This document shows, one piece after another, positions 1-64,000 of a stretch of 64,000 nt of DNA. The DNA is taken from contig KV918774.1 of NCBI GenBank assembly GCA_002049455.2, positions 372,001 through 436,000 on the forward strand. The letters run 5' to 3'. The notes beneath the pieces were generated by a model. That model was not told the DNA's origin, made no database searches, and saw only the letters and a program-made list of their open reading frames with translations. Numbering within the stretch: the first letter of the stretch is position 1; each line of letters starts with the position of its first letter. A program made the translations under genes and the position numbers. The DNA is from Porphyra umbilicalis. Lineage: Eukaryota; Rhodophyta; Bangiophyceae; Bangiales; Bangiaceae.

Positions 1-1861
1 GAGCAGTGTCTGTGCCGATCTGCCGACTCGACGGTATCTGAAACACTGTCAGAGGGTGGCCATTCACACTGCGAGGTGGTATGATTATATCTCTACCCTC
101 GACTGCAGTTTTCCTCCACTGCCGCTGCCTCCCCCGACTGCCGCTGCTTTCTCCCAGTGCATCAGCCTCCCTCCACCGCCGCTGCCTCCCTCCACCGCCG
201 CTGCCACCCCACATCGCTGCTGCGCCCCCCCATCCCCGTTGCGTCCCCCGATTCCTACGGCCTTTCCCCTTGCCTACCGCGTCCCCTCTTCGCTGCTGCC
301 CTTCGTCACAGGTTCTCGCCCTCCCTACCAGGGCTCCGACCCCCACAACTGCTACCCGTACCGGGTGCTCTGGGAGGTTGTTGACGCTGTTAACACTACC
401 CCCTCGCTTGCGTTTGATTTTGGGCTGGGCAATGGCCTCCTCCACTGTAACGCGGGATGCCATCCTCAAAAGCCAGATCCAACCGGGGGCGTGTGGGTGG
501 TGTGAGGTGAATGGGGGGCAATGGGGGAAAGGGGGGGGAGCATACAGGCCGGCGGGGCAGCGTGCGTGTAGAGCAAGAGCGCGCGCACACACCTAGTCAA
601 GGTGGCTCTTTTGGACTTGAAAAGCAAGATGCCATTACAGAAGTTGCCTGAAAGCGCCGCGATGCTGGTGTGGCCTCCAGTGGCTCTGATCGACACTCTC
701 GTGTCGGAGCGGCGATTTGGCAGCCCGTCTTCCTCGCCGCCACGTCCGCCCGTCGCCGGATCATCCCGCACCGTGCACTTGATCGCTGTGCCGCCATCCT
801 GCCGCCTGTCCTTTCGCCCTTTATGTTTCCAAGCACCTTGAGGGCCGGCCCTGGACGTCAACAACTATATTGTAAAGGAGGGTCTGCATACAACCATGAT
901 GTGCGGTCTGCAGGACCGGACAACGCGAGCTCTGCCGTCAACGAAGGCAACCTAATTACTCTGGGTTCGTTTGTTGATAGTCTTGGGTGGACCGTATGTT
1001 TTTGACATCATCGTGATCAGCGCTCTGAGTTGAACCCAATGGTATGAAGAGAACCCATCCGACCACTATCGGCTCGAGCAGAAAACCGCATCTTCTTCGA
1101 ACTGGGCTCGTCAGATGCCATCTCATGCGCATGAGTGCCAATGACAGATCAGAGACTTGCCTTCACACTGGGAGTGCACTCAAGGGCATCTCGCCTGTTG
1201 GGTACGTGTCATGCGCTGATTGGCCCACATCCACTTCAGCAGGAAAAACTGAGGACGTGGAGGCAGTAAGTGCTATAATTTCCAACCCCACCTGCCGACC
1301 ACCCCAACCGCCAATAGAAAGCCAGGATTGTTGGATCGATCCAATCAGGTGGCTTCCTGGGCCCTGAAATCCAAAAGAGCCGCTGAAGGCGGTCTTGACT
1401 GGGCGTGCGCAAGTCTGGGGATCGGCACGGATCCTGTTGTGGTGGTGGTTACGTCCCGACCCGACTGGTCGCGCTGCCACAAGCCCCGCTCCGGAGTGAC
1501 GACAATCCGAAGATGGAAACAATTATTGCCCTACAGAACAAACTACTAGGATTTCGCTCCGAGCACACCGAATGGGAGGCGGCACGCACCGTGCAAGGAC
1601 CATCGAACATACGCAGTCCGTCCGCGTATTGCAGGCTTCCCAATTCTGGCCAATCCGGACCAGAACAACCTGCAGTCCATACACCTTCTGATTGCTCGAG
1701 AGGTCGTATCCGGCCGGATGGAAGGCTGTCGTGCATCTGTTCTGCACAGTTGTTCATGTCGGGATCGGCCAAAATTGGGCCGCGCATGCACGGGGCATGC
1801 ACACCTCAGCCAATGACGTTGCCGGGTGCATGCATGCACGGCCTGCGACAGTGGTCTGCGA
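1..1861. other. No gene recognised; C-rich simple sequence
   Basis: No open frame here looks like a protein-coding gene. Bases about 110-330 are an irregular CCTCC/GCCGCTG pyrimidine-rich stretch that keeps all frames open without meaning. The rest is mixed sequence with short inverted repeats, for example around 1319-1366. It is probably old transposon or intergenic DNA flanking the Harbinger copy at 1923. Confidence 0.5.
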
Positions 1862-1886
1862 ACGGGCCTGAACCGTTCAGGCCCGT
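1862..1886. repeat. 25-bp perfect hairpin
   Basis: Two 12-base arms (ACGGGCCTGAAC and its complement) flank a single central C. It lies 36 bp outside the left end of the Harbinger copy at 1923. The role is unknown. Confidence 0.7.
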
Positions 1887-2112
1887 GACGGCAGAGCCAC
1901 TCCAAACAGGCCTGTTTGGTGAGAGCATTCCCAACAATGTCGGGCCAACGCCATATTGGGCACACGTTGCAGAAACGTGTCTCAAATTCGCCGTTGGCCA
2001 GTTCTCGGGGCGGGTAACAATGTCGAACGTGCACGCGGCGTTGCCAACGGAGGTCAAGCGAGTTAAAACGCGAATGTACTTGCGCCCGATTCGGGGTCGG
2101 AGCCGTTGGCCG

Positions 2113-2163
2113 CAGGGCCAACGAGTTGCCAACGGAGCCTCCGTTGGCAACTCGTTGGCCCTG
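2113..2163. repeat. 51-bp subterminal palindrome of Harbinger copy 1
   Basis: Two 25-base arms are separated by one C and built from GCCAAC/GTTGGC words. The same structure is 71 bp and perfect in the copies at 26342 and 36933. Here one base outside position 2113 has changed (CCGCAGG instead of CCCCAGG), which shortens the arms. Subterminal inverted repeats are known transposase-binding sites in Harbinger elements, so a role in transposition is inferred. Confidence 0.85.
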
Positions 2164-2469
2164 GGGCCAACGGGTTCTGTGCTCTGATTGGTCCATCGCG
2201 GTTTCACGGGGTTAAATGAGTGACAAGTGGCAGTTCATATTGTCCTCAGATTGCCCAATTTATCATATTTTTGTTTCGACAGCCACCCACGGATGGAATA
2301 TTGTACCTCTCGGAACTGGACGGCCGCATGCCATCTCGACCCCAGAGCCCGGATCGTTGAAGTGTGTCACGTATCTCTCGTGCGGTGGCGTGTGGCCGAA
2401 CGCGCTTGCGGGCCTGTCGGACACGCGGCGCGATCGCACCGACACTGGAAAAGCACGTGGATCTGAGCG

Positions 2470-4990
2470 AATGAGGGGGCACACGAGGCGGGGCTGCGCC
2501 CAGCGGCCCCGCGTCAGGCCCTCCTCAGGCTGCGACGCGGCCGCTCAGGCCGCCACGCGTGCCCGCCAGCGCCGGTGCGCGCCCGCCCCACCCCCGCCGC
2601 ACCGAACGGCAGTGGCAGTGGGCCACGGCAGTGCCCACGGCCGCCCTCACCACCGCCGGCACCGCGCACGCCGCCCCCGCGCGCCCACGGCCGCCGACCC
2701 CACCCCGCCCACCGGAACGCCTGCCGTCCTGGCCGCCCCCACCGCCATCGGCCGCGCCCCCCCCGGCTGCCGCCGCCCTCGCGGCTGTCGGTTGTCCCCG
2801 GCCCCGCCGCCCCCTGGACCGGCGCCCCCCCTCCGCCACCGACGTCGGCCACCGCCTCCGCCTCCCCCGCCGCCGTCCTCAACCGCCACCACCGCCGCCC
2901 TCACCGCCGCCGCCGCCAGACGCCGGCAGCCGCTCCCCCGCCGCCCCCGCCGCCGTCGGCCGCCACCGCCGGTGTCCGCCGCCGTCGCCCCCGCTGACCC
3001 TGCTGCCGTCGCCGTCGTCGGGCGCCCCCGCCTCCCCTGCCCATGCCGCTCGCTGCCGCAGCCATTCCCGCCGCCGCCGTCCCCGCCCCCGCCGCTGTCG
3101 GCCGCCGGCGCCGTCTGCCGCTGGCACCCCGCCCGCGTCCCCACCGTTGGCGACCGTCGCCCCCGCCGTCGCCGCCTTCGCCGCCGCCGCCGACCGCCAC
3201 CGCCCCCGTCCTTAACCGTCGCCATTCGCCCCTCCCGCCGCCACCTCGGACCGCAGCCCCCGCCGTCGCCGCCCCCCCCGCCGCCACCGCTCGCAGCCGC
3301 CACCCCCGCCGCCCTCACTGCCGCCACCGCCAGCCACCATCCGCGCCTCCCCCGCCGCCCCCGCCACCGTCGGCCGCCACCGCCGGTGTCCGCGGCCGCC
3401 GCCACGGCTGAACCCTCCGCCGTCGCCGTTATCGGACGCCCCCGCTTCCCCTGCCCATACCGCTTGATGCCGCCGCCGCTCCCGCCATCTCCGTCCTCGC
3501 CCCCGCCGCTGTCGACCGCCGGCGCCGTCGCAACCGGCGCCGGCGTCTTATGCTAGCCCTCCCGCTGCCGCCCCCACCGCCGCCCCCGCCGTCGATGTCT
3601 CCCCCGCCGCTACCGATCGTCGCTGCCACCGTCCCGGCCGACCGCCGCTTCGGTCGACCGCCGTCCGCGCCACCGCCCCAGTCCACGGCGTTGGCGACGG
3701 CCGCCACCGCCGTCGCCGCGCCCGGCGCCGCCCTCGGCGCCGCCGAAAGCCGAGGCCACCGGCCCGACCGTCGCCGCTCACCTCCCTCGCCGCCGCCTCC
3801 GACCGCCGCCCCCGCTGTCGCCCCCCCCCCGGCCGCCGCCGACTGCCGCCGCCACCACCCCCGCCGACCGTCGGCCCCGTCGACCGCCAATCCCTTTCCA
3901 GCCCCCGTCCCCGACGTCGCCGCTCCCACCACGGCTGCCGTCGACGCCGACGGCGGGCACCGCCGCCGCCTCCGCCACAGCCGCCCCACTTCCCCAGGCG
4001 CCGCCGCCCGAATTGCCGTCGGCTGCCGCCGCCCGACCGCCGCTCCAGCCGTCACCGCCACGCCCGCCCCCGCAGACAGCCACGCCCAACGTCTCCGCCA
4101 CCTCCGCCACCGCCGACCGCCGAACCCGCCGTCGCTGCCCCCCATGCCGCCGCCAACGGCCGCCCCCGCCGTCGCTACCGCAGCCAGCAGCCGCCCCCGA
4201 CCCCGCCTCCGTCCATGCCGGCGCCGTGCGCGTCCCGCGCCGCCACAGACAGCCGCCCCTGCCGTCGCCGCCCCTCCCGCCGACGCCAACCGCCGACCTC
4301 GCCGTCGCCGCCCCCGCCGCCAATGCGTACCGCCACCCTCGACGCCTCCGCCGCCATCATTGACCACCGCCCCCGCCCCTGTGGCCCCCGTCGCCGTCGC
4401 CGGCCACCACCCTCGCTGCCCCAGCCTTTGCCGTCTCCCGTCGCCGCCCTCGCCGCTCCCGCCGACTCCGCCGTGTGCGCCCCCCTCCCCGCTGCCGCCG
4501 GACCCTGCATCCCCGCCGCCACCAGCCACTGCCGCTGCGCACCCCGCCAGCCCACCGCCATCGACCGCTGCCCCACACGCCGCCGCCGCCGCCGCCGCCG
4601 CTGCGGCCGCTGTCGCCCCCCCAGCCGCTGCCGCCCCCGCCGCCGTCCTCCACCACCACGTCTGCCGCCAACGCCGCGGCCGCCAGGTTAGGCCGCCGCC
4701 CTCGCCGCAGCGGCCCTCTCCACCCCGGCCGCCGTCGGCCGCGGCGCCCGCTACCGCCCCCGCCGCCGTCTGCTACTCTCGCCCGCCCCACAGCTCCCGC
4801 CGCCGTCCTCCGCCGGCCCAACTCCCCCGCCGCCATACCTCGCCACTGCCTCCGCCGCAAAGGGCTCCCGCGCTGCGTCCCCCGCCGCCGTCACCCGCCA
4901 CCTCCACTATCCCCACCGCCCTGTCCCACCAAACCCTCCGCCAGCGCCGCCGTCTGCGGCCGCCCCCGCCCTCCCCACGGCTGCCCCCTG
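2470..4990. repeat. GCC-triplet-rich low-complexity interior of Harbinger copy 1
   Basis: About 2.5 kb made almost only of CCGCC, CCCGCC and GTCGCC words. It has few stop codons on either strand, so it yields long proline/arginine- or glycine-rich frames in several phases. No domain is visible in any frame, and the composition alone explains the open frames. It is best read as degenerate tandem repeat DNA belonging to the element. Confidence 0.8.
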
Positions 4991-6701
4991 CAGCCCCCGA
5001 CTCTGTGGGGTGGATGCTGCTGTAGAAGCCCCCCCGCAATCATTGTATTTTTCAAAATCCCACAACACAGCTCGAGCTTGTGCGGTGGAGTTTCTCACTT
5101 TATAATTTTCACCGATATGAACAATATAATTTGCGCCAGAAACAGCAGTCTTGGCCAATGACAAGTCCGGAAACCGGCAAAGGACCACTCAAACAATGTT
5201 CTGCTCTGGGCGTTTTACTATTAAGGTCCGCAAATTTTCATGCAACAGCAATACCCCACACAGAAAATGCGGTACAGCGGGAGTTGTGGCACAGAGGTGA
5301 CAAGGCCGGCGGTGACCGAGGGTTGCATGCTGGCGGCCGCTGTGCGCTGAAGTGCTTATGCCACCAAGAGCAACCACGCCCGCGTGCCTGTGTGGTCGCG
5401 CCCGCTGGAGGGGGCCATGGCCCGGTGTTGTCCACCGTGCGCAGGGGTCCGCCGCACCCGGTCGGGAGCTGTGGGCCGTGCCCTGGCCGCTGGGTTGTTC
5501 GTGCGTTGTGGCTGAGAGGGTGAGGAATCTGGGCGGAGGGTCGCACGCGCCAGGTCGGCGGGCGGCGCAGGCAGGCTAGGGGGGAGTGTGCGCGCGTCGT
5601 TGGCTGGCGAGCGCCTCTTGCTGCTGCAGATTGGTGGGGGTGCTCGGGTGGACGTGGGGGCAGGATTAGACTTCGGGGGGGGCGGGGGTAGTGGGCTGGG
5701 TGTGGGGTAGCGCCGTTGTTGGAGGTGCGGCCGCGGTGGGGCTAGAGGTGGTACTGTGAAAGCCGGCGTCAACGTTCATGCATTGGCGAGCCAGTGCACG
5801 GTTCTGCAGTCAGCCTGCTCCCTGAGCTGTCAACGCTTCCACGATTACAACTGCCTGCAGTGCCCACAACAGTAGGGGGCAACCACACAAGTGCACAAAC
5901 ACGCACTCAAAAGTCCCTAGCCGTGGGTCGCTGCCCTCTATTGACCCTTTCTGGCCGAGCCTTGGCCCTTTTGGGGCAGCACAGCCCTGAGAGCGGGCGT
6001 GCCAGCTCGTTTGAAACCGCCCCAGTCAGCAAAGGGTGGGATGCACACAGTAGAGGGGGGCACGTAGACAGCTCTTGGGCCACTGCTTTGCGCAAATCGG
6101 CAGGCCACGATGGCTGAAGGTGACCGTTCGACCGGCATGACTCAGCCTCCAAGGCCTCGCGCAACCTGGGGAGGTGCGACCGCAACACACGTCACGCACT
6201 CGAGCGGATTCGATCCAGATTGGTACCGAAAGGCCTCCACGTGTCTCGCTAGATTGCCTTGATTTGGGCGGTTTGGGCTCCGTTCACACGCTTTCCGTGA
6301 CATGTTCGGCACGTATTCGACGGACGCCTCTTCATTTCGATACTGGCGACGACGCTGATACGTGTCCTCCGTTGGCAACCACGAAGTGCGGCCAACAACG
6401 TCGAGGCCAACGGCGCTCAGATCTTCGAAAGGTAGCCCACTCTGTTTCACCCATTACATTGCCCGTTGGCAACGCGTTGGCCCGTTGGCAACTGACCACT
6501 CGCAGGGCCACACGTAGCGGTTTCATTTCACCGTTTCAGACCGTTGGCCCGACATTGGTGGGAATGCTCTTACGCCCGAAGCCGATTGCCCAACCCCTGG
6601 TTCCCAGACCACGAAAGCCAATGGACAGCGTGACCCGTGGCTGGCAGACAGTTGCGTGACGATCTGCACTGATGGAGATGTGTAGTACATCTGTGGGAAT
6701 A

Positions 6702-7479
6702 CAGTACGGCCCCGAAGTTGGGCGCCCTTGAAGATGGTCTTCGCGACCATCTTCGACTGGGTCCAGACCCGGTAGCCCCTCTGTCAGTGAGGCAACATTG
6801 GTTGAGTCAGATTTGGTTTCAGTTCGGAGAAGCAAAGAAGTTGCAAGTGGCAGAAGCCGAACCGGCAATGAGCAGGTACTTCGAATTGAGCAGCCGACGG
6901 CGAGCCGCCGACGGCGTCCAGCTGGGCGCACCCCCCCAGCGGTCTTCTTTCTGGAGGCGCTGGACGCAAGCGCACGGCATCCTCCTGATCGGACGCGGCC
7001 TCCCCTCCACCCCCCTCTTGCTCCAACCGCCGCTATCCCCAGTCTTCATCGAAAATATCAGTCTCCAGGCACTCACCTTCGCGAAACCGTGCAACGCAGG
7101 GCACCTCGCGGGCAAATCGTCGTTTGCGGCTGCGTCGAGGATCAACGGATGTCGGGGCGGTCGCGGTGAGCGCCGGCAATGCGCGGTCGCGAGGGAGGTG
7201 GGTTCGCGGATCGGCGGAACGGGGTGTGGTGGGGGGGGGGGGGGTGGGGAGAGAGGGTGCGATCGCAAATGGCTGGTGCATGTGTGCTTCCAGACCATAA
7301 AATGCGTATTTCTTGGTCATCCAATCCATTTCCGAAAAATATAAGCACGCAGCAGCCAGACTGTCGCGCTTGTCAAATCACGAATTCAAACTGCACGTTC
7401 CAGTGAGGGTGCTACGCTAATGGCCTAGGAATGGTGCTACGTTTCTGGCCTACCCCAGGCGTTCTTCGGGGCCGTACTG
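6702..7479 (+). mobile_element. 778-bp TA-flanked inverted-repeat element (Tc1/mariner-type ends), copy 1
   Basis: The element starts CAGTACGGCCCCGAAG and ends with its complement (CTTCGGGGCCGTACTG). TA occurs on both outer sides (6700-6701 and 7480-7481), as expected for a Tc1/mariner/pogo-type insertion. Its first 90 bp and last 65 bp are homologous to the ends of the element at 10286-11068, while the interiors differ. It contains no transposase frame. A G-run near 7230-7243 and GC-rich DNA fill the middle. Confidence 0.8.
6730..6754 (+). repeat. Subterminal hairpin of TA-flanked copy 1
   Basis: GAAGATGGTC, a 5-base loop, then GACCATCTTC. It is homologous to the hairpin at 11010-11045 in the second copy. 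One stem pair differs on both sides (G:C here, T:A there), which keeps the pairing. Confidence 0.8.
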
Positions 7480-7481
7480 TA

Positions 7482-7981
7482 CAGTACTGGCGTGCCACAA
7501 AAAGGCCTCCCGCCAGAGACGTCGAGGGGAGCCCAAGTTTGAGACGTGATTTGCTTAGTTTTGGCTCTCGGTTTGGAGAGCCAGTGACAGCGCCACACGT
7601 TGTGCCCACGTGGCCGCTGGGTTGGACGGTTGGCTCCATTGGTGGAGTTGCTCTTACAGTGGGAGATCGCACTCCGGAGGCTGTCGGGGCCATTCACTTG
7701 TAGAGAATGCTCTGAAAATGACTGACATTTACGTGAATAATCCCTGACTAGTGCCCGTGGGCCGGCTTGCGCCTCGTCTGTGACATTCGGTTGCATTCAA
7801 GCAACCTCAGAGTGAAAGGGTCCTCTCACTACCTGTCGAAAAGCTACGTTACAAATGGAAAATGTATTTTTTTGCACTATCTGGTATGGGCGGGAACTAC
7901 CGAAAAACAGCATGCGAACCATGAAACATTATATCAAAGTAGCTATCTAAAGATGATCCGGCCAACACAAAAAAAGCATGG
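7482..7981. other. No gene; sequence 3' of the Helitron helicase
   Basis: No coding signal is visible. Bases 7636-7656 read CCATTGGTGGAGTTGCTCTTA-like and resemble the right end of the Harbinger family plus a TTA, possibly a decayed relative. A CTAG followed by T on the minus strand (7748-7751) next to GC-rich DNA could be the Helitron 3' end, but no convincing terminal hairpin was found. Confidence 0.35.
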
Positions 7982-10285
7982 CTAAACAGCATCGTCGTTC
8001 AACAGTTGCGTGAACACCACATTGTCCGTCACAATGTACCCTGCGTCATCATAATAGGCCGCAGGCGCTCCGACAATGATATCTCGCGGATCACCAACAC
8101 GGGAAGTGCCAACATACACCTGCCCATGTCCGAAAACTGGTTGCGGCAGCCATAGACCAAGGCGCTTGAGGGTGGCACCCTGGGCTTTGTTGATGGTTGC
8201 GGCGAATGCCACGCGGATGGGGAATTGCCGTCGCTTGAGCATGATCGGTAGCCCACAATCGCTGGTGGTCACGTCAATTTTTGGAATGAGGATGCGCCTG
8301 TTGGTGCCAATTTGGCGGAGCTCGATGACATTGTCGCCAAGCCGTGTAACTATGTACCGCGTTCCATTGCAGTCGCCATTTTGGGCCGCCAGGTTTCGTA
8401 GGAGCATGACAGTCATGCCTACCTTGAGCACCATTGCGTGCGTTGGCACTGAGGAGTGGTCAATCGTGTTCAGAAACTCTGTCGTATAGACCTCCGCGAG
8501 CTCCATGTCCTCATCGCTGACTGTATCGATACTGTAGTAGGTCCGTGCCTGACCTGGAAACTGATCGATAGCCAATTCGTTGAGGTCTAGAACGTCCTTG
8601 TTCAGAGTTGTGAGAATCATGCGCTCTCCCATCGCGTCCAGCGCGGCAGCGTTCGTGGGGTTGACCGTGCTCATCTCTGGAAACACAGAGTTTAGCAGCT
8701 CCTGCATCCCACTTCCTTTCGGGAGACACATGGCCCGAGGGATGCGGATCTTCGTCGTACACTGCTCCGCGGCAGTACTTCCTGGCCTCGGCGAACGGCG
8801 ACGGGCACCGCCCTGTCCTGAGGCCAAAGGGAGCGCTGCTCTCAGGTCTGTTTCTAAGTCGAAGCCCTGTGCAGGTGTGCCACGTGCTGACTCCTCGGTC
8901 TGAAGCACCACAGCGGACCGGATAACCCCATCGCCAATGGCTAACAGCCATTTCCCAAAGGCCTCGAAAAGGCTGGCCTCCTCAGCCTGACCTGCGTCTG
9001 CCCTGGTCTTCACGCGCATATTTGTCGTCAGTTGCATTCGCGTGAAGCGTGACCACATCAACGGTGACTTTCGAAGAGAAGCACGAATGATTTGTGCTAT
9101 GGACCCCTTGGGTACCACTGCGGGAACCTGACGGAAGTCTCCGCACACCAGCCATGTGATTTGCGACGCCACGTCTGGCCCCATCACATCCACAATGCTG
9201 CGGTCCACAGCTTCGAAGCAGTGACGATGTGCCATTGACGCCTCGTCCCAGACAATCAGTTTGGTCTTCTTCAGCATTTTTGCAACATCAGTGCTTTGCG
9301 TGAAGCCGCAGAACGAAGTCTGATTGATCTCGATGGGAATTTTGAAGCGGCTGTGCGCGGTGCGGCCAAGCGGCATGAGAGTTGCTGCAATTGCACTGGA
9401 TGCAACCGCTAGCCCGATGTGACCGCTGCCTCTCGTGTAGTTCAAGAGAGTCTCCGCCAAATACGTCTTCCCAGCGCCACCAGGGGCGTCCAGAAAGAAT
9501 AATCTCCCCATGGAGCCGTCGATTGACTCGCTCACTGCATCCCAAACAACTTTCTGGTCCGGCTGCAGTGTCGGCACACGGTGGGCCACTGCAGCGAGGA
9601 GCTCATCCCGATTTCCTGGAAACTGTTCTGCGAGCGCTTGCCCGCCAGCCCTCCTGGCTGGTGGAGGAGCTTCGCCGAGGACCTCCAGCGCCTCCCCGTC
9701 TTCTCCAACTCGGGCTGCCGGAATCAGAATCTGGTGGTCTTGAAGACAGCTGTTACGCGCTCTCATGTGCTTTTCAATATCGAGCAGCACAATGCAGCGC
9801 AGGTCGTCCTCGGTAGCGTCCAGATCCAAGCCCTGTGCCTGCCGAGATGCCAATCTGTAGGTCATGTCCTCGGAGAGAGCGGTGTAGTGCTTTTGCAGCA
9901 AGTCGGGCACATCAGCCGGAGCATTGAGAGCCACCACGGACGCGAACAGCTCCCGCAGAGCCGCCGGCATCTTCCACGAAGCCGCTTCCGTCAGTGTCTC
10001 ATCCCAGACCGCATTGGTGGCCAGCATTTGCCTTGCTGCACATGCATCTTTGTATGTGGGATGCACGAAAACCTCGTACGTTCGAAGATCCACAAACGAT
10101 CCAGGTCCCTTCACGCGGTAAAGAAGCAGCCGCATGTAATAAACATCGCCCATGGAGGGGTGGAGGCCAGGAACCCGGCCAATCATCGTTGGCGTATCTT
10201 CAGACGATCTCTGCACACCGCGCTGGCGGCGCCGCCACTTGCGCGTTTTGGTCTGCCAAGTAAAGTACCTGGGGATGTCCGCATA
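7982..10285 (-). CDS. Helitron RepHel, C-terminal helicase half
   Basis: This is the PIF1-like superfamily 1 helicase half of a Helitron transposase, the rolling-circle transposon protein that nicks and unwinds DNA. The Walker A motif APGGAGKTYL lies near 9443-9493, the Walker B motif VWDEASM near 9230-9256, and GDFRQVP follows. The late motif NKAQGATL (about 8167-8195) precedes a conserved TSR near the C-terminus. The frame stays open to 10348, but the residues encoded upstream of 10285 belong to an inserted element. The true upstream continuation is the Rep half beginning at 13938. Dropping the insertion and one TA gives ...LLYADIPRYFTW..., a typical Helitron junction. The stop is at 7982. 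As it stands this half lacks its own promoter and start codon. Confidence 0.93.
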   Translation of the reverse strand, partial: YADIPRYFTWQTKTRKWRRRQRGVQRSSEDTPTMIGRVPGLHPSMGDVYYMRLLLYRVKGPGSFVDLRTYEVFVHPTYKDACAARQMLATNAVWDETLTEAASWKMPAALRELFASVVALNAPADVPDLLQKHYTALSEDMTYRLASRQAQGLDLDATEDDLRCIVLLDIEKHMRARNSCLQDHQILIPAARVGEDGEALEVLGEAPPPARRAGGQALAEQFPGNRDELLAAVAHRVPTLQPDQKVVWDAVSESIDGSMGRLFFLDAPGGAGKTYLAETLLNYTRGSGHIGLAVASSAIAATLMPLGRTAHSRFKIPIEINQTSFCGFTQSTDVAKMLKKTKLIVWDEASMAHRHCFEAVDRSIVDVMGPDVASQITWLVCGDFRQVPAVVPKGSIAQIIRASLRKSPLMWSRFTRMQLTTNMRVKTRADAGQAEEASLFEAFGKWLLAIGDGVIRSAVVLQTEESARGTPAQGFDLETDLRAALPLASGQGGARRRSPRPGSTAAEQCTTKIRIPRAMCLPKGSGMQELLNSVFPEMSTVNPTNAAALDAMGERMILTTLNKDVLDLNELAIDQFPGQARTYYSIDTVSDEDMELAEVYTTEFLNTIDHSSVPTHAMVLKVGMTVMLLRNLAAQNGDCNGTRYIVTRLGDNVIELRQIGTNRRILIPKIDVTTSDCGLPIMLKRRQFPIRVAFAATINKAQGATLKRLGLWLPQPVFGHGQVYVGTSRVGDPRDIIVGAPAAYYDDAGYIVTDNVVFTQLLNDDAV

Positions 10286-10589
10286 CAGCGCGGCCCCGCA
10301 GAACGCCTGGGGTAAGCCACAAAGGTAGCACCCTACCCAGGCCATCATGTCTAACAGCTGCGAAGTAGTTTTTCACATATTCGGACGACATCCTGTTTCC
10401 GAGCAAGAAGAAACCCCACAACAAATATGAGCTAAATACAATGATGCCGACAGAAGCTCGCACCCAAGGCGTGTCAGGCATGCCTGCCGTGGCCGCGCCC
10501 GCACGGATAGACGAGCCCTCCGTGGCGGGCACAAGAGCCCCACGGAGAGAGGGGCTCACCACACCGCCGTTGGTGGGGTCGGCCTTCAT
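10200..10589 (-). CDS. Small single-membrane-segment protein ORF carried by the TA element (probable captured fragment)
   Basis: From ATG at 10589 the frame encodes a soluble Gly/Ala/Thr-rich start (MKADPTNGG...). A hydrophobic stretch of about 21 residues follows near residues 47-66 (VGIIVFSSYLLWGFFLLGN), then a charged segment (RMSSEYVKNYFAA). The size and one-helix layout resemble small accessory subunits of organelle membrane complexes, but I do not recognise the family. Coding sense seems to end near residue 78; after that the frame runs into the element's terminal sequence and then the helicase gene in antisense. It may be the first exon of a captured host gene. Expression as such is unproven. 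Confidence 0.4.
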   Translation of the reverse strand: MKADPTNGGVVSPSLRGALVPATEGSSIRAGAATAGMPDTPWVRASVGIIVFSSYLLWGFFLLGNRMSSEYVKNYFAAVRHDGLGRVLPLWLTPGVLRGRAVCGHPQVLYLADQNAQVAAPPARCAEIV

Positions 10590-11068
10590 TGTCGTGGTAG
10601 GAAGAGATGCACCAGGGGTATTGAGGTGTCGGGGGCGCGTAGGGGGGGTTGCGGTGTGGAGAATAGCGGGGTGGAACAAGATCGGGTCAGCGTGGTACGG
10701 ACGGTCAGCTGTCGAGAGCGTGCGCAGTGACGTCGCTGGTTTGTGGGCGTGCTCCCTGCGTTTGACAGAAGCGGGGTGGCTGCTGGGGGCCGCCTGTCGG
10801 CCACACAGCGGCCGTCGCTCGCCGTCCACAGGTCGCTGGCGGCCGCTTGCCGGCAGCAGAAATCTCCGAATAAGCTCCCATGACGACTAAGTATATTAAA
10901 ATCCTTAAACTACGTACCAACGTCCTAAATATTCGTGCAACAAGACACATGACATCAAGGAACGGAGGCCGTTTGCGGAGTCATTTGTAGGGGCTACTTG
11001 CTCTGGACCCACTCGAAGATTGTCCTCCGGGACAATCTTCGAGTGCGACGAACTGCGGGGCGGCCCTG
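10286..11068 (-). mobile_element. 783-bp TA-flanked element, copy 2, inserted in the Helitron gene
   Basis: On the minus strand it starts CAGGGCCGCCCCGCAG and ends with the near-complement of that repeat, flanked by TA at 10284-10285 and 11069-11070. The ends match those of the element at 6702-7479. The insertion point lies inside a Tyr codon of the Helitron RepHel gene, and removal with one TA restores the frame exactly. The interior is unrelated to copy 1 and includes a small ORF with one membrane segment, so the family seems to swap or capture internal DNA, as Pack-type elements do. Confidence 0.87.
11010..11045 (-). repeat. 16-bp-stem subterminal hairpin of TA-flanked copy 2
   Basis: Sixteen paired bases (CACTCGAAGATTGTCC with its complement) close a 4-base loop. 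It lies about 23 bp inside the element's end, at the same place as the hairpin at 6730-6754, followed in both by GGGTCCAGA. Confidence 0.9.
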
Positions 11069-13938
11069 TATAAGAGGTCTGTCGTGGAGGGAGACTTTCC
11101 ATCATCTGGCGCCTGCATCAAGGAGAAGAAGGCTGTGAGCTTTGTCTCCTTTGGTGCGGTTGCCGCAACACCTTCCACCTCTCCAGGCGCGAAGAACACG
11201 GGCTGCTGGTTCTCCAAGTGAACGGGCATCTTCATCACCGCAGGGTCACGAAAGATAACTGGATTGGACAGTCCCCTCCACACTGCTTCGCACTCAGCAA
11301 TCCATCTGGCGTCCAGATACTCCTGTATTTCATCTCTGGGCTGCCGTCCGACCTCTTCGCCCCCTTCGTCGTCCCGAGTCGCTGCTACAACCGACACCAT
11401 GGCCTTATCCGGTCCCTTGTAAATATACTTGTAAATGTACTTGACAACAGCGACAGAGGAAACGATCTCCAGATTGATGTGGCAATCAAATTTCTCCAGA
11501 AGCAGCGGGGAGTAGGGCACAATCCACGAATTGTCGATCTGCGACGCGCGATTGCCACGTGTGAAGGCCACGGACTCCCCTCCGTCCTGCGGCGAGCGCC
11601 TCCGGTAGTTTGGATAGGAGTCCTCGGTGGCCGTTGTGGCCGATGCGAGGTCCTTGGGAAACTTTTTGGAGCAGCTACCATCCATACCCATGCGCGGCGA
11701 AGCCACGTTGTGGGATCCGCATGGCCCATGCACCATGTGCTTCAGCACTTTAGCACGCAGTGATGGGCTGTCGCTCTCTTTTGGGATCTCGGCGCGGATG
11801 AACTTGTCGTACGCATCTGCCGTCTGAGGCACATCTTGCCGGCGCAGGATGACCAGCCAGTGAGCGTGCGGCAGGCCACGCTTCTGGAACTCAATGGTCA
11901 TCACGAATGCCAGACAATAGCCACACACATTGTCCTCCTTAATCATTTTGATCACCTCTTTCAGCTTCATTTTGAAAACGCGTGTGATCAAATCTGGGCG
12001 ATCGTTCGGCGTCTGGTTCGGCAGCAGTGCATCCTGAATCTCTTTCCACTGAGGATTGCAGGTGAATGTCCCGAAGAGGGCTGGCTTGCCAAAGGCACGT
12101 ACGACAGCCATGGAGTCCGCAAAGTTCTCAGCCATGTACCTCGGGCTCGCAACATGCGATGCGTGCAAGAGGACTCCTTTTCCGATCCGCCCCGTTGCGG
12201 CCGAGCCATCCCTGACAGCGTCCACCACGCGACTATACATTTCACACCGTAGGCTTTTCTGGTTTAGCCGCTGCCAGAGCAGGCGGGCGTGCTCGACTTT
12301 GATAAATTGATCGACCACATATTCACCCCAGAGCCGCTTGCAGCGCTGTAGGTAGGCGAACTGGCCCTCCCGAGTGAACAGATGATACGCCATGAAGTCG
12401 AGCTGACTCACTTTCTTGCCTCCCCGGGTTTTTCGAATCCCATCATGCCATCCATCGGTGCCCAGTGGGAAAAGCAGAGGAAACCGTGTCGGATCAAACC
12501 AAGAGTTCATAAAGCTCACCTTGCGCAGGATTCCTTGCGGAGCGGCCCCTTCAGGTGGCGCGCGAACCATGAGGACAACATCCCGCTTGAGCTCCCCGGA
12601 ATGTCCCGTACCTTGCGGCATCGACGGCACATCCAAATCACTCTGAGGCACAACGGCGGCCACCTCTCCGTTGGTACTCGCCGCATCGTTGTACACGCGG
12701 ACGTGACATCCCGCTGGAACAGCATTCGCGTGCACAACGACACGAAGGCTGGGAACAGGTCTGCCGGTGGTAGCTTCAATCTCCTGCACGCGCTCGCGAG
12801 CCGTGAGAAACTGCTTCACCAGGTTGTTTTCCCTCAAGAGCATGCCATAGAGCATTTGAACGGCGTCAAAGAGCCCCCGCGAGGTCGTATCCAGCTCACT
12901 CACAGGGATGCGGCCAAATCCCAATTGGCCACCTCTCCCGTGAGCAACAGCACGGCACACAGCGGCCAACCGCTCGCCGTTCTCCTCAGAATCCAAGAAG
13001 TACGCTTGAAGGAAAGAGGCTTCGCGCCCTTCAGCTGCAAGGAGGGGGCCAGCGTAGTGAGTGAGCTTTCCATGTAGGCGCACGGCGGGCTCCCAGCCGC
13101 TTCCTCCAGGAAGCGGCGGGGGTGATTTTCCCTGGGAAGAAGTCAGGGCCATGGCATTGTTCAAGAGTCGAAAATTATTTGCCATTGTTCTGCCTTGTGC
13201 GGTCTCCCCCAGTGCCCATGCCCGCAGCGGCTCGGGAGGATCAGGGAACGCCGGAAGGTCCACGGATCCGTTTCCACAGCAAATTGAGAAAAGCGGGCGG
13301 CTCTCGGAAGAGGACTTCAGGCGTTCATCCATCCAGTGGTACGCCTTGCACTTCTGGCAGACAACGTCCATGTCACCAAAGTGGGACGGCTCTACATCGT
13401 AGCCCTCGACGCCAGAGAAGATCTCAGCCGCGCAAAGACCCCGCGGCCGAGCAGTCCCTTCCATGCCGGCCGTCTCCACATCGTTCTCGGAGCGCTCGCT
13501 ATCTGACGAAAGGGCGTCGATAGCCTCACGGCTACGGAGGTCAGCCCTAGCTGCTGAGCCATGGGCGCTAGCTACTGCAGCACCCGCTTGCAACCGGCGC
13601 CGCGCTGCAGCATGGGCAGCAGTATTCTCGGCTTGCACAGACGCGGAAGCTTCTGGATCAGTGTCGCGAAGACGTTTTCGGCGCCTCGCCCGGTTCGCTG
13701 CAGCCCTCTCGCGCGCGGCCGCCGCAGCCACGGGATCCTGCGCCAGGCGTGCCCTTCGTGCTGCGTCTTGCTCGCGTCTCCGACGTCGCTTTTCGTCCAT
13801 GGCGGTGCTCAGCGCAAGTGCACGATCAATTTCAACTTGTGCAGCCACAACAGAGGTGACACCTGCTGCATTTTGTGGTTCACTTGCAGGCAACTCCCTA
13901 CTCGCGACAGGTCGAATTTCATCGTCGGAGTCCGCCAT
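11069..13938 (-). CDS. Helitron RepHel, N-terminal Rep half
   Basis: This is the HUH-endonuclease half of a Helitron transposase. From ATG at 13938 (MADSDDE...) it has an Arg/Ala-rich N-terminus with repeated RRR/AAR words, a CxxC element (VCQKCKAYHWMDER), and the Helitron-like N domain. The HUH motif is His691-Ala-His693 in RGLPHAHWLVIL (about 11849-11880). The two-tyrosine motif KYIYKYIYKG (11415-11442) supplies the presumed catalytic Tyr834 and Tyr838. The frame is cut at 11069 by the TA-flanked element; the last native residues are DLLY. Downstream frame to 10981 is element sequence. Joined to 10285-7982 the protein would be 1723 residues, a normal Helitron RepHel length. Only one insertion breaks it, so the copy is young. 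Confidence 0.93.
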
Positions 13939-15098
13939 GTTGCATGAAGTACGCGACGAAAACAACTACAAAGTTATTCCCACGCACGCCAAATTAACGT
14001 ACGATGGATAACTATCTGGTGGTCCCGCGAGATCGAAAGTGCAAGGGCTTCGCGTGATTCCAAAATCGGTCGCTCTCGAGATCCACAAGGTCCCCCCTCA
14101 ACCACGTACTCAGTCCAGCTCAAGATAACAGCACGGGCAACAGATTCCAATTTGGATGACGAAATCGTGGCGCGCTCAGGGCAGGAGGCGGGTCAGCGCA
14201 GGGTCGGTCTTTGTGGGGACACGCGAAGCCGTCCGTCCCGCACCGTCACAAATTTGGGCAGCGCTTCGCGCGAAATCAAAACAGGGTCGTGGCGCAGTGC
14301 CGGCCGCAAAGGGTCCCCCGTTCATAAATCGAACAGGGCCTTCGCTCCTCTGTCCACCGGCAGTAGTCCCTCACGGGTACCGACTGCCGGATTGGTCCTC
14401 CCGACCGAAAGCCCGAAAGCTCACGGCCGAGACACCAGGGTGTGAGGAGGGATCTGTCCTGGGAAGCAATCCTGGTGGTGTGAGAACCAACCAAAAGTTG
14501 CAACCTCAAGATCCCTTGCGAATTGTACGGGCGCCCCAAAACCCGTTATATGCCCGAAGCAATCGGCAGGGCGACGACCGTACAAAACAGCAAACGAAAG
14601 TCCGGTCCGAATTGTGAACTCCCCCCTCCAACAGTCGATCAGTCAAACCGGTCTCGGTCTGCGGCCCGGCGCCCGACAGGGGCGCCTTGCCGTCGGCGTG
14701 TCGGGCACGCCCGCCAAGAACCAATCGCGCCGGTGATGGCGCGCGGGATCAAGACGGGCGCGACGGCGGCGACGCCAGGAATCCGAGATGCACGGTGCAA
14801 AGGATTTCGAGTGTGAAGTGGCATCGACACTCCACTCGCCAAAGATATGCAGACCTGATCGTACGTTGGCACACTGGCGCGAAAAAAAAATGTGAGCGTA
14901 ATGTTCCTGCTGTGGCGCAAAAGAAATGCAACCGTTTCGGCTAGATTCTGATCCAAGCGTCCCTCGAAATCACTGGGCCCGCCTCCACCGATTTGGCAGC
15001 GGATCGTCTGCAAGCGCCCCAAGCCAGCGTTCGCCGCTTGGCAACCGGGCCACGCGCACTTCCAAAGTGGGCACGCCTCGCGGACGCGAAACAAAAAT
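13939..15098. other. No gene recognised
   Basis: This is mixed-composition DNA upstream of the Helitron gene and downstream of the zinc-finger gene. It must contain the Helitron 5' end, but that end has only a TC signature and no inverted repeat, so I cannot place it. No frame shows coding sense. Confidence 0.4.
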
Positions 15099-15914
15099 TT
15101 ACTTCTCCAAATTCAAGCGAACAGCAGTCGAAGCGTGGCGTCGACTCTGCATGTGGGTGGCCAAATGGCCAGCCGATTCAAAAGCCCTGTCACACGTCCC
15201 ACAATGGGGTGTCCCAGCGTGCTCGGCTGCCTTGCGTTGATGGCCCGAGGACGCCTTGTGGGCCAACATATTCTTGGCACTGGTGCAATCGACTTTGCAA
15301 GTCTTACAGTGCCACACTTGTGGCTTGCGTCGCCTCGCCTTCTTTTCGGCGCGCGTGGCCCGGGCTTCGATCGCCCGGGCCGTGCGAGGACGAATGCCGG
15401 CCACCTGCCGGGGCTCTGGGACGGCGGCCCCGCCGCCACTCGCAGCAAACGCCGCCACGCGGCGAGGAGCGAAGGGGTCAGACGTCTCTTCCACAGTCCC
15501 AACAGCTGGCCCGCCGCCACCCTGCGTCGCGCGGCCGCCCGCCCAAACCGAATTGGGTGGCCCAGCTGAAAGCCCACCCCGCCGCGGTGGCAACAGAAGC
15601 GACAGCGGACGGCTGGCCGCCTCGGATGAGGCGACCGGCCCCGCCTGGGCCACAAAGGGCCCGTCGCGACCAGGCAGAGGCGGAGCGACCGCCGCCCAGG
15701 GCAGGGGCGCTGGCACAAACGGCACAGCCCCGCCGACCGACTGGGCGTCGGACGCCGCCGCGACGCGCTCAGGCGATGGGGGGGGGGTGGCCAGCGTCGT
15801 GTGCGCGGCTGGGGTGGGGTGGCCGCCGGGGGAGGGGGTGCGCGAGCCGGTTGGCAGGCGGGGGATTCGAGACTCAGGGCTCAGGGGCCCGGGGGATGAG
15901 GGGGAGGAGGCCAT
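15099..15914 (-). CDS. Protein with two C-terminal U1-like C2H2 zinc fingers
   Basis: 271 residues from ATG (15914) to TAA (15099). The first 170 residues are a Pro/Ala/Ser-rich disordered region, followed by a basic stretch (RATRAEKKARRRK). Two tandem fingers with C-x2-C-x12-H-x5-H spacing follow: HCKTCKVDCTSAKNMLAH...H and HCGTCDRAFESAGHLATH...H. This spacing is typical of the U1/matrin class that binds double-stranded RNA or DNA. The frame is intact and codon use is strongly GC-biased. No partner gene is adjacent, and it lies between transposons, so it could be a host gene or a transposon passenger. The specific function is unknown. Confidence 0.75.
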   Translation of the reverse strand: MASSPSSPGPLSPESRIPRLPTGSRTPSPGGHPTPAAHTTLATPPPSPERVAAASDAQSVGGAVPFVPAPLPWAAVAPPLPGRDGPFVAQAGPVASSEAASRPLSLLLPPRRGGLSAGPPNSVWAGGRATQGGGGPAVGTVEETSDPFAPRRVAAFAASGGGAAVPEPRQVAGIRPRTARAIEARATRAEKKARRRKPQVWHCKTCKVDCTSAKNMLAHKASSGHQRKAAEHAGTPHCGTCDRAFESAGHLATHMQSRRHASTAVRLNLEK

Positions 15915-16243
15915 TGCGTTGGCTCCTGAAGGGTGCTTGGCGGGTCGAAAGCTGCTCGAGCTCCATGGTGTTGCTGGGTGCGCTTAAATTCATGGGTGGC
16001 TGCGCCCCGGCCGCCTTTTCCGGCGGTGCCACTGCTGCCCGTCATCTGAGTCCTGGCCTCACTGGAGCCTCGTACAGGCCCCAATCGTAAGAAAAATGAG
16101 GGTTTCATGCCTGACACCCTGGGGGAGGAGTTGACTGCGAACGTATCTGGCTGGGCGACCGCAGAATACTTTCGCCATGTCATCAACCGCTCCTTTCCTT
16201 TGGTCTGCAACGTACAGCGCGCGCTGCAACCAGCAAATTGACT

Positions 16244-16455
16244 CTGTAAGACCATAAGCTGACCGTTTCATTAAGTCCTCGTCAGATCCAAGTCATCGAC
16301 CAGCCTGAAGGCGCTGTCAGTGAAGCTGTCAGACCGTAAGCTGTCCGTTTTATTTTGGTCCTCGTCAGATCCAAGTCATCTACCAGCCCGAAGGCGCTGT
16401 GAGGCAGTCAGCCGACCGGCTCAGTTCGGTGCTCGTCAGACAGATCCAAGTCATC
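16244..16455 (+). repeat. Three diverged tandem repeats of 75-83 bp
   Basis: Each unit contains GTCAGATCCAAGTCATC-like and CCAGCC(T/C)GAAGGCGCTGT words. The period is 83 bp between the first two copies and about 75 bp to the partial third. The array lies about 300 bp upstream of the ORF at 16751, so it could hold repeated regulatory sites; that is inference. Confidence 0.8.
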
Positions 16456-16699
16456 GCAGGGGGTCAGGTCGGTCCGTCGCGACGGTTTGGAATTACTGTC
16501 AGGCATCGCAAAAGAGTGAACTCCAGCTAAGCCGCGTCGGATGTAGGTGGGATGACCCGAGCATGTGGCGCGAGCAGCGCCGCCGCAAGTGCATAAAAAA
16601 AGGCCGCCCGCTTGCCTACGGCGCGAGTACCAGGCTCGTTGTGCCTGCCCCCCCCTCTCCCATCACCCACAAACCCCCCACTTTTGGCAAGCAGACTTG

Positions 16700-16720
16700 C
16701 CCCCCCCCCCCCCCCCCCCC
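16700..16720 (+). repeat. C-homopolymer of about 21 bases
   Basis: A long C-run lies in the leader, 30 bp before the start codon at 16751. Its length is probably unstable or mis-assembled. Confidence 0.8.
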
Positions 16721-16750
16721 TGACGACTCCCTCCCCCTCTGCGGATCGAT

Positions 16751-17284
16751 ATGCGCCGGTCTCTATCAGAGGTCCACCGCGTCTTGTCGGAGCTAGAACG
16801 GCTCCGCAAGCGGCGTCGGGTGTGGGGCGCCGGCCGCATTGGCGCCCGGATGAGCGCGGCCGAGGAGGCCGTGCTCCGCGCGGAGGAATTGGACTACCGC
16901 GAGGGGGGCGACAACTACAGACACTGGGACTACTTTTGGACGAACGTCTTTATTGGGGATTTCGTGTCAATTGACCCCCTCAGCTACGTCGTGCTCGGGT
17001 CCTACGGGGAGTCGTTCGCTCGGTGGGCTGACCAGCGGGCATTGGGCGAGCTCATCGAGCTCCACACCAACCCCCCCAAGATCGTCATGATGGCGGACCA
17101 GGAGTGGGAGCTGAACCACCACCTTTGGGACGAAGAGGTCGGGCCCACTGACCCCATCACGCATTTCTTTTTTTTTGTGTATGAGGGCGGTGCGCGTTGC
17201 ATGTCGGAGATGGAGCGAGAGGAGCGTGAAGAGGCGGTCATGACTTACGACACGCACCACCCCGGTGGTCCGGGCGGTCAGTGA
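16751..17284 (+). CDS. Hypothetical 177-residue acidic protein
   Basis: The frame runs from ATG 16751 to TGA 17284 without interruption. The N-terminus is basic and probably helical (RRSLSEVHRVLSELERLRKRRR). An aromatic, acidic core follows (DYREGGDNYRHWDYFW, then WADQRALGELIELHT and EWELNHHLWDEEV), and the C-terminus is Glu-rich, ending in HHPGGPGGQ. No signal peptide or membrane segment is visible. The balanced amino-acid composition differs from the low-complexity frames around it, which argues that it is a true protein. I do not recognise the family. It could be a transposon-carried ORF, since both flanks are repeats. Confidence 0.6.
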   Translation: MRRSLSEVHRVLSELERLRKRRRVWGAGRIGARMSAAEEAVLRAEELDYREGGDNYRHWDYFWTNVFIGDFVSIDPLSYVVLGSYGESFARWADQRALGELIELHTNPPKIVMMADQEWELNHHLWDEEVGPTDPITHFFFFVYEGGARCMSEMEREEREEAVMTYDTHHPGGPGGQ

Positions 17285-17470
17285 GTAGCTCGTCGTAGTT
17301 AGTTTTCTGTTGTCATTCGTCTGAAAAAGCGTCAATTGTTGGGTACATAATTCTGTCATAGGGGCTGGAATTCCGACCGATCTGCACTTCATGTGCACGC
17401 CGTGTCATGAATTTATCAAATACGCGTGAACACTGGCCCCTGCCTGCCTGGAGTCGGGTGTGAAAAACTG

Positions 17471-17620
17471 ACACTGTTGAACGATCAGCAATCCGGGGTG
17501 GTCGCGGACGGACAAAGTAGCCTACAAGCGTCTTTAAGAGAGTAGACACTGTTGAACGATCAGCAATCCGGGGTGGTCGCGGACGGACAAAGTAGCCTAC
17601 AAGCGTCTTTAAGAGAGTAG
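17471..17620 (+). repeat. Perfect 75-bp tandem duplication
   Basis: Bases 17471-17545 and 17546-17620 are identical. The unit begins ACACTGTTGAACGATC and ends TTTAAGAGAGTAG. A 147-residue minus-strand frame crosses it, but that frame only reflects the duplication. Perfect identity implies a recent event or a collapsed or expanded assembly. Confidence 0.95.
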
Positions 17621-18883
17621 AAGAGGGGTGGGCATGGATGTGCTGTTTGCAACGGCACAGCGGGCAAACGCGGCCTGTCATTGCCCTGTTCTGCGACAAG
17701 ACTGCCCTTTTGACTTGGCGGGTGACGACGTGGTGCGTTGGCAGCGCGTGGTGCATCCCCTTCGAGAGTTCAACCGGTGCGAATCAGTTCCCACGAGTCC
17801 TGGGTGCACCTAAAAACTGATTTGCACAGTTTTTAACGTGCAAAATTGGTTGGTGCCAGTTTCGGCAAAAATAGCAATTTTAACCAGTTACAACCAGTTA
17901 CGCTAAACCAGTTGCCCATCCCTAACCGTGACCTCCTAGCTCGGCCGCCCGGAGACTGCCGTGACTGGGATCTGGCGATCCCATTGGCTGATGCCTGTAG
18001 ATTGATTTGGCGGCCCCGATTTCGTCGTTTTGCCGGGGGCAGTCCCAGACTCGGGCCGTGGCCCCCATTGAGCAATTTTTGCACCGTTTGAATGGACTGG
18101 ACGATTTTTGAACCGGCCGAGCCCCTGTCCAGTGCAGCCGCAAGCCACATTGCCGCCGAGTGCCGACCGCACGTGCGGCAGGGTGCTTTCCCGCATGGCG
18201 GGATGGGACCCTGTGGGCGGCTGGGGGGGGGCCGTCCCTCCACCACCGAGGGGCAGTGGTCACCCTTCCGTTGTTGGATCGCCCTGACGTCACCCGCGCG
18301 TATCTCGCGGCGCTGATTCGGCCGTCCCACCCCGCCCACCCCCAGTGCCCCATCGTCTCTTTTGGGGACAAACGGCATCGCGGCGTTTCGATGGCGATTG
18401 TCCCATCGTATTTGGCCATCGCGGATCTCATCGCCGATCCCAATACGATGGTGTCCTGGTCCCTCGATGTGAATCAAAATCCGACTTTACTTTATTCGCA
18501 GGAGGTCGTGGTTCGGAGAAAACCCGAGAGCTCCCCCGTTTCTCCGCTGTGAGCAGCTGGAAGCGATGCGGAACCGCTCGTGATCCGGGAGCACGAGCTT
18601 GCTTGCTCTCTCCCTCCCTTGGACTCGCGGAGCATCGCCAGCTCTTGGCAGGTTTGTGGTTCACGTTACTTCGCGGCACCCTACGTGGCCGTCCCTGGGA
18701 GTCGTAGTAGTGACGTGGCTGACGTCTCTGGGCGCTCATCAGAGGAAAACACTAGTGACGGTGCGACCAGCTCACCACGGCGACGCCCCCCAAGGTAGCC
18801 CTCCGAAGGAACGCGGGGCGAGGAGATAGAGACGGCGCGAGATGGAACGCGAAAGAGTCGAAAAAAACGAGTCTTTGTTTGAC
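17621..18883. other. No gene; contains a dispersed repeat fragment
   Basis: Bases about 18345-18452 hold a sequence related to 42352-42410 (a frame reading PIVPFGDKRHR in both). In this copy CCATCGTATT (18404) is matched by AATACGATGG (18443), so it may be a small inverted-repeat element. No coding gene was seen. The 3' end of the transposase gene that stops at 18884 must lie here. Confidence 0.45.
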
Positions 18884-21800
18884 TTAGTCCCTCGGACAGA
18901 AGGCATTCTCATAGTAATACATCGCTCGCCTCTCTTGCACCGAGGCGCTGTACCTCGCCGGTAGCGCCTTGACACCCTTGCGCTTAGTGAGCTCCGCAAA
19001 GTCTGGCACGACGTGGACGACGCGGCGAACGCGGGAGATGGGCACAGCCGACACTGACCAGTCGCCGTCCACCTCCGCCGGCACCTTCCACTTCAAACGC
19101 GTGCAGTCACGCTCTCCGAGCGGGCAGTCCTTGTCCGCCTGCACCTCCTCCATATTACAAACAATGGCCACATCCTCTTCCTTGAAGCGAATGAGTGCCC
19201 GCACCTCCCCGAAGTGGGTGGGTGCGGTGGACTCCCCGGTCTCCTCATCTGTCACTGGTGCCTCCCCGCTCACGGTGTAGGTGATGGCATCAAGCCACGG
19301 CCCCTTGCGACGATAGTCCATCGAAGCGCGCAGAGTCTGCCGCAGCCGCGTCCCGCAGTCGAGCATCGCGGAGAACGTGACCTGGCCGAGTACCGGGACT
19401 TTGTCGCTCGCACGCATACCGAGCACGGAGGTCAGGCGGCCGAGGCCCGGCCGTTGAGCCAGGCCGCCCACGGCGATGCGGGGCACCTTATGCACCGACC
19501 GCTTGCCCTCTGACGTGAGCTTGCCGCCGCGAGCAAGGGCACGACGGGCGCGGCGGAGCTTGTCCGCCTTAATGACGGCGGCGTCGATCTTGGCGTTCTT
19601 GGCGAGCACCGCCTGGGTACCCTGCGACTGCCTAGCAATCTGGGAGGTGAACGTACTCACCGCCTTGTTGGTCCTGTTGTAGAACCGCTTGTCCGTCTTG
19701 TGCCCCGCTTCATTGCTGCTCGTGTTGCCATTGCGGATGTTCCCGTGGTACTTGATGGCGCCAAGGATGTGCCTCAGGAGCTTGTGAATCTTCGGCGTGT
19801 GGACCTCCCCTAAGATGGGGCGCACAAAGTTCTTGATGAAGGATACGGCGTGGTCGGACAAGCTCTTGGCCTCATCAACGGTCATGTCGGGGGGGGTAGT
19901 AGCCGTTGTCCAGCCTGCAATGCGACCGTACAAGACCGCATACTCGGCGAACATCGCCGTCACAGCGTCCTCGAAAGGAGTGTCCCCCCAAACAGCCTTG
20001 TACGAGTCCCAGTCAAAGGAAAAACCGGGTGGCAGCTCGTCCTCGGACGAGTCCCCCCCCTCGTCAAAGGTGAGCTCGGGGACATCCTCCGTGGCGGCTC
20101 CCGGCGGCCCCGACGGCTGAAACACCTGGCTGTGGGCCCCCTGCCTCTGGGCCGGAACCTTTTCATTTGCTGCTGTCTTGGACTTGGCGCCATTCCTGCC
20201 CTTGGCGCACTTTTTGCGGCTGGTGCGCGCCGCCGACGCCTTGCTGTCAGCCGCCTCATCCGAGTCGTTCGACTCGCTGCCGTCCTTCGGCTCGCCAATC
20301 GAAAACACCTTAGCCACGGCGTGGGGCAAGATGAACACGCCGAGCCGCTGCTCCTCGCCGGTGAAGGACGCCTGCAGCTCATTGAGGGCGACGAGATACC
20401 TGTGGAGGTGCACGTAAGAATCGCATGGAAAACGAGCCGCAAAGGGAATACCAGTTGGCAGTACCGAGGCGGGGATGCAGTGGAAAGCATAGTCAGTACT
20501 TGCTATGGAGCATGCGGTCGTTGCAGCGCGGGGGCAGAACGAAAAACAAACGTAGAGGCCAGAAGCAGGGAAACGCACCCTGGTGCGTCCTTGCTCGCCT
20601 TGCAGCGTCGGCCCATCTCGTCAAAGCGTCTGTTGCACACACGGCACGCCGCTGTCGAGTTCAGCTTGGGCTTGTGGCCCTTGCATGCGTGAGAAAACAC
20701 GCGCACGAGACGATGCACCAACATGCGGGTGACGCCAAGGTCTAGTACCTGCGGCACGGGGTCGGACAGAAAGGAAAGGAGCGTTACAATGAGAACAGCA
20801 AGACAAGTGTCAATAATGGCCGACACCTGACGCAATGATAGAGCTGCACATCACAGCAATTGGCACACAAGAATAAGGATACATCAGAAGCACATCGGAG
20901 CACCGGACGGAGACGTACATGCAGAGCATCCAGACCTATCATCTTGTACAGCAGAAAAGGCTCCGTGGTCAGGCCCGCCATGCCGGCCAGGGCAGGAATC
21001 CTGCTGTGCGCGCTATGCTTCTTCTCGAGGTACAGGCGACGCGACGGCCTCTCTTTCTTGATGAGCAGGTTGGCCGCCTCAACCTGGTCCTGCGCCTCGG
21101 CTAGGGCGTCGCGGTCTGCGGCCTCCAAGGCCTGCGGTGCCCCCGCGAGCTGGACCGGCACCCGACACAGAGAGCAGGGAAAGGGAGTCTTGCCACCCTT
21201 CAGGCAGAGGATGCCCTTCTCTTCGGGTAAGTCACAAATGTAGAGCAACAGTCGAGGGAAAGCCAGCAGGGTGCGGTGTCCCACTCTGACCTTGACGCCC
21301 ACGTGACTGGCCGCCATGGCCGATCGAAAAACGAGATACAGAACTCGTTGTAAAAGGGCAGCACGGCGGCGCCTGGCGCGTACCTCCGCCCCAGGCTCCT
21401 TTCCCTTCTTTACGATGGGAATATAAGCGGCGGTGAGCCACAAGTCCTGTTCTGTAACCTCGTTTACAACTCGAATTCTTAACGGGTACAGGTTGTGTGC
21501 TGAGAGACAAAAACCAAAACATACAAAAATATCTTCCAAGACACAGAAAAGAAGAAATGGCAGAGAAATAGATGAGTTAGCATCCAGTGCATGCCAATCC
21601 AACCGCGGCAGCACCTAGGCCCATCGACGCACACACACCCTCGCCCGCCCCGCACTCCCCGCGACATCCAAACATACCGCCCGAGTCGGACACCCGGCTC
21701 GCGTCGCTGAAGCCATGAAGGCCAAGCACGAAGGCATTCTCATCGTTCTCGTTGATAACAGACGCCTCACAGAGTCTGAATGCGTCGCCGTCCATCGGAG

Positions 21801-22598
21801 ACTCGCGCTTGTTGGTGGGCGGGGCGGGGCGGTCACCGCCGCTCCAGAGCTTGACGCTCTTGGCCGCTCGCATGCGCTCGAGCGCCAGCTCCAGCACCGG
21901 CCGGAAGATGACCTGGAAGGTCTCACCGCCCTCAACCAAGTCAACCTTGAGCCACCCCTCATCCACGACCGCAGCGTCAATGTCGTCCCTCAACGCAGTG
22001 GTGAACGCCGTCGCGGAGTTGAAGGTGTCACGCATGCCCAAAAAGTGGCCGGCGTCGACTGGCTGGCCGGGTTTAGTGCGGTCCCATGCCACCAGCAGGT
22101 CAAAGAGCTTGGCTTGGTCGGCCAGAGACAGGCCCGCGCCGCCATGGGCCTCCATCGCGAAGCGCTCCACCAACCTCAAGCGAAATGAGTCGAACCTCCC
22201 TGGCAGGCACCCCTTACGCTTAGTGACGAGTGGGGAGTTGCTCTCCCAGTCGTCCATGTCCTCACAGTGCGCGCGGACCTCGGCCGCTAGCGTCGGGTAG
22301 TCGTAGCCAGTCGCCGTCGCCTCGGAGGCGCCATTGCCTCGCTTTCTCCTCTTGCGCGGCGGGCCGGCCGCCTGCTTCAGCCGCCGGGTTGCCTCGATGA
22401 TCTTGTCCATCTCCGCGACGGCGTTGTCGCCAGCGGCCTCGTCAAAGTCAAAGAGGTTTGGCCCATCTGTGAGGGAGTTGGCGGACGCGCCATTGGCCGC
22501 CACATGAGACTGCTGCGGAGAAAGCGGTGGTGGGGGCTGCGCAGGGGGATGGGGCGGAAGAGGCGGTGGCGGCAGCGGCGGCGGCAGCGGCGGCGGTA

Positions 22599-22633
<35 letters not shown>

Positions 22634-22866
22634 CGCGGCAGCGACGGCGGCGGCGGCGGCGGCAGCGACGGTGGCGGCGGCGGCGCCACGGGCGGCGGCG
22701 TCAAGGTGCTTGTCGCGCCACTTGTTTGCGGCGGAAGGCCACCTCCAACTTGGCGCTGTCTTGTCCTGTGGATTGTCTGGCGGTGCCAGACAAGCCCAGC
22801 ATATCCGTTGAGGACCTTTCCACAAAAAGAGCAGGTGAGCTTGGCAGACGTCGGGGGGGCGACCAT
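18884..22866 (-). CDS. CACTA/Plavaka-like DNA transposase, four exons
   Basis: Proposed exons are 22866-21678, 21499-20919, 20748-20579 and 20399-18884, giving 1151 residues. The introns (178, 170 and 179 bp) start GTATGT, GTACGT and GTGCGT and end CAG, and every junction keeps the codon phase. The N-terminus has one C2H2 finger (CSFCGKVLNGYAGLVWHRQTIH). A polyproline tract from a GGC repeat follows, then FRPVLELALERM and DGDAFRLCEAS. The next block, LYPLRIRVVN with an FPCSLCRVP motif, is typical of Tnp2/Plavaka transposases. Exon 4 contains PKIHKLLRHILGAIKYHGN with NEAGHK, then a C-terminal domain with CPLGERDCTRLKW and SRVRRVVHVVPDF. No terminal inverted repeats were found, so element limits are unknown. 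Superfamily placement rests on motif resemblance. Confidence 0.8.
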
Positions 22867-24539
22867 GGCCCGCCCGCGACCGCCAAAGGACGCGACGACC
22901 GACGAGTAGCTTGGCGCGACACAGGGGCACTCGCAGTCGACACGCAGTTGTACGCGTAGGGCGGGGGGGTGCTTGAAGTAGGACCGATGCACCCGTCATC
23001 CGCGCCTTGCCATGCCGGAGTGGACGGGCAAGAAGCAGCCAGCGCAGCGCCGCATCCGTCCCATAAGAACTGGTGCCGGGAGACGGGGTTGTCACAGCAC
23101 CAGCCCTCGGCGAGCAGAGAAAGCACGATAGACAAGCACACAAGGGCGCTCGGCGTATCAGTGCGTGCCTAGCAGAGCCCCCTGGAACCCTCCACCCGAA
23201 TGACCAGTGTCTGTCGACAGACACCCCAACCCGCTTCCCTCTCCCCCTCAACAGAGACGGCGCGGCGGCCTGCTCGTGCATCCACACCCAGTTGTCAGTC
23301 ATCAAAGCCACGAGGGCGGTAAGGTACGTACCGCTCTCAACGTCGCTCCACAACGGCTCCTAGCACTTGACAGCGCATCCAGTCGGCAAGGGTCCGGCAC
23401 CCATGCGTCAGGACCGGTGCCCGATTGATGGGACAGGGGCCTTCGCGGGAAAAACGGACCACTGTCGACACGGTCGCCAGCCGCTGTCGTGGAAACGGCG
23501 CCGTCAACCCAACAGCAGGCGGACAGTTTGGGGTACAGCTCCCTGCGGAGCACCTCGTCAGCCCCTCGGGCGAGGCGGCGGGCGGAACGCTCAGACCACG
23601 CTGTCTCTCCGACAGCAGTCGCAGCAGCGAGGCTTCAGCTTCCCCGGCGCGCGCTCTCCTGCGATTTTGGCCACACAGAGCCGTCGATCGGACAATCGAC
23701 CGACTTGTTCAGACTTGAATCTGATACGACTGACATACTTCAATTAATTACAGTGCTCTGCAGCCACTGTGAGTGGCGTTCGGCTCCGAGATTGACAAAT
23801 CTCGCGCGGATCGACCGCGAGGCAGCAGTCCCGCAGCAAGGCGCGCGCGGCTTCTGGGCCAGCCTGGAGCCCCGCGCGTGTCGTCGACTCAGAGGCGCCA
23901 CGCTCGGGCGACCTGAGCGCGCGCTTGTACCGAGGCTCACCGTCCTGGACCCAAGCGCCCTTACGGCCCTTCTCCGCCATGGGATTCTCCAAGACGCCGG
24001 CGTTTGACCGGTCGCGATGGCTTTGCCCGGCGTCCCGCCCACCGCTCGCGAGAGCCTACCTGGCTTGTTGTCGTGGGGCTCCGGCTGCCTGTCTCCGCTG
24101 CGCTCTTCTCGCGCGGAAACCGCTTTTCGGGGTACGTTTGGGCTGCTGCTCTGGTGCAAAGGGGGAGACGGCGATCGGACAGTCGTTCCTACTGGTTGGG
24201 CTCGCGCCATTTTTTTGGGTACTGGTGGGGTTCTCTGGGCGCTATTGACCCCCTTGTCTCCTGGACGGGCCGCGTTTGAACCACCCGCGCTCACTCGCGC
24301 GCCTACTGAGGCTGACCAGCCTCTTTCGCAACAGGTGCTCAGCATTGTCTCTTGGCGCCGTGGTAAGCTCCCTCTTTTCGGATTTTGGCGCGCTCATTCA
24401 TCCCCACGGCTCGCGGGGCGCAGGGGTTGGCTGGCCGCCAAGCGTCGCAACGGTACCCGTTTTGATGCAGGGAGCGTGGGGGGCTGAGGCGTCCACCGCA
24501 CGGTCCGCGTGGGTGCTCGGCTGGTGGGCGGCGCACGCC
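22867..24539. other. No gene recognised
   Basis: This is the upstream region of the CACTA/Plavaka-like gene and of the ORF at 24540. Frames that stay open here have no coding character. An AATTAATTA stretch near 23744 is the most AT-rich point and could mark a promoter or element end. The divergent layout means both flanking genes would draw their promoters from this interval. Confidence 0.4.
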
Positions 24540-26341
24540 ATGGAGGATGAGCTCATAAGCGTGGGTGCTACGCGCGAGTGTCTTCTGGCGTTCAGTCCCC
24601 ACCTCCAACCCCAACGCCACCTTTCCACTCCGAGTCGCAACCTGCTTTGTCACCAATACCATCTGTCACTTGCACCCCCTCCATCTCCTTCTGCCCCACC
24701 CCGGGTATTACACCCTGTCTCCTGGTCCGACGGCGCCATCTCGTGGGGCTCCGCACCTCCCCACGATATGGCGCCTGCCGCACGTCCTCAAGCCAATGCG
24801 GCAACACCACGCTCGCACACTGGCGGCCGGCCGGCGACTGGTGGCGCTCATCCCTCGGCGGACGCTGCCATGGCGGCGTCATCGTACCAGTATCAGGCGC
24901 TCCCCCACTCCCTGCCTGTCTTGGAGCACGCGCCGTACAACTTTGGCTCCGGTGCCTACATCTCGGGCGGTGACTCGGAGGCGTTGGTCGGAATGGCGCA
25001 TGAGTTCTTCTCGCAGGCGCCTTCTCAGACGGCTGCGCGCAGCCCGGCGGATGCAGCTGCCTCTGCCGCGTTGGCGGTGCCCGCCGCTACCCCGCTCTCA
25101 CCGGCCGCGTCGCGGGTTATGCGGACCTACCAAACCCCGTGGCGCCCGGAGATGATTGCCGAGGGGGCCTTCAGCTCCTCGGTGGGCCATTCGACCGCGA
25201 ACGATGAGGACGCACTCGTCGAAGCGTCGATGGCGCGCATTGATACCACAGCACCGAGTCGTCCGGCACGTAACGTGGGAGCGAGCTTTGCTCTCTCGGA
25301 GAGCCCGACGCCGCGCAATGCTGCGCCTTCTGTAAGCCGCCCGGGCCCCGGCTACCGCAAGAGAAAGGCGTCGGTCCCGTCGCTTTCCTGCTTGCCTCGG
25401 CTTGCTTTCGGGGCAGCGGGCGCCAAGACGGTGAGCGGCGTGGCGGAGGTACCTGCCCGTACGGTGGGTGCGCCGTCGTCTGCCGGAGCTCAACATGCGG
25501 CGGCACCACGCTCCAATCGTGCGTCAGCGTCTCGGACCACCACCGGCACGACTGCCGCTGCTAGCAGAGCCGCCACCAAGACCGCATCGTCCAAGGCCGC
25601 CTCGTCCAAGGCCGCCTCGTACAAGGCCGCCTCGTCCAAGGCCGCCTCGTCCAAGGCTACCCCTCCCAAGGCCTCATCATCCAGTAATGTGGAAGGGGAG
25701 GCCGTGAAGGGGATGCTGGCGCTGGCGGGTATGCGTGAAGGCCTGGAGGGGCTGCTGTCGGGCTCCGACAATCAGACGGTGGCTTTGGCGGGCCAGTCGC
25801 TCGGCGCGCTCTTCAAGGTGGTGAAGAATCTCGAGGTCACTAAGGCCGCCGTGCCACATTCGAGTGCGACAAAGGCCCCCCTGCACCCGGCTACCGTCGC
25901 GGCGGGAGAATCCCCCGAGCAGGACGCCCCGCCGACGTCAAAGCGCTTCAAGACGACGACGTCTGCGGCGGCGCTGCTTCCGCCTGCTGAGCCCTCCAAG
26001 TCCGTGGCAACGGGCAACGCGCCCGTCATCGAGCCGCAGCCCGAGGTCGTCGCTGAGCCCGCGCTGCGGGTGCCGCCGATCAGCACGGCCATGCGGGCCA
26101 CCATTGCCAAGGCCGCTGCCATTACCAAGAAGCAGGCCGAGGGCCTTGCGACGATGGTCGTCGCGCGCCGGCTGCTGAACCCGCGCTACAAGAAGATACT
26201 GGCGTGGGCGGCCACCACCCAGGACATGTTTCCGTCGCCCAATGTGCGGCAGCAGATCATCATTGACGCGGTTGTCGAGGTGTCCAAGATGACAAACGAC
26301 GAGGCTTCAAGCTGGCTCGGGGATCTCATTCTTGCACCTAA
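24540..26341 (+). pseudogene. Unknown large ORF, 5' part, interrupted by the Harbinger element
   Basis: From ATG 24540 the frame runs to the TAA target site (26339-26341) and continues in frame at 35838-36882. Together the two parts give 948 residues. The protein has a Ser/Pro/Ala-rich N-terminal half and a Lys/Ala/Ser tract (ASSKAASSKA repeats, 25587-25672) like histone H1 tails. A predicted helical segment follows (GMREGLEGLLSGSD...), then a region of better complexity (AEGLATMVVARRLLNPRYKK, EVSKMTNDEASSWLGDLI). As it stands, translation would run into Harbinger sequence and stop at 26606. I do not recognise the family. The uninterrupted frame on both sides suggests a recent disruption. An ATG at 24768 is an alternative start. 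Confidence 0.75.
25587..25672 (+). repeat. 15-bp coding tandem repeat (ASSKA units)
   Basis: About six copies of GCCTCGTCCAAGGCC with minor changes encode a Lys-Ala-Ser-rich tract. The period is a multiple of three, so the frame is kept, unlike the 85-bp array at 27130. Confidence 0.85.
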
Positions 26342-26521
26342 GAGCATTCCCAACAGTGTCGGGCCAACGCCATATTGGGCACACGTTGCAGAAACGTGTC
26401 TCAAATTCGCCGTTGGCCAGTTCTCGGGGCGGGTAACAATGTCGAACGTGCACGCGGCGTTGCCAACGGAGGTCAAGCGAGTTAAAACGCGAATGTACTT
26501 GCGTCCGATTCGGGGTCGGAG

Positions 26522-26592
26522 CCGTTGGCCCCAGGGCCAACGAGTTGCCAACGGAGCCTCCGTTGGCAACTCGTTGGCCCTGGGGCCAACGG
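26522..26592. repeat. 71-bp perfect subterminal palindrome of Harbinger copy 2
   Basis: Two 35-base arms flank a central C at 26557. Each arm contains repeated GTTGGC/GCCAAC words that also recur through both ends of the element. It would form a strong cruciform or hairpin 180 bp from the left end. Confidence 0.95.
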
Positions 26593-27129
26593 GTTCTGTG
26601 CTCTGATTGGTCCATCGCGGTTTCACGGGGTTAAATGAGTGACAAGTGGCAGTTCATATTGTCCTCAGATTGCCCAATTTATTATATTTTTGTTTCGACA
26701 GCCACCCACGGATGGAATATTGTACCTCTCGGAACTGGACGGCCGCATGCCATCTCGACCCCAGAGCCCGGATCGTTGAAGTGTGTCACGTATCTCTCGT
26801 GCGGTGGCGTGTGGCCGAACTCGCTTGCGGGCCTGTCGGACACGCGGCGCGATCGCACCGACACTGGTAAAACAACTGGATCGGAGCGCTCGTGCGGGCA
26901 CACGAGGCGGGGCCGGGCCACAGTCCCGCGCCCGGTCGCCAAATGGCCGCACCTGCGGCCACGTAGTGAACTGAGCAGAACCCTCCACCCTTGACAGCAC
27001 CCCAGGGCACCCCTGACAACCGCCACACCCCCACAGCCACCCACAGCCCACACAACACAGACGCCTGGGCGGCCAGAAATACCGCCCTCTCTACCACCCA
27101 CCACCGCATCCCGCGCGCGCGCGTACTGC

Positions 27130-29400
27130 CCCCCCACCACGCCACCCGCGCACACCGGCACCCCCGCCGCCGCCCCCACGTCGCCGCCGCCCCCGCCGAC
27201 CGTTGCCGCCACCCACGCCACCGCCACCGACCGCCGCAGGCACCCACGCTACCGTCCCCGTCGTCGCCGTCCGCCCCCCCGCCCCCGCCGATCGCCGCCG
27301 CCCCCGCCGACCGTTGCCGCCACCCACGCCACCGCCACCGACCGCCGCAGGCACCCACGCTACCGTCCCCGTCGTCGCCGTCCGCCCCCCCGCCCCCGCC
27401 GATCGCCGCCGCCCCCCGCACCGGCCGCTGTCGACGCCGCCCCCGCCGACCGTTGCCGCAACCCGCGCCCACGCCACCGACCACGACCGCCGCTCGCCCC
27501 CCCCGCCCCCGCCCATCGCCGCCGCCCCCGCCCCCGCCAACCGTTGCCGCCACCACCGCCGCCACCGCCGACCGTCGTCGCCCGTCGCCCCCCCGCCCCC
27601 GCCCATCGCCGCCGCCCCAGCCCCCGCCAACCGTTGCCGCCACGACCGCCGCCACCGCCGACCGTCGTTGACGCTCGCCCCCCTCGCGCCCGCCCATCGC
27701 CGCCACCCCCGCCCCCGCCAACCGTTGCCGCCACGACCACCGCCACCGCCGTCCGTCGTTGACGCTCGCCCCCCCGCCCCCGCCCATCGCCGCCACCCCC
27801 GCCAACCGTTGCCGCCGCCCGCGCGGCCACCGCCGACCGTCGCCGCGGCCCGCCTTCCCCCCCCCCGCCCATCGCCGCCGCCGCCGCCCCCGCCAACCGT
27901 TGCCGCCACAAGCGCCGCCACCGCCGACCGTCGTCGCCCGTCGCCCCCCCCGCCCCCGCCCATCGCCGCCGCCCCCGCCAACCGTTGCCGCCACCACCGC
28001 CTCCACCGCCGACCGTCGTCGCCCGTCGCCCCCCCCGCCCCCGCCCATCGCCGCCGCCCCCGCCAACCGTTGCCGCCACCACCGCCGCCACCGCCAACCG
28101 TCGTCGCCCGTCGCCCCCCCCGCCCCCGCCCATCGCCGCCGCCCCCGCCAACCGTTGCCGCCACAAGCGCCGCCACCGCCGACCGTCGTCGCGGCCCGCC
28201 TTCGCCCCCCCCGCCCATCGCCGCCGCCCCCGCCCAAGCCGACCGTTGCCGCCACAAGCGCCGCCACCGCCGACCGTCGTCGCCCGTCGCCCCCCCGCCC
28301 CCGCCCATCGCCGCCGCCCCCGCCAACCGTTGCCGCCACCACCGCCGCCACCGCCGACCGTCGTCGCCCGTCGCCCCCCCCGCCCCCGCCCATCGCCGCC
28401 GCCCCCGCCAACCGTTGCCGCCACAAGCGCCGCCACCGCCGACCGTCGTCGCGGCCCGCCTTCGCCCCCCCCGCCCATCGCCGCCGCCCCCGCCCAAGCC
28501 GACCGTTGCCGCCACAAGCGCCGCCACCGCCGACCGTCGTCGCCCGTCGCCCCCCCGCCCCCGCCCATCGCCGCCGCCCCCGCCAACCGTTGCCGCCACA
28601 AGCGCCGCCACCGCCGACCGTCGTCGCCCGTCGCCCGCCCCGCCCCTGCCCATCGCCGCCGCCCAAGCCGACCGTTGCCGCCACAAGCGCCGCCACCGCC
28701 GACCGTCGTCGCCCGTCGCCCCCCCGCCCCCGCCCATCGCCGCCGCCCCCGCCAACCGTTGCCGCCACAAGCGCCGCCACCGCCGACCGTCGTCGCCCGT
28801 CGCCCGCCCCGCCCCCGCCCATCGCCGCCGCCCCCGCCAACCGTTGCCGCCACAAGCGCCGCCACCGCCGACCGTCGTCGCGGCCCGCCTTCCCCCCCCC
28901 GCCCATCGCCACCGCCCCGTCGCCCAAGCCGACCGTTGCCGCCGCCCGCGCGGCCACCACCGTCCGTCGTTGCCGGTCGCCCGCCCCGCCCCCGCCCATC
29001 GCCGCCGCCCAAGCCGACCGTTGCCGCCGCCCGCGCGGCCACCACCGTCCGTCGTTGCCGGTCGCCCGCCCCGCCCCCGCCCATCGCGGCCGCCCAAGCC
29101 GACCGTTGCCGCCGCCCGCGCCGCCACCACCGACCGTCGTTGCCGCTCGCTTCTCCCGCCCCGGCCGATTGCCGCTGCCCAAGCCGACCGTGGCCGTCGC
29201 CCGCGCCGCCACCACCGTCCGTCGTTGCCGGTCGCCCCCCCCTCCCCCGCCCATCGCTGCTGTTCTCGCCAACCGTTGCCACCTGCGCCTCCGTCGCCGT
29301 CGTCGCCGTGCACCTCCCCGGCGCCACCGACCGCCGCCGCCGCCACCACCCGCCGGAATCACCGTCCCCGCGGCCGACGGCGGCCCTCGCCGCCCGCCGT
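27130..29400. repeat. GC-rich tandem array with a period of about 85 bp inside Harbinger copy 2
   Basis: The word AACCGTTGCCGCCAC recurs at 27980, 28065, 28150, 28325, 28410 and 28585, a spacing of 85 bp or close multiples. Units differ mostly in C-run length and in ACAAGC versus ACCACC. About twenty units are present. Because 85 is not a multiple of three, each repeat shifts frame, so the long proline/arginine ORFs (up to 793 residues on plus and 858 on minus) are by-products. It is homologous in style, but not in unit, to the GCC-rich interiors of the other two copies. Confidence 0.85.
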
Positions 29401-29678
29401 CGCGTCACCGACCCCCGTCCTCGCCATCGCCGTGTGGCCCGCGACGACGCCGGTCGCTACCGACTTGTGCGTTTCCCATTCAATCGTTTTCGACAATGCG
29501 TTGCACTTGTGTGTGCGGAGTACCGGGTGTTGTGCGGGGGAGTACGCCAGCGAGTGTGGCTTCGACGTGGGATGCAGTATCTGACATGAAGTGCCGTGTC
29601 ACCGCGATTCTGTGCTTCCTGTGGCATTGTTGGTCGGTGCGTTCCCCTGCAATCCTTATTTCTTTGTTGATGCAGACC

Positions 29679-31541
29679 ATGAACGTCCACGACGAGGAGC
29701 ACGGCGACGACATGGGGGGTGCTGTGGACCAGGACGACCTCTCCTCGGGCCTCGCGATGGCTGTGAGCCACCATCTTCGGCTGCTGCAGTTGGCGCGGCG
29801 GGTCCGCGGTTGTCAGCGCCTGCGGCGACGGCACCGCGGGTCGGTTCGTGGGCGCGCGCCCAACAAGAAGCGCGACTTCAACCTCGGGCTGCGCAACATT
29901 TTGCGCGACTACTGGGGTGTGGACGGGGAGCCGCCCGTCTTCGGCGAGGCGGACTTTGAGAGCCGGTTCCGAATGCCACGCGCTGTCTTCATGCGCGTCT
30001 ACAATGACATAAAGGACGAGCCGTTTTTCCGCCAACGCGTCAACGCCACCGGGCGACCCCAGGCGCATCCGCTTCAGAAGGTCGTCGCCGCGCTGCGCGT
30101 TCTTGGCAACGGCGAGGCCGCGGACCGCCCCGATGAGTACGTCCGGTTGTCGAAGTCGACCACCAATGCCGCCGTCAAGAGCTTCATCGAGTTCATCGTC
30201 AACAAGTACGAGTCGACCTACCTGCGCGCGCCGACGAACGAGGACATCACGCGCATCCTGGCGTTCAACAAGGACCGGGGCTTGCCCGGCTGTATCGGCA
30301 GCTTGGACTGCAGCCACTGGGAGTGGCACGGCTGCCCGAAGTCGGCGGCGGGACAGCACAAGGGCAGGTCGGGCAAGCGGTCCATTGTCCTGGAGACGGT
30401 GTGCGACCACGACCTCTGGGTTTGGCACGTCTTTGCCGGCTCGCCAGGAAGCAACAACGACATCAACGTCCTCAAGCAGAGCCCTTTGTTTTCTCGTGTC
30501 GTGCGCGGCGAGTGGCCGCCACGTGACTTTTCTTTTGAAGTGAACGGGCGGAGGTACACGTATCTTTACTATTTAGTCGACGGTATCTATCCCTCTTACC
30601 CCTTTCTAGTTCGCCCCCACCAGAACCCCGGCACCCCGGAGGAGCTTGAGTTCAACGCCGTACAAGAAGGCGCTCGCAAGGAGGTCGAGCGCCTGTACGG
30701 CACCATGTACCAGCAATTCAAGGTGGCTCTCCACCCCGCGCGCCACCACAGCGTGGCGCACCTCATCCTCACGGCCAAGGCCGTGTGCATCTTGCACAAC
30801 ATGGTCGTGGAGGCGCGGCGGCCATCATTCGTCCACAACATTCGGCGGCATGGCGCAGATGTCGACATTGGTGGTCACGGTGGCGGCGTTGCGGGCGACG
30901 GTGAGGGCGCGGGCGCCGGTGCCGCCAATGGCGGCGACGGCAGTGACGTCGGCGGCGGTGAAGATGGTGGGGATAGTGGCGCCGGCGGCGGTGGCGGCGG
31001 CGGGGATGGTGGCGCAGGCGGCGGTGACGGCGGCGGCGGCGGCGGCGGTGGCGGCGGTGGCGGAGGTGGCAGCGGTGGCGGCAGTGGCGGCGGTGGCGGG
31101 CACGGCGGGGGTGGCCCCGCAGCCGTGGGCGGTGGTGACGCTGGCGGCGCTGGCGGCGGGGATGGTGGCGACGGCGGTGAGGATGCTGGGGAGGGTGGCG
31201 CCGGCGGCGCTGGCGGCAGCGATGGTGGTGGTGCCGGCGGCGGCGGTGGGGATGGTGGCGACGGCCACGGGGGCGCTCGGGGTGGTGGCGCCGGCGACAT
31301 TGGTGGCCGAGGTCGTCCGTCTGGGTCATCACGCGGACGTGTTGGTCGGGCCGCTGACGGTGTCCCAGCTGACCCTGCGCTCCAAGTTAACCAGGGCATG
31401 CTTCCTCCCCCCGGTTCCTTCTCCGACCTCCTTACTTGGGTGCAGGCGACGGACCCGGCCGTCGGTATGAACTTGAGAAAGGATCTCACTGCACTTGCGT
31501 GGGCTCGCCGACAGGCACGGCGGTCACGCGCTGGCGAGTAA
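29679..31541 (+). CDS. PIF/Harbinger DDE transposase
   Basis: This is the nuclease that cuts and joins the element at TWA sites. From ATG 29679 (MNVHDEEHGDD...) it has 620 residues. An in-frame ATG at 29670 is an alternative, and the CAG just before 29677 could be a splice acceptor. The N-terminal part is Arg-rich (RRHRGSVRGRAPNKKRDF), followed by the helix-turn-helix-like region common in the family. Catalytic residues are Asp210 in GCIGSLDCSHWEW, Asp261 in GSNNDINVL, and most likely Glu337 in ARKEVERLYG. The domain ends near SVAHLILTAKAVCILHNMV. After that comes a Gly/Asp-rich tail of over 150 residues encoded by a GGC-type repeat (30880-31300), unusual for the family. The frame is intact, so the enzyme may be active. 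Confidence 0.93.
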   Translation: MNVHDEEHGDDMGGAVDQDDLSSGLAMAVSHHLRLLQLARRVRGCQRLRRRHRGSVRGRAPNKKRDFNLGLRNILRDYWGVDGEPPVFGEADFESRFRMPRAVFMRVYNDIKDEPFFRQRVNATGRPQAHPLQKVVAALRVLGNGEAADRPDEYVRLSKSTTNAAVKSFIEFIVNKYESTYLRAPTNEDITRILAFNKDRGLPGCIGSLDCSHWEWHGCPKSAAGQHKGRSGKRSIVLETVCDHDLWVWHVFAGSPGSNNDINVLKQSPLFSRVVRGEWPPRDFSFEVNGRRYTYLYYLVDGIYPSYPFLVRPHQNPGTPEELEFNAVQEGARKEVERLYGTMYQQFKVALHPARHHSVAHLILTAKAVCILHNMVVEARRPSFVHNIRRHGADVDIGGHGGGVAGDGEGAGAGAANGGDGSDVGGGEDGGDSGAGGGGGGGDGGAGGGDGGGGGGGGGGGGGGSGGGSGGGGGHGGGGPAAVGGGDAGGAGGGDGGDGGEDAGEGGAGGAGGSDGGGAGGGGGDGGDGHGGARGGGAGDIGGRGRPSGSSRGRVGRAADGVPADPALQVNQGMLPPPGSFSDLLTWVQATDPAVGMNLRKDLTALAWARRQARRSRAGE

Positions 31542-32109
31542 TGAGGGCTCGTATGTGCCTGTGGGTGTGTGTGCATGTGTGTGTGTGTTTATTTGTCAAT
31601 GACTTGTTCTTTCGTCAAAGCCGCATGGCATGTTCTGTGTACCAATCGAAGTCCCCATGTCGGAGTCACGACTAGCGGCTCATGCGAATGCTGGCGGCCT
31701 GCGCCCTCGCATCGCGTATGACAGGCAAGGTGTTTTGCACCTGCAATGCGCAACTGATGCGCTTTCCATCTCATAGGGCGTTGCCAAGACAGACTTTACC
31801 CGTGCTTGACTCACGTGCGGAACGCGCCCGGCCATGATGAACAGCAGGGGTCGCAACTGATGGCGCATACTGCAAGAAAACACACAACAAAGCTAACAAA
31901 AGGAGCACCGCTTGCGACGCGCTAGCTCCAACACAGGCATGCGACTGCACCCGACCACACCAAACAAGGACAATGTGGGTGACCTGCAATGTCTCCCATC
32001 CGTCACACATGCACGTCCGCCGCACTAGAGTCACTGGCACACAGCAACGTCCTGCGGCATGCGTCTCACAATCACTCCAGCGGTCAAACCCTCCGCACCC
32101 CAAAGGTCC
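31542..32109. other. Intergenic region between convergent Harbinger genes
   Basis: It holds the 3' ends of both genes. A GT-repeat (GTGTGTGTGCATGTGTGTGTGTG, about 31561-31588) follows the transposase stop. No further gene was seen. Confidence 0.5.
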
Positions 32110-34532
32110 TCACTCGTCCTCTTCATCATCAGTGACCTCCTTGTTCACAGCACCGCCGGTTCGCGCAGACACAGCGCCCGTCGTCCGGACCGTACGTCCC
32201 GCGCCGCGACTGCGCATGTCGCCACGCGCGGTAGGCGCCGTGACGCTGCTCCCGCCTCCCACGTCCGGCCCAGTGAGGTCAATGGCTGCCTGGTTCTTGT
32301 CGATGCGCGCCTGCCCCACCTTGGACTTGGCCGCCATCGCGTGGCGGCCGCGCGCCAGGCGCACGCGCTCTGCAGAGCCTCTCTTGTCCAGCCCCGACGC
32401 CTCGGCCACATTGGTGGTCGCGTCGCTGTCGTCGCTTGATGCGACGACCGGCTCCTTGCCGCCCCCCGCGGCCATCGCGGCCGACGCGGCCGCAGCTGCG
32501 CTCGCGCCCGCTGCAGTGGCCGACTTGGTCGATGGCGACGCGCCCCGCACCGCGACCGCACCGCTGGCCACGGCCGCCGGCGCCGTGGCATTGATGGCCG
32601 CCATGCCGATGTTGAACATGTCCTTCCGCATGGCCTCAAAGAACGTCTTGGCCTCGTCCGTGCCCTTGTTCTCGGCCAAGTTGAAGAACGCGGCCGCCGC
32701 GCGCTTGGACTCGAGCTGCGTCCGCTTGGCAGCCTCCGAAACCATCGCCTCCATCGTCTTTCTCGAGCGCACGAGCTCCACACCGAGGACGCCCGCGCTC
32801 TCTTGCATGTCCTCTTTGTTGTTGCGCATGCGCTTGGCCGCCTTGACGCCCATGTCCGGTCGCGGCTGGAGAGCGGGACGCTTCCCGCGTGAGGGCTTGT
32901 CGCCGCCGCCGTTGCCATCATCGCCGCCGTCAACGTCCAGCTGACCACCAATGCCGTGAAAGCGGTCGGCGACGGCGTTGGCGTCGGCCGCCGCCCCGCT
33001 GAACTTGTCCATCTCTCTCAGCACGCGCCACATCGGGATGCACGCGCACGTCACCACGTGACCGGTCCGCTCCGCCCGCGCCTTTCCCTGCCGCTCGCGC
33101 TCGTCGTCCGAGCACGCGTCCTGCCGCACGGCTTGGTACGCCGACACGCCAGAGAAGAGGCCCGCGGCGGCGCGCACGAGGTCCTCCTCGGTCAGCCCCC
33201 CCGTCAGCTGCTTCTTGTCGGACACCACCTTGAAGAAATGTGCGAAGCGCTGCACGTCGGGCGCGATCTTGCGCTCAAACTGCGTCTGCATGGAGCCCGC
33301 CGTGCGCTCGCTCCATCGGCCCTTCAGGTCACTGGGCTTCAGGCTCTTGGGGATGCGCTGCACAAAGTCCTCCTTAATGGTGTCCCAGAGACCGTCCTTC
33401 GACCAGTCCGCGCCCATGTCCGACCGCTGCGCCACCAACTTGAACGCCTCACAGAGAGCCACCTGCTCGTCGACCGTCCACACCTTTCCCTTGCCGTTGC
33501 CTGGGCCCTTCTTCTTGGCGCCTGCGCCACCCCCGCGGCGAGGACCGCCGCTCGCGCGGCGTCCTTGGTGCTGCGGCGTCGGCGCACCGCCGGTGCTGGA
33601 TGATGCGACGCTCCCGCCCGAAGACTGGTTCCACTCGCTCTCGTCACCGCCGCCAGCCCCACCAAGGTTCGACATTGTTGGTCGCGGCATCGCTCCCCGT
33701 CGGGTGCCGGCTGCTCGCTTCTCACGAGCACGGGTACGTCCCGACTTGTCCGACTCTGTGTCGCTTGGTGGACCGCGGCCGACCGGTGCGCTCTTGCCGG
33801 GCGCCCCGCCAGCACCGGCGCCAGCCTCTGACCCACTTGCGCTTCCGCGGGCAACCGGCGTGGCGGCCACCAATGTCGGCGCCACGGGGCCCGCTCCACC
33901 GGCGGAGCGCTCGTCCGAGGTAGCACGAAGGGCGCCAGAAGCAGCGGCTCCTCGAGGCTTGTACGGCACACAGCGGTCAGACAAGATGGGAGGGTTGGGC
34001 GGAGGAGTCTTGCCAGAAGCGAGCGCGTCTTTCACACGACACGCGTGCAAGCGCCGGACGAACTCCTCGACACCGAGGTTGCTGGCGCGCCGCAGGCCCG
34101 CCAGGTGCGGGCGCCGATCAGTCCGCGCCTTCTTCGAAGGGGTTGGAGCCGCCTCGTCGACCCCAATAACGTCGCTGCCACCCAGAGCGGCGCCAGCCTT
34201 GGCCGGCGCTACCGCGTCCACACCGGTGGTCGCTGCCGACGCAGGCAGCGACGCGCAACCGCTGGCAGCCGTGGTCGTCCCGCCCGTCGGGACGTCGCCG
34301 CTGCAGTGTCGGCGCCTGCTGTCGCGGACGGCAGCCGCAGTGCCGCTCGCACCTCGGGAGGCGCCGCCCCGCCCGTGCCACGGGCCGTAGCAGGCTCGAG
34401 CCCAGGGGGGGGAGAAGACTCGTCCAACGGGTTGCGCACCCGCTGGTAGCGAAAGCCAGGAGGTAGAGGGGGGAGTGGGGGAAACGGCGGGGCGTCGCCA
34501 TCGGCCGACTTTGAAGGGGGGGAGTCGGGCAT
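32110..34532 (-). CDS. Myb/SANT-like Harbinger accessory protein
   Basis: Harbinger elements normally encode a DNA-binding partner that carries the transposase to the element ends; this gene fits that role. The domain WTVDEQVALCEAFKLVA...GLWDTIKEDF...DLKGRWS (about 33485-33300) has the Trp spacing of Myb/SANT-like, NAM-associated proteins. Upstream is a Ser/Gly/Ala-rich region with KKARTDRR and AREKRAAGTRR basic patches. Downstream is a long helical, Lys/Ala-rich part ending in a VTDDEEDE acidic tail. The main frame is open from 34656 to 32110 but has no early ATG. The likely start ATG 34532 (MPDSPPSKSADGD) is in another frame, which must switch near 34290 through a short intron or an indel. 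The first 80 codons are therefore uncertain. Confidence 0.8.
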
Positions 34533-34656
34533 GGCGGCTTGCTGTGTCGCGAGACGTACGGCACAGCGACAGCAGTGGACACACCGTCCGTCGACGGCGA
34601 AAAAGGGCGGATGCACCGCCGTTGTGGAACGGGCCGCAGAGAGCGGGCACGTTCAA

Positions 34657-35437
34657 CGTACACCTTCACCCGTGCGGTCCCCGCAAGCATACAGCCGAAA
34701 GCACAGGACCTAAGTCGACTGACATTGTTGGTTGCCCCCATGCTACCTGCCAACGACGACTGCGGCACCGCCCCCAATGGCCCTCCCAGGCGCACTCAGA
34801 ACGGTGCGACCGGGCCACAAAAGTGTGCCGGACCCCACAAACGGCGTTCGTGGACTGCCTGATCGGATGTCCCGAGAGGCTCACACGAGCCGTCCGTTGA
34901 CAGGCCCGATGCCCCACGAGACCCGTGACCCAGAGGGAGGCTGACGGTCGGTTTCCTCGACAGGCGTGCACCGTACCTCTTGATCTCGGCGCCGGACACC
35001 TGGGGGCCCGCCGTCAGCCATCACGCACTCGCGAGTGAGTGGACGGTCGCACTGAGATATTGTTCACGAGGCTGTCAAGGACACCGCCCCGAAAGCCCTG
35101 GCACTGGTCCCCACGTCCCGGGGGACACACCACGGACGCTCAGGTGGACACACACGAGTGCCAATGAGACCGCCAGCGCGATCCATTTCTCAATTCTGGC
35201 CCGTCCTCGGCCCTCTGGAGGCACCCAAGGCGTCACAGGAGGAGTGACTGCGCGGTGCAATCGGTCTGACTCAGCAGATGGGGGCAGGCACGCAGCAGAG
35301 GTGCACAGGGGCGCAGCCCTTGTGCCACGCGCATGGCTCTCGAGCCACCCGTTTGCGCGGTTTGTCAGGCCACTGTGGCCGCTGGCGACGGTTCGACCGC
35401 CATGATTCAGGCTCCAACACCTTCCACAGCATGGGGC
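34657..35437. other. Harbinger copy 2, region between the Myb-like gene and the right end
   Basis: No coding sense. It should contain the promoter of the minus-strand Myb-like gene. The final 400 bp (35438-35834) is the conserved right end with several GTTGGC words. Parts of 35270-35440 are also shared with the copy at 36933. Confidence 0.5.
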
Positions 35438-35837
35438 GGTGCGACCGCAACACACGTCACGCACTCGAGCGGATTCGATCCAGATTGGTACCGAAAGGCC
35501 TCCACGTGTCTCGCTAGATTGCCTTGATTTGGGCGGTTTGGGCTCCGTTCACACGCTTTCCGTGACATGTTCGGCACGTATTCGACGGACGTCTATTCAT
35601 TTCGATACTGGCGACGACGCTGATACGTGTCCTCCGTTGGCAACCACGCAGTGCGGCCAACAACGTCGAGGCCAACGGCGCTCAGATCTTTGAAAGGTAG
35701 CCCACTCTGTTTCACCCATTACATTGCCCGTTGGCAACGCGTTGGCCCGTTGGCAACTGACCACTCGCAGGGCCACACGTAGCGGTTTCATTTCACCGTT
35801 TCAGACCGTTGGCCCGACATTGGTGGGAATGCTCTAA

Positions 35838-36882
35838 GAAGAGCCCCAGCAAGAAGCGGTTGCGTGCAGGCGAGCAGCTGGCGAAGCAAGTCAGGAACAA
35901 GACGGAGAAGATTCGTGCTGGCCAGCCTCTTGGCCAGATTTTTTCGCACGTTGTCGCTCACTTCAAGGAGCTGGTGGTGGATGGGTGGGGCCCCATCGCT
36001 GCAGGAAAGCGTGTCGCCAATATGACGGCCGAGGAGGCCAACTCGTGGCGTCCCAACAACGCGTACTCCAAGACGGCGAATGGACGCAAGGGCATCATCC
36101 ACGGGCTGGCCAAGGGCTTTAAGTACCTGGGTGCGGCACGCCGCGTGCAGGAGGCGTCGGGCGTCGGCACGGACATGGTGCTGACAATCCTCTTTGGGCA
36201 CTACGGCCTGGCCGCCCGCTTTGTGTGGGAGGCGCTGACTACGCAGTACCTCCGCTCGGACGCCAGTGGCCCGGACATCTACCGGTACAAGGCGTACGTG
36301 GCGCAGGTGATCGAGCACGACAGCTACTTGCCGAAGCACGCTAACGAGGAGAACGGGCTAATCATTGTGGACGGCGACAACCCAGCTCGGGCTGCGTTTG
36401 AGTTGGAGTTTATGCCGGTGCCAACTCCGGCGGCGGGTGCAGCGGCTGGTGAGCCGGTGGTTGGGGCGGCAGCTGCCGCTTTGAATGCTGCCGGGGACGA
36501 GGAAGCGATGCATGCCGCATCTGTGGGTGCGGATCTTGCCGGTAGCGGCGGGGGGGGTGATGCGTATGATGGGCGGGGGGGTGGCGACGGTGAGCCCTAT
36601 GCGGCCGGGGCTGCGGTGCCACCGCCGGCTCCCGTGGTGGCGGCTGGGCCAGCGGCGTCCGTGCCGTTTACGGGTCCCGCCGTGCCGCCGGTGTTCGGGC
36701 CTGTGGTCGTTGCGCCGGCGGCGCCCATGGCCGACGCTGGGGCGGCAGCTGCAGCCGCCGAGACGCCCCCGCTGACTGCGGCAGATGCACGGGACCGAGT
36801 GGCAGAGATTATGGCCGTGGCCCAAGCGCAAGTCGCGGCGCTGATGGCGGCGGTACCGAGACATGGCGAGGATCGTGACTGA
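35838..36882 (+). pseudogene. Unknown large ORF, 3' part, downstream of the Harbinger insertion
   Basis: It continues the frame of 24540-26341 after removal of the element and one TAA: ...LILAP then KKSPSKKRL. The first 170 residues have good complexity, with a Lys/Arg-rich helix (KKRLRAGEQLAKQVRNKTEK) and a folded-looking region (GQIFSHVVAHFKELVVDGW, FGHYGLAARFVWEAL, YRYKAYVAQVIEHDSYLPK). The tail is Ala/Pro-rich and ends with a helix (ARDRVAEIMAVAQAQVAALMAAV). No known catalytic motif was recognised. The stop is at 36880-36882, 47 bp before the next Harbinger copy's duplication. Confidence 0.75.
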
Positions 36883-38599
36883 GCCGACACTTTGGCTGCC
36901 ACCCGCAGATGCCGTACGGCGCTGTGCTTTTAGAGCATTCCCACCAATGTCGGGCCAACGGTCTGAAACGGTGAAATGAAACCGCTACGTGTGGCCCTGC
37001 GAGTGGTCAGTTGCCAACGGGCCAACGCGTTGCCAACGGGCAATGTAATGGGTGAAACAGAGTGGGCTACCTTTCGAAGATCTGAGCGCCGTTGGCCTCG
37101 ACGTTGTTGGCCGCACTGCGTGGTTGCCAACGAAGGACACGTATCAGCGTCGTCGCCAGTATCGAAATGAAGAGGCGTCCGTCGAATACGTGCCGAACAT
37201 GTCACGGAAAGCGTGTGAACGGAGCCCAAACCGCCCAAATCAAGGCAATCTAGCGAGACACGTGGAGGCCTTTCGGTACCAATTCGGATCCAATCCGCTC
37301 GAGTGTGTGACGTGTGTTGCGCCCGCACCCCCTCAGGTTGTGGAAGGTGTTGGAGCCTGAATCATGCCGGTCAAACCATCGCCAGAGGCCACAGTGGCCT
37401 GTCGAATCGCGCCATTGGGTGGTCCGAAAGCCGTGTGCGTGTCACCCTCAACTGTGTGCGTGCCACCTTAGGCTGACGAGGGCGACTGCCAAGGCGCCGG
37501 CACGCCCTGTCTCCAGGCTGTGCTGTCCCGAGAAGGCCAAGACTGGGCCAGAAAGGGTCGATAGGGGGCAGTGACTGAGATCTAGGCACTTCTGAGTGCT
37601 TGTTTGTTCACTTTTGTTGTTTTCTCCTGCTATTGTGGGCACTGCTGGCAAGTGCGAGAGTGGAAACGTTGACAGCCCAGGCAGCAGGCTCACTGTAGAA
37701 CCGTGCAATGGGTCGCCAACGCTTGAACGTTGTTGTTGGTGTTTGCGTGCTGCCCCGTCCTATGTGATAGCTGACCACAGGCTGGGACGCCAACCTGAAC
37801 CAAGCCCCACCTCCAGCCCGACCCCGGCCGCACCTCCAACTACGCCACTATCCCACGAGCAGCCCCCCCTCTGCCCCACCTGGACCCCTATCCCTGCCCC
37901 AGGTCCACCCCGGTGCGCCCCCACCAATCGGCAGCAGCAGGGCGCACTCACCAGCTAGCGACGAGCGCACCCTCCCCCCTGGCCTGCCAGCGCCGCCCCC
38001 CGACCGTCCCCGCGCAACCCTCCCCGCCGGTTCCTCCCCCCTCCGCGGCGACACAGAAGCGACCTGGCGGCCGGGGTACAGCCCGGAGCCCCCGGCAGCG
38101 GGCGGCGGACCCCTGCGCACGGTGGACAGCACGGGGCGGTGGTTGCGTCCAGTCGTCGCGACCACACGTGCACGCGGGTGAGATACCTCATCACCACACT
38201 ACCGTTTCTATTCATGGCGGCCACCGGTCTTTGCCCCTCGCAGGCAGCCGGCCACCGGTCTTTGCCCCTCGCAGGCAGCCGGCCGTGTCCCCTCTGCGCC
38301 ACAAATCCCCCTGTAGCGCACTTGCTGTGTGGGGTATTGCTGTTGCATGAAAATTTGCAGACCTTGATATCAAAACGCTCAGAGCAGGACATTGTTTGCG
38401 TTGTCCTCTGCCCGTTTCCGGACATGTCATTGGACAAGACTGCAGGTTCTGGCGCAGTTGATATTGTGTATATCTGCGAGTATTCTCAAGTGAGCAACTC
38501 CACTGCGCAAGCTCGAGCTGTGTGGTGGGATTTGGAAAAATACAATAATTTCGAGGGGGCTGCCGCCGTACGTTGACCTCGCAGATGATACAGCCGCAG

Positions 38600-41110
38600 C
38601 CACCCCACAGAGTAGGAGACTGGAGCGGGCAGCCGTGGGGAGGACGGGGGCGGCCACAGATGGCGGTGCTGGCGGTGGGTTCGGCGGGACAGGGCGCTGG
38701 GGGGAGTGGGGGCGGCGGTTGAGGGCGGCGGACGACGCAGCGCGGGCGCCCTTTGCGGCGGAGGGGGTCGCGAGGGACGGGGGAGGTGGGACGGGCTGGC
38801 AGTGTACGGCGAAGAGAGCTGTGGACCGGCGCGGGCGGCACACGACGGTGAAGGTGGTGGCGGTCACCGCGGCGGACGGCGGCTGGGGCGGAGAGGTCCG
38901 CTGCGGCGAGCGCGGCGGCCTAACCCCGCGGCCACGGCGTTGGCGGCGGACGCGGTGGCGGAGGACGGCGGCGGGGGCGGCGGCGGCTGGGGGGGCGACA
39001 GCGGCCGCAGCGGCGGCGGCGGCGGCAGCAGCTTCTGGGGCGGCGGCCGACGGCGGTAGGCTGTCGGGGTGAGCAGCGGCGGTGGCCTGTGGCGGCGGGG
39101 ATTTAGGGGGCTGCCGTAGCGGGGGGGGGGGCGGCGCACGGCTAAGTCGGCGGGGGCGGCGAGGGAGGCGGCTGGCGAAGGCAACGGCTGGGGCGGTGAG
39201 GGTGGCGGCCGGCGACGGTGGCGGGGGCCGCAGAGACAGGGGCGGCTGTCAACGGTGGCGGCGGCACGCGGTGGTCGCGGGGGCGGCGGCGGCGGGGTCG
39301 GTGGTCGGCGTCGGCGGGGAGGGCGGCGACTGCCGGGGCGGCTGATGGTGGCGGCGCGGGGCGCGGACGGTGCAGGCGTGGCCGGAGGCGGCGTCGGAGG
39401 CGGCGGTCGGCTGGAGCAGCGACGGCGAAGGCGGCGGTTGGCGGCGGCGGGGGCGGCAGAGACAGCGGGCTCGGCCGTCGGCGGTGGCGGAGGTGGCGGA
39501 GAACGTGGACGAGTCTGTCAGCGGGAGCATGCGGGCGGCGACGGCAAGAGCGGCGGTGGGGCGGCGGCAGCCGACGGCAGCTCGGGCAGCGGCGGCCGGG
39601 GGGGTGGGGGCTGCTGTGGCGGAGCCGGCCGCGGTGCCCGCCGTCGGCAGGGACGGCGGCGGTCTTCGGAGCGGCGACGACGGAGATGGGGGCGGGGGAG
39701 GGGTCGGCGATCGACGGGGCCGGCGGTCGGAGGGGGTCGTGGCGGCGCCAGTCGGCGGCGGCGGGCGGGGTGGCGACAGCGGGGGCGGCGGAGGGAGGCG
39801 ATTGCGGCGGTCGGAGGCCGCACGGGGGCGGCGGCGGGCGCGGCGACGGCGGGAGTGGCCGTCGCCAACGGCGGGGACTGGGGCTGTGGCGCGGACGGCG
39901 GTCGGCTGAAGCGGCGGTCGGCGGGGGCGGCAGCGGCAGCGGTCGGCGGCGGTAGGGGAGGCAGCGACAGCAGTGGCGGTGGTGGGGGCGGCGGTGGAGG
40001 GCCAGCAGAAGACGCGGGCATCGGTCGCCGCGGCGCCGGCGGTCGACAGTGGCGGGGGCGGGGACGGCGGCGGCGGGAGGGGCGGCGGCAGCAGGCGGCA
40101 TGGACAGGGGAGGCGCGGGCGGCCGACGACGGCGACGGCGGCAGGCTCAGCGGGGACGGCCGCCGCGGACACCGGCGGTAGCGGCCGACGGTGGCTGGGG
40201 CGGCGCGGGAGGGGTGGCCGGTGGCTGGCGGTGGCGGCCGTGAGGGCGGTGGGCGTGGCGGCTGCGAACGGCGGCGGCGGGGGGGGCGTCGACAGCGGGG
40301 GCGGCAGACGGAGGCGATCACGCGCGCGGCGTCGACGGCGGGGGCGGCGGTCGGAGGTGGCGGCGGGGGGGGCGAGCGGCGAAGGTCAGATCGGGGGCGG
40401 CGGCGGTCGGCGGCGGTGGCGGGGCGGCGACGGCGGGGGCGGCGACGGCGGGGGCGGCCGTCGTCAACGGCGGGGACCGGGGCGGCGGGCCAGCGGCAGA
40501 CGGCGCCGGCGGCCGACAGTGGCGGGGGCAGGGACGACGTCGGCGGGAGGAGCGGCGACAGTAGGCGGCATGGGCAGGACGGGCGGGGGCGGCCGACCAC
40601 GGCGACGGCAGCAGCGTCAGCTGAGGCGGCGGCGGCGGACACCGGCAGTGGCAGCCGACGGCGGCGGGGACGGCGGGGGAGGGGCGGCCGGCGCCTGGCG
40701 GCGGCGGCGGTGAGGGCTGCGGTAGTGGCGGCCGCGAACGGCGGCGGGGGAGCGGGGGGCGGAGGCCGACGTCGGCGGTGGAGAGGCGGGCGGCGGTCTC
40801 GGGGGAGGCGGGGCCGGCGGCGACCGGCAGCCGCGAGGGCGGTGGCAGCCGGGGGGGGCGCGGCCGACGCCGGTGGGGGCGGCCAGGACGGCCGGGGTTG
40901 CGGTGGGTGGGGTGGGGGCGGTGGCCGTCGGCGTGCGGGGGTCGCTGGTGCTGTGCCGGCGGTGGTCAGGGCGGCCGTGGGCACTGTCGTGTGCCACCGG
41001 CACTGCCGTGCGGTGCGGGAGGGGGGGGGAGGGCACGCACCGGCGCTGGCCACGGCCGCCACGCGGGCACGCGTGGCGGCATGAGCAGCCGCGTCGCTGC
41101 CTGAAGAGGG
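38600..41110. repeat. GGC-rich low-complexity interior of Harbinger copy 3
   Basis: This is the reverse-complement counterpart of 2470-4990. It yields long glycine/arginine frames on plus and proline frames on minus with no recognisable domain. It is treated as repeat DNA, not genes. Confidence 0.8.
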
Positions 41111-41455
41111 CCTGACGCGGGGCCGCTCGGCGCAGCCCCGCCTCGTGTGCCCCCTCATCAGCGCCGATCCTCTTGTTTTCCCAGTGTCAGTGTCAACGCG
41201 CCGCGTGTCTGATGGGCCCTAAATACCGTTCGGCCATGCGCCACCGCATGATTGATACGTGACACGCTCCAACGATCGGGACCATTGGGCCGAGCTGACA
41301 GGCAGCCGCCCAGTTCCGAGAGGTACCATATTCCATCCGTGGGTAGCTGTCGAAACAAAAGTATGATAAATCGGACAATCTGAGGCCAATATGAAGTGCC
41401 ACTTGTCACTCATTTAACCCCGTGAAACCGCGATGGACCAATCAGAGCACAGAAC

Positions 41456-41526
41456 CCGTTGGCCCCAGGGCCAACGAGTTGCCAACGGAGGCTCCGTTGG
41501 CAACTCGTTGGCCCTGGGGCCAACGG
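41456..41526. repeat. 71-bp perfect subterminal palindrome of Harbinger copy 3
   Basis: Two 35-base arms around a central G at 41491, identical in sequence to the palindrome at 26522-26592. Confidence 0.95.
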
Positions 41527-41754
41527 CTCCGACCCCGAATCGGACGCAAGTACATTCGCGTTTTAACTCGCTTGACCTCCGTTGGCAACGCCGCGTGCAC
41601 GTTCGACATTGTTACCCGGCCCGAGAACTGGCCAACGGCGAATTTGAGACACGTTTCTGCAACGTGTGCCCAATATGGCGTTGGCCCGACATTGTTGGGA
41701 ATGCTCTTACTATCCAAGCTCAGCTGCAACGGGTGGAGCAGAGCGGGGGCGGGG

Positions 41755-41975
41755 GTGGGGGAAGGGACTGGTGTCGTCCGCCGCCAAGGGTGACGGGGGC
41801 CAGGGGGGCTTGGGGTGGCAGCTGCCGCGTACGCGTGCTTTTCTGGTCTGCAAGCAGGGACGGAGGTGGGGGAAGGGCCCGGTGTCGACGGGCTGCCAAG
41901 GGTCACAGGGAGCGGGCGGGGGGGGGGGCAGTGGCTGCCGCGTACGTGTGCTTTTCTGGTCTGTTTTTTGGTCAG
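41755..41975 (+). repeat. Two diverged tandem repeats of about 111 bp
   Basis: GTGGGGGAAGGG starts units at 41755 and 41866, and both units contain GCTGCCGCGTACG and GTGCTTTTCTGGTCTG. It lies just outside Harbinger copy 3. No coding role was seen. Confidence 0.75.
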
Positions 41976-42351
41976 TACCTGGCCGTTGACGCTCTGTTCT
42001 TGAGCGACGTGTGCACCACCAGTCCGGGTCACGCTTCACTAGCGTGTCGTCCTTTACGGCGGCCCTCAGGCGCGCCGTACGCGTCGGGAAAAACAGAAAC
42101 GGGCAGCGCCGCTATACCCGCCAGGACGCCCCGCTGCGCACCCTGCTCGTCATCCGCCCGGCAGCACCGTCACGCGAGCCGGATCTCACATCTCTCGAGA
42201 ATGGACCCGTTCGTGGGTAGCTCCGGCATTTCGGAGCATTTCAGGTTTCGCGGTGGTGGCAACACGATGGGAAAAAGTCCATCGTATCACCTCGTCGGGT
42301 TGACCTGTGGGCCAACATTAGGGCCCATCGTGCCGCTATCGTATCTGAGCC

Positions 42352-42410
42352 CTCGATGGCGTTTATCCCCGAAAGGGACGATGGCGTTTATCCCCGAAAG
42401 GGACGATGGG
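42352..42410 (+). repeat. 25-bp tandem duplication within a dispersed repeat
   Basis: CGATGGCGTTTATCCCCGAA plus AGGGA occurs twice in a row. A related single copy is at about 18345-18380. The upstream 42250-42350 has further CCATCGT and CGATGG words, as does 18340-18450, so this is a degraded inverted-repeat element. It forms the C-terminal codons of the ORF that ends at 42363. Confidence 0.7.
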
Positions 42411-43667
42411 CCCTCCGCCTGCTGGCGTGCCCGTGGCGGGCGCCGCCGCGCGCCAAGCGGCCGACTCCGCCCTGGTGGCGGCCACTCGTCGTGCGGCGGC
42501 CACGCTGTCGGCTGGCGACACTGGGGTTGCGGTGTTCCCGCTCGCCCCCGGGGCAGCCGCCACGCCACCTGCGACTGCCCGCCCGCCACCTGATGCCCCC
42601 CCGCCACTCCACCCTAGCGCTTCCCCCGGTCCTTTTGATGCTCCTGTGCTGCGCCGTGTCCCCTTGCTGTTCCCTCTCGCTGTTGCCCGCGGCGGTGCTG
42701 GTGCGGCACGGGCCGTTGCCCCTGCCCGGGTGCAGTCGGCTTCCTCTGCCACAACCGTCGTCACGCCGCCTCTCTCTTCGGCTGCTGTACGGAGCTCGGC
42801 GCCCACCAACCCTGCTGGGCCTCTCCTCGTGGCGCCAGCGGCTAGGGGACCCACCGCCGTCCTTCTTCCTTCTCGGGGCGCGAAGACGCTGGTCCCGCCC
42901 ACCAGCAGGTGAAAAATCCGCAGGCTGTCGCCGGAAACGCCGACCGGCGCGACGACGTCGACGGTGGAGGTGGCTACGCCAAGCAGGGACGAGAGGTCGT
43001 CGTCCTTCCCGCCCTTGGTCGCGGAGCCCGCTCGCTTGTAGGACCAAGACACCAGGGGGCGCGGCGGGCCCCGCTTTCCCAAGGACACCGCTTGGCAGAC
43101 GGCGGGCACAGAGGGAAGCGCGTCGTCGCCACTCACGGCCAGGCCGGTGGCAGCCGTCGCCGGCACGCTGACGGTGGTGCACGCGCCGGCGACTGCTGGC
43201 GCGTCGTGCGCTACCGCTTCCAGCCGGCGCCGCTTGCGCACGTCGCGGGGATGGTCTGGGACCCCCTCTGGAGTCAGCGCGACCCCCTGAGCCCGAACGC
43301 CCGCCACGTGCGTTGACGTGCCGATGGCTACGAAGAAGGACGACGCGCTCGAGCAATCGGCCAGGTCGTACATGGCATCCCCCGCAGGAGAGACCGTCCG
43401 CAAGAGGGAGCCCTCCGCGAACGAGTGGGGGGGGGGAGCAAGTGCCGCCAGCGAGGATGCCGACGCACCGGCGTCGGCGCCCTCGGCCGCCCACAGGTCG
43501 GCAGCGTCCTTGCTCTCAAACATCTTCAAACGCAGGGTCCAGGAGCGGAGGAGGTGCGCGCGGAGGTCCGCGGGGGACGCGGCGTCCGACCCGACGAGGG
43601 AGAAAACACGGCGTGCGGCGGGGATGGTGGGGTGACGAGCGGCCAAAAAGAGAGTGCCAGTCGCCAT
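42363..43667 (-). CDS. Hypothetical 434-residue Ala/Gly-rich protein
   Basis: From ATG 43667 (MATGTLFLAARHPTIP...) the frame is open to 42363. The N-terminal 150 residues look like folded protein (RRVFSLVGSDAASPADLRAHLLRSWTLRLKMF; DAADLWAAEGAD). A linker with Lys/Arg and Gly/Ala tracts follows, with RIFHLLVGGTSVFAPREG in the middle. The last residues (GGPIVPFGDKRHR) come from a dispersed repeat, so the native C-terminus may have been replaced or truncated. No known domain was recognised. It could be a host gene damaged by repeats or an ORF of a larger transposon. Confidence 0.5.
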   Translation of the reverse strand: MATGTLFLAARHPTIPAARRVFSLVGSDAASPADLRAHLLRSWTLRLKMFESKDAADLWAAEGADAGASASSLAALAPPPHSFAEGSLLRTVSPAGDAMYDLADCSSASSFFVAIGTSTHVAGVRAQGVALTPEGVPDHPRDVRKRRRLEAVAHDAPAVAGACTTVSVPATAATGLAVSGDDALPSVPAVCQAVSLGKRGPPRPLVSWSYKRAGSATKGGKDDDLSSLLGVATSTVDVVAPVGVSGDSLRIFHLLVGGTSVFAPREGRRTAVGPLAAGATRRGPAGLVGAELRTAAEERGGVTTVVAEEADCTRAGATARAAPAPPRATARGNSKGTRRSTGASKGPGEALGWSGGGASGGGRAVAGGVAAAPGASGNTATPVSPADSVAAARRVAATRAESAAWRAAAPATGTPAGGGPIVPFGDKRHRPFRG

Positions 43668-43689
43668 TGCCGCGAGAGGCAGAGGCACG

Positions 43690-45149
43690 GAAGGGCGGGG
43701 GGGTGGTACAAGGGAGAGGCACCGCGGGTGACGGGGGCGCGGTGGGGGGGAAGAAGAGGAGGCAGCACCGCGGGATCGGGGGGGTGCGGAAAATACGAAG
43801 AGGAGAAAAGAACAAGCAGCAATGAGGCCGGGCGCCGGGTCCAGGCGCGGAAGGAGTGGGAGCAGGGCGGGGCGGCTCTCTATGCGTGCGGGTAAGGTCG
43901 AGCGGAGGCCGCGGCCCGAGCCGCGGGGATGGGTCGGAGGGCCGGCGTCGGCGGCCGAGAAAGCCCCATGACGCTAGACCCACCCGTTGCCCGCGCACAC
44001 TCAGCGGCGAGCGGGAAACGAGCAGGATGGGCGGCCGGGGCGGCACGGTGGCAGCAGCTCGGGGGTATTGCCCGAGGCGATTGCGCGGCCGTGGTGGCGG
44101 TGACGGTTGTCGACGGAAAGCGCGGGCACGCGCGGGCAACCGCGTGTAGGCACTGACAGGGTCCCACGGGCGGCCAGTTGGGTGGGTGGCCATCGAGCGG
44201 CCCATCGGGCGGCCCAAGCTGCCACAGTCGCGTCCCGCAGGCCCCCAAAGCCTCTGTGTTGGCATTGGGCGGGAAAATCTCCCGTTGACAGCGCGTCCAT
44301 TGGCGTGCGGGCACAGGTCCCAGCGTCCCCAAACTGGCGCCGCGACAGCGCGTCGGGTGCCGCAGGCGTGTGGGTGTACGGTGCGAGCGGTTGTGCGGCA
44401 CCGCGCGCGCGGCTGAGCCGTGACCCCAAGCGCGCGTGAGTGGGGTCGGCCAGCAGTGGTGGCGGTTGTCAAAATTGTGCAAGGGTGAAGATATTTGGCA
44501 ATTGGGTCGTTCAAACGGGGTCAAAAACGGTCGGGCCTGGGCCCGAGCGCAAGGGGGGCTTGAGTAAATTGGTTTTTGGGGTGGCTCGTGGGTGGCCGTG
44601 GGTGGATGTGGGACGGCCGAAGGCCTCCGGCCGTTCGACCAAATTGCGGCCATGCCAGATTCAGCAGCGGGGGTGCTCTGGGGTGCTACCATTTCTTGCC
44701 CTCCACTCGGCATCCCTAGCCCCGCGTGACTGCCGAAACTGCCTGTATCTGACCGTAACTGCGCATGCCCTCCGGCTGCGCCACGCGGCGCCTGCAGCAA
44801 CGCTGCACTCGCTCGCTTGTGCAGCTGCAGCCTTGCTGGCAAGGCGACCCCCCGTCCTGGTCATCAGGCGACGGTGCCCCCTCGCGGCCTCTGCGCAGCT
44901 CCTCGTCACTTCGTTCTTCGCCTGCTGGGTGTTGCCCCTGAGCCACGTGGCGACCTCGGCGGCTGCGGCACTATTAAAGCGCCGAGCTGAACGCCACCGC
45001 GCTCTACCTCCGGCCCTTCCCCGTCGTCCGTCATCCGCCTCGTCGACCACCACCCCCGCGTTGAGTGGCTGGCCGCAGCCGTCGCCACGTCGTCGCCATC
45101 GTCGTCATCATTACCACACCCCGCTTGTTTTTTATGATGGCCGCGAGCA
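43690..45149. other. No gene recognised
   Basis: GC-rich DNA with no supported coding frame. Open frames here have low-complexity Pro/Arg or Gly composition. A TATTAAAG (44970) is the only TATA-like word noticed. Confidence 0.4.
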
Positions 45150-45172
45150 CAGCAGCAGCAGCAACAGCAGCA

Positions 45173-45212
<40 letters not shown>

Positions 45213-45218
45213 CAGCAG
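45150..45218 (+). repeat. CAG/CAA microsatellite
   Basis: About 23 CAG triplets interrupted by CAA. On plus it would code polyGln, Ser or Ala, and on minus polyLeu, in frames that have no other coding sense. Confidence 0.95.
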
Positions 45219-46457
45219 GATCACAAGGACGTCCAGCAACAGCAAGATCACAATGACATCCGCATCCGCTGAGCCCGAGGTCCGCCCGTGCCCCCACGGT
45301 GTGCCGATGGATGCTCCCACGTCGTCGCCGTCGCCGTCACCGTCGCCGTCGCCACCGTCGCTCGTACCACACGCTCGCGTGCTCCTCACTCGACGCGCCA
45401 GACGAACATCCATCATCACCGTTTTGCCATGCGCATGATGACCGCCGACGCGGTCGCTTTTCCGCCGCTCATATTCTTGCAACTCGGCATGGCCTCAATG
45501 TCCGCCGCCGCCATCTCCGCCTCACGCGACCGCCGCTGTCACCACCGCTGCCACCACTGCTGCAATCACCACCGCCGACTGCATCACCGCCGCATCGCCA
45601 CCACCTCCTGCACCACCGTGGACCGCCACCATTGCCACCGCGCCCAATCGCCGCTCGGAGCATTGCCACCGAGTTGTTGCCCGCTGCGCCGACGTTGCGG
45701 GCACGGACGCGCCACCCAACCGTATGCGCTTTGGCCTGCCACCCGCTCCTCGCCGATGTCGTTCCTCACGAGTGCCACGATGTTGATGCAGCGGCCCGCC
45801 GCGTGGACGTCGCGGGCCAACAGATGAGCACCAGGCGCTCTCCCCTTGAGGAGCGGCGGCGCCGGTGGCGGCGGCAATTCGGCACCCACACGCACAGGCA
45901 CGCACCTGCATAGATGCCGGTTGTCAGTCGATGCCAATGTCATGATCACCGCCACCATGCCGATATGCCCCGCAGTGCCGACGCGGCGGGCCTGCGGGCC
46001 CCAAACGACCATGCGCCATTGTTGTTGCGGTGCCCCGCCCGCCAACTTGAGCACACTCACAATGACCATTGAACGGCACGAGGCCAGCTGCGTCGACGCT
46101 GCGGGCCACGACACCAACACCTCGCGTACCCCCTTTGGGGGCGGCGGCGGCGGCGGCGGCGGCAGCAAGTCCACTACCTGACGCTTTCGGCTCGCTACGT
46201 CGACGTGGCGGGCCCAAACGCCCCCCTCCAACGATGCGCTCGCTCTCACCTCAATCTTTTTTTTTTCTTGGTTGCCCTCTCAAGCAGCAGCGGCAACCGC
46301 ACCGAGCCTTGGCCCACCGTGTCGATTCCGCGGGCTTAGGACGCGCGCACTGACCATTGGCGGTAGAGGGTTGGACACTCGAGGAGGATGACTCGACGAG
46401 GCCTCAACGACAACGACGATGATGAGTGCAAGCACCGCCAGGACGAACCACGACTAC
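45219..46457. other. No gene; diverged tandem duplication of about 290 bp
   Basis: Segments near 45780-45880 and 46070-46170 share GCGGGCCA...CAACA...CCCCTT and GGCGGCGGC words in the same order. This suggests two or more decayed copies of a unit of about 290 bp. GTCGCC repeats near 45317-45360 and a T-run at 46256-46266 are the other notable features. No convincing gene. Confidence 0.4.
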
Positions 46458-46632
46458 CAAGACGAGGACCGAGGCCAAGGATGAAGGTATCGAGCACAAG
46501 GATGAGGACTGAGAACGAGGACTAGGAACGAGGATGATGAATGAGATCGATGAGAATGAGGCCAAGGTCGATGAGAATGAGGACGATGGGAATGAGGACA
46601 AGGACGATGAGAATGAGGACAAGAACAAGCAG
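46458..46632 (+). repeat. GATGAGAATGAGG-type purine-rich minisatellite
   Basis: Irregular copies of GA(T/C)GAGAATGAGGAC with a strong purine bias on the plus strand. Such polypurine tracts can form triplex DNA. No coding role was seen. Confidence 0.8.
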
Positions 46633-46847
46633 CTATGAGACGTGGACGACAAGTTGCGGTAACTGGACGCGGTGACCGTCTCCAGGTTGAGGGTCGATGT
46701 GACTGTCGAGGTTGATGTGATTGGACACTAGCAGGCAAGCGCGATGACGGGACGTGAGCGATGAGTTGCTCCGAGTTGAGAATTGCGGTGACTAGACGCG
46801 GTGACTGGACCTGCACGAGCCCTGCCAAGTACGACCTACTACGAGCG

Positions 46848-47062
46848 AGCCTTGCCTCGAACAAGCGTTGCCGTGGACAAGAGTTGTCCCGGACAAGCGT
46901 TGCTCTGGACGAGAGTTACCCTGGACCAGTGTTGCGCTGGACGAGCCCCGGACGAGACTTGCCCTGGACGAGACTTGCCCTGGACGAGACTTGCCCTGGA
47001 TGAGCGTTACCCTGGATGATCGTTGCCCTGGATGATCGTTGCCCTGGACGAGCATTGCCCTG
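46848..47062 (+). repeat. 16-bp minisatellite (TTGCCCTGGACGAGAC)
   Basis: About 13 imperfect copies. The best are three consecutive identical units near 46955-46996, with decay toward both ends. The period is not a multiple of three, so it is not a protein repeat. Confidence 0.85.
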
Positions 47063-47724
47063 AATGGGGGGTCCCCCCGGTCGCTGCCTGATGTCGCTGC
47101 CCCTTGTTGCCCGATCTTGATTGGTGGTTCCTTCGTTGCTACTCATCTCTTTGTCTCGCTCCGCCGATGCACGAGTCGGTTCTGTCTCCCGGCCTCGCTT
47201 TACCCTTTGCGGTGGCGGGAGGGTCGCACTGTGCCTCGACTGATCAATGGCGGCGTGCCGCGCCACGGCGGCCGCGGCGGCAGCGGGGGCTTCCCCCCTT
47301 GCCGCCGCAGCGGCTGTGGGGCGCGCAACGCCGCCGCCATTGGCCGAGGGGGAGCCCCGCCGGCGCGGGCCTCGGTCGGCCAGCACTGGCGGGGTGTTCC
47401 CTTCTGCGGCGCCTGCCGGGCGGGGGGGCGGCGGCGCCCGTGGCGCCCCTCTCTGCAATGCGGCAGGTCGTAAAAGCACCAATGGACAGTTGTTCTCGTC
47501 TCCCTTGATACTATTTTTCCGCTGTGTACGTCCGACCCTGTGCGTGTTTGGGGAACAAGGCTCTGGTGCTGGACCTGTCGTGCTGATCAAGTGCCCGGAT
47601 CGTCAAACGCGCGTGTGGGGTGAGCGCGCTATAAAGCCGTCCGTGACCTTATTTTTCTCGTCAGTGCGCTCGGACATGTTGTGTACGCCGTCTCTGTGCC
47701 GCCCCCCACACAGCTTGCAGTGGT
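47063..47724. other. No gene recognised; downstream of the methyltransferase gene
   Basis: Mixed sequence holding the 3' end of the gene that stops at 47725. CTATAAAGC at about 47629 is TATA-like but no gene follows it in a coherent frame. Confidence 0.4.
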
Positions 47725-49814
47725 CTAGCCCCGGCGACCACGCCCACCACGCCCGCTGCCGCCTCCGCGCCCCCACCCGCGCCCCCCTCCGCGTCCCCCC
47801 CCGCCTCTGCCACGAGCCCCGCCGCCGCCGCGGGCGGCTGCCCCGCCCCAGCCGCCACCCCCACCCGCGCGCCCCCCCCCCGCCCCGTCCCGACCGCCGC
47901 CGCCGCCGCGCCGCGGCTCGGTCACGACCTCCCACTCCCAATCCTCCGTCTCGTCCTCCTCGTAATCCTCCGCGTCCCACAGGTCGTCATCAACGCCGCC
48001 AGCCGGCGCCGTGAGGCCCCGCCCAGACCGCGGCGCAGGCGCGGAGGAGCCACCACCACCACCGCCGCCGCCGCCGCGACCGGCCGCCGCCGCGTTGCGG
48101 GCGGCGAGGCGTGCCCGCCACCCGCCGCCGCCACTGCCGCCACTGCCGCCACCGCCGGCGCTGCCGCCGTCGACACTGCCGCCGCGGCCGCCGCGGGTGA
48201 CGCGTGCCGCCGCCCGGCCGCGGCCCGACTCTGCGGCGCCCCGGGCGCGCCCGCGCCCCCCCCCCCCCCCCCCCCCCCGCGCCCGCCGTCGGCGGCGCCC
48301 GCCGCACCCCCCCCCCCCCCCCCCCCCCCCCCACGTACGTGCGGCGGTCAAACACGACGAGCGTCTCAATGGCGTCGGCGCCCGGAAAAAACACGGCCGC
48401 CTCCGCGTGGGCAACCACCCACCCCGACCGCACGAGGCGGAGGGCGTCGCGTTGGAGGCTCCCCGCGCCGCAGCTGAGGTAGACGAGGCGGGACAGCCCC
48501 CCCGCCCGCCCCGGCGCTTCCGCCAACGCGTCGAGGAGGGGCGCGTCGAGCCCCCCCCGCGGCGGATCCACGACCGCCACGTCGGCGCCAGACAGCAGGT
48601 GCGCCAGCTCCCCCCCCCGCCCGACCACGTACGACGCGGCGGCGCGGGCGCGCGGCGGCAGGCGCGCGGCAGAGGCGCGGAACGGGCCCGCCGCCGCCGG
48701 GTTCACATCCGACGCCACGAGGCGGCCGAGGCGCCGCACCGACAGCGCCACGAGGCCAATGGCGCCGACGCCCGCGCAGTATTCGGTGACGGCCGCGCCG
48801 GGGGGGAGGTGCGGGAGCGCCCGCCCGAGGAGCGCCTCAAAGGCGGTGAGGTTGGCTTGCCGAAAAGACGCGGGCGCAAAGTGGATCGGCACCCCGTGGA
48901 GGTGCTCGACGAGCGTCGGGGGGCCGTGGAGGGTGTCGTACCGCGACGGTTGGGGGGTGAGGATGACGTTGGTGGCCGTCGGGTTGTAGTGCACGGTGAT
49001 TGAGTGCCACTTGACGGGGGCGGGGAAGAGCGTCGCCTCGAGCGCCGCCGTTGCGTCTGGGGCGGGGGTCGGCTCGGCCACGCCGTCGGCCGCGCCCGCC
49101 GCCGCCGCCGCCGCCGCCGCCACCCCTGCCCCCCCCCGCCCGCCGCTTGCCGCTCCCGCGCCGCCGCGGCCGCCCACAACCACTTGACCATCCGCGGCAC
49201 CGCCGGCGCCGCCTCCTTCCACCCCCCCGCATTGACCACCAACACGAGCTGCACGGCGCCCGTCGCGCGCTGCACGTTCATAACCACATAACGCAGGAGC
49301 CCCTCCCGGGTGCCCTCCTCATACGCCCCCACGCCCGTGGCGGTGGCGGCGCGGACAACCTCGGCGGCGCCCGCATTGATCGCCGGGTCGTGCACCGCAC
49401 ACCGGGGGATGGGCACCACGTCGTGGCTGCCCCGTGCGTAGAGGCCGACGACCGGCGGGGAGGCCGCCGAGCGCCCCGGCCGCACCGCCAGTTTGGCGTG
49501 CGTGCGCCACCCATACACGGGGCCGACGGCGGTGGCGTCGGCCAAGCCGCCGCCGTACCCGAGGGCGGTGCGGAAAAAGGCGTCGGCGGTTGCGAGCGCC
49601 GGCGGCCGCCCGACGGCGGTTGCGAGGGAGCACCCCGAGCAGGCGCCAAAGTGCTCACAGTGCAAGCCGCCGGTCGTTGCCGCCGCCGCGCGGCCGGCGG
49701 CAGTCGCCGCCACAACCGACGCGCGCACCTTGGCCGACGGCTCGGGGGGGGGGGCGCCGCGGCCGCCGCGGCGGCCACCGCCCGACGCGCCGCGCGTCGG
49801 CGGCCGGCCCGTGT

Positions 49815-49847
<33 letters not shown>

Positions 49848-50347
49848 CGCCGTCGCCGCCGCCGTCATCCGTGGGCGCGAGCCCGGCGGCGGCGGCGGGC
49901 GCCCCCGACGCCCCACCGACGGCGCGGGTGTAGAGCGACCGCGGGGAGACGGCAAAGGCGTCGCCGCAGCGGGAGCAGACGACGGCCATGCCCGCCGCGG
50001 CGGGGGTGTAGAGGTAACACGTGGCGCACTTGCGGCAGCGGATAAACGTGTCGGCCGCCGCCGAGGCGGCGGCGGCGGCGGCGGCGCCGGTGGCGCCGCC
50101 GGGGGGGGGGGGGGGGGACCCCCCCGGCAGCCTCCAACCGCAGCGACGCCCCCGACTGCCAGTCGACGCCGCGGACGACGCGCGGCGGCCGCCGCCGCCG
50201 CCCCCGCCCGTCGTCGGGGGGGGGGGGGCGGCGGCGGCACCCGCCGCCACCGCCGCGGCGGCCGCCACCGTTGCCGCCGCCGACCCAGGGGTTGGGGGAG
50301 ACACACGTGTGCCGCCGCCCGCCGCCGCGCCATTGGCATTGGCGGCG

Positions 50348-50388
<41 letters not shown>

Positions 50389-50573
50389 CGCCGCCGCCGC
50401 CGCCGTCGGGCGGCGCGCGCCCGGCGGCCGGCGGGCGGGCGGCGGAGCGGCGGGGAGACGGCGGCGCGCCGGCGGGGCCACCGGGGACCGCGCGAGCGCG
50501 CGCGCGCGCAGCAGCGGCGGGCCCCCCCACCCAAACGCCACGCCCGCCGCGGCAGCCCGCCGCGGCAGCGGCG

Positions 50574-50619
<46 letters not shown>

Positions 50620-50652
50620 GCGCCCGCCCGTCGGCGCCACCCAGCGCCGCAT
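47725..50652 (-). CDS. TrmA/RumA-type RNA m5U methyltransferase with zinc ribbon and RGG tail
   Basis: The family transfers methyl from S-adenosylmethionine to C5 of uridine in tRNA or rRNA. A likely start is ATG 50652 (MRRWVAPTGG). In order along the protein: a Pro/Ala tract; a CxxC...CxxC zinc ribbon (CRKCATCYLY, CSRCGDAF; about 49940-50050); an iron-sulfur-type CEHFGACSGC motif (about 49628-49660); the GWRTHAKLAV and GLYARGSHDV substrate region; EYCAGVGAIGL (about 48750-48790); VVDPPRGG (about 48551-48580); and the catalytic-Cys motif YLSCGAGSLQRD (about 48459-48489), with IET as the presumed base. A tail with DDDLWDAEDYEEDETEDWEW and many RGG units ends at 47725. The frame must shift near 49131 (a C-run) and again at the 26-C run 48307-48332, so the assembled ORF is broken. 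The layout resembles plant m5U methyltransferase homologues. Confidence 0.85.
48307..48332 (+). repeat. 26-base C homopolymer inside a gene
   Basis: It encodes polyGly on the minus strand at the join between the methyltransferase domain and the RGG tail. A second C-run of about 20 bases lies at about 48260-48279. Correct length cannot be trusted. Confidence 0.9.
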
Positions 50653-51277
50653 GGCGGCCACTCGTCGGCAGCGTGAGCAGACACGGGCGGGAGAGAGGCG
50701 GGGGGCGGAGGCGGTCGCCACCGCCGCGGCGGGGGGAGGGGGAGGCTGCCGGCGGCCGCGTGCACGCGCCCTGCACCCGCCGTCGGGGCGGCGGCGGCGG
50801 CGCGGCGCACCGGGGGGGGGGGTCGTGGCGGCGCCGGGGGGGCGCGCCACGTCGCTGCCGCGGCGGCGGCGCCGCCGAGAGATCGGGGGGGGCACCGGCG
50901 GCGGCTTGAATTGCGTCGCAAGTCACCGTCGGCGGCATGAATTGCTTGATCAATTCCGCTGGAGGGGTGATCCGCCCCGCGGCGGCTGCACCTCGACGCG
51001 GCGGCCGCGTGGCGCCGCGCGCGGCCGCGCGCGCCGCCGCCCCCGCGGCGCGGCGTGTGTGTCCCGTGCCCGACGACCACGGCCGGCGGCGGCGGCGGCG
51101 GCGGCGGCAGTGGGCGGTGGTCGGCCGGCCGCCCCCCCCCCCCCCCCGCCCTCCCTGTTTTGTTTCCGTTGCCCCGTCGACTGGGCTTTTTTTTTTTTTT
51201 TTGTTGTTTCTTTGTTTTTTTGTTCCGAGGCACGGCCAGAGGGGCGGGACGCACGCACCGCCGCCGCCGCCGCCGCC
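50653..51277. promoter_or_regulatory. Shared upstream region of two divergent genes
   Basis: The methyltransferase gene (minus, from 50652) and the F-box gene (plus, from about 51278) diverge from this interval of about 625 bp, so it should contain both promoters. A T-rich tract at about 51187-51222 (TTTTTTTTTTTTTTGTTGTTTC...) is the only AT-rich segment in an otherwise over 80% GC interval. No TATA box was seen. Confidence 0.45.
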
Positions 51278-52895
51278 ATGCCCCGCCGCGGCGTGGGCGG
51301 CGACGGGGGGGAGGCGGGGGACGGCGGCGCCGCGGCCGCCGGCCGCGGCGCGGGCGGCGGTGCCGGCCGCGCGCCGCCGGCGCACCGGGCGCCGAGGAGA
51401 CGGGTCGCCCGTCGGGGTGCCGGGGGGGGGGTGCCGCGCCGGCCGCCGCCCGCGGCGGCGCCACCCCCACCGGCCGGGGGGGGGTGCCGGCGGCAGCAGC
51501 GGCTGCGGCGGCAGCGGCAGCGGCAGCGGCAGCGGCAGCCACGTCGGTGGTGGCAGCGTCGGCGGCGGCAGCGGCAGCAGCAGCGGCAGCGGCAGCAGCG
51601 GCAGCGGCGCGAGCACCGGCGCCGCCGCCGCCGCCGCCGCCGCCGGCAGCAGCGGCAGCGGGGGCGGCGGCAGCAGCAGCAGCCACGCCGCGGCGGCCAC
51701 GCCGCCCCCGCCGCGCTCCCCCTCCTCTAGCGGCGGGCGCCCCCCCCCGCCCCCCCACGCCGCCGGCGACGCCCCCCCCCCCCCCGCCCCCCCCCCCCTC
51801 CCCCGCCGCACCGTCGTCCGCGGCGGCTACTGGGGCGCCCCCCCCCTCCCCCCCCCCCCCCCCCGCCGACGGGGGTCACCCCCGCGCCGTTGCCCCCCCC
51901 CCCCCCCCCCGCGGCGACCCCCCCCCCCCACCACCCCGGCGGTCCCCCACCTCCCCCCGAGCTGTGGGCGGCGGTGCTGGCGGCGGCGCCGTCGGCGGCC
52001 GCCGCCGCGGCGCTCGGCGAAACGTGTCGGGCGCTCGCCGCCGAGGTGCGGGGGGCGCCGGGCGCGCGCCTGCACGCTGCCCTGTGGGCGGCCGCCGCCG
52101 CTGCCGACGCGCCGCCGCCGCCGCCCCCACCCCCGCCGCCAAGAGGAGCCGTGGCGGCGGCGGCGGCGGCGGCCGCCACGGCCCCCGCGGCCGACGCGCT
52201 CGCCGCCGGCGTGGCCGCCGCCGCCGCCGCCGCCGCGTCGCGGCCGACGGCGTTTGTGGCTGCCACTGCTGGCGGCGGCTGGCGCGACGATGTCGCCGTC
52301 GGCGCGCGGATGCGGGGCGTCGGGCCGCCGCCGCCGCCGCCGCGGCGGCTCCTCAGCGGCAGCGGCAGAAGTGGCGGCGGGGGCGTCGGCGGCGGCAGTG
52401 GCGGTGGTGGCGGGGCAGTCGCACACTCCCCCCCCCCCCCCCCCCCCGCTGGCGCGGCCGCCCCGCCTCGTCGCCGACCGGCGGCGCCGGGGGCGTGTGG
52501 GTCGGGTGCGCGGGGCCCCCCCCACGGCGGCGGCGGCGCGGCTCGGCCCCGTGGCGGATGTGGTGGCCTTTGCCGGCGGCGGCGTCCTCGTCGGCGCCGC
52601 TGAGGGCGTTGCGTGGGCGGCTCCGGGGGGGGGGGTCGCCGTCTTACGCGGCGACCCGGCGCTGGGGGGGGTGGAGCGGTGGGCGGGCGTGGGGGGGGGG
52701 GGGGGGGGGGTCGTGGGGGGGGTCACCACCACCCGGCGCCTCGTGCTTGTCGATGTGGGCGCCGTTGCGTGGGAGCGGGGGGGGCGGGGGGAGGGGGGGG
52801 GGGGGGGGGGGGGGGGCGAGGCGGGGGGGGGGGGCGCGCCCACGTCGGCGCCGTCACGGCGGCGGCAGCGGCGCTGGGCGGCGGCCGCGGCGCCG

Positions 52896-52927
<32 letters not shown>

Positions 52928-52956
52928 CTGCCACTGCCGCTACCGCCGCGGCCACG

Positions 52957-52997
<41 letters not shown>

Positions 52998-54566
52998 GCG
53001 GCCGGCACCCCCGGGCGGCCGCCGCCGCCCGCCCGGCGCGCCGCCGCCGTCGCTGGCGGCGGCCGCAGCCGCCGCCGCCGCCGCCGCCTCGGCGGCACGC
53101 CGCGCCGCGCGCGCGGCGGGCGCCGGCGGCGGCGCCAGCGGCGGCGCCCGCGCGACCAGTGTCGGCGCGCGCGCGGCGGCGCGCCCCCCCGCCCCCCCCC
53201 GCCCGCCCCCCGTTTGTGTGGCGCGCGCTCGCCAACCTCGACGGCGTGCCCGGCGACGTGACGGCGGTGCTCATGGCCACCCACCCAGACGTGCTGCCGG
53301 TGGCGCCGTCGCCCGCCGCCGCCGTGGCGCGGCTCGGGCGCGGGGGGGGGGGGGCGCCGGCGGCGGGCGCGGCGGGCGTGGCGGCTGCGGCGGCTGGGCG
53401 GTGCGCCTCCCCCCCGAGTGTGGGGGTGGGGGGGCGCCCCCCCCCGGGGCGCCAGTGGAAGGAGCAGCGGCGGCGGGTGCGGCGGGCGCCCCCCCCCACC
53501 GTTGGGGAGGTGGCCGGGCGCCCCCCCCCCCGCTACGCGCGCACGCTCATTGCCGGCACCTCGGCCGGGGCGGTGGTCGTTGCCTCGGCCGACCCCGACG
53601 AGCCCCCCCGCCGGTGGACGCTCCGCGACGCGGTCGACGTGCTCGCCGTTGGTGGCGGCGGCGCGGTGCTCCTCGCGGCGACGGCGCAGCCGCCGCTGAC
53701 GGTCGGCCTCTTCCACCTCGGCACGGGGCGCGTCGTTGCGCGCGTCGGCGTGGGGTCCCCGACGTGGGGGCGCCTCCCGTCGGTGGGGCGGCGGCGGGGT
53801 GGGGGGGGGCGCTTTTTGGTGGTGGGGGGGGGGACGCTCCGCCGGGCGTCCTCGTCGACCCGGCCGACGGGCGGGTGGTGGCGACGCTTGGGGGGGGGGG
53901 GGGGGGGGGGGGGACGATGCGGCCGCCGCCGCCGCCGCCGCCGCCGCCGCTGCCGTTGCCGCCGTTGCGCCAGCGCCCGCCGGTGGCGGTGGCGGCGGCG
54001 GCGGCGGCGGCGGGGCGGCGGGCGGGGCACCCCCCCACCCCCCCCCCCCCCCGGCCGCCGCCCGCCCCGCCGGCGGCGCGCCGTCGACGCACCTGCTGCT
54101 CACGCCCGGCGGCGGGGCGGCGGTCGCCACTGGCCCCGCCGGCGCGACGCTCTTCCGCCCGACCCGCCGCGGCGGCGGCGGTGGCGGCGGCGGCGGCGGC
54201 TGGGCGGCGGCGCCCGCCGCCGGCCTTGCCGGCACGGCGGCCACGGCGCTGGCGTCGTCGGCCGACGGTGGGGTGGTGGTGCTCGCCGAAGGGGCGGGGC
54301 CGTCGGCGTTTCGCCCGCGCCGCCGACGCGGGGGGGGGGGGGGCGGGGGGGGGGGAGGACGCCCCCGGGGGGGGGGGGGGGGGTCCCCCGCCCCCCCCCC
54401 GCCGCCAGGCCGCCTGCGGCTGTGGGAGGTGGCGTCGGGGCGGCTGACGCGGGCGGTGGGGCTCCGGGGGGGGGTCGCCCGCCTGAGCGTCGCGGGGGGG
54501 GTCGTTGCCGCCGTCGTGCGCCCGACGGCGGGCGCGGGGGAGGCGTGGGTGTGGCGCCTCGATTGA
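51278..54566 (+). CDS. F-box / WD40-like beta-propeller protein (frame-broken)
   Basis: F-box proteins recruit substrates to SCF ubiquitin ligases, and beta-propellers commonly bind the substrate. ATG 51278 is the first plausible start. A GCA/GGC microsatellite and proline tracts follow. The F-box-like segment PPELWAAVLAAAP...LGETCRALAAEV...LHAALW lies at about 51955-52090. Propeller-like blades follow: VADVVAFAGGGVLVGAAEGVAW (about 52555), ALANLDGVPGDVTAVLMATHPD (about 53228), RTLIAGTSAGAVVVASADPDE (about 53542), LRLWEVASGRLTRAV (about 54415), and WVWRLD then TGA at 54566. These pieces lie in three frames, with switches at long G- or C-runs (for example 52690-52710, 52795-52816, 52896-52922, 53889-53912, 54370-54383). 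The assembled sequence cannot be translated as one protein. The family call is from motif pattern only. Confidence 0.6.
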
Positions 54567-55176
54567 GGGTGGGGGGGGGTGGGGGGGTGGGGGGGGGGGG
54601 GGGGGGGTGCGCCTGCGCGCTCGTCAATGCGTTTTGGTGGGGGGGGTTGCCCTGGGCGCGCGCGCACGAGCGCGGCCGCGTGTGGTCCGCGCCCCGCGCG
54701 GGCCCGCGGCGACGGCACCGACGCGGCGCTGCGCGCCGTGCGTGCGGGGGCGGTCGGGGTGCGCGGGCGCGCCGCCTCTCTGTTCTTTGTCGTTGCTTTT
54801 TCGGCGAGGGGGCCGACCCGTGCCGCGCCGCGCGGCGCAGCTCCCCGACGGCGACACGCCGGCCGGGGCCGCACGGCGCCGCGGCGCTGCCGCGCCGCGG
54901 CGCGGCCGGGGCTCCCCCACCGGCCGCGCGCCGCGCCTGTCGACGGCCGCCCCGGCCGCCCGTGTGGGGCCCCTCTCGTGTCGGTCGAGCGCCGCGCCGC
55001 GGCGGCGGCGGGGGCGGCGGCCACGGACGGCGGGCGGGCGCGCGCCGCCCGTCGCGCCCGTGGGCGTCGTGCGGGGCCCCTGGCCACGCCTAGTTAAGCC
55101 TGCTCTTCTGGGTCTGAGCATTACACGGTCGTTTCGAAAGCTCCAGAGCGACGTGTTAGAAATCCAGTGGTCCGTA

Positions 55177-55202
55177 GAAAATTGGGTCGCGACCCAATTT
55201 TC
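55177..55202. repeat. 26-bp perfect palindrome centred on TCGCGA
   Basis: GAAAATTGGGTCG followed directly by its complement, with no loop. The inner 12 bp (GGGTCGCGACCC) recur at 55286-55297. Such a dyad is suited to a dimeric protein-binding site. Confidence 0.92.
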
Positions 55203-55387
55203 GGAGACCTCCGTAGCCTCTGCGAGAGCACCTTCTGACGCCAGTGGATCAGCAGCTCTCCGAAGACGTGAGTCGTGCAAGCGACGGGTCGCGACCCAAT
55301 TTTCAGAGGCCTGTGCAGGCTCTGTGAGAGGGCCTGTTGATCCGAATGGATCAGCAGCGGTCAAAAACGTGATCCAGGGCGGATCAC
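55184..55387 (+). repeat. Two diverged 102-bp tandem repeats
   Basis: Units start at the GGGTCGCGACCC palindromes (55184 and 55286). They share CAATTTTC(G/A)GAG, CTCTG(C/T)GAGAG and GGATCAGCAG in the same order. Confidence 0.85.
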
Positions 55388-56850
55388 GTCTTGCTCGTGC
55401 TTCGTCGATCCTGTTGCCTGCAGGCACTTGCATGACGTCTTTGTCATCACCGTGCGGTTGCTGTCTTTCTGTGGGGGGACACAATATGGCGGAAGCTGAT
55501 GAAGGCCAGACGTAAGTTAGGTCTGGGTGTGTTGCGAGTGCAGTAGGGCGCAATACAGGTGGGGAAGGGGTGGTGGGAAAAGACATCCTCGATAAATGTC
55601 ATCATGAAAAAACGTATTCACCCCTCCCCCCTTCGCCACGGCCGCACATGTCCACTGAAACGGCCCATGCAACCCCATACCACTTGGCAATGGAGATGTG
55701 TCAAGAAGGTCCGAAGAGGAATCCTCATAGCGACCACTGTAGGTGTCAGTTGGGGGCGCTTGTGCGGAAAAATGGCAGCTACGGGATGCCTCTAGAGTAT
55801 TCTGGAGACGGAGTAGCAAAAACGCTGGGGAGAGAGAAGATAGGCCACGAGCTCTACCTGGTGAGCTTTTCTGCCTATAACGGGCCGGAATGTGGGTAGA
55901 AAGTGGTCAAGGCCTGTTTTTTCCGGCAGAATCGTGCTCTGCACACCCTGTTTGAGTGGGCTGGTATAGGGGGAGCTCCCAGTCTTGCTTCTCTCGGGAG
56001 CCGGCGACTCCCCCTTACGCCTGAGCAGGGGTCAGGTGGAGCCTGTCCGACAATCCTTGCTCCTGGCACCAGGTCATTGTCCACGTTGCATTCTGCGCGG
56101 GAAAGTGGAAGCCTGATCTGACACTTACCCTTTCGGCCAATGAGCTGTCCCATTTGAAGCACCAGCCAACCCGGTGCGACAACCCTGTTGAAAACCCAGA
56201 AGAGCAGGTACACTGGCCCTTAACTAGGAGTGTGGCGGGGTGGGCACCCCCGCGCGGGCGGCCAGCGCTTCCCGCGGCGCGGGTGGGCAGCAACCACACT
56301 GTCTACAGTTGGCAGGTTGAGAACGCTCGGGTTTTCGGTATTGATTTTGATTGATGACCGACCATATGAACTTACGGTTTGACAAGTGATCTGCCCACGA
56401 CTAAGAACAGATCAGCCGCCTAATTCCACGAGCCTGCTGCCGTGGTCGCGCTGTCGGTCGTCTCCTTCCGAGCGCGCACTTGCATTGACGACCTGCATGA
56501 GCCGGTGGTGGCTCGCAGGCGCCGCCGTGCGGCGCTCACCCCTCACCCCCCACCGCCCCTCCCCCCCTACGTGCACGCCACAGAAGCGATTAGGCGGCTT
56601 TCCTCGCCCCAGACCACCACCGCCGGCTGCCCACTGCACGGGCGTGTGACTCGGCGTGTGGCGCACCGTCCGGCGCTGTTGCCGGTCGTGATGGCGGTCG
56701 CCGGCGGGTCGTACCGCAGCCCGTCGGCCAGCGGTCCGCCGAATCGCTGCTTCCGCGCTCCGCCCCTCCCCTCCATCTCTGCCGTTGGCGTCTCTGTCGT
56801 GCGCGGCGGTGGAGAGGCGGCCGTCTGGTGGGATTCACGGGCCTGCCGCC

Positions 56851-57331
56851 ATGCCCCCCCCAGACGCCATGGACGCGGGCGCCCGCGACTGGGCAGTCCC
56901 CCCCCCCCCCCCCCCCGCGCCTGCGGACCCCGTCTGCGAAGCGGACATTGACAAAATCACCCGCCGCGCCCGCCACGCGGCGGCCGCCGCCCTCGGCGCC
57001 CGCCTCGCCGTCGGGCGGGACGCGGCGGCGACGCTCGCCGGCCTCCGCTCGCTGCGGGCGTCGGCGCACGCAGAGGCGAGCCTCGCCTCTGCCCTCATCC
57101 GCCGCTCCCTGACGGTCGGGTTGGAGGAGGCGGACCCGACCGCCGCCGCCGCGGCCGTCGCCGACGCGCTCACCGACGTGACGTCGGCGGTCGAGCGGTA
57201 CGCGCCCGACGCGTCGGCGGGGCTGGCCGCCACGGCGGCGGCAGAGGCGGGGCGGGCGGCGGCCGACGCGGGGGTGGCGGCGGGGGTGGCGTCGCCGGCC
57301 GGATGGTGGACGGTGACGGCGACAAGGAGGG

Positions 57332-57366
<35 letters not shown>

Positions 57367-59178
57367 CACCCCCCGAGCGGGGCCTCCTCGCCGTCGCCCT
57401 CCGCATTGCCCGCCGCGTCGCGCGGCAGCACCGCCCCGGTGCATCTCGCCGGGGCGCTGCCGATGGGGCACCGCACGCGCGATTGTGCGCCCCGAGGAGC
57501 GCCTCGCCCTCCTCTCCATCTTTGTCTGGGCGGTCGCCCTCGGCGGCCTCCTCATCGCCATTGGGTGGAACGCGCTCGACTATGTGGCCGCGCAGCGCAA
57601 CCCGGCGGTCGGGGTCGTTGTCGTGCCCGCCGCCGAACTCCAACTGCCGGTCGTGAGCTTTTGTTCGGGCGTGCCGGGCGTGCCCGCCTTTGTCGACGGC
57701 AAGGGCGGGGGGGTGGGCGCCGGGGGGGGCTCCCGCTGCTAACCATCCGGCGGGTGCACCACGTGCAGACGGGGGAGGTGGTGGCGTGGCCCCCGTCGGG
57801 AGCGTTGGTCGCATCCCCCGCCTACACGGGGGGGGACCGCTGCGCGGCCGCCCTGCGGGGGTTGCACATGGGGCGCCTCGCCCGCTCGTCGGCGGCGTTG
57901 TGGGCGGCAGAGACGGGGGGCACCCCCCCCCGCCAGCGTCCCCAGAGGAGGGTGACACCGACACCAACTGTCGGGCGTGCGTGCAGGTCGGCCTCCGCCG
58001 GCCAGTCGTGCTCCGCGACCCGGCGCCCCTCGTGTGGGGGCCGTCCGCCGTGGCGGGGAATGGCGGGGACCTGCCGGCGGCGGCGCTCAACCCCGCCTAC
58101 CGGGTGGAGGTGGTCGCCTCCCGCGCCCTCTCCTACTGCACCCGCATCGTCGACTCGCGGTCTTCGCTGCTGCTCGAGTCGCTGCTGGCAGAGATTGGGG
58201 CGGCGGCCGACGCCTTCATCGCCGCCGGCGTCCTCTCCTCACGCTTTGCGTCGGGCCGCGGGCCGCCGCTGGCGTTTGAGCTCGAGGACCTCGCCCGCAC
58301 CGCCACGCGCGCCGAAGTCAACGTCCGCCGCGCGGGCGCCAATGCCACCGCCGCCGCCGCCGCCGTCGCGTCGCTCGCGACCGTCCAGTCGTTTGTGTGC
58401 TCGGTGCATTTTTTTTCGGGCGTCCTCTACCCGGTCACCGACGACCCGCCGCCGGCCATTGCCTACCGCTATGAGGCGGGGGGGGGGGCGCCAGCCCGTG
58501 GGCGTGGGTGCCCGTCGGTGCGGGGCCCTACTGGACGCCCCCGCCCCCGCTGCGGGTGGCCACGTCCGTCGCAGCTGCGGCGGCGGCGCTCGGCGACGGG
58601 GGCATGGCCGCAAACGCGACGGCGGCGACGGTGGCCGCCAAGGACGCGGCGGGCGACACGCTCCTCCGCGTCTACGCGACGGACGGGACGGAGGTGGCGG
58701 CGGCGCACCCCCCCCCGCCCCCGCCGCCGCCCCCGCGTCGGCGGCGGCGGCGGCGGCGGGGGGCTTGGCACCCGCCGCGGCGGCGGGCGTGCCGCTGGCG
58801 GCGGGGGACCGCATTGGGGCGATCCCCCCCCAGTCGCTGACGACGTTTGGGCTCGACAAGCTCGTTGACGACCAAAACGGCGCCCGCTGGTCGCCGTCGA
58901 CGACGGCGGCGGCCGACGTGGAGCTGCTCGCCGCCAACTCGTGGCACCACTTTTGGGTGGAGCTCCGCGTCGGCTCCTTTATCGAGCGCACCATTGAGCG
59001 GCGGCCGGCGACGAGCACGACGCAGTTTTTGGCGGCGGTCGTCGAGCTGCTCGGCCTGTTTACGGGCATTTGCATCTACACGATTGTCGTGTTGCCGGCG
59101 CAGATGGTCGCCCGCAAGAAGCGGATGGACGCGCGGGCGGTGGCGCGGGAGCGCCACACGATCGTGCGCCGCGAGTAG
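56851..59178 (+). CDS. Two-transmembrane protein with ENaC/ASIC-like layout (frame-broken)
   Basis: From ATG 56851 (MPPPDAMDAGARDW) an Ala-rich helical region of about 150 residues precedes a first hydrophobic segment, LLSIFVWAVALGGLLIAIGW (about 57510-57570). LQLPVVSFCSG follows, placed like the post-TM1 FPAVTxCN motif of degenerin/ENaC channels. A large middle domain follows, with several Cys residues (NCRACVQVG, YCTRIV, SFVCSVHF). A second hydrophobic segment, ELLGLFTGICIYTIVVLP (about 59047-59094), recalls the GLFxGxS...E of ENaC TM2. The C-terminus is short and basic (ARKKRMDAR...RRE), with the stop at 59178. Coherent sequence moves between frames at homopolymers near 57335, 57465, 57720, 57925, 58480 and 58720. 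Family assignment is tentative; any two-pass surface protein is possible. Confidence 0.6.
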
Positions 59179-59423
59179 GGTGTGGACGGGTGGGGAGAGA
59201 GAGGTGGGAGCGCCAGCGCCGCGACCGGTCGGACGGTTTGTCGAGAAAAACGTGCTCGTGCGTGGTCCACGGCACGGTGGTGCCCCACGTGCTCCACTAT
59301 TCTCGCCTCCTCTGCCAGCCACCCAATATTTAGACGCGCACGCATTACGCAAAAAAAAAAAAAGAAAAAACGCCGGCCACGGCCACGGCTACCGCCCCCA
59401 CCGTCAAGCGCACCGACCTGCCG
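59179..59423. other. 3' intergenic region between convergent genes
   Basis: The plus-strand membrane-protein gene and minus-strand FkbM gene converge here. An A-run (59350-59369) may be polyadenylation-related or simple repeat. Confidence 0.5.
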
Positions 59424-60517
59424 TCAACAGTGGCGGGCCTTGAGCGCCGGCTCGCTCACCCAGTACTCATTGTGCGACTTGACATTCTCCTCCACGAGGC
59501 AGTAGCCCGACCGCCGCAGCAGCGCGTGGCACCGGTTGGTGCCGTCGGCGGTTTTGCAGCTGGCGCCCTGCTCCATGACGAGCACGTCAAACGTGACCGT
59601 CCCCAGGTCGAGGGACTCGAGGACTTGCCACTCAGAGCCCTCCACGTCCAAACTAAACAGCGACACGCGGCGGAGGCCGTGCCGCCGCAGCGTATCCCCC
59701 AGCGGCTCACACGGGACGCTCACGGGGATGGCGGCTTCGCCGCCCTTGGCGTCCATCATGGCCTGCACTTTGGGGTTGACGTACTCGGCGGCGCGCGCCC
59801 AGGGGCCCTCCCCCAAAAAGCGGAGCACGCCCCGCCGCGCGCACGCGGCGCCGTAGAGCACCACCGCGTCGGGGCGGTTGGTGAGGGCGAGCTCATAGTT
59901 GCGCACCGACGCGTCCATGAGGAGCCCCCGCCAGCCGAGGGACTCCTCGTAAAAGAGGGTGTTGGCGTAGCGCTTGCCGTCGAGGGCGCCAATCTCCACA
60001 AACGTGCCAAACCGCACCGGCGACGGGGTGGAGAAGAAGAGCTCGTACGCGCGCCGGTCGGGCTGGTCGACAACCGCCTTGCCGGTCGTGCCATTCGCGT
60101 GCGTCACCTCCGCCGTGTGGATTTGGCCGTGAAAGGTGCCGGGCGCGGGGGGGGTGTCCGTGTACCGGCCGCCGCCCTCGGCGCGCGCCGCCGCCAGCAG
60201 CGCCGCCACGTCCCCATAAACGTCGGGGGTGGGCCCCCCGCCGACGACCCGCCGGCGGCGGCGCCCCCCCCGCGGCGGCGGCGCGCCAGCCCCACCCCGC
60301 CGGCAGCGCGACGGCGCCCGCCGCCCCCCCCCGCCGCCGGCGGTCCGCGCCACCGCCGCGCCGACAACGCCGCCGGCGGCAAAGGCAAGGCCCGCCACCA
60401 CCCACCGCGGGCGGGCGGCCGCCCACGCGGCCACCCGCCGCGCCGCCGACCACCGCCGCGCCGCCGCCGCCGCGCGGGAGAGCGCCGGGCGGCTGCGGCC
60501 GGCGGGGGGCGCGCCGC

Positions 60518-60549
<32 letters not shown>

Positions 60550-61335
60550 CCGCCGCTGCCGCCGCCGAGCGCCGCCGCCGCCGCCGCCGCCGCGCTGCCG
60601 CCGCCGCCGGGCGCTGTCGCGCCGCCGCCCGCGTCGCGCGCCGCCGCCGCGCGGCGGGACGCTTCCCACGCGGCCGCGGGCGCCGCGTCGAGGCCGACCC
60701 GCCCGCCGGCGCCGCCGCCGGCGCCACCACCACCCTCGAGGCCGCCGTACGCCGCGTGGGGGGCCCCCCCCAGGCGCCACCGGGCGGCGGCGCGGGAGCG
60801 CCGCCGCCGCCGCCACCGCCGCTGCCGCCGCCCCCCCACCCCGCCGCGCCGACGCCGTACGCGTGCGGCGCCGCCAGACCGACGGTGTAGGCGCCAGGGG
60901 GGTAGCCACCACCACCGCCGCCGCCCCCGCCGCCGCCGCCGCCGCCACCCGGCGGCGCATACGTCACCGCGGCGGCCGTGCCCGGCACGGGCGCGTGCCA
61001 CCCGCCCGGGGCGAGCGGGGTGGGCGCCCCCCCCGGCGCGGACGCGTAGCCACCGCCGCCGCCACCGCCGCCGCCGCTGCCGCCGCCGCCCGCCGCCGCC
61101 CCCGCCCAGGCGGCGCCCGCCGCCGCCGCCGCGTCGGGCGGCGGCGCCCACCCGCCGACGCCGGCGGCGGCGGCGCCACCACCCCGCAGTCGCCTTGGCG
61201 GGGTGGCGCCCGCGGCGGCGGCGCCCGCCCCGCCGCCGCGGAGGCCCATCGGCACGTACGCGCGGGGCGCGCGGCCGCGGCTTGGGGGGCATCGGCGGCG
61301 GCGCCGCCGCCGCCGCCGGGGTGGGGATCCCCCAT
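59424..61335 (-). CDS. FkbM-family methyltransferase with Gly-rich N-terminus and membrane anchor
   Basis: FkbM-type enzymes use S-adenosylmethionine to O-methylate sugars or small molecules. The C-terminal domain is clear: FVEIGALDGKRYANTLFYEE (SAM motif I region, about 59945-60005), GWRGLLMDA, then LFSLDVEGSEWQVLESLDLG (about 59598-59660) and the end KARHC at 59424. Before it is a hydrophobic stretch, RWVVAGLAFAAGGVVGAAVA (about 60340-60400), likely a signal anchor, placing the enzyme in the Golgi or ER lumen as a type II protein. The N-terminal 190 residues are Gly/Ala/Tyr/Pro-rich. ATG 61335 (MGDPHPGGGG) is a plausible start, but the Gly-rich part uses more than one frame; the last switch is near a C-run at about 60761-60773. 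The catalytic domain frame is intact. Confidence 0.8.
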
Positions 61336-62488
61336 CGGCAAACGCGGGGAGGGAGGGAGGAGGCGGGGGGAGGGGGGGGGGGGGGGAGGGGGGCTCGCCG
61401 CTGCTGACGGCGCGCGCGACGCCGCCGCCGGCGGTGGGGCGCCGGTGGGCGTTTGGCCGGCCGCGCCGGGGCGTCGGCGCAGGCGCGGCACGCCGTCGGC
61501 AACGTGCGTGGACGACACTGTGGACGCGGGGGGGGGGGGTGCCCAGGGGATGACGAGAAGAACAAGTGGGGAGCGACACCGTAAGGGGGTGCGGACGTGG
61601 GGGGGGGGGGGACGGGGGGGGGTGGGGGGGGCGGCCGCTCGGGAAGGGCGACTCTGCGCAGCCCGGGCGGGTGTGGGGCACGTCGGCAGAAAAGCACCGA
61701 GTGAGGATTCCCCAGTCCAGCGCACGGCGTTGGCAGCACCGATCCGCTGCCAGCGGCCCGTCTCCGTGAGTGCGGCGCTTACAGCTGCGCGGCCGCCGCG
61801 CGTCGCGCGCCGCGGCTCGCGCGCGAGCCGCACGCACGGGCGCGCGCCCGTGCGCGCGGCGGCCACACCCGCCGCGTGCGTCGCGCCGCGCGCGCGCCGT
61901 CGACGAGGGCGGGGCACCACTGACGGGAACACGACCTGCCGTCAGAAAACACCGCCCTTCCTTTTGTCAGACGTGGCAGCACCCGGGGGTGGTGCCCGGC
62001 TCGGAACCCGTGCTCCTTTTTTTTTATGCATGTGTCCTCTGCGGGGAAGGGGCCACGCACGCCCCGCCGGCTCGCCCGTGTTGCAACGCGGTCGGCAATG
62101 TACGGGTGGCGTCCGAGCCGCCATTGCCGCCATGGAATAACCCTGACACGGACGTGCGGACCAAGCGGGTGAGGGTGCACACAAGATAAGGAAGCAGAGG
62201 GCCTTTTCGCTGCGCGGGAAGGCCACTGCGGAGCGCACCGAGAGGCACAAGGACATCGACACGGACGGGACGAGGTCGGCCTTTGCCACAGACGCGGACG
62301 ACTTGGCCTTCTGTTGGATGCACCGTACCAGCGCCCCTGCACTTCAGCGTTGTGCCCGTGGGTGACTGGGAGTGGGGCGGCGCGTGCCCGGCAGACGAGG
62401 GAAAAAACAGATTTTCAAACAAAAAGCTGTTTTCTACGAAAACAAGGCGCTGCAGTTCGGCTCTTCCGCCACACGAGCCGGATACTTA
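61336..62488. other. No gene recognised; upstream of the FkbM gene
   Basis: GC-rich to 61900, with G-runs near 61373-61386, 61531-61540 and 61600-61632, then more balanced. AAAACAG...CTGTTTT near 62403-62435 is a short inverted repeat. No coherent frame was found. Confidence 0.4.
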
Positions 62489-62552
62489 GCCTGGATTCTG
62501 CGGCGACGAGCCCTCCGTACAGACGGAGGGCTCGTCGCCCCAGAATCCAGGC
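62489..62552. repeat. Long hairpin, 30-bp arms with one mismatch
   Basis: Arms 62489-62518 and 62523-62552 (beginning GCCTGGATTCTG) close a 4-base loop, ACAG. The only mismatch is C opposite C at arm position 13. It lies 212 bp beyond the stop codon of the zinc-finger gene (minus strand, stop at 62764). It could be a fold-back element, a small-RNA precursor or a 3' processing structure. Confidence 0.95.
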
Positions 62553-62763
62553 ATGCGTTCCCACAGGGACGGGCAAGAGGGAATACGAAACTGAGCGAGG
62601 CAAGCAAGCAAAAGATTAGATAGAGAAGAGCAGAGCGCAACCAAGGGAAAGGAGCAAAGAAAGGGAAAACGCACAATCACCGACCAACCAGCCGGACCAC
62701 CAACAGCCGGCGCGCCCAGCATCACCACGGACAGGCATCGTCACCCCGTGCTCGGCGGGCGCG

Positions 62764-64000
62764 TCACCAAAAGTCCGGCAGGTCCCCCCCCGACTGGCTC
62801 CCACTCGCCAGGCTGTCCCCCGCCCACGAGGACATGGGGCTGTCAAACATTAAGGGCTGCGAGTCGTACGGGCTGTCGTCCATGCTGTCCTCATCCATAA
62901 ACGGATCAATGTAGCCGTACCCCGGGGAGTCGCGCGGCGACGGCAGCAGCGGGAGCAGCTCGTCGGCGCTCCCCCCCGCCGCCCCCGCCCCCGCCGCCGC
63001 CGCCGCCCCCGCCCCCGCCGCCGCCGCGGCGACCGTCGCCGCCAGCGACGGGCGCAGCGCCGTCGGCGTCGGCACGGGGGCGAGGAGGCACGCCCCCCGC
63101 ACCGGCGCGGTGCCCGCGTGCGCGCGTGCGTGGTGGCGGAAAAACTCTTCGACGCCGTAAAAGCCTTCGCCGGGGCAAAGGGCGCACCACGCGCGCTCCG
63201 CGGGGCGCTCCCGCAGCGGGGGGGGCGGCAAACACAAGCGCGCGGGGCACTGCGCGAGGAGTTCGATGGGGTGGGGGGCGCCGCCAATGGCGGGCGCGGC
63301 AATGGCCGCCGCCGCGTCCCCTCCGCTGCCGACGGCGGCGAGGGCAGCGTCGAGCTCCGCCTCCCGCCGCACCAGCAGATCGTCCAGCGTGTCCCCGCCC
63401 GCGGCCACGGCTTCTCCAAACGGCTGATGGACGGCCAGGTAGTGGAGGTTGAGGTCCCGCACCGACTCAAACGCAACGGGCGGCGCGCCCGCCTCGTCGC
63501 TGTCGGCGGGGCCCCCCCGCGGGGGCGCCCCCCGGGCGGGCACTGGGCGCAAAAGAACTTGGGCGCCGGCAGCAGCGCCTGCGCCGCCTCCTCCGAGTGC
63601 TCAAAGAGCACGTGCCGCCGCGCGTGCGCCACCGACATGCACGGCAAGCCGCACACAAAGCAGTGAAAGTTGTCGACAAGCGGCCCCGAGGCGTGGTCCA
63701 CGTCCCCCCCGCCCCGCGTCATGCAGCGGCAGGAGCGGAGGAGTTCCCGCACCGTCTCGACGGGGCTCGTCTGGCTCGGCCCGGGGAGCATGCACGTGCG
63801 CAACGTCGACACGACCGTGTTGCGGTTGGACGAGTCGCGGTAGAGGGCGAGCACCTGCTTCTCCGCCGCGTCGCCGAGGAGGGTCCGCAGCTCCGCAAGC
63901 CGATCGAGCGACGCCGCGACAGACGACCGCGGGGGGGCCGTCGTCGCGCCTTCGACAAACTCGAGGAAGGCGTCTTTGAGGCCGACGACTTCGACGAGGC
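62764..64000 (-). CDS. C2H2 zinc-finger protein with acidic C-terminus (partial, runs off the right edge)
   Basis: The open frame enters from the window edge (LVEVVGLKDAFLEFVEGATT..., no start seen), so the N-terminus is missing. Helical segments (DRLAELRTLLGDAAEKQVLALYRDSS) precede three zinc-finger-like units: CFVCGLPCMSVAHARRHVLFEH (spacing x2-x12-x4), FCAQC...LHYLAVH with a long Gly/Pro insert, and CALCPGEGFYGVEEFFRHH. The C-terminus is Ala-rich and then acidic and aromatic (YIDPFMDEDSMDDSPYDS...GGDLPDFW), like a transcription activation domain. The stop is TGA at 62764. The two parts are in different frames joined at C/G-runs near 63508-63530. A DNA-binding regulator is the best guess. 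Confidence 0.7.

Follow-up and report, generated by a model that had tools for sequence, protein, structure and literature searches.

PIF/Harbinger transposons usually have TWA as their target triplet, and 9.5 kb is long for an element of this type; nested transposons are common in transposon-rich genomes. En/Spm (CACTA) encodes TnpA and TnpD. The passages of PMC12730594 consulted here give PlavakaB termini of 5'-CATCA..TGATG-3' with a 2-3 bp target duplication, and describe accessory TET/JBP genes in the hosts of two fungal Plavaka families. Other literature passages that name Plavaka report EnSpm-Plavaka from a green alga and, in Amoebidium, giant repeats flanked by Plavaka; a second gene like the one discussed below is not described in the passages naming Plavaka.

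The window (the whole 64,000-nucleotide stretch of Porphyra umbilicalis DNA analysed here) very probably contains a PIF/Harbinger element nested in the second gene (ORF2) of a Plavaka-type transposon of the CACTA/EnSpm group (Table 1). The transposase-bearing Harbinger element would have inserted into a TAA within ORF2, duplicating the triplet and cutting the reading frame in two. Nesting of this kind is ordinary; a Plavaka-type lineage with a conserved second protein in a red-lineage alga, as the sequence comparisons suggest, would be less so.

Table 1. Positions of the nested elements and their parts in the window
Feature	Position	Strand	Basis or detail
Predicted Plavaka-type transposon, 24,060 bp with the two nested Harbinger elements counted	18350-42409		Borders at or close to the limits of C143 homology; TIR pattern matches
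Plavaka left TIR, CCATCGTCTCTTTTGGGGACAAACG	18350-18374	+	TIR pattern match
Plavaka right TIR	42385-42409	-	TIR pattern match; second tandem copy at 42360-42384
Possible left target duplication of Plavaka element, GCC	18347-18349		Sequence
Possible right target duplication of Plavaka element, GCC	42410-42412		Sequence
Plavaka transposase gene, start Met assumed	18884-22866	-	Exons 22866-21678, 21499-20919, 20748-20579, 20399-18884
421 bp missing from C143	21119-21539		Part of intron 1 and part of exon 2
ORF2 left part, from first Met after C143 stop through TAA	24870-26341	+	
PIF/Harbinger element, transposase-bearing, 9,493 bp	26342-35834	+	TIRs, target duplication, transposase match
Left target duplication of Harbinger, TAA	26339-26341		Sequence
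Right target duplication of Harbinger, TAA	35835-35837		Sequence
Harbinger transposase ORF, 1260 aa	27759-31541	+	Plant_tran domain at about 30216-30821
Second ORF of Harbinger element, 848 aa, possible second protein	32110-34656	-	ORF
ORF2 right part, cut off from start	35838-36882	+	
Right core of ORF2	35839-36450		
Second Harbinger-family element, non-autonomous, 4,774 bp	36933-41706	-	TTA at 36930-36932 and 41707-41709

The Harbinger insertion is confirmed as real and exact. The ends of the element read GAGCATTCCCAACAGTGTCGGGCCAACG and, from the other side, GAGCATTCCCACCAATGTCGGGCCAACG (terminal inverted repeats, TIRs), and its transposase ORF matches PF04827 (E=1.4e-60) and PF13359 (DDE_Tnp_4; E=7.5e-12), both over the Pfam cut-off. 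The proposal in the initial annotation of a Harbinger element between identical TAA duplications is thereby borne out by the TAA triplets, the TIRs and the Plant_tran transposase. A chance composite is ruled out by eight other genomic places that match the element over approximately 7 to 9.5 kb (14 scored of 2,883 candidates). The TIR ends were found 251 times when up to two mismatches were allowed, and TNA adjoins all 30 of those whose loci were examined (TAA 16, TTA 6, TCA 6, TGA 2); in facing pairs of ends, the triplets are equal in 9 of 11. The element thus resembles known PIF/Harbinger transposons in its TIRs, 3-bp target duplication, Plant_tran/DDE_Tnp_4 transposase and short relatives with the same ends, but differs from them in the TNA triplets at the 30 ends, in its length of 9.5 kb and in the lack of a recognised Myb/SANT partner: when such a partner was sought in the 848-residue ORF using Pfam, the sole match was to NAM-associated (E=0.45, below the cut-off).

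Without the element, 24540-26341 and 35838-36882 join into a frame of 948 codons with one terminal stop. On contig C143 of the same assembly, a copy without the insertion occurs naturally: it has just one TAA at the predicted junction, and its frame runs on unbroken. Both flanks of the Harbinger site are present in this contig (239 and 1,053 bases, each 97% identical to the window), parted by two bases at the point where AA stands in the predicted site; across the junction C143 reads ...CCTTGCACCTAAGAAG... within an 859-codon stop-to-stop frame without interruption. The pre-insertion junction that had been predicted from the window is therefore matched by an uninserted sister copy, and part of the value of the observation lies in this confirmation. 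The continuous 948-codon frame that had been proposed is indeed open to its terminal stop, but its start was over-called, since codon 84 is a stop in C143 (codon 172 when the frame is counted from 24276); from window position 24870, the first Met past that stop position and the first shared Met, the frame has 838 codons. The two halves had also been read as one protein rather than as relatives of two separate ones, and all nine aligned ORF2 sequences, C143 included, continue through the junction. Of 79 ORF2-like rows, 77 remain when the two from the window are left aside, and 26 of these 77, including C143, cross it by 20 residues on each side with no stop.

The transposon surrounding ORF2 is assigned to Plavaka from its transposase. 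A four-exon model of this gene, with GT-AG introns placed by eye, has a match to PF18759 (Plavaka) with E=2.8e-8 and a score of 33.8 bits, over the cut-off of 26.3, and the open frame that surrounds exon 2 scores 28.7 bits by itself; the match spans only profile positions 101-271 of 325. For comparison with the Plavaka pattern (D, D and E residues, C(2)C and H(3-4)H motifs), CDLP, CSLC, HKLLRH and NEAGHK can be seen by eye in the model. The element resembles Plavaka and PlavakaB in a transposase domain above the cut-off and in a putative C(2)C motif (CSLC, by eye), and its ends, CCATCG..CGATGG, may be comparable to the PlavakaB termini given in the passages cited above (PMC12730594). The window copy terminates in CCATCGTC..GACGATGG with GCC on each side, and is alone among five copies looked at in having a clean target duplication: C143 and one copy on contig C57 have none at the Plavaka borders, and the other C57 copy and one on C213 have 3-bp repeats displaced by two bases. 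Since the 421 bp missing from C143 hold transposase coding sequence, an insertion in the window was rejected in favour of a loss in C143. The modelled transposase frame of the window copy appears to remain open.

ORF2-like sequence occurs at 75 places, counting the window and C143 (79 rows less four: the left half from the window and three rows that are second pieces). At 52 of these places a transposase relative lies no more than 20 kb away, and the orientation is divergent in 50 of the 52. The relatives number 74 (140 rows less 66 taken as second pieces) and come from 76 scored of 464 candidates. In 2,000 random placements made without regard to contig borders, chance gave approximately 2.6 such pairs on average and never more than 9. 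With PF18759 matches in place of these relatives, 21 of the 75 places have a match at 20 kb or less, 17 of them divergent, where approximately 4.4 are expected. The median gap between ORF2 and transposase matches is 6.3 kb. At the remaining 23 places, none of the transposase relatives obtained from the 76 scored of 464 candidates lies within 20 kb. As judged from these sequence comparisons, the split ORF is the divergently transcribed second gene of a Plavaka-type transposon present in multiple copies; it is assigned to a transposon rather than to an ordinary host gene because a sister copy elsewhere in the genome has the pre-insertion sequence. The suggestion of a large unrecognised protein missed by annotation, if taken to mean a host gene, is not supported in view of these 75 places.

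The uninserted copy could instead be the other allele of a host gene, with the Harbinger element causing a heterozygous gene disruption. In keeping with this, C143 is collinear with the window and 94-97% identical over the homology block, and both Harbinger sites are empty in it. The identity, however, stops at the Plavaka TIRs (window 18347 and approximately 42383), and C143 outside the block (approximately 17.5 kb and 15.2 kb) has no collinear match to 84 kb of the window's contig (C14) at E 1e-20, with just one 72.8% transposase-gene match and one 174-base match of 78%. Together with the recurrence of ORF2 near transposase relatives, this makes a host-gene allele very improbable. C143 is rejected as an allelic haplotig, contrary to the earlier expectation of an allele, and its copy is best described as a paralogous transposon copy because homology to the window ends at the block. 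It is just as improbable that ORF2 stays functional through use of the Harbinger element as an intron or through some other form of read-through: the frame is open on both sides of the target, which is no direct support, but the element has neither GT at its left border nor AG at its right (by eye, borders only).

A further alternative departs from the nested-transposon reading solely in the role of ORF2, which would be cargo and not a transposition partner: either a gene captured from the host or a factor that counters silencing, in a role comparable to that of the TET/JBP enzymes of fungal Plavaka. We consider this possible but somewhat unlikely. The accessory genes reported in the passages on fungal families (PMC12730594) speak for it, but nine ORF2 sequences gave no Tet/JBP match in Pfam and no convincing relative (three weak one-member matches, E 0.043 to 0.23), and the ORFs selected for scanning from the Plavaka unit likewise lacked TET/JBP. 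The two ORF2 halves have no Pfam match, an ORF2 profile found no relatives in the PDB, and two pattern matches in viral contigs yielded none. The transposase pairing, moreover, extends to copies that share just 21-42% identity with the query, an argument for a core role of ORF2.

If ORF2 is such a partner, it may be an accessory to transposition in the manner of TnpA beside TnpD, and might for instance bind the repeated ends of the element; this analogy is the weaker part of our interpretation. The element resembles En/Spm in having a transposase and a second element-encoded protein, but here the two genes are divergently transcribed across the gap given above, and the likeness to TnpA proposed here concerns role. 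The element differs from described Plavaka in occurring in a red-lineage alga, whose rubisco large subunit matches red-type chains best, and in having a divergent second gene with no TET/JBP match. Tracing the insertion reveals a probable paired-gene Plavaka lineage outside fungi, which is the other part of the value of the observation. We tentatively propose, with confidence a little short of even, that a Plavaka lineage with two genes is present in red-lineage algae. Its divergent transposase would typically stand head to head with a previously unrecognised partner of ~800-1000 residues, needed for transposition or protecting it, and the Harbinger insertion would be a natural knockout of this partner next to a transposase that is still open.

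The window copy of ORF2 is probably inactivated, because its left half runs on into 88 foreign residues before it stops and its right half loses the start. The recency claimed for the insertion holds only as a bound: it postdates the separation of the two Plavaka copies, which are ~5% apart, and the nearest full-length Harbinger sister has 96% identity (14 of 2,883 candidates scored). The second Harbinger-family element, which lies 50 bp beyond the ORF2 stop, is absent from C143; its two scanned ORFs have no Pfam match. Between the window and C143, dN/dS is 0.36 in the ORF2 core (based on just 9 synonymous and 10 non-synonymous changes), 0.79 outside the core and 0.66 for the whole of ORF2, which is not far from neutral.

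The initial annotation, in which a PIF/Harbinger element splits one 948-codon ORF (here ORF2), was right in its observation: a copy without the insertion, present naturally in the same genome, confirms it. Biologically, this is one transposon nested in another, an ordinary kind of event. The length of the element (9,493 bp), its TIRs and the two TAA triplets agree with this reading; the element inserted at a TAA, which was thereby duplicated. It carries a 1260-aa frame with Plant_tran (E=1.4e-60) and DDE_Tnp_4 (E=7.5e-12) domains. When the 665 contigs (83.8 Mb) of the assembly containing the window were searched with 239 bases from the left and 1,053 bases from the right of the site, each flank matched two places, the window and contig C143 (97% identical). 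In C143 the left and right flank pieces lie two bases apart, the junction reads CCTAAG, and the frame is open for 859 codons from stop to stop. This one copy fits the predicted junction; no misfit was seen.

The two halves were proposed to form a single protein, and relatives agree. Among 77 ORF2 matches (all except two window rows; C143 included), 32 extend at least 20 residues beyond the junction in both directions. Of these, 26 are free of stops, and 14 of the 26 belong to frames of 700 codons or more, with C143 among them; the remaining 45 are partial and undecisive on the junction. In an alignment of C143 and eight other sequences, 9/9 continue through the junction, and the proline directly before it is invariant. 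The joined frame has no inner stop once the element is removed, but in C143 codon 84 of the 948 is a stop, which breaks the proposed N-terminus; the next Met (window 24870) opens 838 codons.

Comparison of C143:1-42000 with 84 kb of C14, the contig of the window, limited collinear identity (94-97%) to window 18347-42383, with no collinear match outside this block at E 1e-20. C143 was rejected as an allele of the window, as collinear identity ends at the block borders. Two non-collinear matches were found: 72.8% over 1,175 columns (transposase gene) and 78% over 174. Absent from C143 are 21119-21539, the 9.5 kb element and 36932-41711. The block borders are inverted repeats (CCATCGTCTCTTTTGGGGACAAACG at 18350, the partner ending at 42409), also found with up to 4 differences in loci of other family members. 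GCC flanks the window copy on both sides; matching flanking triplets were not found at the C143 copy nor at one copy on contig C57, and at another C57 copy and one on C213 the 3-bp repeats are offset by two bases. At about 199613-199670 of C57 (about 3735-3790 of fetched locus L071), two Plavaka-type elements lie end to end, 7 bp apart.

A minus-strand gene in the block, modelled with three GT-AG introns, matches positions 101-271 of 325 of the Plavaka profile PF18759, at 28.7 bits for the open frame around exon 2 and 33.8 bits for the spliced model (cut-off 26.3). The 421 bp missing from C143 include part of exon 2. At least 123 PF18759 matches at E up to 0.01 are present in the genome (123 of 169 candidates scored). 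The part of the C143 transposase copy that is rich in proline (window 22562-22655) also matches GC-rich 60508-60648 on the other strand (82-87%), probably through low complexity.

ORF2 is the divergent second gene of this Plavaka element. A transposase relative, sought with the last-exon frame, lies within 20 kb at no fewer than 52 of the 75 places with ORF2-like sequence, which include the window and C143 (mean 2.6 and maximum 9 in 2,000 random placements ignoring contig borders); 50 pairs are divergent, one same-strand and one convergent. The other 23 places have none among the transposase relatives listed. PF18759 matches are neighbours at 21 or more of the 75 places (17/21 divergent; 4.4 expected). 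Because 76 of 464 candidate transposase relatives and 123 of 169 PF18759 candidates were scored, neighbours may be missed. The frequent pairing would suggest that ORF2 acts as an accessory protein of the host transposon, the part worth following.

Between the window and C143 copies, ORF2 dN/dS is 0.66 overall, 0.63 for the part to the left of the insertion, 0.80 for that to its right, and 0.89 in codons upstream of the C143 stop (counted from 24276). The value of 0.36 in the core shared by relatives (9 synonymous, 10 non-synonymous changes), vs 0.79 outside it, hints that selection may act on the core; the values give no date for the insertion. The left frame would run on through 88 foreign residues to a stop, and the right part has its first Met at residue 62, from which the insertion would be expected to have abolished ORF2 function.

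Fungal PlavakaA ends in 5'-TGT..ACA-3' and PlavakaB in 5'-CATCA..TGATG-3' (PMC12730594), and Plavaka is mentioned in a green alga and in Amoebidium (PMC12633428, PMC11244446). Harbinger families are reported in the haptophyte Tisochrysis lutea (PMC5963040), the main text of which contains no occurrence of Plavaka, EnSpm or CACTA. Titles and abstract openings found in one literature library mention no second gene of Plavaka.

Mobile elements and related features of the window
Feature	Window position	Strand	Details
Harbinger-family element, 4,647 bp	1923-6569		flanking triplets TGA and TTA, unequal
Helitron	7982-13965	minus	PIF1 helicase frame 7982-10348; Helitron_like_N frame 10981-13965
Plavaka element	18350-42409		
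ORF2	24540-26341 + 35838-36882		
Big Harbinger element	26342-35834		TAA at both borders
Recurrent inner point	about 31539-31569		element about 5198-5228; C107:33547/33548/38390, C24:194853, C39:255030 (match list)
Harbinger-family element	36933-41706		TTA on each side

Allowing up to 2 mismatches, the Harbinger TIR pattern was found 122 times on one strand and 129 on the other, against 0 for the reversed pattern used as a control. All 30 TIR ends with fetched loci are flanked by TNA (16 TAA, 6 TTA, 6 TCA, 2 TGA). Triplets are equal at 9 of 11 facing pairs and unequal at two, one being the first element in the table, for which this suggests recombination or decay at one end. The closest full-length sister of the big element is 96% identical, and part-length matches reach 98-99% (14 of 2,883 candidates scored). 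The two smaller elements match it over about 0.5 kb at either end (91-97%) and otherwise have only low-identity repeats in common with it; their main mutual matches are 77-87%. Both are taken to be non-autonomous relatives. The element lying 50 bp past the ORF2 stop is missing from C143, where TTG stands instead. In three other places of the assembly, a Harbinger-family end falls close to the inner point listed in the table, immediately behind the transposase frame; related elements may have inserted there repeatedly, or one nested composite may have spread.
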